Assembly (NCBI RefSeq): GCF_964204865.1
Contig: NC_135263.1
Location: forward strand, 7,364,303 to 7,428,302
Length of the DNA: 64,000 nt
Direction of reading: 5' to 3'
Origin: Styela clava
Lineage: Eukaryota; Chordata; Ascidiacea; Stolidobranchia; Styelidae
Of the stretch, positions 1-64,000 are shown piece after piece (position 1 is the first letter of the stretch; every line of letters begins with the position of its first letter). The notes under the pieces were generated by a model. The model searched no databases, was not told where the DNA came from, and saw only the letters and a program-made list of their open reading frames with translations. Both the position numbers and the translations under genes were made by a program.

Positions 1-1183
1 AATGATTGCCAAAAGACTAATGAGGGGTATTTATCGAGATTCGTTGGAACACACAGTTTTTGAAAGCAGGAGCTACGTTCTGCTAACGCCACAGCGCATT
101 CTGAAGAGATATCAAGTCGCAGAATTTGGTTTCAGATGGTACCATCGATGAGGAATAAACGCGAAACCAGCACGCGATCTTTGAAGCACAGGATCCAGCA
201 AGTAGCGAAAACAATATGTACAGGGCATATCACAAATAAGTTCCCTGGATGAATCCTAGTCACCTTTCTTATAATCATCAGGAGTTCATCGGAACGGAGA
301 CTCATGTCATGGATTATAAAAAAAGCTGCAATAAAACATGGAATTGAGAATCCAATCCTTTTATTTTAAAACTTTGTTGATAACTGATCATTCTTGAGAC
401 GTTCAGAAACATGTATAAGATATAACAAAGTATTATCACTCGGAACAGAAATAAACGTTTGTCGAATCATAGCATACGCGCCAATACGGAAAGTCCACTA
501 CAAATTGTCCCGGACGAGAATGTCCGTGTTATGTATTTATTTTTTTTATGTTTTTAAATACTTTAATGCTTGACCTCTTATTCGTTGTTTTGCCGGGCCT
601 TACCAAGTGGTGTACCGATATATCGGTATTAGCAATATCGGTCAAATTTTTGGTATCGGTAATGTATCGGTATCGGCTAAATGAAGACCGATATTTCCTA
701 TATATTTTCCTTTTTGATATGAAACAGAATGTTTTAAAAAAAGGTTGGAATACTGATGTTTAAATTATTTTTTGCATTGAGTGATCGTGAGCTATGAGCC
801 ATGCACCCGCGAGTAGAAACAGGAATAGGATTCTGACCTGTTCTTAGCTATTTATCATTCAAACGCTTAACTAATCTGGGTATTTTCGCGGCCAAATTTT
901 TATATTGACATTCTTAATAGTAATTATGAAGAAATATATCAATCGAATATTAGTGGATTTTCTAATGTGTAAAATACAAAATATGTAGTTACATTGGCAC
1001 AAAATCTTGCGCACTTAAGACGTAACTCAATGTATCAATTTGATAATATTCATTTATTTTACCACCCTGATAGGCAAACCTTATGAGCAGGAATGGTCAT
1101 AACCATTGACTATTTTGAATACTTTCTGAAACATATTTTCGATACTGAGATTCCGAATACATTGTGAAATCCCCCACATAAAT
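1..1183. repeat. Left copy of a 1.2 kb duplicated block
   Basis: Bases 1-1183 match 1460-2648 nearly base for base, with a few substitutions and small indels. The copy is cut by the window start, so the true unit may be longer. It ends at a run reading CCCCCACATAAAT. A cluster of TATCGG motifs near 615-700 looks like the end of a decayed terminal-inverted-repeat transposon carried inside the block. No convincing coding sequence is seen; short open frames exist on both strands but match no family I know. Confidence 0.9.
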
Positions 1184-1459
1184 GTTATTAGCCGTAGGTG
1201 CCTGCCTTGGTACAGGAGGTGGGTGTGCCAAGCTCTATAAAAAGTTTTCAAATATCCAGTTGACGAATGATGTACCCTATGGCCGATGTACTATATCATA
1301 TATATATATGTCATATAATATGTAACTATTAAAACATCGCCGGGAAAACTTCTCCGAGGAAAGCCTAAGCCTTATTGTTTATCAGTTTAAACACCACGTG
1401 ATTCTATTTGGGTCGCCAATAATGACTACTGTGTTGATAAGTAAATCAAGCACTTTTCT
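1184..1459. other. Spacer between the two duplicated blocks
   Basis: About 276 bp that are not repeated after the second copy as far as can be seen. It holds a short TA-rich stretch near 1300 and no gene. It may be the start of the duplicated unit whose other copy lies left of the window. Confidence 0.5.
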
Positions 1460-2648
1460 AATGATTGCCAAAAGACTAATGAGGGGTATTTATCGAGATT
1501 CGTTGGAACACACAGTTTTTGAAAGCAGGAGCTACGTTCTGCTAACGCCACAGCGCATTCTGAAGAGAGATCAAGTCGCAGAATTTGGTTTCAGATGGTA
1601 CCATCGATGAGGAATAAACGCGAAACCAGCACGCGATCTTTGAAGCACAGGATCCAGCAAGTAGCGAAAACAATATGTACAGGGCATATCACAAATAAGT
1701 TCCCTGGATGAATCCTAGTCACCTTTCTTATAATCATCAGGAGTTCATCGGAACGGAGACTCATGTCATGGATTATAAAAAAAAGCTGCAATAAAACATG
1801 GAATTGAGAATCCAATCCTTTTATTTTAAAACTTTGTTGATAACTGATCATTCTTGAGACGTTCAGAAACATGTATAAGATATAACAAAGTATTATCACT
1901 CGGAACAGAAATAAACGTTTGTCGAATCATAGCATACGCGCCAATACTGAAAGTCCACTATAAATTGTCCCGGACGAGAATGTCCGTGTTATGTATTTTC
2001 TTTTTTCATGTTTTTAAATACTTTAATGCTTGACCTCTTATTCGTTGTTTTGCCGGGCCTGGCCAAGTGGTGTACCGATATGTTATATCGGTATCAGCAA
2101 TATCGGCCAAATTTTTGGTATCGGTAATGTATCGGTATCAGCTAAATGAAGACCGATATTTCCTATATATTTTCCTTTTTGATATGATCCAGAATGTTTT
2201 AAAAAAAGGTTGGAATACTGATGTTTAAATTATTTTTTGCATTGAGTGATCGTGAGCTATGAGCCATGCACCCGCGAGTAGAAACAGGAATAGGATTCTG
2301 ACCTGTTCTTAGCTATTTATCATTCAAACGCTTAACTAATCTGGGTATTTTCGCGGCCAAATTTTTATATTGACATTCTTAATAGTAATTATGAAGAAAT
2401 ATATCAATCGAATATTAGTGGATTTTCTAATGTGTAAAATACAAAATATGTAGTTACATTGGCACAACATCTTGCGCACGTAAGACGTAACTCAATGTAT
2501 CAATTTGATAATATTCATTTATTTTACCACCCTGATAGGCAAACCTTATGAGCAGGAATGGTCATAACCATTGACTATTTTGAATACTTTCTGAAACATA
2601 TTTTCGATACTGAGATTCCGAATACATTGTGAAATCCCCCACATAAAT
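1460..2648. repeat. Right copy of the 1.2 kb duplicated block
   Basis: Direct-orientation copy of 1-1183 at an offset of 1459 to 1465 bases. Differences are scattered single bases and short indels, for example a 4-5 base insertion in the TATCGG-rich part near 2080, so the duplication is recent but not identical. It ends at the same CCCCCACATAAAT run and is then followed by unrelated DNA. Confidence 0.9.
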
Positions 2649-3479
2649 ACTACTCACTTTTCTAAAATCCAGGGACATAGAAATTAGGCATTGATAATTA
2701 GCATTCAGTCATGAGATTCAGTGTGATATAAATGAAGTGTGATATAAAGCAACTAGGCTCCCAGTTTCAAATCATACAGTAGAATCGAAGTCAGTACACT
2801 CATTTTTCAGCATGATTATTAATTCTGACCGTTTATCGTCTAGCGCGAGTGTATTTTAGTCCATCGATATCGGTAAGCTAAGTCCGGCACAATTATATCT
2901 CTTTACACAGGTATTAAATATTGTGATTCCATTCATTTTAAATTTGTTTAATTAATACACAATTTACTCATAGATTTATTGCCGTGGCCGCCCAGACTGT
3001 CTCGAAATATACGATAATATTTGTAAAATATTATAAAATGATAAAATCAAAAACATCATCGACGTGTTATAGGTATTTCTTGTCGGCGCTGATTGAAATC
3101 CTTTCATGTCGACTGTAGTAATATATTTTTCGCGACGCAAGATTACGATAAAACACAAAACAAAATATATGTAAAATGTTTACAATTAAAACGTGGACAC
3201 AGCGCTAAGATCTGTGGGCGAAATTCGATATTCTTATAAACACGAAAAACGATATTCGAAGGCCGCGATACCAATATTTAAATTCAAATTGGACATCCCT
3301 GCCTATGAGTTTCTAATTTAACAGCAAGATTACTAGCGTCAGTGCATAATGCATATAAATTAACGCATCAGAATCCTAAACATCAATTTCTTATGATGTA
3401 TTATGTCGCTTTTTCAATCTGAAATAATGTGTAATATGAATAATACTCAAGGGCTATTTTTTTAACCCGTCTGCCCTGC

Positions 3480-3592
3480 ACACTTAAAGTAATAAATATA
3501 TAGTATCGGCCTTCTTGTAATATCGGTATCGGTATCGGCGTTTTAGTTGGTATCGGCGGCAAAAGAGGTATCGGTACATCTCGACAGTCTGA
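3480..3592. repeat. TATCGG-rich end of a decayed transposon
   Basis: Several tandem TATCGG units occur here, ending in GGTATCGGTACATCTCG. The inverse pattern (GTGGTGTACCGATA) is found at 2067 and 609. This arrangement resembles the subterminal repeats of some hAT elements, so 2063-3592 could be one decayed element. I could not find a matching target-site duplication, so the limits are uncertain. Confidence 0.3.
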
Positions 3593-3899
3593 CTACTGTG
3601 CTAGCTTTTGAATATGTAATATGAGACTGGAGTACGCCAGGAACTGGCCGACATAGAACTGTTACTGGTGTGCCAATCACTATCATCTATTCTAAAACCT
3701 CGTCGTCGCTATAATGTAGTTCAGTTATGAGTAGGCTTACCATAAATCTGAAACAAAAAACCGGGACGGTGCGATTTGGCAAACATTCGGTCGATTGCCA
3801 GTCTTTGTAATATTGAAACGTCTACCATGTCATTAAGGGTATATACGGCTGTAAATCTCTACTGATCATTGAATTAGGAAAAACACAAAAAAAGTAGTT

Positions 3900-5660
3900 T
3901 GTACGAGTATTATTTATTTAGACCAAAAGTATTGTCCGCAGATGGAACCCTTCTCAAAAGTTCATGTTCTGATTTTTTCATAAAACTGATAACAAGAGAC
4001 ATCACCATTAAATTTGCAGGTCACGAGTGCTTTTATATATTCTTCTGGCATTCTGAACCCTCTTTCGGATCAAAAAAATTTAACAATGGAGAAAATCCGT
4101 TCAACAGATGCCGATGTTCCGGCAAACAAAATCTACGAGTTTCTGCAAATTCGAAATGCTAATATTCGGTATTTGTCGAAAAGTGCATCGCTATCAAAAT
4201 CTGACTAGCCAACCAAACATATATATCATTTATCAATTTTGAAGACCAATCACTTCAGTCCAGTTTATTTCACCCTTCAAATTTGTTCATATGTTTGGCC
4301 TGACAGCATTGTAGGCTTCATCATGCAGCTACGATAGACATTTCTCGTAAAAATTGCAAACATTATAGAGTTACGTCGATTTCGCCAGAGCGTTCCAAGG
4401 ATTTCAGAATTACAAGTGATTGCGACGGAATTATCAGACTTTACCCTTTTTCCTTCAAATTTAGCTTCACATCTGACATCTACGGCAGGGATCGGCAACC
4501 TTTTGTCGATCGCGGGCCAAAATTAACGGTTGCGAGTCATTGGCGGGCCGCACATATTTTTAGACAGCTGAAACCGAACGGATGATACTTTTTATAATAA
4601 AAATCAAGCAGTAATAAATACATCTCTCGAATAGAATATAGATTTATTTCTTCATTGCATCTCAAAAAATTCCATTTGAATATTTTCAGCGCCATTGAAT
4701 TTGCACTTAGCATCAACTTTTCTGCGTTTTGTTGCAATTTGTTTAATTATAATTAAATTATAGGCACATTAAACGAGTAATTGTGAATTATATACTTGTA
4801 AGGTTATAATATAATTTAGTTTAAAAAATATAATTGTCAAAACGGCTGTTTTGTTACTATAATTCAGTGAAGCGTCACGAGCCGGATTATAATACTCTGC
4901 GGGCCGGATCCGGCCCGGGGGCCGTAGGTTGCCGACCCCTGATCTACGGCATTACTATTATCTTTTTCAAAAATTAAAATAATTTTGCTGAAGTAGGTGA
5001 GCTGGCAAAGGACAAATTTCAAGTACGTTGGAACATTTAAGCATAAGAGTAGGACCGTAAATATATACAACTACGGTAGAACATCCTTCTTGAGAATTTG
5101 AATAACTTTTCAATCTTTCAAACATTTCCGTAATCCTTTGCAAAGCAGGTAATAAAGGGAGAAACCGAGTGTTGCCATGCTGTAATAGCCGTTGATATTC
5201 AATATCAACAAAATCGCAAAATGGTTTTTGCTCTGTTACTCGGACAGTGTGAATGTAAAAATAATAATACATTCTGACAACAACACAAACAGGCAAAGTA
5301 TCTACGGCATGTTGGAAAGGGCATCGCAGTGCAGTGTTGAACTACATGAGCCGCACAATCTATACCGGTTATATTTCTTTTAGTTTGAAAAAAAGCATTA
5401 TTTGTTTTTCGTCTTTTTACGCCTTCAAAGTTGGTGTTGCAGTTATTCGCACAGAATCCAACAACTTTTCGGAGAACAGAGAGCAAGTATTCAGTAAAAG
5501 TTTTGGCGGTTTCCATGGGTAGAGATTTGAATTCTAATAGTTTTATCTTCACACCAACATCAGGTAAAAAATAACGAACCACAACTGGAACAAGCTTTAA
5601 ATTTTTTCTGTTTGATGCATCGAAGGTTACTGATACGAAACTGGTTTAAAGTAAATCATC
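3900..5660 (-). pseudogene. Broken hAT transposase
   Basis: Read on the minus strand, fragments in several frames line up in order with the RNase H-like hAT transposases of the group domesticated in ZBED/SCAND3-type genes. About 5640-5560 gives a V-T-F-D-A-S-N-like catalytic strand; 5480-5420 gives C-A-N-N-C-N-T-N-F; 5360-5330 gives I-D-C-A-A-H-V-V; 5260-5100 gives T-V-R-V, C-D-F-V-D-I-E-Y and a following N-T-R-F-L-P-L-L-P block. After the nested MITE, 4120-3950 gives the C-terminal dimerisation block (G-T-S-A-S-V-E-R-I-F-S, later Q-F-Y-E-K-I-R). Frameshifts, stops and the 456-bp insertion make it non-functional. The family match is from memory of conserved motifs. Confidence 0.8.
4486..4941. 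mobile_element. Nested non-autonomous hAT element (MITE)
   Basis: The termini are CAGGGATCGGCAACCTT and, inverted, AGGTTGCCGACCCCTG. The flanking 8-bp duplication ATCTACGG is perfect at 4478-4485 and 4942-4949. The subterminal regions carry GCGGGCC motifs and the 456-bp interior is AT-rich without coding potential. It lies inside the transposase of the larger hAT element, so it is younger than that element. Confidence 0.92.
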
Positions 5661-5698
5661 ATTAGGTTCAGAGGAGAACAGCGGAGCAATGCAATTAA

Positions 5699-6639
5699 AA
5701 ATCACCGACTTTCATTTATTTCTGGCTAAACGTGCAAAATCAGCTAATCCGCTTATCAGACAGCGGACATCAGAAATTCTAACTGTGTATATTTACAAGT
5801 TAACGCAAATTCAGGCTAAAAAAAATTAATTTAGAGGTGCAGTCAAAACTTTGGCAATGAATAGCAGTGTGATAGTAAAACATATACCGATTGTGACATA
5901 ACAATAGAGCAATTTCTCTCTCTCTGAACTAGCGAAGTGTGTCGCAAAACAGTGGTAAATGGGCTGCCATCGTTAAAAAAAATTGTAATAATAATGAATA
6001 TGAATTTTTTACCCACGACAGTCGTGCTGACAAACCGGGACATTTGAGTCAACCGGCCGGGACGCCGGGACAGCTCGTCAAAACCGGGACTGTTCCGGCT
6101 AAACCGGGACGTGTGGTACGCCTAGTTATGAGGCTCTTTGCGAGTGTTTGAGCAAGTTCCCCAGACCAAATCACCGACTTTCATTTATTTCTGGCTAAAC
6201 GTGCAAAATCAGCGAATCCGCTTATCAGACAGCGGACATCAGAAATTCTAACTGTGTAAATTTACAAGTTAACGCAAATTCAGGCTAAAAAAAATTAATT
6301 TAGAGGTGCAGTCAAAACTTTGGCAATGAATAGCAGTGTGATAGTAAAACATATACCGATTGTGACATAACAATAGAGCAATTTCTCTCTCTCTGAACTA
6401 GCGAAGTGTGTCGCAAAACAGTGGTAAATGGGCTGCCATCGTTAAAAAATATTGTAATAATAATGAATATGAATTTTTTACCCACGACAGTCGTGCTGAC
6501 AAACCGGGACATTTGAGTCAACCGGCCGGGACGCCGGGACAGCTCGTCAAAACCGGGACTGTTCCGGCTAAACCGGGACGTGTGGTACGCCTAGTTATGA
6601 GGCTCTTTGCGAGTGTTTGAGCAAGTTCCCCAGACCAAA
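5699..6639. repeat. Two tandem 469-bp units containing a hAT end
   Basis: Bases 5699-6167 and 6168-6636 are nearly identical with a constant offset of 469. Each unit contains the right end of the hAT element, the target-site duplication GTTATGAG and about 35 bp of flanking host DNA. The tandem duplication therefore happened after the transposon inserted. The small open frames seen in both copies are mirrored repeats without family resemblance. Confidence 0.93.
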
Positions 6640-6695
6640 TTTAACAGATATACTAAAGACTTCCCCAGACCAAATTTAACAGATATACTAAAGAC
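6626..6695. repeat. Perfect 35-bp tandem duplication
   Basis: A 35-bp unit beginning TTCCCCAGACC and ending TACTAAAGAC occurs twice head to tail, directly after the 469-bp tandem repeat. Its first 14 bases also close both 469-bp units, which points to repeated slippage or repair at one place. Confidence 0.95.
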
Positions 6696-9097
6696 TGTCT
6701 ACCGATCAACTTTTACATATCCAATTCCATAGTTTCTAATCTACTCCCAGTTTTACATACGAAGGTAACTTACAGTGTCCATGTAGGTTTTTCATTTCGC
6801 GGGCGTTACCATTTAATTCATTAGGTAGTCGTTTTCCACCTTACATATATAGGTATAATCATAATAACAATTTCATGCAATCTTAGCATGGACAAATAAA
6901 ACTAGAACTTCATCTAGATAAGTTATAATACGAAAGTGTCTAGTCTTATCGGCAACAACTATAAAAACACAAACGCCTCCTGCGGAAACGCAGCTAATCA
7001 ACGCAGGGTACGTGAACGCAACAAGCACACGTGGAGTGTGAAGTACGGGTAAACTATCAGATAGCTGGAGACTTTTTTGCGACACCACCATTTTGAGCAG
7101 TTAAAATTTTAACTAAAATCCCCGGGATGCTTTAGCACGTAGGCGAAACCCCCCAAAATAACAACAATGCTACGGCTGCGACGCTGAAGATGTGTTTGAC
7201 TAGCGTTTAGTCGATTTAATTTCAGTAAAACAAGCATTGGTACACTGATTTGAAAAAAAAAATATGAAAAAACTAAAAGGAACATTAAACAATTTACAGA
7301 AATAAATAATTAGAAATTGTAAAACACAAAAAGCGATATAAAATTAGGCGACACAAGGCCACTAGGGGCGGAATTGAGGAACTTTGATGGGTTAGAAAAA
7401 ACGCGAGCAATATTTGAAATCGAGATCTAAAATTGCGCAATACAATGTTAGTAAAGTTCAATGCATACTGAGTCGACTCAAGGTAATTACAATACAACGC
7501 TACTTCTTGTGTTTAATATTTGAATTGTTTTTTCAGAATTTCACTATGTTTTGCAGCACACAAACCTCCATATTTCTCATGAAGTATTGACATTATTAAA
7601 ATACTTGCAGCTTATCAACAGCTCGTTTGAATAACCAGAGCTCTGATGGACACCTATACATGGCAATCTGCATCGGTGCAATACAAAGTAACAACTAAAA
7701 TGCCAGTATAGAAAGTTCGGGAGTCAATGAAACTACAATACAGTTAGAACAAAAATGTTCAAGACAAATTTACACATTTAAATATAAAATTAGATAGCAT
7801 CCAAAGCAAGAGTATAGCGTAGTACTAGATAGCGCAAAAATGAATCTGAAAGGTTTTTATATAAAATGTTTATGGTGAAATTGGCCTGAAATTGGCGAAG
7901 CTTTAAATCTGTTTCCAACATTCTAACTGAATAAAAATTCTACAGGCGTACTTGGAAAGCTGTTTTAATATGCCAGTCGGTTCGAGGTCATGGTATAGGC
8001 TCTCATCAGTTCCCCATGATCCCATCACAAATATGCCAAAGCTCAGATTTAACGAGATAAAATTCCATGTCCACCACCCGCACAAACTATTTCTGGCCGG
8101 CTTCTTCGTAAACTTGGAACTCGTTGAAAATATGAAAGGTTAAAACACGAAGCATCAGAAATGGTGCAAAATTGAAGATAACTTCATAAATCTGTCCTGT
8201 TATTTAGTTCGCTTTTAATCGCTGGAACTGAGTTTCTTCCCCAGAGATTTAGCCTGGGATTCTCATTCATATCAGAAACTGATAAAGCGCTCGTCTTTCT
8301 TGTATTCCAACTTAAAAGATTACTTGAACAAGTCAGATGACTAGCATTTGACTGTTTGGGGGCCGGCTTGAAAGTAATCCTGTTAAAAATAAAAGTATTT
8401 TGAAAATTCCATAAAATCTTTCATACGAAACAATAACAGTTTAATAACAGAGCACGTACGGAAAATTCACACACACAACATATATAGCCTATATATCTTT
8501 TAGATTGTGCTATAGGTTTCCTTCCAACGGATCATGCCTTATTGCCACGTTTCCCAGTCGTGGAGAAGTTCCTTCCCAGGGTGGAATATATATATACTCG
8601 TTCTTGGGGAAGAAAATTTGCTTCGTATTTGTTGTTGTGTTACTGATATGCTTATATGTTCATTCTATTGTAATGGACCCTCTGTTACACATGAATCCCA
8701 CAATGGAAATATGAATATGTACAGTGTATCTTCTGAAATGTCGTGTCCCTATTGACCCGCAATTGGATTTTAACTGTCCCGCTTCTCTTAATTGAATAAA
8801 TCTTAACTTTATGCTAAAGTTTTATATATATTCTACGCCAGAACATAGCATGAATTCTATTCACGCAAAACACATCGCATTCTGTATAGCGATGTTATTA
8901 ATCTGGGACAACTGGGACATTTTTGAGGCAAGTAATATGCAAGCACGAAACAAAACTCTCATCGATGTTCTTTTCATATTCTTCATGGCTCAAAATCACA
9001 CAAGTGAACCACCGTAGTATGTTAGTAAATATGATTCGTCCTATTAACTGTTGAATGAGCTACTATATTTAGTAAATAGAACGCGACAAATGAGACT
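6696..9097. other. No gene seen
   Basis: AT-rich sequence with only short unsupported open frames. Nothing with splice sites, domain motifs or repeats was recognised. It lies downstream of the GPCR gene. Confidence 0.5.
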
Positions 9098-9103
9098 TTT
9101 ATT
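9098..9103 (-). terminator. Candidate polyadenylation signal of the GPCR gene
   Basis: Read on the minus strand this is AATAAA, placed 4 bases after the stop codon of the last GPCR exon. A signal this close to the stop is possible in compact genomes, but the 3' end cannot be fixed without transcript data. Confidence 0.4.
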
Positions 9104-9107
9104 TCTT

Positions 9108-12100
9108 TTACCTGGGATTATCCTTCCGCCTGAAAAAGCATTTGAAACACGACTGAAAATTCTTTCGAACTTCTTTCAAGAAAACACCAAATACAATAGG
9201 ATGTAAAAAACAGTTGAAGTACATGAGTATATAGGAAACCTTATATACCTGTAACAAATAAATTGTTTTTAACATGAGGCGTAAAAAAGTCAGGGCAATG
9301 ACTTTTTAATATTTATCATAGGAATGTATATTATATATATATTTCAATCATACAACTTACTGTTCCACCAGGTTCAGGCATAGATATATCTCTGATAAAC
9401 CAATCGACTATTCCTTTAGCATAGTACGGTCCCCAACATAATAAAAATGTTAAAGTAATCAAAGTTCTCATTAATATTGTCCTGTTGATAGCTTTTTGTA
9501 TCGATTCACTGTTAACGCTGTTTCGACGACCCATCAACTCTGAAAAACATGATAATACGAGAAGATTTTGATGTTGATATTTGAAAGATATTAGTATATT
9601 AAAATTCAGCGCGCTTCAAGGAATACAAAAAGGGCACAATGGAAACAAACATGTTGGGCTCTCACAAAGATGGCACAAAATTCTAATATAAAATACTCAC
9701 GTCTATCTCTTTTTTTCATTTTTGAAATCTCACAAACAATTAGTGAATAGGAAACGATAGTTGAAAAGAATGGGAGTAAAAAACTCGCCAACATTGAGAA
9801 GAAATGATATGAGTTGAGATATTGCTTCGGCACAATCTCATTGTCAACACATTGAGTTATAAAAACTCCTTCACAGGTTGGGATTCGAAGAATTGAGAAC
9901 ACAATTCCCTGTTCACAAGAATTATAAATGGTATTATTAGATGAAAAAAGTTTTGTATTATTTGAATAAAAACCAGACACTGAGTTTAAGAATAAGAATG
10001 GAATAGATGTTTTAACTTCATTATTTGGATCTAATTTTCCTCCGTTTTGCACATATGGTTTTCAATAAAATTTTTCACAATTTTCTGTCTATATCTTATA
10101 CAACTTGTGCGTTAGTCAACAAGAGTAATATTCCATTAACATTAAAAGTGGCTTTATTCATTTACCGCTGGTATCGTACACACGGCACTGGCTGCCCATG
10201 CAACGCTGACCATCACAACTCCAAGATGTTCTGTTTTACTTGCTGCAATGGGATACAACACTGTTCTTACTCTGTCAACTCCGATTACCTGAAAAATATA
10301 AAACGCGTTGCGTTAAAGTGTAGTAGAATGGGTAAATAAATTTGTATATATATATATATATATTCAGAATATAAGTCAGATTACAAATAGAACTGTTTAT
10401 TCACCATGACACTTACTCGGGGATTCAGTTCGGTCATTTTTGGATAACCGCGAGGAGGAGCAGTAGAGTAGCAAAAATGTTTCACGCTGGCAACGTATTT
10501 TTACAAAAAGACAACGAGCTGGTTGATCTCCACCAGCGTAAGGTATAAGAAAATTGCTTACTATGTCTGAAGCCATGGGCCAAGGATGTTGAATATATCA
10601 CAAAACTTCATTGACGGCGATATATTTAAAACATATATCATATCCTGCCTTGATTCTGAACTATTTTGATGTTGATGAATTTGACTGCTTATTTGCAGTA
10701 CACTTCAGGAAATTAGTCAATATGGAGAATATATTATACAGTGGCAATCTGCGTAATTTCACGAAAACTAAAATATTTAAGAGAATTCAAGCATGTATAT
10801 TCTACTCATTTTTGCGCTGAACAAATATCAATTTGTTTACATTGATCAATTTGACAAACTAGTCACCTTTGTTCCTAAAAAATGCTGCCCAATCAGGTGC
10901 GGAATCAGCAACTACACTCGCATTTGCCGAAATACTTGTAATTTGAGACAGATGCGTTCAGATAAAAGTAAAAACTGGACATAATCATGTGGCTTACCAC
11001 GACCATAAATGAACTGGAATACATTCCGAACTGTTTCAACATTTGAACTAGTTTACAAACAGCGTCACCGGAATACCATTGCATTGTTGTGTTCCATATC
11101 GCATCTACAAAACAAAAAGAGATTTAACTCAACTATATTCCAAATTCCGTTCAGGTTGAGGTGCGAGCTAAATTCGCTTGGCTGACACTCTATTCAATAT
11201 TGAAAACATAGTCGATGAAAAAATAAACAATTTAGATTCAAAAGTGCATTTTTATATGAGCAGTGGGCTGATTTTTCAGAAACGCTTTTGTTATAGACAA
11301 AAACTTCAAATCACTGAACAACTAACGTCATTTTGCTTCCCGATTTGGCAAAGTGAATATCCATTCATTTGACAAGAAATAACAAAGGCGTCAGTTTTAA
11401 AACAAAGCTGTTTCCAAAATATATTTTAAAGTCACTCATATTTTGAATAATTTACCATACAAAAAATCAAGACATGGCATTTTAGAGAAGTTACTGCTTT
11501 ATTTCACGAAATACTAATGCAGGCTGTTAAGCGTAAACCCCCTTCTCCTCTCTTAGGATTATGGAGATTTAGTGGTAACTTGATTTTTTGGAATGAGGGA
11601 TGTGTGGCCTGTGAACTTGCTTGAATGAGCAATCATCTACGCAATATCGCCCCCATGTTAGTGCATATTATGGAACCTATGGAACCGACCTTACCAGTTG
11701 GCAACACAAAGCACGCATAAGCAAGATCTGCTAATGCTAGATGAAACATGAAAAAATGATGTTGCCTTTTCATCAAACGAAGTGAGTATATAACAAATAC
11801 GTTTCCTGTTGCACTCAAAACAAATAGAGACCAGGTTATCAGGACACGGGCTAGCTGATGAACGTCAAAAAGAAGCCATGTCTGCAATACAAAAATGATG
11901 AATTTATCGTTAAATATTATTACTTCAAATCATGTTTTCATTTATAATTTATCACAAATTGATATCACGTCAATTCGGCGGATTTAAGCGGCCACTTTAT
12001 TACGCACAGTAGGGTGGTGTATAATGCTTGAACCAAACTGTAAAACATTCGCAATAAATTCGGTCTAGCAAAATTAATTTGAGACATTCGACTGCCATAA

Positions 12101-12254
12101 AAAACAAATGCTTTACCTCGACCAAGACATCATATGGAGCACACGTTATATTTTGTGCCGGTAGAGTAAAATTCGTACTGTTGGTAGTCGTGTTGATTTC
12201 AATATTTTTTGAAGAAAACTCTACTATTCGTTCTACATACGGTATAGAAGTCAT
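9108..12254 (-). CDS. GnRH/vasopressin-type GPCR, seven exons, 360 residues
   Basis: Minus-strand exons are 12254-12117, 11881-11695, 11104-10998, 10288-10166, 9908-9701, 9539-9361 and 9248-9108; all introns are GT-AG and all phases agree. It is a class A receptor in the plasma membrane, presumably for a peptide. The N-terminus has four N-x-S/T sites (Asn21, 25, 28, 35). Visible anchors are GN (Asn73, TM1), LALAD (Asp98, TM2), the GDAVC segment with the TM3 disulfide Cys125, F-G-M-Y-S-S-S-F (TM3), DRV (149-151), TQC (Cys205, loop 2), CWGPYY (289-294, TM6) and HPIVF (330-334, TM7). The W-Y-S-G-D and M-Y-S-S motifs and the CWGPYY form point to the GnRH/AKH/vasopressin superfamily, and the TM6 context favours GnRH receptors. 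Oddities are His in place of the TM7 Asn and Phe in place of Tyr. The tail is short with Cys348 and Cys351 as possible palmitoylation sites. The stop overlaps a good donor (CAG/GTAAAA), so a longer tail is possible. Which subfamily it belongs to is not settled. Confidence 0.9.
10345..10363. repeat. (TA)n microsatellite in GPCR intron 3
   Basis: An uninterrupted TA run of about 19 bases lies between GPCR exons 4 and 3. Confidence 0.9.
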
Positions 12255-12261
12255 AATTACA

Positions 12262-12263
12262 CT
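12262..12263 (-). promoter_or_regulatory. Splice acceptor 7 nt upstream of the GPCR start codon
   Basis: On the minus strand a T-rich tract ending in TTTTTTTAG lies 7 bases before the ATG at 12254. No upstream exon was recognised. The site could accept a 5' untranslated exon or a trans-spliced leader, as is common in tunicates. This is inference from sequence alone. Confidence 0.5.
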
Positions 12264-13935
12264 AAAAAAATATTTTTTTTCATTATTTTTAACAGAAAAG
12301 TTTTAAATTTCATCGATAACATATTTTTCAGCCAACAAGGATATCCATTTCAACCTCCTTTTTAAAGATTTTAATCGTATCAACTTGAGCATAATCCATT
12401 TTGCAAACATTTTTTGTACTATTTGTAAATCATAGCTTTCTCTTAATGCAACACATTTTTATTTTAGACAGCAATAACTCTATTATAGTACTGTTGTACT
12501 GTTACATTTACATCAAGTAGGGTGGTCAATGATTGTTGAGATACATTTTAATTCAGTCGATCCCAACCTCATGATTAGCGTAGAATAACGTAAGTAGGTT
12601 ATTTTCTCCTATCAGAACATTAAAACGCTGCAAATGCAAAATTGAAGCAGGAGCTAAAACCCGAGCTTAAGCTTAAACCATGAATAGCACATAGATAATT
12701 GAATCAAACCATTGTAGAAAAGATTCATTGGAAATAACGAAGTTGGATTGTTCTCGTTAGCATGGAAACTATAATATATACACAATTATCATTCAGAAAA
12801 TAGATAAATTAGAAGTTATAAAATTTAGTTGTTGTGACATTTTTTTCATTCGTGGAACATGTTCACTCTTTATACTACAAACGCAAACAAATGTGCGTTT
12901 AGATACACTTTTAAAAAATTGTTGCTGTTTCACGTCATAACGTAACTGTGACATGAATAGGAATAATTTTATAGGATTTTTCATTTTATTCGCGGGTCAC
13001 GAAGATTTTATTCGATTCAAGAAAATTCTAGATTTCCAACAATTTGTTATCACGAAGAAACTATTCATTTAAATAATTATCAGTATCCGACGGACAGTTT
13101 CCAAACGTGGATTTATAAAAAATATGTCAACATTTAAGTGTTGAGATTAATCCTGATTAGAATAGAAATTATCAATTTCTCTGAATAAACTATCGTCCAG
13201 TTTTGAGGTTTAAATTAAAAAAAAAAAGATATTAATTACAAACACCATATCATTGAAAGGAAACCTATCTAATTTTTGAACCCATTTTGAGAACCCGGCT
13301 GGGGTTGATAACTTGGAAATTTTTTTTTATCTCAATTGTTTCTATTAAAAGACACGGTGAATTTCCCATGGGAGAAAAATCGATATTTAGTAATCAGATA
13401 ATAACATATTGTATTGGAAAAAATCTATTGTCGTAATTATTCTATATGACGTATTCAAGATTTTAAAATATTTCTGGCAGTTCAAAGCTACCGTTATTGC
13501 CGTGTTGCAAACTAAACGTACATTATAAGAACCGAGGTTACTAGAAATGGTGTAGTTGTAGTCGACGCTATTTTAGATGATTTGAAAAGAAATTGAATTT
13601 TAAGATGAGTTCAATGAACCTGCAAGGAGCCGAAATTAAAATGTGATAAATAAATTGTTCCATGGTACGTATGAAAGATGACAAATCCGACTCTCATTTA
13701 CACTACATCAGTAATAAAAAATAAAGATTGTTAACTACAACCGGTGAAATATATTTGAAAGTTTCTCGAGGCATTCTCACCTATACAAGTAGTCTATGTT
13801 TTCATCTTTTTCCGCTTTTCAAACTTAAATCAAATCGATTCGAAGCAACTTAAAAAAACGGCTTGATTTTATTTAAAACAAAAATGATAACTTAGATAAC
13901 ACGCGGCGATTGGACGATGCGGCAACGAGTCTCAA

Positions 13936-14080
13936 CATCGACCAAAAGCGTTTGTTCTCCTTGCGTTCGAAGCGTTCCCAAGTCGTAATACTCGGGGGTT
14001 GTTATATTTCATCTAATCATCGACCAAAAGCGTTTATTGCCCCTATGTTTACAACGTTCCCGAGTTGAAACACTATGAGT
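13936..14080. repeat. Imperfect tandem repeat, period 82 bp
   Basis: The string CATCGACCAAAAGCGTTT starts at 13936 and again at 14018, followed in both by related sequence containing GCGTTCCC or ACGTTCCC. The repeat is locally less AT-rich than its surroundings. Its function is unknown. Confidence 0.7.
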
Positions 14081-14499
14081 ATTTTACATGTGTCACAGCT
14101 TTAGAGGAGACAATCTTTTTTAGACCATTTAAATTGTTAAGAAGTTTTACAAATCTGACATTATATAAACGTTTCTATTAATTACCTATGTCATTATAAT
14201 ATCAACATTATTCTTCCTTTAAAACATAGGTCTGCGATTTCTTCCCTCGGTATCATTTGTTTTCCTCTAAATATACGGCGCAAACGATACTAACGCATGT
14301 TTCACTGGCGTTTATCATTTGGATGAATATTGAAAGTTAATTTTAGAAGAAACAATCCCTACACAAAATTTCTCTAATATATTATGTAGTTGATGTAATC
14401 ATTCAATGTGTTTTTTCATTAACTTGACTCATTCTTCAAGTTAATTATTGATATTTTATCACACTTTATGCTATATGATGTTATACTAAATAGAATCAA

Positions 14500-14580
14500 G
14501 ATTCGGAAATATTCGAGTCGGAACATTCCGATTCGGAATTCGATTCGAAAACAAATATTCGAAACTTACATCCCTATTTA
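14500..14580. mobile_element. Possible end of a decayed hAT-like element
   Basis: ATTCG/ATTCGAA-type motifs repeat several times and finish in AAACTTACATCCCTA, a pattern seen at ends of many hAT elements. The other end and a target-site duplication were not found. Confidence 0.25.
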
Positions 14581-16652
14581 CAAGTATCCGAAAAAAAAAA
14601 TATCCGAAAGCGGCCTCGGACTAAACCCATTATCCAACTATTGGCAACGCTAAGGCTTGTGCGAGCTCAAAATCGCCTAAATGTTAGCCGAGTAAGTTTA
14701 ACGATCACTACACCAACCTAATGATATGGATCAAGCCAATTTTCAGTTTAACTAGATCTTGATATCGTTCAATGACACCAGATATCGCACACTTTGAGTG
14801 GCATGATCTAATTCCTAAGACCGTGTATACGCTCTTATCGAAAGACTAAATAAATAACTTATAAAATCAAAATAACGGAAAACTTCAAAAAAATTACGAT
14901 TTTCATTTAGAAATGCCCACACACGTCAAGTTTCAAAACTATTAATTATATATCTTTCGAAATTGCTTCAGGTCTTCAGGTCCTGGCTTCAACATACTAA
15001 AGATACTTTTTGAATACCATAATCTTACCTTTCTAGAATCATAGGCTATTGAGTTATCATGGATACTGGCGTGTAGAAAGCATGATACTAACGTCTATAC
15101 TCTTAACATGTATTTTTCTAAGCACTTGTTCTAACAAAAACAAAACCTTTAAGTTATACACACATATTGAAATAGAACAAAAAATAAATTGAACGAAAGT
15201 TTGGAAAACATCGATGTATATGTCCGGAGAAATAAACTGTATGTCAGAAGCAAAATAACAACCCAACATCAACTCTATTTCAATCCGCCACGCTTGAGTT
15301 ACAATAGTAATAACTATTGGTTTGTGCATTCTCTCTAACCCACGTTTCAACAAAAATATATTTTGAACCCAAACCCTAAATTATAGAACTATCACATACC
15401 CAAATTCATTTTTTTAAATTAAAAAATTATCGTTTTGCGGTACAATACAAAAGTGATACTTTCACACCGACAGTCTTTACCACTAGGACGTTATAATGAT
15501 ATACTGCGAACGTTACAAAATTGATGTAACAATGGTGACAAGATTTACAAAAAAACACAAAAATTCCTGTTTTTCAAGATAATCAATTCATGTATTTAAC
15601 TGACATCCAATTGCTCACGCTTGCTTCATGTGATTAACTGCGAAATATTTTATATTTTACTAAATGCTGTAACAATATTAACGTATGCATTATGCATAAT
15701 TCATACATTTTCTATTCTTCAACAACAACGTAAATATGACCATACGGACAGTCCAACAATCGGATTACATATCACGTCAAAGGGGTACTGAATATTTGGA
15801 GGAAATAAGCATTCTGAATTAAACTATGGACGAACGCTTGACGTACATATTTCATATGTCAATTACACACCGGAAAATATAAACGAGGCCACAGGGTTTT
15901 TGTGAAAAATTCTGTATTCGATAATCAATTTATGAATTTATTTTCGAGATATAGCACAAATTAGTTGTTATGGGAAGATAAAATTTTCAACTCATAATTG
16001 ACTCATAGTTTCCAAATCTCATACAGTTTTACCATTGTAATCATAACATTATTTTAACCTGATAAAACATAAAAGAGGTCGAAAATGAAATCCATAAATC
16101 TAGAGTAAGAAACGAGACACGAAGATCGATGCAAACAATCATTGAATAAAGACATGAAAAGATTATTTTGACAAACAGAAACAGATATTTGCTCCGCCAA
16201 TGTTTCTTCAGTGTTATTTCAAATTTTAAAAAAATATTTTCGAATTGGCACAATTATATAGGTATACTGATTATTCAATTTTTATTGCTATACTTTCCTT
16301 TTATATAGGTATCATATCCTGTCGCTAATATACGTAACTTTAATTATATCCTTTACTGAATTAAATCATAGCACCTTGTTATTGCTATGGTCATAGGCGT
16401 TAAGTGCCTTACTCATAATGCAATAAAGTATAGTGGTAAGTAGATAACTACTGAAACTAGTTAGCAAAACTCACAGAGGAAGACATTAAAGTATATGGGG
16501 CAACAAAAAATCTTCAAATATAGATTTGTGTATAGTTAACTCAGCAACTGTATGGAGTGTTTAAGCTATCCGGTACATATACTTGCTATTTTACACTTAT
16601 GAATCTTTGATTATTTGATTAATGAGAGAAGAACACATGGTCCCAATCGCCA

Positions 16653-16943
16653 TTAAATGGGTTGGCTTACACTCGATTCAAGCAAGTCGATACTCCATGT
16701 ACGGGGCATCAAAGAACGCCCCGCCCGCCCCATATTGAAGGCAATTGAAATTGCGAGCGTTAAATAAAACATCACTTTCCGGAGTTGGCGCTGGTAAGTG
16801 CTAACGTGATTTCTGTAACACGCCAATAACCGCTGTTTCACACGCAATTTTCTGATGGATAAATATAGGACAGACGAGCCATATTTGGCATTGTATGCAA
16901 TACAGTACCAGGTTTTAAGCATGCCAAGACATTGTTTATTCAT
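16653..16943 (-). other. Unassigned open frame, 96 codons
   Basis: An open frame lies in a patch that is GC-richer than its surroundings. The translation is basic (several Arg/Lys-rich segments) and resembles no family I recognise. No splice context or start signal supports it. It could be a remnant of a repeat. Confidence 0.2.
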
Positions 16944-17243
16944 CGTGACGAGGTTTCCATATCATATTTTGTCGTAGTTTCATATCTTGTCGCAGGGCTG
17001 TGTTGTTGAATACAACAAAACAGCCATTATTTTCTTCATTGCCTCGCTAGTATCATATTAAAATAAAAATTGCACATGTTGCAATGCAGTAAGCAGTTGG
17101 TCACCAGAGACAGCCATTTCCCCTAATTCAAACATATTTCTGGCGACGAATCAAAAAAAGAACAAGTCTCATCTATATTATTATAGTAAATAAACCTTCT
17201 TGCTTAGAAATGACGACTCTTCAAAAAATAACATAATAGCTGC

Positions 17244-17261
17244 TATATATATATATATATA
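17244..17261. repeat. (TA)n microsatellite
   Basis: A short pure TA run in gene-free DNA. Confidence 0.85.
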
Positions 17262-20200
17262 ACGTACTGTCAATTTAAATCGACACAAAAATCTAAAAAC
17301 TTTTTCCAAAATTTTATGAGACACATGTCACTCTCTATATCGAAAATCGGAAAACAAAATATTGTACTGATACAAAACAACGGGTATATTTATTATGATT
17401 TGTAGTCACAACACACTACGAAACAGATGAAATATTTTACTATTTAGAACACTCCACAAAATTAATGGTCGCGATAACCTTAAAGATAACCAACAGCAAA
17501 TTCTAAAAATACCCGAGGCCCTATATGCACACTGCAATAAAATGACATAAAATTAACGAATGTTTCACAGTTATTATATCCAATGACAATGTTAACACAT
17601 ACTCGGAAGGAAATCAAATATGAAAGATTCTCAAGCCATTCGAGAATTATTTTCGACAATTATTGCGATATGAGCAAATGACATTGCTCACAATTGCAAA
17701 TTTGCAACATTTTGTACAGTCTATATTTACAATTATAAAACACATTTCAACCTCATCTTAAAATTATGATTGTTTACGGGCTCTTATCGATTCCAGACAA
17801 CATGTCTCCAGTATTATCGTTGGTCGAGCATGCTAACGTCGTAACTGAGAAACTAAAAAAATGTCATGAAATAACAACGTAAATATTAAAAAAAAATTAG
17901 ACTTCAGGTTTATTTTGAAATAAGATGTTCGCGTTTTTTTTTTTATCATTTTCATTTCATGGAAACGGGAAAATGTCAACGTTTTCGTTAAACACGTATA
18001 TTAAATAATTTCAATAACTTCAAATTTCTACTAATTTGCAATTGTATCCACATAGTAAGGAAGAGCTGAGAGTGTTGACAATCAATATTCACTTTACGAT
18101 CCAGTTTCCATATTACTTGTGGTAATGTGCACATGTGTTCGCCCTCCGGTAGTCAAGTCGTATAATTGTTATTGCTTACAGCATACGATTGTATAATTTA
18201 ACAATGTTCATTCTGTTTTAATAGCTTCCTGGTGGTCACACAGAATGCAAATAAATAAATTCCGTTGCAAACGAACCCACGATCTCTTATGGTCGAGTTT
18301 AATCTTATATTTAGAGAAATGGGTGTGCGTGCCAACAAGAAAAAATATTTAAAATCTACCACAATCCGATTGATATTTTAGTTTGCAAAACATTTTTCAT
18401 TGCACAGTATGAAAGAGCATGTTTCATTTACTGAAGTTATTTCTAAACAAAAAATAATCGTTTTCTGTTTCTTTACAAAACCAGACATTGAAACTGAAAA
18501 GTTTTCTATGATATGTCCTTGTTTGTGGCACGAAACTGTTTCGATTGAGATCAAAGTGTTACAAAGGGTAACAAAAATGATATACAGTGTTGCTATAACA
18601 ACACTTCAATAATGCTAGTGGCTATGATAGTTCACAGGTAATGATGACTTCTATGGTATGGCTGTTCATATTGAGCTTCTTACCTGTACTGATATAATCA
18701 TAAATTTGATATATTTTACTGCACATCAAACACACGGAATGATACAAATTTTCACATTTCAACTTCAATCATGAGGTTCCATCAGAAACATATGAAATAA
18801 AATGTTGAAGTGAATGACTCAGCAACAACAATAAAATTTTCTTACTTTTTTCGGAGTCACAAAAATTACTGTTATATTCATGAAAATGCCATATATCAGG
18901 AAATATGCAATGCAGGGCCGCAATTATACATATGTTACCCATTAAATAATGCCACTGCGCAATATTTCATCGCGTTATTGCAAACTATTGTAGCAACATA
19001 AAATTTGAATCCCGAATTGAACACGGGCTCAATAAAATCGCCATCTGTCGCCGAGGCTGTTGAATTAACTATCTTACAAAAATATTACGCTGGAAGATAT
19101 TCACTGTTCTTTTATTTTATTTTCTGAAACCACAGTGACATTTTATCTTCTGGGCATACTTCCGATTTTGATTATTTTTTCAGATAAAGTATTGTAAGGA
19201 ACAATTTGAGCTTGCGGAAGTGATTCTATTAACATTTTTAAGCGGTGAAAATTGAAAATATACAAAACAGTCTCAAAAACAAAAGCTACTTTTAGGAACA
19301 TTTAAAAAAATAATTTAATAATGATTTTATTTTAAAGTAGTTTGTTTAGCCAAGCGTTTGACTTTATGCTTTCTACAATATACTATAAATATATGCGCAT
19401 ACATCTTTCGATAATGTTAATGGTCGCATTCAAATCTTCTACCACGCTTACCCATGGTGTATTATCATACTTCTAAGCTGATCGAAAGAGATAGGATGCA
19501 AAAAAATATTCCATACGTTTCTGTGTCATCAATACCGATAAAATTTTTGTAATTCGATCAAAGTGAAGAATATATAAACGCCTTTGTCGCCGAACCCGTT
19601 TACGTAAACTTTAAAAATCTGAAAATGAGCATTTTTATAACGGTTGTAGCTGCGTATAAATTATGTATGAATTTTGAAGTGTTCAGAAAGACAAAATGTG
19701 ATCAAAATTAAATGGTAAAACTCTGGTTCCGCCTCTCTATTTCAAGCGTGCGACTGTTATATTACAACAATCTCAGGAATAATGTGTAAAGTAATGATAA
19801 AATCAGAGTATAACATTAATATTTTTAATCTTGTCTGCAAGCATGCAAACTATTATTTGACAACTCGCTTTGCCCTGTTACCCATTACAAATCTCAAGTT
19901 TGTAATCTGAGGAAGTCCATCGCTATAAAAACTCCACTGATGAATGAGACGATGCTATTTGACCGAAAAATATTATATTTAGGAAAAGAGACCTAGCTTT
20001 TTCAAATTCACACCCCTGTAGTACTTCGATTGGCGACAAGAAACAGGTTATTAACGAATTTATATGGTGCCTATCTCTTCCCAGACGAAATTCAATACTT
20101 TAGCTATGATAGGCCAATATATGAATAAATTGCGTCCAAATTTTCTCTGAGTATAAATTTTCTATCAATAGAAACATTAGACAAACTGAAAATCTTAATT

Positions 20201-23200
20201 TGTTATCTTCATATCTATAAAATGTATGTATACAAAATACTTAATGAGTGATTTTCGCTATGTTTTCTGATACAAGCTTAGTGTATATACAGCCAATGCC
20301 CTGACAGTCAAAATGTTGAAAGAATCAGTTAGGAGTGACCACAAGAAATCAATCTAGTTAACGACCATAGGCAGTATACCGATGTCAATAACATCCTAAA
20401 ATATACCATGAGTTGAATTACGCTCGTTATATGACACTTACGCGCCTAATTTTCAACGCGAAAACGACATCTACTCTACACGACTCGTGTTTTATTTGAC
20501 ACCCACGACCCATATCGATCCCACAAATGCTTCTTTGAATATTGTAGACAACTGAATACAGTACAATGTTAGAATAGTTCGGGATATAAGACTGAAATTT
20601 TCGAAGGATCAACAAATGAAAATTTCTGCAGAAGAAGAAAGTAAAGCAGCAGAAAGAGGTGATTTGTAAAAAAGCAAACGAAAATATAGCTTTATGTTGG
20701 TGTTATGTTTTACTCAAGTAACCACTCTCTGTGCCTAAAATCAAAGTACTCATATTATTATCTAACTCAAAGTATATATAATGCTTCCCATAAAAATTAA
20801 AAAACTTAATGACGTTGCCAGGTAAAGAAAAGATCATTCTCCAAGTTACTATTTCTCTAAATATGATTAAGATACTTTGCTGTAATAACATAAGTCAACT
20901 ATTTTAGTTGAAAATTTTATGGCATTCCAATCAGTAGTATTGTCAATATAATTTAACAATGTTTTCATAACAAAATGAGATGGTACCTACGTGCGTTGTG
21001 AAGTTATTAAAAAAAATGAAAAAAAGAAAAAGGCTGGAGTCTGCAAATTACACACTTCACCGGGCATGATGAATTGCCAATTAATGCAAGAGATTGAGTT
21101 TTCCATCAATGTCAGTAATGACAAAAATTGTACTCTTTCAACTCAAGTGATACTTAACCGGCTAAAACATTAAATTCAAATACCGACAGCATTTGTTGTT
21201 AGAATTACGGTTACATTTTACTGCTAATTTGAAGGCAATTTTTTTGTTGTATTTTCATTTGTATCTCCAGCAGGCAATATTAAACCAAATTTTTCTTGGC
21301 CATTTCTTGGTAACTGTACTAACAAAAGTACAAATACCATACTTCCGTTAGAAATAATTTATATAAAATGTCTTTAAAATATCAGTATCAAAAATTTCCT
21401 TTTCTAGAATACTTCATGACAGTTATGACATGAGTTATATTAGAATAAAAATATAGGGCATATATATATATATACATCACATCATATATATACATGTACA
21501 TCACCATGACATTTATGTAAACGTTTAATAAAGATATCCTGAGACTGAGATATAGAAGGATATGATTAATTTAGGCCATAAATGGAACAACTTAGAAAAA
21601 CGGAACATAATAAAAAATGAATTTTAATACAAAGATAATTTAATATCATTTTTCAAGTTGGCAATGAATAACTGGTGTTTTCTTAAATTTTGTATCTCTT
21701 GTCTCTTCAAAGCAGAATTAGAATAATTTTTTTTTCCAGAACTTGCCTTCTAGAACTAGTACATATCTACGTGTATAGTTAGTTATCAGATACCAACTCT
21801 TGATTAGAGCCAGTGCGTTCAGCAACTATTAACATTATTACCTCTTTTTAACATTTCAATGAACTGAAATCGAGCAAAGCTCTTTTGGGGTGGATACTAG
21901 ACTTGGCCAATATTATACCTAATCTTGTTTACTGATGGTGCCGAGGTGTGGTTCATCATTGACACAAAACAATTCTCATTGGATTATAACGCACTGATAG
22001 AAACAATAAATTCAGATAACTTATCCAATGGGATGAACTTTTGCTGCCATCACTTCATAATTTACTGAATTCGATGATAATTAAAGTAGCGATTTAATCT
22101 AAACTATGAATTACAAAAAAAACGTAAATGTTGAAGAAGGCAATCTACAAAGAGGCTGCAACGGGTTTATAGGTTCTATATAGGGATTAAAACCCAACGC
22201 ATTTCATTTCAGCGAACCGATCATTACAAATCGATAATTCTGATGTCGTAAACAATTACGTAAACCATCTAATGACTACCGACCAAGGTAGCGGTTTAGT
22301 ATATAGTCATCATACTGTATATCATGTTATGTGTATGTGTATAAAAATTATCCCTCACCAAACGCACTTCATTTATCCTGATAATACACTAATTATTTCA
22401 AAGCAAGTTTCCCAAAATGGTTGGATTCTTTGGATGTAAATGTCAAGTTTCACATATAAAATATACCTTTTCAAATTATGACATTTTTTAAACTTTAACA
22501 ATCTCCCAAACTATTTATCCCTGTCATTATTAATTGATAACATTAGGTAAATCGAGCTATTGTTGAACTGTGACTTTATACTATTATAATCATATGGTAT
22601 TTTGAGATATTCAATTTGCCTTCAATCACAGTGTTATTAAAATAATAGCCGATTTTTGAATGAACCAATCAATCAATCTGCAATATATATCCCTAGTTAA
22701 TAAACAATTCAACCTGTTGAAAAATAAGTTAGTATATATGTATATATGTTTATAAAACGATATGAACATTATCTAGTTTCCCGTAAAATATCTTTCAACG
22801 ACTCACGAGTCTTGGCAAGTCCGGGCATCTCGAATTTTAACGACAAGTCTAATTGGAGTCAGGAAATTAATGTTGCCACAAAACTTGATTGGAAAACAAA
22901 CACAATAGTGTTATTAAAACAACAATTATCTTGAATATTTTTTCTCGACTTTTATAACCTAAAGTAATTTTGGGTAACTTGTGTAATTCGAAACTATTAT
23001 CCAAAACAAAGAGCATTGAATAAGGAGATGAGATTATTAAAAGCCAAAAAACTCGCCAAAATAGCGGAAAAAAAAATTAAAATGATTTGCTCAGCTTATA
23101 TTTAAAGTAAACTATTAATTGTAAAAAAATTGTCTGCGTTACATGGTATCGCATCAAAAAAAAATTCAAATTTATTACTAATGTGAAACGAAAAGTCAGT

Positions 23201-26200
23201 AATAAAATACCACAAAGTACTTAATGTTTGTTTCCGATATGATATGAAAAAAAATGACACAATGTCGATTTCTTGATAAAGCATTTTTGATAATTTTTTC
23301 TCAAAACTAGAAAAAAACAATCACATAAGGTAAACAGCACTTGGCTTAAAAACGTTGTTTTGACTAAAATTCAAAAACCTTTGGTCGTCAAGCCGCATTT
23401 TTGTAATCCTATTATGGTGCTAAATATAGATTTAAGTCTTACTATTACAAAAATAAATATACATTCTAAAAGAGCTCCAATTCTCTAAATGCGATTATTG
23501 TATTCAGATAAATTGACATTTTCCAAACAAAACTGGGAAAGTATGTAGAAGAGCGTTTAGTTCCAAGTTAGCACCATCTACGCCTCAACAAATCTGCTCA
23601 ACAGACCAAGTACCGAAACATATCGTTTCATCTTGCGGATAAATAGTAAAAATCAATTCTACGCTAAAAAAGCTTTTCAAAATTTTCCGCAATTTCGATC
23701 TACACCAAAAGGTAAACTGTAGATTAACATCTTCAAAATTACTTTCTGCTCTCGAGCTTACTTACAGTAAATCGATTCCGTTATAGTCGGTCAATCATAA
23801 AATTAACTGATCCGCTTGCATATGAGAAACCTATATATGAATACCTATACAAATAAAAAAACTAAATAAAACTTTTTCGTGTAAGCACCGAAATAATAAT
23901 GATATAATCCTTTGTAAACTAAGAGATTACAGGCGGTAGCATACCTTGTTTATGTCCCTGTATAGCTTCAAAAATGATAGTTGGATTAACTAGACACGAT
24001 TTTTTTCAGTTACGTTTTGTTCATATTAATAACTTGAATTAGTTTAACTTGTAGTAGAATAAACTTTCAAGTATACGGAAAAGCATAAATATATTGGTTT
24101 CATACAAATAAAGATTCTAATTATAATTCTAAGGGTATAACGGTTCAATGGTTTTTCCTTCATACTACATTTAGACAATAGCAATAAACAAAATAATCTT
24201 CTCCGTCTAGATTTTGTTTTTATTTCCACGGAATTTGAAATAATAATGAAGGAAATTACTAGAGTTACTGTGCAGACAAAACTAACTATTGTTTTGTAAC
24301 GTTACATTGACACATGTCAATAGAAGTCTTTGAAATACAATTTATAATAACGTTTTTAATTTCGTACACAAACGTCGAGCAATTCCTGTAATATTATTAG
24401 CTTTAGAGACATGAAAATAAAAATATTGAAAGCATAACTCAGGTTTTGTTATAAGAGAGGTTCTCATAGGAACCCGAGTCGCTAACAACGTTTTATTCTA
24501 TTTATCCGACTGTGAGAACCTGCAAATAAAACTAACTAATATAATTAATTAAACAAAGCTACTATCTCTAACGGTGTAAAACTATGATATAAGATGACTA
24601 CCTTGGCCTGATTTATGAAAGAACAATTACGAATCACACGTCAAACCAAACGCTCAAGCGGCACAACTCATTGCCACGATTTTAGGTACCCAGTGTTTCA
24701 ATACTCTTCTGACCGATTTCCAGACTAAGTTTTAAAATATGTCGTCCATTCTATTAGGCTGTCTTAAAAATTAAATCAATCCTAATTTAATTTGAGTACA
24801 CAATTTTCAAAATAATGTCAAAGATACGAACAAACAGTATTTCAATTAGTTTATAGTCCATTTGGCTATGTTGAGCCAATTAAACAATGTTTTTATTTAG
24901 AGACGGTCAAATAAACCTTAATGCAAAAAATACACCACCTCCTTACAAATATGATAGCCAATTATTTACGCTAATGATCAACATTTGACTGAATTCTACA
25001 AATTTACAAAAAGCAAGTGCGCATTTTTTTGCTTTGCCTTCCGCTTCGAATGCTGAACTTCATCTGAATTTGTTTCAATTTGGCACTTTATAAAGATCAT
25101 TATGTCATCACTCCATGCGTTGCGCCATTTTACACAATCAAACTGTAAAATTGCGTGTGAAGTGCAAATAACTTTATCATAGATCTGGCTACAAAAGCGT
25201 TGAATTGTTTTCTTACATAGCGGTTGGAATTTATTAATGCAATAATTCATATATAACTAACCATAATTTAAAGATCACTTGGTAAGATTTCACAAGATTT
25301 GTAACGAAAATATGCAGAGAAGTATAGCCGGTTAAGGATTCAGTCAAATATAAAGCTGTGATAATGCGCAATATTTGTTTGAATAAGTAGGTTTTGTCAC
25401 ATTCTGACAGCAACGATCGTAAAAATATAAAACTACACCTTCGGGCTCATTATGAATACTTGTAGATATATATCAAAAATTCTATAATACTTTGTGATAT
25501 GATTTCGAAGTTAATAAATAAAGATCTGGATCCAAAATCTACGTGAAGATAATCATTACTTGTCAGGCTTATTTCATGGAAGAATAATAAATAAAATTTC
25601 AAATCTGACATTTTATCAGTGTTTAATCATTGTAAGACAAATTCCCCGGAACACCCACTCTTTATCGCATTGAGGTGGTTGTGACTGGCGTGTAAACGGG
25701 GGAGAAAGGTAGAAATAATAAGTTTTATAAAGAAAAAAAATGAAAGTAGAAACTAAATTAATCGAAGTGAGCAATGAACATTAAAAGAAAATGAGGAAGA
25801 GAATAAAACAGAAGGATAAATAAATACAAGCATATGACAAAACTACAGCAATTACAAAATATTCATTCTACAAAATATTACGGAAGACAGTGAAGTTGTT
25901 AAATAAATACAAACATTATTTTTTAACAATCCTTCAATACGAGATTGTGACGAATGGAAACATTCATTGACGCGTCTGTTATCAGTCGTAATATAATCAC
26001 ACGTGTAGTAAAAGGTTTATTAAAATGATGGGGAATTAAATTTCAACGTCAACATCACCAACGTTACCAACAACCTGTTTTGTATCGCATTACTTATGAA
26101 TGCAATATAAAACATTTTACTGACATTTGACCCGACACACATCGCAATTTTTTGGCAAAATCAAATAGAAAAGTTAAAATTACTAATGCAAAGAGGTTTT

Positions 26201-27886
26201 TGAGTATTTTTTCCGCGCTGAAATAGCTCATTGGAATATCATCAACAATAAAGATTGAGTACATATTCAATAAAATTTTCCAGTTAGCAATTTAGTTTTA
26301 TAATTATGTACAATAGCAGAAGCCAATAAAATATTTTCTGAGAATGTATAATCATCCTTAAGATCACAAAATATCTTGACACGTTAATGATTTAGTTACT
26401 AGTGTCCAATTTTACCTGGAATACGAGATACCAGCTTGCATTCAATTCTTACTTAAAAATACACTGTATACTCCACTAATAGGGCTGTTTCTTGATGCAT
26501 TTATTTCCACATCAAAACGCAATTAGCAGGAAACGATTATTTATGTTTATGCCAATTGAAAGAAAATATGGCTCAGCTTTATTTTGAATTCGCTGAAAAA
26601 CGAGGTCACGAACACAAATTAAAAAAATCCTTAATAAAGAGATAGAAAAAAATCTCTGGAGTGCTATTATAACAGTGATGTCAGTACCATTGAAACCAAT
26701 CAAGTTAATACTACCAGGAAAGCTAGTGAATAGTATTATCAGGGAGCAAAAGCAATTATATATACAGGGATCTGGAACCCAAAATAAGGACGACTGGAAA
26801 AATTTCTGCATTATTAGCACGTCTTTTTTCACGTCTCATTTTTAAATTTAGGCTAAAATAACCACCACCACGATAAAACCTAACGATCGCCACACTAACA
26901 ATGCTTTATGCCTATCTGTGCCTTGATTCTTCGTTTTTCAAATAAAATTGTGGTGCTTTTATGATGCCCCAATAAAGTTTTGGCGATAAGACAAACAACA
27001 CAAAGCTTCCTTTATGAAGTCCAAATAAGACAAAAAAAAGGACACGCAAGCCAAAAATAAGGATCCAAGCCAAAATTAAGCCAAAAATAAGGACAATCCT
27101 TAAAAATAAAGACGGTATGGAATCCCCGTATATATATCATATGCTGGAAAGAAATAGAAAAAGCATTTAAGGGTTTAACTGATTTTTTTTCACGAAATCC
27201 TTCCAAAGCAAGATCAAGACCGCTAACTCAGAAATAAAGCGGATTATCTCGTCGCGGAATTACGGGCAACGACTGAGAGCTAGTGAGGGTATAAAGAATT
27301 ATAGTGAGGAATTACGCGTTATAGTGAATACCGAATGATGCAAGACTTCAAGCGGTTTAGGTCAATACGATCTGGAAAACAGCAATGATGTAGTGAATTT
27401 TCGAATATTTAATATTTTTTTTTTTGCCAAAAACTCGATACTAAAATATTTGACACATATTTATTCGAACTTGGCCGAATTTTCCGATATATTGGAAATG
27501 ACTAACGCGATTTATCTAATAAAGTACACAAATAAAAGTAAACCTTAGTACCAAGAACCATTATATTGCGATCACTTCAATGCATCTAAAAATTGATTTA
27601 AATTTTACAAAAATCATAAAATACATGATTACATAAATTACATGATTGTAATGTAATATTCAAAGATGCGGGTATTTGTTGTTTTGTTGTTTAGCAACAA
27701 GGAAACGGAACGGTTCGATTTGATGGTGTTTCCCAAAAAGAACAATGCTGCAATTGTATTAATCTAGTGTTATTGGCATATAGGCCATATTGGACGCCTG
27801 GAGGAGATTATAAACCGGGTCATAAATCCTCCTCCACGAACGCAATGTCGTCCACTTTGTGCAGTTTTATAAAACTACTTTTAGAC

Positions 27887-29465
27887 CAGTGGTTCTCAAC
27901 CTTTTTCAGTTCGCGGACCGGCAAAATTTCAAAACAAATATTGCGGACCGGCGGACCTTCAAAATTAACCAAAAATGTCATGAACACAAAACATAATCAA
28001 AAGAATGCAATTCCGACAAAAGTAGGCGGTGCAAAAGAAGACAATCCAATTTAATGAGAAATTTGCTGCTGTCTTTTTGATATTATACGTCGCCAAGGAA
28101 CGTTCACGATATCCCATTCTGACCAACTTCGTGATTTCTTGGTTGGACATATTAATTTATATTCACGCAATAGGTGTAGTCGGGCACCACACACATAAAA
28201 AACTTGTTATTTTTTGTCCAGCAATAGCTCATGTATCGCGCTAAAATCTATTAATAGGGCGTTATACGATACCACTCAAGTCTTTAGTCAAGCAGAAAGG
28301 ACATATTAATTTACGAAATGGTTAAAGTTTGGTACCATACACATAAAGACTTGTTACTTTAGGTCCAACAATAATAGCTCATGTATTGCGCTACGATCTA
28401 TTGATAGGGCGCTATACGACATCGTACTAAGCAAGGCTTTAGACAAGCAGAAAGTACATAATAATTTACGCAATGGTTGAATTTGGGCACCACACACATA
28501 AAAACTTGTTATTTTATGTCCAGCAATAGCTCATGTTTTGTGCTACAATCTATTAATAGGGGGTTATACGATACTAGTCTAAGCAAGGCTTTCGACAAGC
28601 AGAAAGGCAATATTAATTTACGCAATGGTTGAAGTTGGGTACCACACACATAAAGACTTGTTATTTTATGTCCAGCAATAGCTCATGTATCGTGCTACAA
28701 TCTATTAATAGGGTGTTATACGATACTTCTCTAAGCAAGGTTTTAGACAAACAGAAAGAACATATTAATCCACGCAATGATTGAGTTTGGGCACCGCAAA
28801 CATAAAGACATGTTATTTAATATCCGGCGACTGATCACATATTGTGCCACACTTTATTAATAGGACGTGAAACGTTTACACTCTATGCAAGGCGTTATAC
28901 AAGCAGGAACCGACATATTAATTTGCTTTAACGCTGTGGGTGTAGTTTCGTACCTCCTTAACTTCGCAGGCGGCATTACGGGAGACCGTCGCTATACTTT
29001 GGCAAGCTGTATTTCGTTATTGTGACGTCGCAGTAACGTGATTTTTTGATGACGTAATCAGTTGGGGTCAGGAATAATATATCCAAAAATTGTTACGCCA
29101 CGCTCACTCGAAGTTATTCAGGAAAGAAACTACACGAGACCCCGTCAAGTTACGGAACGCGAAGTTCTCAATCAGGTACCGTACAATGTGCTATTAAACT
29201 CCTCCGTTATGACGTCAGCCGCCGTTATGAGGTCATAGACAGAACATCCAGTCGGCCAGGGCCTGAAATGGGCAGAGGACCTCTCACCAAGTTGAGTTGT
29301 TAGACGAATACCGGTACTACGAACCAATGAGTTGAAAAATCACAAAATGAATGGACATGTCGTCAATACTTTGTACTTTGCAATTTGCTTATAATATATT
29401 AATATTTTAATATATTTGGCGGACCGGCAGCAAGGTTGCCGCGGACCGGCGGTTGAGAATCACTG
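27887..29465. mobile_element. Non-autonomous hAT element, 1579 bp
   Basis: The left end reads CAGTGGTTCTCAACC and the right end, inverted, CAGTGATTCTCAACC: a 15-bp terminal inverted repeat with one mismatch. Flanks are TTTTAGAC (27879-27886) and TTTTAAAC (29466-29473), an 8-bp duplication with one difference. Both subterminal regions carry GCGGACCGGC motifs. The CAGTGGTTCTCAACC terminus is typical of the hAT superfamily. No transposase is visible; the core is occupied by a tandem repeat. Confidence 0.9.
28130..28960. repeat. Five tandem copies of a ~152-bp repeat inside the hAT element
   Basis: The landmark ACTTGTTATTTTATGTCC, with variants, recurs at about 28202, 28349, 28504, 28656 and 28808, giving spacings of 147, 155, 152 and 152. 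Each unit also has TAGCTCATGT, CTATTAATAGGG and AAGCAGAAAG. The last copy is the most diverged. This is an embryonic satellite array carried by a transposon. Confidence 0.9.
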
Positions 29466-29473
29466 TTTTAAAC

Positions 29474-32400
29474 GCGGCGATTTTGAGGAAGTTGTAAATT
29501 TTTAAAATTTGCGTTTCCTAAGCAGTAAATCTTTTTTTTTTATATAACAGCAACAATGTTATTATAGAGATATAGTATTATATATACAGAGTCATGCTTT
29601 GCCTCCTATTATAAGATTTCAAATTTGGGTGAAAGAAACAACCGATCGACAATTGGATGAAGATCACCATTACTTCGCTGTAGTTATGGCGAACAGTTAA
29701 CCATTTTTGAAAATAATTAAGCGATGAAACGTTTCAGGCGACCTAATTTTTTAGTAGATTGCTACCTTATACCAACATTGCGCTGCAAATGCTGCATTAC
29801 GCATTCAAACTTTTATAGCGGTAAATTTCGAAACTTAGAAAATACATTAAAAAGTGAGGTCCATTCATTAAATAATCACCTTAAACTGATATATAAATTA
29901 ATATCAAGACAAAGCATCGTAATGGATTAACCTATTATTAACACTTAACCGCCGCTCCTGGATGTCTTATCCCCCCCTATAAGATAGTATTTCTCCTCTG
30001 ATAAAAAGATACTGAGCTGATCATAATCATATAAATTTCATAAAATTTATTTACCTCATCTAAAGGTGCGTTTAAGGAACACTAAGTTTGGACTAAAAAC
30101 TTTTGCCTCCACGTCCCGGCGAGCAAATACCGATCTAAACGTGTAAACAAAAACACCAAGTCTCAGTCAACATTACCTTTTTATAGGACGTACAATATAA
30201 GGTGTAATGGCGTCTCTGATTAACTAAATCGAGCTTATGCTGATCTTTATAGCTTCATAGGCAAAAAATAATTACAGTTTTAAAATATAGAACCATATGA
30301 CAAAAAAGTTAAGCCGATATAGGTAATTAGCAAACATTTTAGGCGGTGCTTCAACAAAAAGCATTGAAATATTTTAAAAACAGATCTAAATTCACAAAAT
30401 TCAGAAGCTATCGTCATAAGTGTAAGAATAACATTTCCAGGCTATGCCAATTAAAATCTGAGACTCCCCAAACAAATACTATACCAAATCTCAAACATAT
30501 GAATATTATTCATAGCTCGGCTATCTCCACCCCCACTGCCTCGTGCAATCGTTCTATATTCGCTGTGCAACAGTGACGTGGAATATCGTATGTGGCATTG
30601 TGGCTATATCCTTAATTAATCGAGATCAGGTACGAGCGCCAATCATAAATCAAGCAATATGATGACTTATCATAATAATATCACAATACGAGGAATTTCA
30701 ACAAATTGCAACGTGATAAATTTCTTTCGTTTTAAAACATGCCAGAAATGAATAATGATTTGAAATAATACAAAATTACCTAATATAGAATTTGGCAATA
30801 CATCATCTGTTTTCGAACATGTAAGTACATCATAGCCAAAGAAGATGAGCCATCAGGGGACCTCAGTCAAGCTATAATACGATCCCATTATTTTTTGTTC
30901 CATACCATAATCATCCTTTGTTAAAGGAAAGTTGTTATGAACTATGTTAAACAATACAAAAGCTAACGTTTATCGCTATGCTACTGGCCTTGATTCGGAG
31001 ATTTATTTTTATCCTGATTTAGACTCAAAATTTTGATCACACTCACTCATCTATATTAGACCAGATTTCTCGAACGATTACCCTTAACGAGGAGAATCGG
31101 TCGTAACATAGTTCCGGGATCAACTATCGAAAAGACAATAATATTAAACATTGCTCAAGATAACGTCTTAAGACCGACAAATAGAAAATATTTTCGTATA
31201 ATTTAGTCAGTTGATTTTATCTCTGCAGCCTGGCACCATCTCGTTCGCTTTTTGGTCACTTAACCATGTTGATAGCGTCGCTTCATATTGCTTCCGGTAA
31301 CTATATCAGTATATCACACTTTCCGCAAAAACAGAGAATAAAATGAATTACATATTTCGTGTTATAGGAATGCGGCCTATCCCCACAACGCGTGACGTAT
31401 GTGTCATATATATCAAGTGAGGTAATAGAAATGCAGCTAATAGGGGATTATCAGATTTAAAGCAGCGCAATCCCAAACGCGAATTGACTCACAGCTTTTT
31501 CCCTGAAACCTTGTTGCACTAATATCCATGCTAAGTCAAAGTCTGTCGTAAATGTCAATCTAACTATATCGACGATCGACTCTGTACCGAGTAACACGGA
31601 CAGTCGAACTGTTAACAATGCACCGCAAAAATGTCTTGTGCCGAATCTGAGTCGCAACGCTATCAAACTTCGGAACAGTTTGTTAACGACTTGATTTAGA
31701 TAGGAAACTTTATCGACCATTTGGGAAACATAATTGATTGCTAAATTACATCAGAGGAATTGCATGCTGTACGGCTGTGTACATTGGTAAGTCAATTCAA
31801 TCTTGAATCATTTCGTTAAAATCATCACATCGTCACCTCTTTCGTGTAAAAGTAATCACGGGCCGTCGACGATGATTAATCATTATTCAAGAGATTGAAC
31901 GGCACAACGCTTGGGCCTATTTTATAGCACACTTACAACTCGTTAGCACTTTTAAGTCTAACATTTATGCTTCATGTAATTCAATTACAAACCTTTGTGT
32001 GACCATTTAAATTGGATCCTATGTACTCACACACATTACATATAATAGTATATAACGTTGTAACAAATTTTGCATTGTTTCCAATTACCGAAAATAATTG
32101 ACCATCAACGACTAGAAAGCTAAAATTCACGTATCGAATCTAGATTATTGCCAATTCCATTTACCCAAATGAAGGATCGTTACTATCAATGAAAATTATT
32201 GTTTAAAAAAATTCCCATCCTCAACCATTTCTTCTCATTCTTTGTTTGCATATTATAATTATGAATTATCAATCCATTCATGATGTCCACTTTCCGTTCG
32301 ACCTATATAAAAAGTATCATAGAAACTGCAACCTGCTAAGATCCCAGTACGTATCGCCTTTTTGTGCTCTATACACTCTAAAATAGTCAGTAATATTAAA

Positions 32401-35400
32401 TTTACTGCGGGCTCTCTATAAAACCCTAATACTCCAACCTGGGGTTATGAGTATATATAATCTCTACTTTTATGTCAAAATAATGCGTAATGAGAAAACA
32501 AAAACTGGCGAATGAATTTCGATACGCCATTTGTTTACATGTTCAGCACAATCGTTATATTTCGGATTGCATCAGGTTGAAACTCTATGTTTAAAATCAA
32601 CAACGTTGGTGTCCGATATCGTTAGAGAATAGTTCCAGTCAGACAGACGTCCAACAGATGTTCTATCGTGTTCAACCGTGAATGTTGCGTATTCCCTACA
32701 TTGTATAAACTGCTGCGACACTACATGATGTTGGTTGTTTAATTAGTTCACGTGATTGCACAAAAAGTGAATATTGATTCCAAACAAAAAGATTAGAACT
32801 TTCGCCTTTTAACACAAGTTTCACCTCAAGTTCTATTGAAACCCCAACATAAATAAAAAAAAACATTAGCTGAATTTAAGAGCGGGTGAAAACAAAACTG
32901 ACAAATGTTCTCAAGTCGAATAATTTTACTTTCCTAAAAGTATCCAGAAGATTATTTTCTAATTACTTGAAATATTCAAACTGACTCGCAATATAACTGC
33001 TGCAACAAGATTTATACATAACAAATATTTTGGTACGCTTCTTATAACCTTAAGTACGATGGGACCGTCGAAATGGATCTTGAGTTCACATATATCAGGC
33101 CTATTCAGAATTATAATATTATTTGTTCACAACAATAATTTTCCCTTTCAATTCTTGGTAAAATCGGCATTAACTAAAGGCCTGTAAATTATTTAAGTTT
33201 CCAATCTGTAAACATTATCTATGTTAATGAAAAATGAAACCACCGCATATCGCTCGAAGGAAAATCAATAATACATCTAAATATTAGCAAAATCGCTCAA
33301 AGATGATAATTTGTATAACTCATATAGAAGAATAATATAAATTTCTTCTTTATTTATGTAACACAGTCTTTAAACTGTAGCAGGGAAATGAAATGACTAT
33401 TACCAGATGTGACCTTTGGTTGACAGTACAAATTGGATTTCTTGTTTGAACTCAACTGAACCTTGAACGCCTGTTTAATCTTACGAACTTAATTAAAGGA
33501 CTTGTGTTTTTATTGTAATGACGAAGGCCTAATGAACTGTAGACGCGCACAAAGATATGCAAACAATTTTGTTACAAACATTAATGCATATGCGCAGAGC
33601 CGTTAAATGAAACATTATAGAAAAATCAAACTGACGTCAATTACTAGAATCGGAAAAATGATTGTACAGCCATTCAAGTTAATATGGGTAATATGATCAA
33701 GTTATATTAGCTATATAAAGTATTTCAGGTGCGGTTAAACAAAAAAGGTAAATAAATACTCAAAGCGTCATTGTCAACTCGAAATAACAAGCAGCATGGC
33801 TGGAACAAATTTCAGCTAAATGTTTTGTAATGCTCCACTGTTTTTGGTAATCATATTTATTTATATACATCTAACCTGGGTTCTTTCTCCGACAAATATT
33901 TCTGAGACTACGATTTTACTCGACTTCATGATAAGCGTTCAAAAAAAAAAAAAACACTACCTTTTACAGTAATCTGGATTTCTTCAAATCACGTTTAAAA
34001 GAGTACATTTGAATATAATGAGGCAATTCCATTGAAGTTATTATTGAAAATCTGCCAATAAAACGCTCTACTTGAACTCAGTTGTCCGGATATCTTGATT
34101 AATACTGAATGTATAAACTGTTAAAATCCAACTTCCTATCCTTAACCCGTCACATACAATGACCTGAAGAGAGAGTCATTTGTCAACAGGTCGTTAACGA
34201 GGTTGCACCTCCACATGGTGTCAGATCGTTGTCAGAGCGATTTCAACAGCGATCGTTCATCAATCATTTGGCCACGCATGAGTAACATGGCACGTCAGTG
34301 TCAAGAACTTGCTTATCAATAGCAATGAAAAGACTATTGGTCTCCGTCATTACAAGCGAGACACGTGCTCATCCTGTGATATTCAGATTTATTGCATTCT
34401 AATTCTAGGCGCGAATAATTTTTTGATATGGTGGTATCATAGTTCAACCTCAAATGACATTTGGTATAAGAATATTTATTCGACTATTGTAATTATCCAT
34501 AATCGATATTTCAAATATAATGTCCTGTCTTCAAATGAATTGCGGTGAACCCTTTCATCGATTTTATTGATTCATATGCACGTATCAGTGATTACAAGTT
34601 TTAATACTTTTCACACTTAATTTAACAAAGACCGCTGGACGCTATTTCTGCCATGCATCGACCAAATATGTATAGCCTCTTCCCTGTCATACAAAGCCAT
34701 ACGTGACGTGAGGCTTTTCATTTCAGAAGAGTTTGTAGGAAAGGTTTATTATAAAATTGCTTTGGTTTTGCGTTTTCTTTCCACAAATTTGAAAAACTAA
34801 TGAAAGAAAGGCGAACTTTTTGTTCAGCAAGATATAGTAACCGAAGCTCAACTATTTAGAATTAAACAGACAAAGTGTTTATCAATCTTTACTCAAACCG
34901 GACAATCCTATTTATTACATATATTATACATCATGGTACAAAATAACTGGATTATTTATATCCTTATCATTTTGATACAAATTTAAAACTGCCAATATTT
35001 TTTGTATTCATATTGAATGCACATGAAAAATTATGGATTTTCGTTTTTATCAAATGTGTTGTGTCTTATGAATTTGAAAATTAATTTATATATTTGTTGA
35101 ATTTGATAAATTTGGAGAACATCTGCTTTCTATTTTTATCAAAAAACGAAGACATTATTTACACTATTAAAAGTGGACCTATTTTGCTTCTAATGATACC
35201 TTTCATTTCATTTACTTTATTGAATCGTGTCACAACCTTCAATTTTCTGGTCTATTACAAAGGGACTGAGCGTGCGTCATAACTGCTACCTATATGTATA
35301 TAGCTTGGGATTGAATTGTTATGATTTTGGGTACATGAATGAGAATGAGTGAATTGAAAATTTAACCGAGCCTTGTGTAAGTCTTAGTGTCTCGTGATGC

Positions 35401-36378
35401 GAGTAGAATGTATCAATAAATTTGTTATTTTTATCGTTTAATTAAGGAGAATCCAGCAATGGACATAAATGATAAATATAATCGATTTGGTTTGCAGTTT
35501 GAGTACTAAAATGTATACCAATATGGAAAAAAGATAACGAGGGAAAGCGAGAGTTCGAAATAAAAAAAAAATGATGATCTCAATACACTGATTTAATACA
35601 ATTCAGGTTGTATCTAAATGTCATTTATTTAATAACTTCTTTTATAAGCTACATCTTTTATAAACTATCACAATGCAAGCACTGGCGAGATTGTGAACAC
35701 ATGTTTTCACTGTGGCTTGTATTAGACGGAAATTTCAAGTGCATGATAATTTTCATAATAGGTGAGTGCCTAATTACATTACTGGGTGTTTTGCTATCAT
35801 TGTGTAAAAAATTGTTAATAAAACCATTTTCATAATTTTGCTCAATTCAGTCCATAGTATTATGCAAAAGACACTTTGGGGTATTCAGATGGCGAAGTTC
35901 AGTGAAAAATATATAGCAAATAACAGGACTACATATTATGAGAAAAAATCGAGCCAGTCGAATCGATCTTTACCTATCGATGGTTCATGTGAGAATATTT
36001 ATATAGAAGAAGTTGTTCCAAAAATCAAATTATTGTGATGCCTATTGCAGTATTTGAGAAAATTTTGGAATTGACAATTTTATATTGATTGACGACGTCT
36101 GCATTCTTCATTACTTCAAAAAAAAAAAAGGTTCCACACTCTCTTTACACAGGCACCAAATAATGAGGAAGAGTTACATGTTTTGGAGAGCCATAATAAC
36201 GGCTTCGCTGTATATATTGAAATTATACAACTTACATCTAGATGTATAATCTAATAGTTTTGTATTGATTCAGCATGATTGTAGGATTTACCTTTAAAAT
36301 CCTAGGTTCAACTTCTCTACAACCGAGAAAAGAAAAACTATTCGTCATATCAGTTCTTTTTCTTACAAACACTTTCAG
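29474..36378. other. No secure gene; possible hidden 5' exons
   Basis: AT-rich sequence. The missing first exons of the fibronectin-type gene at 36.4 kb should lie here or further left. A TATA-like CTATATAAAAAG at about 32306-32317 is a possible promoter but has no recognisable first exon. A small possible coding tail is listed separately at 35851. The rest shows nothing I can support. Confidence 0.4.
35851..36038 (+). CDS. Possible terminal coding exon, unassigned
   Basis: A good acceptor (TTGCTCAATTCAG) at 35850 opens a frame of 61 codons plus a two-base split codon, ending in TGA at 36036-36038. The translation is rich in Ser, Asn and Lys with an E-N-I-Y-I-E-E segment. A strong donor (ATAATAG/GTGAGT) at about 35760 has the matching phase and would leave a 90-bp intron. 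The upstream exon is not convincing and the acidic tyrosine motif is only suggestive of a cytoplasmic tail. I do not recognise the product; this may be chance. Confidence 0.25.
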
Positions 36379-39300
36379 TTCAAAGTCGTCGTTTGATGGC
36401 ATCCAGCCTAGTTTGCATTTCCTCTTCTCCATCTTCATTTTCCGTGACCTGGGACAGAGTTCACGGCGCAGAATATTACGTTATATCATGGTACAGTGTG
36501 ACAGAATACGAGAAATTTCTTCAAGTTTCAGGCGAAAATTTTCGCGATGTTATTCTTGATGAATATGAAGACAATCTAACAAAGTAGGTTCCTGTCATAA
36601 CTAAAATTATTGTAATTAAATTATTCTAAAGCAAATAGAGTAGCCATAAACTCTTTCGACCAGTCTAAGATTAGGATCGGAATATTGTATCGTAAAGTAC
36701 ATTTTTTTACCACTTGATTATACTCAAGAAGTCTGATATAAAGTCAATGACATGGTTGAACTAGTTCATTTTTTATTATAAACTATTTATTTATCTGAAA
36801 CTCTATTTGCAATACGCAATATACAAACCATAATTAAAATAGTCGAGTTCAAGAATGTTGAAGAATGTTGTATGTTTTCCAAGCTATTTAACAACAATAC
36901 TTATTATTTGTGGAATAAATCTGATTTTTTTAAACACGGGCGGGATAAAGATAATATTTGAATTTGATTAGTGTACGTTATGAGTACAGTATTGGAAATA
37001 TTACTTAGAAATATAGAGGGTTGATATGCAGCTGAATCCAACCTGTGAATGAAGGAAGTCCACACATACGCAGTATTTCACTTTCAATTGAATGTTTCCT
37101 ATTTAATATGTTCACTTTTCATTCAAATTGCTACTGACGTCGGATTTTTGTAATTGTATTTGTAATCTGCGCATAGATCTCAACATGTTTGCGCTAGCTT
37201 TCAGGAAAAAATTATCGTGACTTATAATATGAATTTAAATTTTCCAATCATAATTGCACTCTCTCATTGTATAAGATGTCAAATGCTTTAATAATTAATT
37301 ATTCACATAGGTACTACGGACTAGACTACGAGATTGCGTTTGAGGCTGTAGCTCAATCCTTGGATTTGAATTTCTATGGATACGTCACAAAATTGAATGA
37401 TGACGTTCGACGACTAGATGTTACGTCACAAAGTCAAAATACGACGTACAACATTGCCATCAGATCTGTAACAAAATCGAAGGCGATTGTAATGATTTTG
37501 AAATGTAATGTCACCACTGCCGTCGAAGGAGGTAAGCGAGCACTAATGAAAAATTGTATTTCAATATCTGGCTTTTCGCAGTCACCGAAGTTGGCCCTGA
37601 CTTTGTGCCACCCTAGAAGTGTAAGTAAATTATCACCGGAAATACCAATAACTGGAATGTTGGAATTCAACGTACGACAACATGAAACATGCTAACCCAG
37701 TCAGTAACGAATTTATTAATAACCGAATGGTGAATAAGATCAAGGTAGAGAAATTGCATCACCTCAATTTAGACTTTACTTCATAAGCGTGTTTAACCAT
37801 GTAGTTGATTTCAGCAGCTTAGCGTCTAGCTGACTCACAAATAGAGCAAAATCAACGGATCAGGTAGCAATATTGGCAGTTCAAGTCTGTTAAGGTCCCA
37901 CATAACGTGGCAAAAATTCATATTATATAGTTTTCATTGTACTCGTTCATACTCGATGACTTCATTGCATCGCCATTTTCGTTACCATTTATTTCTATTC
38001 GTTATCCCCCATTCACAAATTAAAAGTCGATTTTTTCCCTCTTCCCTGTCAATGGTCGTTGCGCTTATAGAAATTGATCTAGGATACACTTTCCGTGACT
38101 GTAAATTTCAGTTTAAATTAAATAAATACAACTATTATTTTTTTAAAGTTCTCTTATATAAACAACCTGTCAAGAGAATCTCAAGTTTTGATTAATTCAT
38201 GAACCGCATTGATCGAAGGTCATAACACTAAGCAATGAATGATCGATCATTCTTAATGCATTTTGGTATTAGTGCCTATTTGAGAGTTTTAGGAAATATA
38301 ATAGTTTAATCTAGTTTAAACTATTCAATTTGTATTCTCTCACGAAATATGATCTAAAACGCATAATACTCACGTATAAACAAAATGTTTTTGCATATCT
38401 GGCCAATTTTTAAAACAATTGAATTTTCAGAAAATATTGCAACAACAACGGAATCTTTGGAGACAACTCCCGGAATTGAAGAGTTGGATCCCTTTTTTCT
38501 TTACATAATCATTCCTATAACATTACTGATTTTATTTTACATCACTTTGCTGGGAATACTAGTAAGATTATTTGCTTTTTTTAAGATTCAAATAGATTGG
38601 CCAGATTCTCAATCCCAATTTCGAATGAATTTATTCCTAAGTAAAGAATATATGACTCTGACAGATCAATGAACAACTAGAATAGCTCACTCTCTTAGAT
38701 TAGGACATTTTCCTTGAAACATATCTTATTCATAAAAACAGAAATCGAGAGCACTAGAGCACGACTTTCAAAAGTAAACATTTTGCCTTTATTTGAACTG
38801 GCCAATGTCATATTGTGATTTTATATGAAAGTACAACTTGATTTACAAATAATGAATTTGCAAACCTATATCCTCATCAATTTTATTCACCGATATTCAA
38901 AAACAACAAAACCAATCGAAAGTCTGTCTGACTTCGATGATAAAGTCATTGTTAACAAATAACTTTTCTATCCCATAGAAATGTTAGATAAATAAAAAAA
39001 AATCGAAAACACAATACGTATCGTTAATTTATATTAATAAAGATAAATCGAAGGTGGAGATTGAAGATACTCCGCATAAAAACTCCAGTTCGAGCAATAA
39101 CCAGATCAACAGAATATTCTGCGACTGATTCATCCAATTGTAGTTCTAGTCCATCATTCACGCACATGAGAAGTACCGATGGAAGTACTGGGTACTCTAC
39201 TATTCGTACGCTGTTTGCTTTGAAAAAATGTTAAAAAATAAAATGTGCTTAGCTTATGTCGCTTGTGTATGTAAAGGCATCGAATTTTAATAGCAGTTTT

Positions 39301-41723
39301 ACCTAAGACACAATATTATCATGACTAATTCTACGAACATACATTATATTCCTAAAATATTAAGATGAGCGATTCACCGTCCTTGAAATATTGGTGTATT
39401 CATTAATTGAGAGTAGTATACACTTAAGTGAAATCAATTCTTAGACACTGAATGCAATCCTAGTCGTGAAAGTAAAATAACCCGAACAAAGCCCTAGCCT
39501 GGAGGTTTGTTTATCTGGAGCTTGAAATTGATGCAATTTAGTTACGAAAAAATTTCATTTATTACAGGGCAACATTAAAAAAGAGAAAAGGGTTTCGAGA
39601 AGGCGTTTTCAAGCACTATGTCGTCACCCCGCCAGAATTATTTGTTCCATCATCTCCGTCTTTCCATCTGCCTACCAGGAATGATGATGTCATGCGGAAA
39701 TATGAAATGGACGAGGATGATGAAGATGATCCCTTTGATCGTTTGCATCACCGGTAAAAACACCTTGTCTATCTTCTATCGCCAATTCAATCTCCTGTTT
39801 GACGAAATTATAATAAAGTCATAATATTAATCATAAGATTGTTATATTAAAAATAAATAATATAACACACAGCTAAGCACGGACTGTTATTTGATTGCCT
39901 TAGTATGTGAAATCTTAGACAGTACTAATTTTTGCCAAGCATTTGCATTTGTGAAAGACAAAAAAGTACAGATAACGTAATTTAAATATTAATGTATCGG
40001 TATTTTAATTTACAGACATTCGCTAACAACGGTTACCGAGGAGTCCGATAGTTGTGGTGAGGTGGCGGATGACCAAAGACGATACGCAAGATTTTCCGCC
40101 AAAACATTTGACTCAAGGCTGACATCTCGCGAATGTAGTTTTGTAACATACGAATCATGGACTCCTGGTTCGAGAGAGCGAATGAGACAGAGAAATTCAC
40201 AACGATATCAGCTACCTATTACTCCCTGGACGCCCAGCAAACGAGACGCTTGGACTGCTGGGTAATTGAAGTTTTCTATTCTCGCTTTAATATATTTTGG
40301 AATATGAAAACGATCTGTCCAACGATAAAAATGTCTACAGTGGACATACGAGCAAGCTGGTGGGCTCTTATCAGAATTTTTATATGTTGCAAATATTGGT
40401 GCCCGTTTCGCAAATATTGGTGCCTGTTTTGCAGAATAATAAACCGCCAAAGCGCTATTGCTTTATATAGCAAAGTTACCAGAAGGTATCCATCAAGTTC
40501 ATTTTATTTTTATAAGTCTAATAAAATATGATCTATTGTTTTGAAAGAGCAAGCAAACGTTTCCTTCAAAATCACTGTAGGATTTCACGTGAACGCTAAT
40601 ATTTCCTAGCATTAAACGAAATAGCATTAAATGAAACTTATATCATATATCCAAATGATATTCTGTGTTATTGAATTATTATTCTCGAAGATTGAATTTC
40701 ATGTATATTCAACAATTAAATATTTAGATCTAGTGGAATCTCAGATTTTACTGAAGAAAGAAGATCAAGTGTATATTGGCTTTCAGACGATGAAACAGAT
40801 TATTCACTAAAAGAGACAAGCGATGATTTTAGGTATTCAACTTATAACGAAGGAAGACATATGCACAGAAGTATGAAGCGCCGACAAAAGGTACTTGAAC
40901 AGCTTTTAACTATGCTGGGATCGCATTTTAGGCGTCATGGATCAAAAAAGAAGTTTTTTCATATATATGTCCAGTAATCTGTATGTACATTTTGTAGGCA
41001 ACCGAAAATTCAATTAATTGTCTGAAATGACAATATGAATAGCATTTTTCAAATAAGAACTGAAATAGAAAGACCATTTTCGCAGATCGAAAGACGAAAA
41101 AGGCGAGTTGTTCCTTCCGTTCTCCACGTCGAACCCCTACTTAATCCACCCGATGACGTCATAAAGAGATCTGAGGATGGGACCAAGATGTTTGCATATA
41201 GTATGATGAACAAAAGAACAATAAATGCGGAAAGGATAAGAAAGGCAACCCCAGCTGTCAATCAGAGATTGAAGGTATTTAGTAATAAAATATTATTAAA
41301 AAATTAGTTGCTACTTTGACATTTGAAGGCAATAAACACAAGGGTGCTATTTATAATATTTAATTCAGTATAAAAGAAAACAGTACAGGAATACTGTAAT
41401 CATTTTATCTAACATTATTAATCGATTTAATACTTTATTTTGTATAATTTTAACGAAATTACTGAATTTTTCATACTAGAAGTAGTTGTTGCAGTTATTT
41501 TAACCGCTACACAGGATATGCTGGTTTCATATTATTGAATAGATACGAGAAACATATTTTTGCAGCACACAAATAGATATGGCATTTTAAATTTGTCTCA
41601 AATGACTCAACAAATTCCTTTTTGCAGATCGCATACCAGTCACCACATGTTCACCCCGAACCGATACCTCAAAGATCAAGACTAAGAGCAACAAAATCTA
41701 CCCGGAATATTTGCATTGTTTGA
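36379..41723 (+). CDS. Type I membrane protein with fibronectin III-like ectodomain, nine 3' exons (5' end missing)
   Basis: Exons are 36379-36583, 37311-37531, 38431-38561, 39043-39191, 39568-39753, 40016-40261, 40728-40890, 41086-41274 and 41628-41723 (TGA). All phases agree, giving 527 residues without the start. Exons 1-2 read as a fibronectin III-like fold: S-F-S-V-T-W, then Y-Y-V-I-S-W-Y, then G-L-D-Y-E-I-A-F-E-A-V, followed by a second strand-like T-T-Y-N-I-A-I-R-S-V. Exon 3 is a Thr/Glu stalk and one hydrophobic transmembrane segment (F-F-L-Y-I-I-I-P-I onward). Exon 4 starts with a basic juxtamembrane stretch and becomes Ser/Thr-rich. Exon 5 has an acidic D-E-D-D-E-D-D cluster; exons 6-8 are Ser-, Arg- and Asp-rich with no catalytic domain. 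The layout resembles cytokine- or guidance-receptor-like proteins, but no WSxWS or box 1 motif is seen, so the family is unknown. Exon 4 has a weak acceptor (AATAAAG), chosen because it restores frame. Confidence 0.75.
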
Positions 41724-42160
41724 AGATTGATTGCGACAAGTTAAAACTGGAAACTGTTTTGAACTGTTATGTCAATATATTTTTTATTTTGGTTCTGTGT
41801 AGAATGCATTGTATAAGCGTTGAATAGTATGAAAAGCAAAGTAGTGAAAAGCAAAAAATAGATGATATATAAAAAAATGATCTAAAGGTGGCCAGTAAAT
41901 AATTAAAAACGAGCACTATATTATGAACAAAACAAATCCAAGTGGGGTGAAAGTCGTTACGGGCGAGTCGTTACACTTGACAATGGATGGATTTATAAAA
42001 TAACATTACATAATTCAACTACGATTTTTGTTTAAAAAAAAAAGGCTATCCCGGTATAGACAGCATAATATTCCATATTCGAAATAAAATTATATCCAAT
42101 ATAAGTTTCCGTGGTTGACAATTATCAACAACAGTTAGTTATCGGTAGTACGCTCCTGAA
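41724..42160. other. Downstream of the fibronectin-type gene
   Basis: The 3' untranslated region is expected here. No canonical AATAAA close to the stop was picked out. Nothing else is seen. Confidence 0.4.
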
Positions 42161-42371
42161 GTATGCGTACCAAGATGGCGGACACCCGAACGTAGTATGT
42201 GTACCAGGTTAGGGTTAGATCATAATCTTAGGTAAAAATACTACGGGAGTCACTTGGCTAGTCCCCGAACTCATAATATAACTAAAATATGGAAACTTGT
42301 AATAAATTACGGCCTAACTCTAACCTGGTACAAATACTACGTTCCGGTGTCCGCCATCTTGGTGCGCATAC
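42161..42371. mobile_element. MITE-like element with ~55-bp inverted repeats
   Basis: The left arm from 42161 (GTATGCGTACCAAGATGGCG onward) is repeated inverted at the right, ending at 42371, over about 55 bp with few mismatches. Both arms include CAAGATGGCGGACACC, a TAGTATTTG/TAGTATGTG block and GTACCAGGTTAGGGTTAG-like sequence. The loop is about 90 bp and AT-rich. The single-stranded form would fold into a long hairpin. No clear target-site duplication was found. Confidence 0.75.
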
Positions 42372-44719
42372 GTACCAGTTATGAACCAGATTTTTTAGCA
42401 AATTTTCAGTTGGTTTCTGCAGTGGCCGCTTGAATGAGAAAAATCCCTCATCGATTCAACACGATTTATAGCGCTGTGGACATGACGTTTAGAGCCCAAA
42501 TTGACCATAAGCTTTCTTTTGTGTTATTTGGAGTCATATTCGGAGTCCTTATTACATATACCCTCAGATTTAGAAAATGAAGTCGGATTATTCTGATCAA
42601 ACAAAAACATGTTTGCCAACGCGATGCAACAAATTTTTGTAGTACAAAATTTTTTTCTATAGTTGGGTTATCAGAAGGAAAAAAAACAACATAGTGTGGA
42701 CTATGTTTGCGAGCCTCGAATTTTGGTTATATTGAAGTCTTATTGAACACAAAATGTTTAGTTTAATATGTTGTTGTTGATTTTGTTTGTATTTTGTTTT
42801 TGTTGAGAATAACATAGTTCACCAACTAATGGACCAATTGCTTCGAAATTTCCAGTGGTTCAAGACTGTATTTTTCGCTAGAAAGCTATTACTTTCATTC
42901 ATTTCAAAAATTGCTTTAGACGTTTTTTTTGTGTTTGATGACGTCATCACAATCAAAAATTGTGGCGGCTCCGCGTTCGTTGCTTTGTGATTGTCAAACG
43001 AAGTCGTGAAAACAACGATACCGGTAGACTCCTTTGACAGATTGCATACCGTACTATTTTGTGTCCCTATATTTGAGTATCGTACTCTTGTTTTGAATAT
43101 TATGCTATTTCTACTGGGCGTTGCATTCGGCAAAAGCTGCAAATATACCCACTACCAATAACTTCAAAAAATATCGTTGCACTATTAGAAATGACAGTAC
43201 TTAGCAAATCGAAAATGAAATGTAATCGATCTTTTTGCTGACATGTTGCTGTAATAAATATTCAGGTAAAATAACGCATTCTCGGCTATAGCTTTTGTCT
43301 CAAATCGCCTGGATTGCACACTTTATGTGGGTTTTGCCTACTTTTCTGATTGTGTAATCAGTCCTCTGTTATGTTAAACTGGGCAATTGGGGGGCGCTGA
43401 CATCAATACGGGAACTCAAAAGAAGTGTGATAGTTTATGTAATTTACTCCTATGTTTTGGTTCAAACTAGTTTGCTTGTGATTTCGGTGTTGGAAATTTC
43501 TGGCTTAACGTAGACCAGATATTATGACTTTTTTCAGAACCGTTTTGTTTCATAATAATACTAGTCTAGCGCATACGGCATACGCTTCCTTCACCATCCA
43601 CTGCAAGTTTTGTTGTACTGTTTTAAATAACAGCTTCATTTTACTATCGTGTTCTTTAGTGTTTCGAAGCGGCAGTGTAAGTACAACATCCTTCATATTA
43701 TAATTTTGGTTTTGTTAAGAGCAACACGTGAGAGCTGGGCATCTGATTGAACTGACGCACGCCAAATAGGACCATCTCCATGTTGCGACTTGACAGATTC
43801 ATTTATATTTTTTGAGTCATTGAATAATAAGGCTACATAAGTAATACATAAATTGGCAAACGGCAAAGACCTAGCCCGTTGTTAAATCATGTTGTGACTG
43901 AAATTGTTTGGTGTCGGTGTATCATTTGTGTTGCGTAAGTTCAAAATATCGAATACAGTGACTGAAGCAGCATATTTAAACTGATTTATATCAAAAACTG
44001 TATTATACATTGTGGTCTCCAAAAAACTTAGCCATCAAATTCTCGATTACTTCTACAAAAATAAAGTAAATATTCATTTTTGTCTACACTTGAACTAATG
44101 TTTGTGTATGTTTGTACCCAAAATTGTCGGAAAATCTAGGACGTTTTGGACAAAAATATGTTGTTCCTAGAATATATATGTTCCAAATGCCCTCATCGGT
44201 ATTGAAGAAAAAATTTCATTCTTTTTGCAACATTGTCAATCACTCTTCTTTGGGCATTTATTTTATTTTATTTCTGCGATTGCAGCCTTGAGTTCACTAC
44301 TCGTTTGAGGATTGTCCTGATACGAAGGTCCCTCGAACACCCTACATATCAAAAAGTTTCAATTCGATAATTGGGGTGCCTACTATATGTCATTGCTGTC
44401 TTTTCTCTCAGGAAAGCAAGCGTATGATTTTATGTATGGGGCGTCGCCTCGTTATGCTGGAACCACTGCTGGTCACCTCTATCAATCCCTCAAGTGATGT
44501 ACAGATTTTTCTTGGCACAACTACGTAATGTTCTGTATTCACCGTTTGAATTCTTTCATTTCCATGCCCTGCGCTTCAGTAGAAAACTAAGTGGTTGAAA
44601 ATTTTGCGAAACTTCTTTGAAAATCATACGCAAACAGAAGTTCAAGCGCAAATAAATAATTTTTTTGAAGATAGTTAAGAACTTTTTGGTTTCCATTTTC
44701 TAGATAACCCCGAACTTTC
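42372..44719. other. No gene seen; probably decayed transposon DNA
   Basis: No exon sets or family motifs. The left part of the hAT fossil at 44.7 kb may lie here, but its left terminus (expected CAGTGTTTCCCAAAC) was not found. Confidence 0.4.
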
Positions 44720-45145
44720 AGAAGCGAACATGCACCACTATCATTGGGTTTATACTTTAAACCCACGTCCAGTCTTTCAGTATTCCATCTTTTTGGAAAC
44801 ACAATCAAATTGAAATATCCTCACCTGAGAGATCGGGTTAAATATTTTTTTCTTGCTCTTGGTAGCTCATTATTGGTAGAGCGTGTATTTAGTGCAGTGA
44901 CCGCACTTTTACATATAAAGAGAGATTTCCTCGACAGTGTCAGACGAAGAGACTCAAGACTGTGTTTGACTGAAATGAAGCCAGATATTATCAAACTAGT
45001 GGCATTTCACTAGGCTCAATCTTCACATTATACTAATAATAAATGAAGAATAAAGTTGCTTTGACTTTTTTTTTGCCAGGGAGGCGTTTACTAGTTAAAA
45101 AGTCATCCAAGGGGGCGCTGGCAGAAAAAAGTTTGGGAAACACTG
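44720..45145 (+). pseudogene. C-terminal fossil of a hAT transposase plus right transposon end
   Basis: The plus-strand frame 44744-45013 matches the hAT C-terminal dimerisation region: K-Y-P-H-L, then E-R-V-F-S-A-V-T, then S-R-L-C-L-T-E-M-K-P-D-I-I-K-L-V. An in-frame TAG follows H, after which A-Q-S-S-H is still readable, the usual end of this transposase group (the one domesticated as SCAND3/ZBED-type genes). At 45130-45145 the sequence AGTTTGGGAAACACTG looks like the right terminal inverted repeat. Only the 3' end of the element survives and no start or catalytic part is seen. Confidence 0.75.
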
Positions 45146-46015
45146 ATGTAGACAGACGGATCAGTATTGTTCAGCATTCAACACTGTCTTGTTGCAAATT
45201 ATGGCTGAATTAATAAAAATGTTGAAAGATTGTTTCATCAATACGCCCAACCATTACTGAGATTTTACGTTTTCCTGGTATCATTCACTTGTGTTACTGA
45301 TCTCAGCCTCTGCAAGGTCTTCAGCGTTATTTTCATGTTCTGTCATCTAGTTCTAATCCATACCATCTCCACTGTGCATTTCGTCCTCATCGTTACTACT
45401 TTTATATTCGCAGTTGCTCATCTAGTACACTTCATTCCAGTTTTCAAATATTTAACCGAACTTGATTTTATGGTTGATGAAAACACAAGAGGCATAAATT
45501 ATATCAGTCCAAAGTGTGACTTGATGACATCGTACTCTGATTGAATATTATAACAAACAGTCGAGTAACGAAATAAAGTGGTAAAAACTGACTCTGGAAT
45601 CAGTTCTTTGAAGCCTATTGCCAGACTGTCAGTGGCGGTACGTTCATTACATAAAACGTCCTTGATCGGTTGCCCGAATATCTGAGCCTTTTCAAGCAAT
45701 TCAAGCAGTTTTCAAGTAGGAAACTAAGTCGACCCTACGTAAATAGCACCCCCTATATGTAGTAGTACCCACTTTTAACTGAAGTCGATTTATTTCTATC
45801 GAGTTTGGATGTCAGAGTGTGGACAACATTTTAACACACCAATTCTAAATGGAGAGTCAAAACGATTATTAGAAATTATATGGAGTCGACCGATTGTCGT
45901 ACACAAATAGAACTTTTAGAATAAATAAGATTTTCATCTTTATGCCAATAAGATGACCCAATCATATGGCGATCCACGTCTTTTCGTCAAGTTACCATTT
46001 GAATAGAGCAATAGT
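45146..46015. other. No gene seen
   Basis: Two overlapping open frames of 66 to 104 codons occur on opposite strands without family resemblance. Nothing else is recognised. Confidence 0.4.
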
Positions 46016-46200
46016 TAACCGGGTATTTGTTTCAAATGCATCGGCTTGGTGGTGGAGGAAGCCGTTTTTGACCACTGGGTCCGTAAACTGTCTTACGACG
46101 GATAATAGCAGATAATTATCCTCCAAGGGATTCGAACCTCCCAACCCGAGCAGGGAAACGCAGGTGCGATAGCAATCATGTTCTTAACGTTGTTTGAGGT
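46016..46200 (-). repeat. tRNA-derived SINE-like sequence
   Basis: On the minus strand, GGTTCGAATCC at about 46128-46138 is a perfect RNA polymerase III B box. It sits downstream of a tRNA-like stretch (CACCTGCGTTTCCCTGC...) and upstream of a non-tRNA body. A clear A box is lacking and the fold is not a complete tRNA, so a SINE fragment is more likely than a tRNA gene. Confidence 0.45.
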
Positions 46201-49200
46201 TGTATTTGCAGATATAGTCTTGTTTCGTCAATTCAACCCGTATATTTGTACGGATATTTTTGCCTTACTATCAATTTACAATTAGATCTATAACTGAGAA
46301 GTGAGAGTTCAGGTGAGGTTAATAATGTACAAAAGCATTTTTATGTCGTATTGCAAAAAAGGGGCAGGTTTTGACATTTTAGAATACTTTCTGCATGACT
46401 TGTATAGTTTTTTTATTGTAAGGCCGTTATGTTGACTCCTAGGAGATCGTAGCGTGACTTAGATGTATTTGAGTTCTGCTTCCACATAATATGTACCACA
46501 TACATGAAACGCTCATTTGCCGAGAGTCCCTTCCGTAGCGCAAGAACCGTTTGTGCTGATTACTTTAATCGTCAACCCAATTTCATATATTTCCATAGAT
46601 CTTATCCATTTTCTCAGATTTACTGCAATCATTCGTGTTGCTTGGATCTCTACTTTCTTATTTCATAGCTACTAAGCATGTTTTATACTTGGCATCACGG
46701 CGTATTTACGATCGTTGGAATAATATTCCCAGTTGTAGATATATTATAAAAATAAATTTTATCTCCTCGCCTTTACGTATATATAATCTAAAGCACTAGT
46801 GATAAATAATTGAAAATATAATCATGTTTACGAAACTTTAAACTTGAAACGTATCACTCCACCGAAATACCGTACATACATTTTTATGATTTTGTTTTAA
46901 TTATCTAATATGATTCAGAATTTAAGCAATATAAATAATCTTTGCTAAATTTTTTTGTCATTGTTTAAAATAAACTCCAGCAGTTCAGCGAGCGTTTAAT
47001 AAAAAATATCGATAGATACATAATTAGAAATTGAGACGTTAATTAGCATCAACATCTCGTTGCCGTCGCCAATGTTTGCGTAATAATAATAACTGGACGC
47101 ATGACGAAAAAAACTAATTATCGATGTCCTCGTGACCCACGACGCTCACAGATGTCTGTGTCTGACAGATACTTGTTAGAGAGGGAGAATTTGCGTATCC
47201 AATATATATATGTTCACAGTCTAATTAAACCATCAAGCCACACATTCGAAAACAATCAGCGATTACAACAAAATAGCACGCGTTAGCGATTTTTTCACTC
47301 TTCCAAAAATTTCAAAAAAGAGGGTGTAATTTGACCCCGACATTTCCCATTTTCGGGGCATCAATTGAAAAAAAAATAAGGTTACAAATTGTTGCATTGC
47401 CATCGCGGTAATTTCCGAGTGAGGAGAATATAACACCAGTAATATTGGGTAACTATAACGACAATGTTGAATTCCAGAAAAAATTGATTTCCTTTCATTA
47501 GATATAATTGCTTAGCGCCATGATTCACAATTTGCACAAATGATTAATGCGCCAGAAATTTCATGTTAACAATAGAAATTTCCGTTAAACGTCTTATATA
47601 ACAAAAAGTCGCAAGCCAGATGACAAACTCAAACGACCGCTGCAAAGTCTGTAATGCGAGTCTAAGAAAATGATGGAGCATTGATAACATTTAGAAGTAT
47701 CGTGTTCAAATTTGTCGACATTTTACATCAGGCCAATATTAAATAATATAATAATCATAAGATAAAGAAGTGCACAAAAATACAAAAATGGACATTACAT
47801 ACTTTTGTCTGACAGCAAATTTCAGTATCATAATTTTGGCTATTGTTTCAAAACATTTATATGCATGGTACATAGCTGTAATAAATTTAGTTAGTTAAGC
47901 AGTTGCTTTGAAATACACCCATATTCGTTTTACCCCTCACCCAAACTCTTTTTCACTGATATGTTAATTATATAATTGATTTATTACATTAATAACAATA
48001 TTTCTTATTGTTAAAATTTATTATCTGAGATATCTTCAATATTTAGCAACCCTTTTTGTACCCAACTAACTAACGCCAGTTTCAGATATCCATTGGCGTC
48101 ATTAGGTATCGACCCCATTGTACTGCAGTCATTTCTGATAAATAGCGTGCGGCCAGGGTCATAACAACGCTATATGTCAAAGATCGATCGATCATTTCGA
48201 CGAAGATATATAAGGCAGAGCCCATTACAACAAAACGTTGTATTTCAGGTGGAAGGAGAGTTTTTCGATATAAGTTGGCGCAATAACTATCTCAGACTGA
48301 TCAGGCGTCGAGCAGTTCATTAAAGCCTATATATAGGATTTGAATCTCGTTTTATTTTATAATGTCCAACCCATTTATTTACATTGTGTATACTTCTCAC
48401 AAAACCACAAACACCATGCATCTATTCGTTTACCTTCGTTTCACGAAAAAAGACAAAATGAAATTTTCAAATCAATCAAAGTAATATTGACTGAACTTGT
48501 TCGATATATATCATAATTCGTTTTAGAAGTTAAGCGTGATTAAATGAGGCGAATAGTTTTTGTTCGGTCGAATATAATAACTTGATAATATTCAAATAAA
48601 TACAGTTGGAAAATAGCGTGATAATAAATTTAAACGTCTTGTTGTGGACCGATTTTAGTACGTATTTCAAAAGCCCCATACGTTTTATGGAATAGTGACG
48701 GGCACAGAATAATTAATTAAATTTTTCCATTGTATGAAATTCCAACCCTTTGAAAATATCTCAGTATAATAATATTTAATAGGAAATTGAAACTTTTAAT
48801 ATAGTGGGACGCATAATGTATGAACAGCTTCCATACTACTTCTAATTACATCGGCATTGTCACACCTCATACATCATTAGCGAGCGCAGACATTCAATAA
48901 GAAATTCAATACTTGGACGTAATCAGAGTGCGAATTACTTATTGTAATCTCTGGGAGTAATTAGCCAAATAATAATTAATATCACTGGAGTGCTGTATAA
49001 GTGTGCCTAATATTAAATATTATGTCATTTTCATATGCAAAAATCGATTCAAGTCAATAACACGGCAACTTTTCAATCAAAACCCGAAGAAGAAAAACGC
49101 CCTAGAAAAATAATATGAGTATGCTTTACCGTATAGATCTTTAAAATTCCCTGGAGTGACTAGATGTAGATATATAAATACATATAGCCAATTACATTTT

Positions 49201-50996
49201 CCGAATTGTATTACTGGTATCGCTCGAGATTTACAAACCTATATTGCAAATACAAACTAGAATAGATAGTTAGAACAGTAGGTACTATAGATGTCAGCAA
49301 CAGTTATACAGCATGTTTATTACGAGAACGAGTAAAGGCAGACGTATTGTAGGTTAGTAGTTGAGATGTTGTAAAAAATGTACCATGTTGTTTGCTTAAT
49401 ATTCATCCATCGGTGCGGACGTTTTAGAAAAAAAAAATCTATGAACTATTCTCGTGAAATGGTTTGTATCAATTTATTCGAATTCCTTTTCCGAAATCAG
49501 TTTGCATACACCCTTCGTCACTATTCGCAATAGATTTCCTCAAGAAAATGAGGCGAATTCAACTGTTCAACTGTTTTTCTCTTCTTAAATAACTTCCATA
49601 ATATTATAGAAATAATTTTAAACATTTCATTCGTACTTATATATTTACTGTGAGACAACTCGGATTTACTTGCTTCGAACGCGTTGAAATTGAGCAAAAG
49701 TCATTTTAGTGTGCTTTTGCTCACAATCCTCACAAACATACACTTCAAATACTATTTTTGTTTTGCTATTGACAATGTTTGACCAGGGCAGCTGTTGTTT
49801 TCTTATTAGAGTTTCATTATTAAATTTATTTTAAAAAAACAACAACTTGTGAGACAAATACGCGATGAACATGTCGGAGCTTTTAACTTAATAACAATAA
49901 AAAGGTATAATAAAAACAAAGTATATTTTTGTTTTCACGGTATAAAAAACAGTCAACATTTACTGGCATTTGCAATGCATTGGTATGATAGTTGGCCAAA
50001 GACCTGCATTTTTATCATCCACCCGTTCAAATTCTATCCTAAATTTACGTGTTGTTTTAAAAGAAAAGTTGTAACCCTTCATAAAATGTCTTCAATAAAT
50101 AATACATGTCAAACAAAAGACAGGATTCCCGCTACTGAAAACCCTGCCAACATGTCAGAACAATTAAAACACCGACAAGTCGGCGGGAATTTTTCTCGCA
50201 TCAAATTTTAATGATGTTGTTATGAAAACCAATCAACATTTAGAAATTAAGTTTGCTTAGCTAGGGTTTTTGTTTAGAAAAATTGAACATATATTTGGAA
50301 TACCGATCAATTGTCAATTATAGCCTTTGTGGCTTGTGACGACGAAGAACATTTTCGGCATGCACGTAGCAAAAATTTTGTTAGCTTAGTCGTTTAGTTA
50401 AAATAGATCATATAGACAGCTTTTTTATTATTATCAGACATGTATTAGCGAGAAAGTTTTAACTTTCATTCCGAGGTGCCTTATTTATATAAAACGAAAA
50501 TGCAGCGTTTCTGCGAAACAATTTTTTGTAGCGTGGCGTAGTACACTGCCCAGTACAATGAGACGAAAGACGACACATTAATTGGAGGATATTTAAAAAC
50601 GATCTTTCGAATGATATAGTTATAATAAATTTCGAATATTAATGCTTTATTTTAAACTTTTCTTCAATAAAATTGTATTTAAAATATTTAAAAGTGAGAA
50701 ATAGTCTCCGCACTAGTTCAGCACTATCTACATGAGTTTTAATAAGGGAAAATAATCAGATACTTACGTTTTGATCATTTGTAGGTTCATCAATAACGGA
50801 ATTTTTTCCATCAGCTAATTCATACTAGTTTCGACTTGATTAAATCTTCCTTAATATTTCCCAGGCCTGATAAGCAGCCACTTTAATATAGAAATGTGAT
50901 GAGTCGACGATATACTGAAATACTGGATATTTATTTATAAATATCTATTATATGACGTCCCTACCGACCTAATAAACGTTTTTAATTTTTTTTTGT
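46201..50996. other. No gene seen
   Basis: AT-rich sequence upstream of the peptide-precursor gene. ATATATAAGG at about 48206 is TATA-like and could be a distant promoter. An open frame of 120 codons at 49849-50211 starts with GTG and has no supporting features. No RNA gene or strong repeat was found. Confidence 0.45.
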
Positions 50997-50998
50997 AG
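50997..50998 (+). promoter_or_regulatory. Splice acceptor in front of the peptide-precursor start codon
   Basis: A long T tract ending TTTTTTTTGTAG gives a strong acceptor 58 bases upstream of the ATG at 51057. No matching upstream exon was identified. It may receive a spliced leader or a 5' untranslated exon. Confidence 0.5.
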
Positions 50999-51056
50999 AT
51001 AGAATAGAAAGTGTCATATTATTTAATAGTGTTCGACTATAAAAAAATCCGAGAAA

Positions 51057-54000
51057 ATGACTCCATATTTAAAAAGGCGGAACATGGCCAATGCAAAATT
51101 TGTCGTTTATCAAGTAGTATTCGTAATTGCATTTGCAGCTATATGTCAAAGTGCTATCATGGGTAAGATTCGAAATATTATAAAATATTTTCAAGTATCT
51201 TGTATTTTTCATGATATTTTGTATATTCATAATTAAATATATTTACGATTTATAAGAAGCAGAAATTCATTTATATATTGATACAGATTGATTGTAATCC
51301 TGCGTGCGGATTTTTGAATATTTACACAGTATTATGTAAAGTCCAGTATTATTATCTACTTTACCGTGAGCTATATATCTAACTCATATATCACGAACTC
51401 ATTCTATAATGTATATATTTATATTTTAAACCCGCGATGAATTGCGCCCTTTGACTATTAGCGCGAATTAAAATTCTGTGTGATTTTATGCACACATCAT
51501 ATATACTCAAAATATATTTGTTTTTGCTCGTTTCAGGGGTGGATCCAACATTATACGAAGATTCACTGGAAGAACTAGAGAGAATGGTGAGAAGACATTT
51601 AAAATTCAACATATTAATAAAACGTTTCTACTTGCACCTGTATTGTTCGACAATGATTGTAATGAAACATATATAATGAATATAGAAGCCTTTCATTGAA
51701 ATAAAATGCAAATTACAATCCAACAATATCGTATCGTAGATTATGTTTCACTTCACAATTTAGTAATATACGTTGTCAAAATGTGTTTTTACCAAATGAA
51801 GTAATATTGTTTACTTTGATACTACGATAAGAAATTAAATATATTTATTAAAGTAAAATGTCAACATTTCTCGCAATATTAATATCAGTCAAATTAAAGT
51901 CAAAACTAAATTAAATTAAAGCTTCTTAGGTAGAATTTGACAAGAGTAGATCAATTTTTCATAATTTGAAATTGTCAATATGCGGATGACACAGGGCATA
52001 TTAATTCCATTTTAGTCCTATTCAAAATGGGAATTTCAATATTTTTTGTATATATTATGCATACATATGAAAAATAATCTTCCAGCACCCTCCAATGCTT
52101 CGGGAATAAAAGTGAACGCTAAATCAAATATGTAAAAATACATCATGATTATTTCATTAAATTCATACCTTTTGGCATATTAAGTTGCTTTGACTTAATT
52201 GACTTTTTGTATTTTTGATCATAAATATGATTATATGATGTTTTTGCATAGAAATCTAAATGATCTACGTATGTGCAGATTAAAATCGTAACTAGCTTGA
52301 GCTAGAGCTTGAGCTTCTGTCAAAAATATTTCCTTTGTTGTACTTGATTAGTTTTCAACGACGGTATCAGTGTACTCGAGAGGACATTTCTATGACTATT
52401 TTAATAGAGATACATAAACCTAGCAAATTAATATTTCAGGCCATAAACAAACACGTCACGAACCGACATAAATTTAAAGCACGACCCAATGAATTATTGA
52501 AAAAAGCAAAATAAAACATTCGTAAAACAAGTCACAGCATCCCCAAAGATGACAACTCCAAAACAAATATAACCGCACATTATTTATAAAAATAATATAC
52601 GACTGAATTAGAGTTTGGAATACATCTTTAATTTATGACACGACACAGCTTTTAACGGGGAGGGGCTCATGTATCTTCATTATTCTAGCGGTCATTAAGT
52701 CGAAATTTTTAGCACGTATTTTTCATGAATTACATTTTGGTTTTGGTGTAGATTCAGACCCCACCCTTTGTTTCAGTGTTGAATATACAAAATTTATAAT
52801 GAAATTTATACCTATCTATATTTCAGTATTTTCCTGAAAGATACGAAGCAATGAAGGAAGACTATACTATCCCAATTCTTGGAGACCTGAATGCTGACGT
52901 AATACATGAGAATACAAGAGGGTTCAAGAATCCGTTTGTCATTAAGAGAGATGACGATGAGGTAAGAAGCTCCCTGCTCTCCTATATTCACAAAAAATAT
53001 ACCTGCTTTTAACATTGACATAAATTATTTTGAATGTTTAAAAGATTGAAGATTGTGTAATATGTAAAAATTCCATTTTGGTTCCCCAAAACCATCAACG
53101 AATAACGAAAACGCCGATTAAAGGAAGCAATGATTATTATAGGTAAAATAAGACGCAATATTTCAATACTTCGTATTCTGGAATCGGTCTTTTGAATATA
53201 AAAAAAAATATTTAGCATGTCATGTATAGTTTTTTTTATTTTTCTAATATCTTTAAATATCATGGAAAAAGTTCTTCGTCATTAAATATTTATAAATAAA
53301 GAACATATAATTTTCCTTATATTCACCTGAAAATTATAACGCAAGCCAATTGATTTTATACTAACGAAAACGAAGACTCGTGAAAATTTCTTTTAGAAAA
53401 TTGTATTGGGGCCGATAAAAGTCCTCAATAATTTTTGATTGTCAAAAAAACTCAAGCGCTGCAAGTATACACAATATGAAATCAGCTTTGCGCTGATTTT
53501 ATAAAAAAATGTTTTTTGACATAGAGAGCTTTTAGAGCAAATGAGAATAAAAACTTTATGCTAGTAAGAATGTCGGGTATCAATGAATTTTGAAGTACTG
53601 AGATAACATTGAGTAATCCCAGAAGTTACTGACATTTATTTTCAATCTAGGAGAAACGTGGAAAAAACGACCAGGCAAAACATTTCTACAAGAGTCCGTT
53701 CGTTCTCAAGAGAAATCAATATCAGGTACTAATTGCCGTTTTGGCAGAATTGCTTGAGTAATCTGAAAATAAATCGTTTGAATAACCGGGCGACATTTAC
53801 ATTTGGCTGGTAAAACCTACTAATTTTAGCGTAGATTAGTGACATCTATGTGCGCGATTCTAGAGATCACTATCCCTATGTGCAATGCTATAGTTCGAAA
53901 TATTTTGTGAGAAATGGGAAAAATATAAAATATTTAATCAAGAGATTGAACCCCGATATACTTATCTACACATCTGATCGTTTTTACTGGAAAAGTTTTT

Positions 54001-56166
54001 TACTTTCAAATCACTTTTTCTTGCAGTAATTGACTATGAAATTGATATTGCTTGGAATTATTATTTTTCAAGTCTCCTCTTAGACGTGGCTTGTTTCGAA
54101 GAGTCGTATAATTGGAGTGTTTGTTGCCATTCCATAATATTTGATCTACAACCAATATGGTTACAAAATGAAATGCTCGAATATTTACAATTTGTGGTAT
54201 TTTTATTTAAACCATCTATATATTTTGTGATGAAAATTATTTGTATGACTCAATTTTCATTAAACACTTCTGATTGGCTAAATTCTGATATACTGAATTA
54301 TCAAATTCACTAACTAGCAGAGAGATTAACAAGTGGATTTTTTTTCCATCAAAACAACGCTTTAATAATTAAAATAAACTGATTCTGAGCATTGACCCCA
54401 AAGCAGGGGAGGAAATCAATTTTTATCAAGTGAACTAAAAGGTGTCAAGTTGAACTCAAGCGTTAAAATGTGATATGGTCCGTATCTCATTGACTTGACA
54501 AATTTTTGATTAAATATTTATAAGTCATATCTGCGTACAAAGCTAATCCTCACCATCGAGAACATAAAGATTTAGATCAGGTCACATTTGTAATTACCCC
54601 GGGAACATTCACTCACTTAAACTTAAAAAGCTCCAAAGACAACGAAGGACATGGTTTCACTATTGGAAATAAAATATTGTGGAGGTTTTATTGTACATCA
54701 AAACCGGACTTTCATATTTTATAATGTGATTCGAAATCCAAGATACTTTGTAATTTTTATATTGGAAATTCGAAATAAAATTTTTACTGAACATTCAATA
54801 GCAATTTGAACTGAATGTATATTGAACAGTTGGATGATCACCGTTATAGTAATAGTGTCACACAAATGGCGGATAGTATCAGACTTCATTTCTAGATATA
54901 ACCCTGCGAATTCTATCTTGTTGTATTGAAAGTAGGAATGAACCACACGAGATTAAAATCGATAGGCTATGTCCACACAGCTGTCCTCGTCACATAAACA
55001 TATATTTACAATAGTTCCGACCTAATCACAAAAGGCTTAAATTTCCGGCAACAAATATAGACAGTGAGTCGAAGCGTATGAAAATCGATTCATCTTTTAT
55101 CTTCCTCGGCGTGCCCTCTTTGAAGTACAATTACGAGTATTAACGTTATTCTAGAGGAAGGTGGCTGAACATTCATACATAAAATTTTTGCTCTGTATAA
55201 GGACGAACGTGGAACTCGCGAGCGGCGAACTGTTACAAAATCGGTATTCCAAAATTACATAATATGGGTTCATTTTTCTCCCTACAATCGAATATGAAAG
55301 AATCGCATCAATTTTTGATTCATTTTTATTTAATTGATGTGACTTTAATGCGTTAATGTAAATATTATGGTTGTTTTGCGTCGAATAATTACTTACTTTA
55401 TATATATATATATATATAATTCGATTTTTAGGAAAATATTTTTAGCATTGATGTGACCCGAGTGACGCAGAAGTCCAGTAATACAAGTTCTGAAAAAAAC
55501 CCGGCAGCCTTAATTTGACACGTTTTTTCGGTCATTGAACGCATATCTTCTAACTGCTGCTCAGTTTTAAATTGGTAAATCTATAAATAAATAATGCGTT
55601 TATTGAGTTGATTTCAAAGGCTATTGGGAGTTGCCCCACCGGGAATACACATATTTATGTTTTAAATCACGCATATTCAAATTACATTAAAGATTGAATA
55701 TTTTTGCATTCTTAGATGCCTCTGATCTTGAAGGAAAGATTCAAGAATCCATTTGCATTCAGAAGCGTCATACCAGATGTTAGAGCAATGTATCAGAATC
55801 CTTCTATTTTCAGACGCCTCGCCGAGGTACGTAGACTATTTACCGAAATCCACTACGCAAGTCGTATTTTGAATCAATTATATGTATTCTTTCTATATAC
55901 TCTTATGAACTCAGAACATTAGCGTTGTAACGTATGACTTTAATGACTTAAAAGCAGTCCGGTTTCGTGCTTCCAACTATGACAAGCAGTAAGAGCAGTA
56001 AGTGACCAATTCTTCTAACACAGTATAGTCAACAAAAGCAATTAACTTCAGAAGGCAAACAACTTTGTTGTAATATCAGTATGTCGCGATTGAATAACAT
56101 TGTAATTCAAGGTTTATGTTACTTTAGGAAATGAACGCCGTTGGACAGGATGACGGAACATACTAG
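51057..56166 (+). CDS. Secreted peptide precursor, neurotensin-like, six exons, 171 residues
   Basis: Exons are 51057-51162, 51537-51586, 52827-52961, 53651-53725, 55716-55826 and 56128-56166 (TAG); all borders are GT-AG and phases agree. The first exon gives a hydrophobic signal peptide (V-V-F-V-I-A-F-A-A-I), with a second in-frame Met at residue 10 that may be the true start. An acidic spacer follows. Then come repeated motifs: F-K-N-P-F-V-I then K-R (85-93), F-Y-K-S-P-F-V-L then K-R (109-118), Y-Q-M-P-L-I-L then K (121-128), F-K-N-P-F-A-F then R (131-138) and Y-Q-N-P-S-I-F then R-R (148-156). Dibasic or basic cleavage sites and free-acid P-x-[VIA]-[ILF] ends fit a neuropeptide precursor; the ending resembles neurotensin (P-Y-I-L) and ascidian neurotensin-like peptides. 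Exons 3-5 are all phase 0 and each carries a motif, suggesting exon duplication. Identity is inferred, not proven. Confidence 0.75.
55399..55419. repeat. (TA)n microsatellite in the peptide-precursor intron 4
   Basis: A pure TA run about 300 bases upstream of exon 5. Confidence 0.85.
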
Positions 56167-57764
56167 AACATTGCTGATGAATGAATATTCAAAAGTATCC
56201 GGGAAGGAGGCACTACTTTTTGCAACTATTAATTGATATTTATTACTAATGAAAACAATCATGTTTATTGGTAGTTTTCTATATATTCCTATACAAGTCT
56301 ATACTTATACAAACAAAATGCAGTCTTATAAATTTTCAATGGCTGATTTTCAGGCTCGAATCATCTACATATTTTTGCATTTTAGTTCATTTTACATAAA
56401 GTCTATAAAATTCAAACAAATTCGATTGATGAAATCAGTAATTCGCAGTTTTTCCTAAAGCCAATCATGTAACTGTTACCGTGGATTTTTTGCATAGCAT
56501 TTTTTTTTGGCAGCCGACTGATATGTACTTATAGACTATGCTGGTTTGCTTCTAGTTTATACATACGAACTCGAAGCATGCGGCAATGGATAAGCCTCAA
56601 ATTCACATCTATTGAATATGACATGACAATATTACAATGTGTAGGAAAAGGTTTGAGAAAGCTCAAAATTGATATTGTAATAAATATTTTAGTACTACTA
56701 TATACATCGCTTATAAATTGAATACCTGATTCAACCCGGCCTAATATGAAATGTAAATCACATAATGGTTTATGATCTATTCCATAAGTTGATATTTGAA
56801 AAAAAGGAAAAATATGCCTTGCGTTCATATCGTATTAATTTCAGTATCGTATGTCAGAAATTTTATGTGAATAAAGTTTGTGTATATTTTGTTCGTACCT
56901 TTATTTTACTTGTGAGATTTTAAATATATATAATTCATGCAATGTGTCACTGATTCGAATACAAAGCATACTTCACAAGTTGATAATTTCATTCTATTGC
57001 CAATTCAAAAGAATAATTGCAAACTATTTTACAAGATTGAGCAATAATTTCTCAATTGAAGTCACTCTATTACTTACACACTCAAAAGTGTACTTTAACA
57101 TAACGAAAATAAATAAAAAAGCAATAATGAAAACAAACGTTTAACAGCAAATCTTCAACGAGTAACTCAACAAAAATCTTTACGAAATGAAAAATTTCCG
57201 AGGATGTTCTAAAGGTCATTATGCCAATGAACTCCACTTTTTAAAAATGTTTCACAAGGAGTAAAATTGAAGTGTCGAATTTTGAGAAATTGTAATGTAT
57301 AATTTGAAAGAAATAGTACGTTAATGGTGGAGTAGGATAACGTGTCGGGCTCGTTTTTTAGAACTATATTAACTTTCATGCAATTCACTTTGAATATTTT
57401 TTAAAAATTGGCATCAAACACTACATAATAAAGTCTCGATATTTACATGTTATAATAGGTTGTTTCAATTGTCTCGCTATCGATGGATCAGTCTGATTAT
57501 TTAACCCAAATTGGGATGCAATTACCCCCAGTGGTACATTCCGACTTTTCAAGGGGTACAATAGATCGAGAAAAATGATGTTTTTTCCATAACTTCTAAT
57601 CTGCCTCAAAATATGTTTTGTTAATAATTTGAATACCTGAGCTTAAGAACTCCCTGAAAACCAACATTTTCACCCTAGTAGAAAATTTACCTATCGTCTT
57701 TTACAGACCACGAGGCGCATGGTAATATAAGGCGCTCTGTTAATAAATTGGTTAGATTTCGTTT
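56167..57764. other. 3' region of the peptide gene and gene-free DNA
   Basis: An AATAAA occurs at about 56869-56874 and could end a 700-base 3' untranslated region, but nearer signals may be used. No further gene is seen before the rDNA-associated GC-rich sequence begins near 57765. Confidence 0.4.
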
Positions 57765-58200
57765 TTATTCCTGAATAAGTCGTATCGGGCCATAAGACGT
57801 GAGTAACGGCCAATCAAGTGTCAGCGGTCGGCGCGAAACCAGCCAAGCGAGCGAGCGAGCGGCAATCACGTGAAAGATTTCGAATCGAGGCGCGAGCCAA
57901 TGGGCGGCGGCGACGCCGCCTTTTTGTATTGCGAAAGGACACGTGGGCTTCGTCAGGGATGAGTGACGGCTCGTCATCAAACCTTGCTCGAGCGCGCCCG
58001 GCGGCCCCGCCCGGCGGGGTGAAGATAAGTCCGAAGCCACGATGACGGGGTGAAGATAAGTCCGACACCACGATGACGTGCCCCACACGGCTCGGTAAAA
58101 AAATAGGACCGAATAGAAAAAAGTCCGGCGCGGGAAAAAAAATAGGACAGGTCTGGCGCCGCTGGCGAGTCGAAAAAAATAAGACAAGTCCCAAAAAGAC
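57765..58200 (-). other. rDNA 3' external spacer
   Basis: Base composition switches from AT-rich to GC-rich near 57800 and stays so into the rRNA genes. The segment lies directly after the 28S 3' end on the minus strand, so it is the 3' external transcribed or intergenic spacer. Long open frames here, up to 210 codons, are by-products of GC-rich sequence and are not genes. Confidence 0.7.
58016..58077. repeat. 31-bp tandem duplication in the rDNA spacer
   Basis: Two adjacent 31-bp units begin GGGGTGAAGATAAGTCCGA and end CCACGATGAC, differing by two bases. Such short repeats are common in rDNA spacers. Confidence 0.92.
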
Positions 58201-59496
58201 AAATCGTAGATCTGGAGGATGACTTTCAACAGATCGCAGTGCGAAACTGTTCTAGTGGGTACGACACCCCGATCTGCAACTAGGTCGTCTGCAAATGATT
58301 TAGCACCTCGCTTTCGCGCAGGTTGCTCGCCTCGACTTAGGCGCGAGTCGTTCGCTCGCGCCAAAGGGTCGAAACACTCGGCTTCGCCGGCGGCCAAACG
58401 GCCGCCTAACTTCGCCTCGCCGGCGGCGAGGCACCAGATTATCGTCGCTACTTAAGCGGGATTCTGACTTCAGAGGCGTTCAGTCATAATCCCCCAGATG
58501 GTAGCTTCGCACCATTGGCTTATCAGCCAAGCACATGAACCGAATGTCTGAATCTGCGGTTCCTCTCGTACTGAGCAGAATTACTATCGCAACAACACTA
58601 CATCAGTAGGGTTAAACTAACCTGTCTCACGACGGTCTAAACCAGTGCTCCGCAACCGGTGTGCCGCGGCGTCCCTCCCTTCCTGACACCCCTCACTGTG
58701 CATTTGTGACGTAACAAGGAGTACACCTATATAAGAAGCATGTATATTGCAAAGCTTATTGTCGAGGCTAAAACATAGCACATGTAGTAATCGAATATAA
58801 ATAAAGTTTGAGTTTGCAGAATCAGTGGCCAGTGGTCTTTGATTAAAAAAGTCAAGGAACGTTAAAGTTTTGCAAAATGGATACATTTTTAAAAAGAGTG
58901 CCTGATACTGAGCAACATATTGTACCTAGCACAAGCAACGTTGAAAAAAAAAACTTGTCAAAAGGAAATACAGGGAAGATTACGTCAATTATGGATTTTC
59001 TTGCTGTGGTAACGGAGATGCTCCAAAACCAGTCTGTGTTATTTGGGGGGAGCAACTTTCAAATGAAGCAATGTTTTCGAGTAAACTTATGCGCCACTTA
59101 AATACAAAACTTGTCGTTCATGCACGCAAAAATATAAATTATTTTCAGCGGTTGTTAAGTCAAAATAAGAAGCAAGAGTGCTCTCTAATGATCCTAATAT
59201 AGAGCAATTGTGCTCATTAAAACAACCACAAATCTCTCGTTGTTATATGAACATAAAACAAAGTTACACCTTGTATTTTTTGTTTGTTGTGGTGTGCCGT
59301 CAAATTTGGCAAATTTTATAAGTGTGCCGCGAGTTAAAAAAAGGTTGCGGAGCACTGGTCTAAACCCAGCTCACGTTCCCTATTGGTGGGTGAACAATCC
59401 AACGCTTGGTGAATTCTGCTTCACAATGATAGGAAGATGCCGACATCGAAGGATCGAAAAGCAACGTCGCTATGAACGCTTGGCTGCCACAAGCCA
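58201..59496 (-). rRNA. 28S rRNA, 3' part, interrupted by a hAT element
   Basis: The minus strand reads conserved 28S 3' sequence: the CGACGTCGTGAGACAGGTTAG-type block at 58610-58640, the GGGGGATTATGACTGAACGCC region at about 58470-58500, and the terminal ATCTGTTGAAAGTCATC and ACGATTTGTC near 58200-58240. A 715-bp transposon occupies 58643-59357. Conserved 28S resumes from 59358 to 59496, then stops within the segment that normally continues into CAGTTATCCCTGTGG. Only about 570 nt of true 28S remain, so this copy cannot make functional 28S. Confidence 0.9.
58643..59357 (+). mobile_element. hAT element inserted in 28S rDNA
   Basis: The termini are a perfect 15-bp inverted repeat, CAGTGCTCCGCAACC and GGTTGCGGAGCACTG. 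The 8-bp target GTCTAAAC is duplicated at 58635-58642 and 59358-59365. Inside, on the plus strand, a Met-Asp-Thr-Phe-Leu start at 58877 opens a 74-codon frame. About 150 bases later, in another frame, a degenerate BED zinc finger is readable (C-V-I-W-G-E-Q-L, then L-M-R-H-L-N-T-K): its second Cys is now Trp and the final His is gone. The rest of the transposase is deleted. The element is a 715-bp internally deleted, non-autonomous copy of a BED-finger hAT of the ZBED5/SCAND3-like group. Confidence 0.92.
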
Positions 59497-60362
59497 GACG
59501 GACGCCCCCGTCTGTCCCTCTTAATCACCTCGTTAATTACCTCGTGCTCCGAAAACCAACAAAATAGAACGGAGGTCCTATTCCATTATTATGCAGGCAA
59601 CACTATGCAGGCGAACAGCCTGCTTTGAACACTCTAATTTTTTCAAAGCAAACTTAGTCAAGAGAACCGACGGAGAACCGAAGGTGAGGCGAACGCAATC
59701 AGTAACACGCCTTGCGACGGACCGGCGGCGCTCGCCCAAAATCCAACTACGAGCTTTTCAACCGTAACAACTTTAGCATACATTATTGGAGCTGGAATTA
59801 CCGCGGCTGCTGGCACCAGACTTGCCCTCCAATGGATACTCGTTAAGAGTTTTAGGATGTACTCATTCCAATTACAGGGCCTCGTTAGAGTCCTGTATTG
59901 TTATTTTTTGTCACTACCTCCCCGTGTCGGGCATGGGTAATTTGCGCGCCTGCTGCCTTCCTTGGATGTGGTAGCCGTTTCTCAGGCTCCCTCTCCGGAA
60001 TCGAACCCTGATTCCCCGTTACACGTTATCACAAAGGTAGGCACGTAGCGTACCTTCGACAGTTGATGGGGCAGACACTTGAATGATACGTCGTCGGTGC
60101 AGAGACCGTTCGATCCGCGTGGTTATCCAGAGTCATCAAACGTCACAGGACGATCTGATAAAAGCGCGCCTCCCGAAGTCGGCGCTTAATGCATGTATTA
60201 GCTCTAGAATTACCACAGTTATCCACTTCGCTTACGAGACCAAATAAACCAAGACTGATTCAATGAGCCATTCGCAGTTTCGCTTTACGAGAACTCGTAC
60301 CTGCGCCTGCATGGCTTAATCTTTGAGACAAGCATATCACTACTGGCAGGATCAACCAGATA
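59497..60362 (-). pseudogene. 18S rRNA 5' half, decayed
   Basis: The minus strand starts with the 18S 5' end (TATCTGGTTGATCCTGCCAG at 60362) and runs about 866 nt to the region equivalent to GGTAATGATTAAGAGGGAC. Compared with the 18S at 62236-64000 it has a ~21-base deletion near 59655, an insertion near 59540 and a local rearrangement near 59600. It then joins 28S sequence at about 59496/59497 instead of continuing. It is a relic or chimeric copy. Confidence 0.88.
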
Positions 60363-60780
60363 GCTGCGACAGCTGCGCTCGGCCCTTGCTGGGCCGCCCG
60401 GCGCGTGCTCGTCGCATTCGTTTAAGACCGAGGCGATCGCCTGCGGCCGTACTCGGCTTCGACAGTCGCTGGCCGCGACGTCCACGCTCTCGCCAGCCAG
60501 TGCCAAGCGAAGCGCTTTGCGTTTCGTCTTTGCTCGCCCTCTCTCGGGCTCGATCCATTCAGTTTCGCACAAACAAGAGCTCTGTCGGCCGCCTGCAGCG
60601 GTGCCTAAAACCCGGGCATAACAAAGCGACCGTTCTGCTAGGCCGACAAACGCTCAAGCCAGACGCTCGATCGAGCGCCACCTACATAATAGTCGAGACA
60701 ACGGCTCGCTCATTAGCATCGCGTTTGTACTTTAACTTTTTTCGGCTCGGCTTCTCTCGAAGCCGATGCCCGCAGGGCAC
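60363..60780 (-). other. Probable 5' external spacer upstream of the 18S relic
   Basis: GC-rich DNA upstream (in minus direction) of the 18S 5' end; expected to be 5' external transcribed spacer. Its junction with 28S D2 sequence lies somewhere around 60740-60830 and cannot be placed exactly by eye. Open frames here are composition artefacts. Confidence 0.55.
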
Positions 60781-61111
60781 CGAAGCGGCAGCCCGCCGAA
60801 CACCAGCACTGCGTACAGTGCAGGCGAACGACAAGTCACCCGAACGGCGACGGCCGCACACAGAGAGCGCGCGGCATCCTTTCCACGATCCGCCGCCGGC
60901 CTCACCGCCTGCGCGCTGTAACACCCCCGCCGGAGCGGAGGCCACCTTCGCGCGGGGACTTAGACCGACGGCAAACCGGTCGTGACCCGCGCCGGTCGCT
61001 AGTGCGCTGAGACGGTGCGCGAACCGACTCGGCAGCGGCGCCCTAAGCGTCCGCCCTAAGCGTCCCGTTTGCCTCTCAACGGTTTCACGTACTCTTGAAC
61101 TCTCTCTTCAA

Positions 61112-61143
<32 letters not shown>

Positions 61144-61500
61144 CCGCTATCGGTCTCGCGACCGTATTTAGTCTTAGGTGGAGTTTACCACCCGCTTTGG
61201 GCTGCATTCCCAAACAACCCGACTCCGAGAAGACCCGAAGCGGCAAAGGCAAGCGCCCCTATGGGCCTAACACCCGCCGTGGGACGAGGCCTCGATCAGA
61301 AGGACACCGGCGCTCGCCGTCAGCCGCACTGGGACTTCCGCACGTCACAACTCGGCGCGCTCGAAAAGCGCGCAGATTCGACGCTGGACTCTTCCCGGTT
61401 CACTCGCCGTTACTCAGGGAATCCCTGTTGGTTTCTTTTCCTCCGCTCAATAATATGCTTAAATTCAGCGGGTGCTCTCGCCTGAACTCAGGTCGTATAT
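60780..61500 (-). rRNA. 28S rRNA, 5' part (to D2), truncated
   Basis: The minus strand starts at about 61500 with CGACCTGAGTTCAGGCGAG, then shows conserved core sequence (ACCCGCTGAATTTAAGCAT, GTGAACCGGGAAGAG, GTTCAAGAGTACGTGAAACC) and enters a GC-rich D2 expansion segment. The core block that normally follows D2 is absent; the sequence passes into spacer-like DNA. The lower limit given is approximate. Confidence 0.8.
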
Positions 61501-61781
61501 GTCAAGCGGGCCGCTTCTTACACGGCCCGCTGGCATCGCAAGTCGTCGCCGCCGGCGCCGACCGAGCGCGTACCGTCGCCGCCTTGGCCCACGGTCGGTC
61601 TTGATCTTGTGACCGGACCGACCGACCTGGACCCGCCTCTCGAACGTAGTTGAACACGTCGAGGGGCCGGCGGTGTACGGGACACGCGGTCGCGCCGAGA
61701 AAGCTCGGCGACCGCTTCAACTTGGGGCGACGCCCGGCCGTCTTCGCAGAGGCCAGGCGACGGCCCTCGGGTGAGGACGAA
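61501..61781 (-). other. Internal transcribed spacer 2
   Basis: About 281 bp of GC-rich, non-conserved sequence between the 5.8S 3' end and the 28S 5' end. The 28S boundary is placed by the conserved start and may be off by a few bases. Confidence 0.85.
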
Positions 61782-61938
61782 CGCGACCCTGAGGCAGACG
61801 TCGTCCCGGGATTGACCCGAGACCGCAATTCGCGTTCAGAAGGTCGACGTTCAATGTGTTCTGCAATTCACATTACTTCTCGCACTTGGTTGCGTCCTTC
61901 ATCGACTCGCGAGCCGAGTGATCCACCGTTAAGAGTCG
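61782..61938 (-). rRNA. 5.8S rRNA
   Basis: The minus strand reads CTCTTAACGGTGGATCACTC near the 5' end, GATGAAGGACGCAACCAAGTG in the middle and GTCTGCCTCAGGGTCGC at the 3' end. The length of about 157 nt is normal for animals. It lies between ITS1 and ITS2 in the standard order. Confidence 0.95.
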
Positions 61939-62235
61939 TCCTCGACGTTTCGCCCGGCGCCGAAGCGCGCGGACGTCACACTGTGGGATCGACCACAAAA
62001 CCACCACCGACAACAACTGCACAAAAACACCAACAAACGGCGCCGACCGACCGCCGGGCTGGGCCGGCGGCACATCGAGCGCGGTGCCCAGAAGCCACCA
62101 TCGCACTCGGCTGCCTTGCTATGCCAACGTGTTACGCGTGTCGCACGGGGCGGAACCCCGATTGACGGCCGCCCTCTCGGCGGCACCCAAAGACAATTAA
62201 GTGCGCGGTCGGCCGGGGCCTACCACCACCTTCGG
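61939..62235 (-). other. Internal transcribed spacer 1
   Basis: About 297 bp of GC-rich non-conserved sequence between the 18S 3' end and 5.8S. Short open frames are artefacts. Confidence 0.85.
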
Positions 62236-62279
<44 letters not shown>

Positions 62280-62381
62280 ATTTACTTCCTCTAAATGATC
62301 GAGTTTGATCGTCTTCTCGACACGCCGACGCGGCCGTTGCCAGTCGCGACGGGGCCGATCCAAGGATCTCACTAAACCATT

Positions 62382-62427
<46 letters not shown>

Positions 62428-62855
62428 ATCAACGCAAGTTGATGACTTGCGCTTACTGGGAATTCCTCGTTCAATGGAAACAATTGCAAGTCCCTATCCC
62501 AATCACGAATGAGGTTCAACGGGTTACCCGGACCTTTCGGCCTAGTTTAGACACTCAGTGTAGCGCGCGTGCGGCCCCGGACATCTAAGGGCATCACAGA
62601 CCTGTTATTGCTCAATATCGTGTGGCTAAACGCCACTAGTCCCTCTAAGAAGGTAGACGCCGACCGAGAAGGTCGCGTAACTATTTAGCATGCCAGAGTC
62701 TCGTTAGTTATCGGAATTAACCAGTCAAATCGCTTCACCAACTAAGAACGGCCATGCACCACCACCCACAGAGTCAAGAAAGAGCTCTCAATCTGTCAAT
62801 CCTACCTGTGTCCGGGTCGGGTGAATTTTCCCCGTGTTGAGTCAAATTAAGCCGC

Positions 62856-62896
<41 letters not shown>

Positions 62897-64000
62897 TTAA
62901 GTTTCAGCTTTGCAACCATATTTCCCCCGGAACCCAAAGACTTTGGTTTCCCGGAAGCTGCCAGAAAGGTCGTCATGGTAACGCCTCCCGATCGCTAGTT
63001 GGCATCGTTTATAGTCAGAAATAGGACGGTATCTGATCGACTTCAAACCTCTGACTTTCGCTCTTGATTAAAGAAAACATTCTTGGCGAATGCTTTCGCA
63101 GTAGTTCGTCTTCCGCCGATCCACGAATTTCACCTCTAACGGCAGAGTACGGACGCTCCCGTCTGTCCCTCTTAATCACTACCTCGTGCTCCGAAAAGCA
63201 ACAAAATATAACCGAGGTCCTATTCCATTATTCCATGCAACACTATGCAGGCGAACAGCCTGCTTTGAACACTCTAATTTTTTCAAAGTAAACTTATCGG
63301 CCACCGCCGACACTCAGTCAAGAGCACCGACGGAGAACCGAAGGTGAGGCGAACGCAACCAGTGACACGCCTTTCGACGGACCGGCGGCGCTCGCCCAAA
63401 ATCCAACTACGAGCTTTTCAACCGCAACAACTTTAGCATACACTGTTGTAGCTGGAATTACCGCGGCTGCTGGCACCAGACTTGCCCTCCAATGGATACT
63501 CGTTAAGAGTTTTAGGATGTACTCATTACAAATTACAGGGCCTCGTTAGAGTCCTGTATTGTTATTTTTTGTCACTACCTCCCCGTGTCGGGCATGGGTA
63601 ATTTGCGCGCCTGCTGCCTTCCTTGGATGTGGTAGCCGTTTCTCAGGCTCCCTCTCCGGAATCGAACCCTGATTCCCCGTTACACGTTATCACAAAGGTA
63701 GGCACGTAGCGTACCTTCGACAGTTGATAGGGCAGACACTTGAATGATACGTCGTCGGTGCAGAGACCGTTCGATCCGCGTGGTTATCCAGAGTCATCAA
63801 ACGTCACAGGACGATCTGATAAAAGCGCGCCTCCCGAAGTCGGCGCTTAATGCATGTATTAGCTCTAGAATTACCACAGTTATCCACTTCGCTTACGAGA
63901 CCAAATAAACCAAGACTGATTCAATGAGCCATTCGCAGTTTCGCTTTACAAGAACTCGTACTTGCGCCTGCATGGCTTAATCTTTGAGACAAAGCATATC
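62236..64000 (-). rRNA. 18S rRNA, nearly complete (5' ~20 nt outside the window)
   Basis: The 3' end at 62236 is the universal GTAGGTGAACCTGCGGAAGG ... ATCATTA. Upstream blocks include TTGTACACACCGCCCGTCGC, AACTTAAAGGAATTGACGG-type sequence and GGAAATATGGTTGCAAAGC. The window stops about 20 nt before the expected gene start, so total length would be about 1.79 kb. Two single-base oddities relative to the relic copy lie in conserved parts: an extra base near 63529 and another near 63993. They could be sequencing errors or signs that this copy is also decaying. Confidence 0.95.

Follow-up and report, generated by a model that had tools for sequence, protein, structure and literature searches.

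A gene at 51057 to 56166 of the window (the whole 64,000-base stretch analysed, C18:7364303-7428302) probably encodes an ascidian neuropeptide, or peptide hormone, precursor, and no second copy of it was found. This reading of the sequence follows from an open six-exon frame, a hydrophobic N-terminus, repeated copies that exceed those in shuffled DNA when the first copy is the probe, dibasic sites, and a tunicate host. By analogy, the product is judged to be a tunicate neuropeptide precursor of the multi-copy, free-acid kind known for the Ciona peptides CiNTLP, CiLF, or CiYFV/L. The result adds a well-formed predicted precursor from another tunicate genome, larger (376.6 Mb, in 379 contigs) than that of Ciona, which is much smaller. 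The predicted peptides are short and can be synthesized, which would allow one to ask whether such peptides truly occur in one genus only and through which receptors they act.

Gene structure and N-terminus

Six exons on the + strand, between 51084 and 56166, join into 162 codons and a stop, giving a 162-residue protein. All five introns are GT-AG, with splice sites judged by eye, and the reading frame is kept across each of them, as the six-exon gene model of the preliminary description required. Exon 1 (51084 to 51162, or 51057 to 51162 from an alternative ATG) carries the start codon and a signal-like peptide, MANAKFVVYQVVFVIAFAAICQSA, and ends at the donor GG/gtaaga. It is separated by a phase 1 intron from exon 2 (51537 to 51586), which encodes an acidic spacer, GVDPTLYEDSLEELERM, and is followed by a phase 0 intron. 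Exon 3 (52827 to 52961) encodes a further spacer, then GFKNPFVI-KR (motif at 52923) and DDDE. Exon 4 (53651 to 53725) reads EKR-GKNDQAKHFYKSPFVL-KR (motif at 53687) and then NQYQ, the first part of a third motif. The rest of that motif, MPLIL-K, opens exon 5 (55716 to 55826), which continues with FKNPFAF-R (55740) and YQNPSIF-RR (55791). Exon 6 (56128 to 56166) encodes the C-terminal tail EMNAVGQDDGTY and the stop TAG.

Elements that may bound the transcript lie on the same strand, the first two located by eye. A splice-acceptor-like T-tract with GTAG lies upstream of the ATG (50986 to 50998) and could be where an untranslated first exon or a trans-spliced leader is joined. A box-like TATAAAA (51038 to 51044) may mark an alternative 5' end. 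An AATAAA resembling a poly(A) signal lies at 56870 to 56875, with others at 56679 and 57108. Trans-splicing at the 5' end was pursued with the 16-base Ciona leader; it occurred twice, against once for the control, and these occurrences were attributed to chance. A COX1 search, intended for testing the mitochondrial code, gave no match.

Of the two candidate start codons, that at 51057 would add nine residues, MTPYLKRRN, before the second ATG. The second, at 51084, appears likelier by eye because its context is AACATGG and because a usual signal peptide results without the nine extra residues. The best 15-residue Kyte-Doolittle mean reaches 2.6 at residues 6-20, compared with 0.63 for the best segment starting after residue 28. 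Hydropathy therefore agrees with the earlier prediction of a signal peptide ahead of the motifs, the N-terminal feature expected of a secreted multi-copy neuropeptide precursor. The sole cysteine, residue 21, falls within the signal-like N-terminus.

Repeated motif and cleavage sites

The precursor contains five copies of the motif [FY][KQ][NSM]P[FLS][VIA][ILF], in the order GFKNPFVI-KR, FYKSPFVL-KR, QYQMPLIL-KE, RFKNPFAF-RS, and MYQNPSIF-RR. The pattern that had been described, five motifs each followed by one or more basic residues, is present in full: three copies are followed by KR, KR, and RR, and the other two by a single K and a single R, the latter pair counting against a precursor. 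Of the four dibasic sites, three immediately follow motifs and the fourth, a KR, lies between copies 1 and 2. In the 171-residue numbering that starts at 51057, the motifs end at residues 91, 116, 127, 137, and 154, and the peptide ends named previously, at 91, 116, and 154, are correct in that numbering. The copies end in PFVI, PFVL, PLIL, PFAF, and PSIF. Because the basic residues that follow the motifs have no glycine before them, the peptides are predicted to end as free acids. Five similar peptides bounded by basic sites are what a multi-copy neuropeptide precursor would contain, and the protein is apparently a repetitive, secreted peptide precursor with predicted free-acid ends.

The abundance of the motif was compared with shuffled DNA. 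Across all six frames, the region has four occurrences of the exact motif followed by K or R, the fifth copy being interrupted by an intron, and 1000 dinucleotide shuffles yielded no occurrence. With a looser pattern the count is five, one of them antisense, compared with a shuffle mean of 0.147 and a maximum of 3. Both patterns were drawn from the data they test; a fairer test used one copy as a probe and ranked the next three matches against 200 shuffles. Probed with FKNPFVIKR (the first copy), the region gave further matches scoring 38, 31, and 25, and the shuffle maxima were 31, 26, and 23, indicating that the copies in the region are more numerous and better than in any of the 200 shuffles. 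Probing with YKSPFVLKR (the second copy) gave 38, 24, and 23 against maxima of 35, 26, and 22, so that the second-rank score is no higher than shuffles can reach. The window's other 51,056 bases, before the gene, were also compared with FKNPFVIKR, and the best single matches scored 28, 26, 24, and 24; taken by itself, the weakest counted copy (25) would thus be unremarkable in sequence ten times as long. The second-rank result and these single matches count against the precursor reading.

The region could instead encode a secreted protein in which the KR sites are incidental, or be a chance assembly of open stretches, with no role in signalling. The codons offer this alternative some support. 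The invariant proline is encoded by CCG, CCG, CCT, CCA, and CCT, and among the ten pairs of copies 17 of 80 codon comparisons are identical, 15 are silent, and 48 change the residue. Since residue-changing differences so outnumber silent ones, the copies have diverged, being either old or fast-changing, and codon evidence by itself argues only weakly for selection. Weighing these counts, we hold a precursor to be probable and a non-signalling origin improbable. The latter is opposed by copies that go beyond shuffles and lie in one frame, on spliceable exons behind a signal-like segment, with three of the five directly before dibasic sites.

Host and copy number

Two markers in the genome make it very probable that the host is an ascidian. 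One is a single cionin-type exon that reads ...AERNYYGWMDFGK-stop; a reversed control pattern was found nowhere. This exon has the arrangement described for cionin in Ciona, with tyrosines six and seven residues from the C-terminal amide (PMC8428848). The other is GH6 (PF01341), which has one match in the genome at 35.4 bits (cut-off 27) and none in 14 control genomes. The GH6 match fits the tunicate cellulose synthase fusion.

The gene looks single-copy, and a GnRH-receptor-like gene lies about 40 kb upstream of it. Searched against its own genome at E values up to 10, the whole precursor matched five of its own six exons (all but exon 6) and nothing else. Neither this query nor a degenerate motif pattern found a second copy in the genome, in searches that score the best candidates only and may miss a diverged relative. 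The degenerate DNA pattern occurred at eight places, three of them in the precursor gene, compared with 13 for a reversed control pattern. The other five lie in short, stop-bounded frames, in one case on the strand opposite a long open frame, and in only two of the five is the motif followed by K or R. The best of them, YQNPFVMKR on contig C4, lies five codons downstream of an in-frame stop and lacks an obvious splice acceptor. All five were judged by eye to be chance occurrences.

It had also been proposed that phase 0 borders of the motif-bearing exons offered a path for growth by exon duplication. The phases are as described for exons 3, 4, and 5, which measure 135, 75, and 111 bases, all multiples of three, and would permit such growth. 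However, the third motif is split between YQ and MPLIL by the junction of exons 4 and 5. A single 16-base match (93.75%, E about 0.03) links exons 3 and 5, the rest being 10-base ones, and exon 4, compared with the other exons of the gene, matches itself only. Growth by exon duplication is therefore weakly compatible with the data but not established, because the third motif straddles a junction and the longest match between exons 3 and 5 is 16 bases.

Relation to neurotensin

The preliminary description likened the P-x-[VI]-[IL] endings to neurotensin. The likeness holds for three of the five copies and fails for the two that end in F, and no Pfam family is matched above the cut-off; the neurotensin reading is thus only partly supported, as a loose resemblance of endings that does not establish kinship. 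Neurotensin has the C-terminus R-R-P-Y-I-L, and the family ending is P-[YW]-I-L. Against this C-terminus, K-N-P-F-V-I and K-S-P-F-V-L are identical or conservative at five of six places. PLIL shares three of four residues with P-Y-I-L, but is followed by a single K and then E. None of the five copies ends in P-[YW]-I-L. The neurotensin-like appearance covers four to six residues and may reflect either similar docking to a receptor or convergence.

Profile searches placed the precursor in no family. No Pfam model reached its cut-off, a result that counts against the precursor reading, and there was no match to Pro-NT_NN (PF07421). The sole Pfam hit up to E 10 with hmmscan, in which the HMMER filters drop most very weak matches, was a bacterial family at E 0.77, below the cut-off. 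Nothing relevant was found in NCBIfam or PDB, where a chance match to NADPH dehydrogenase had E 0.37. The PF07421 profile had no match in the genome, but it also had none in any control genome and its silence does not prove absence.

A search with NTSR1 gave seven matches in about five genes, with other class A receptors coming first. The best gene is closest to somatostatin receptor 2 in PDB, and a further two resemble muscarinic or aminergic receptors by eye. Another, represented by a fragment of 104 residues, is closest in PDB to the ghrelin receptor (GHSR; 48.5 bits), followed by the NPY2, KISS1, and motilin receptors, with NTSR1 lower at 39.1; further exons of this gene match NTSR1 weakly (39.7 and 24.3 bits). 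No clear neurotensin receptor was seen among the genome matches to NTSR1, two of which were compared with PDB.

If the gene were a true homologue of vertebrate neurotensin/neuromedin N, acting through a neurotensin-type receptor, the five of six identical or conservative places relative to R-R-P-Y-I-L and the predicted free-acid end would be expected. That homology is very unlikely: the precursor lacks a Pro-NT_NN match, PF07421 is found nowhere in the genome (nor in the control genomes), and the receptor matches compared with PDB are closer to somatostatin receptor 2 and the ghrelin receptor. There is likewise only a slim chance that a neurotensin-type precursor has survived here in a tunicate, with P-F-V-[IL] keeping the neurotensin docking end and copies later spreading to F endings. 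If so, the neurotensin-like peptides of Ciona would be tied to the vertebrate neurotensin system. The main text of PMC5818035 does not name neurotensin.

Proposed processing

A neuropeptide precursor would account for the signal-like N-terminus, for the acidic spacers, and for five short related sequences, each with one or two basic residues behind it. Such a precursor would enter the secretory pathway, where prohormone convertases would be expected to cut at KR 83-84, KR 90-91, KR 108-109, and RR 146-147 (numbered from the ATG at 51084). Cuts at single R74, K98, K119, R121, R129, and R136 (same numbering) are also possible. A carboxypeptidase would then trim the basic residues, leaving free-acid ends, there being no glycine before the sites that follow the motifs. 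By analogy with the Ciona precursors, cutting would occur in secretory granules and lead to the release of several short free-acid peptides. The likely products are GFKNPFVI, (GKNDQAK)HFYKSPFVL, and AMYQNPSIF; FKNPFAF and NQYQMPLIL are less sure. Their targets would be one or more class A G protein-coupled receptors, as for the mixed peptides of Ciona precursors; a class A receptor gene near C3:15283400 is among the candidates.

Comparison with known peptide systems

In Ciona, CiLF-1 to -8, CiNTLP-5 and -6, and CiYFV/L each derive from one precursor (PMC12441681), and the CiLF, CiYFV, and CiNTLP peptides have been classed as Ciona-specific (PMC8936170). Follicle growth, maturation, and ovulation in Ciona are regulated by tachykinin, CiNTLP-6, vasopressin, and cionin (PMC8936170, PMC12441681), with CiNTLP-6 suppressing both the gene expression and the follicle growth that tachykinin induces (PMC8936170). 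The gene described here may be the local orthologue of a CiNTLP gene, with peptides acting like CiNTLP-6 to restrain tachykinin-driven growth of ovarian follicles, an assignment that we regard as less likely than not. It is consistent with the very probably ascidian host, with the known action of CiNTLP-6, and with predicted free-acid P-x-[VI]-[IL] endings in three of the five copies.

CiNTLPs have free-acid P-x-[VI]-[ILV] endings, with S or G after the proline. Not all copies here end in this way: three of the five do, whereas the other two end in F, and the proline is followed by F, F, L, F, and S, not by the S or G of CiNTLPs; these points argue against orthology. A search of the literature for the motif strings gave no match, and it is little informative since CiNTLP strings were equally unmatched.

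Somewhat short of an even chance is given to a third assignment, in which the gene belongs to the CiLF or CiYFV/L families, or to an orphan family of its own lineage. The endings VI, VL, IL, AF, and IF touch more than one Ciona family, and no family model is matched above the cut-off. CiLF peptides end in LF and CiYFV/L peptides in YFV or YFL, also as free acids. None of the five copies ends in LF, YFV, or YFL, and an invariant proline four residues from the end is not known as a feature of either family. These arguments bear on CiLF and CiYFV/L and leave an orphan family untouched.

Compared with pro-neurotensin/neuromedin N (PF07421), the predicted precursor has dibasic cleavage sites and, in two of its five copies, the same succession of proline, aromatic residue, branched residue, and a predicted free-acid I or L. 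Unlike it, the precursor leaves the Pfam model unmatched and contains five copies instead of the two of that family, and no clear neurotensin receptor was identified among the NTSR1 matches in this genome. With CiLF and CiYFV/L it shares several similar peptides per precursor (PMC12441681). Free-acid endings, present in those families and predicted here, are also common to both, whereas the conserved proline four from the end and the mixed endings set the present precursor apart. With CiNTLP, for example the CiNTLP-B precursor, it shares an ascidian host and P-x-[VI]-[IL] in three of five copies, and each holds several related peptides (PMC12441681). It differs from the CiNTLP sequences in that four of its five copies have F or L following the proline, two end in F, and a conserved [FY][KQ][NSM] stands ahead of the proline.

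Other features of the window

The final part of the window (57500-64000, minus strand) consists of ribosomal DNA. It comprises a nearly whole SSU (62236-64000), 5.8S (61784-61937) and a low-scoring LSU match (58199-61495), all on the minus strand. A second SSU piece, with 94% identity to the SSU 5' half, lies at 59498-60338, within the span of the LSU match. The ribosomal DNA adjoins a region that is otherwise AT-rich and contains genes.

By eye, open stretches on the plus strand at 36269-40974 resemble a membrane receptor of fibronectin type that crosses the membrane once and has an extended cytoplasmic tail. None of the three stretches from this span that were scanned against Pfam had a match at the cut-off; DUF4992 matched one of them below it (E 0.003). 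Also on the plus strand, a short open frame at 44708-45010 resembles by eye the C-terminal portion of a transposase of the hAT type, and the Pfam scan of this frame returned no match.

Class A receptors and a cionin-type exon

The window also harbors a multi-exon class A receptor gene on the minus strand (about 9110-11885). When six of its exons, joined by eye, were compared with PDB, the best match was the GnRH receptor (5.6e-44), and vasopressin V2 matched at about 1e-23. A partial relative of one exon, 45% identical, lies just beyond the window at C18:7356625, and two further relatives of that exon, with tied scores and 39% identity, are on contigs C97 and C17.

Elsewhere in the genome, a cionin-type exon (L007, G000:C16:17643042) ends NYYGWMDFGK-stop, with a single K only between the amidation glycine and the stop. 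This exon served as evidence for assigning the host to the tunicates. A divergent, multi-exon class A peptide receptor (L027 and L028, G000:C3:15283402 onward) is a candidate receptor worth testing; its nearest PDB relative is the ghrelin receptor.
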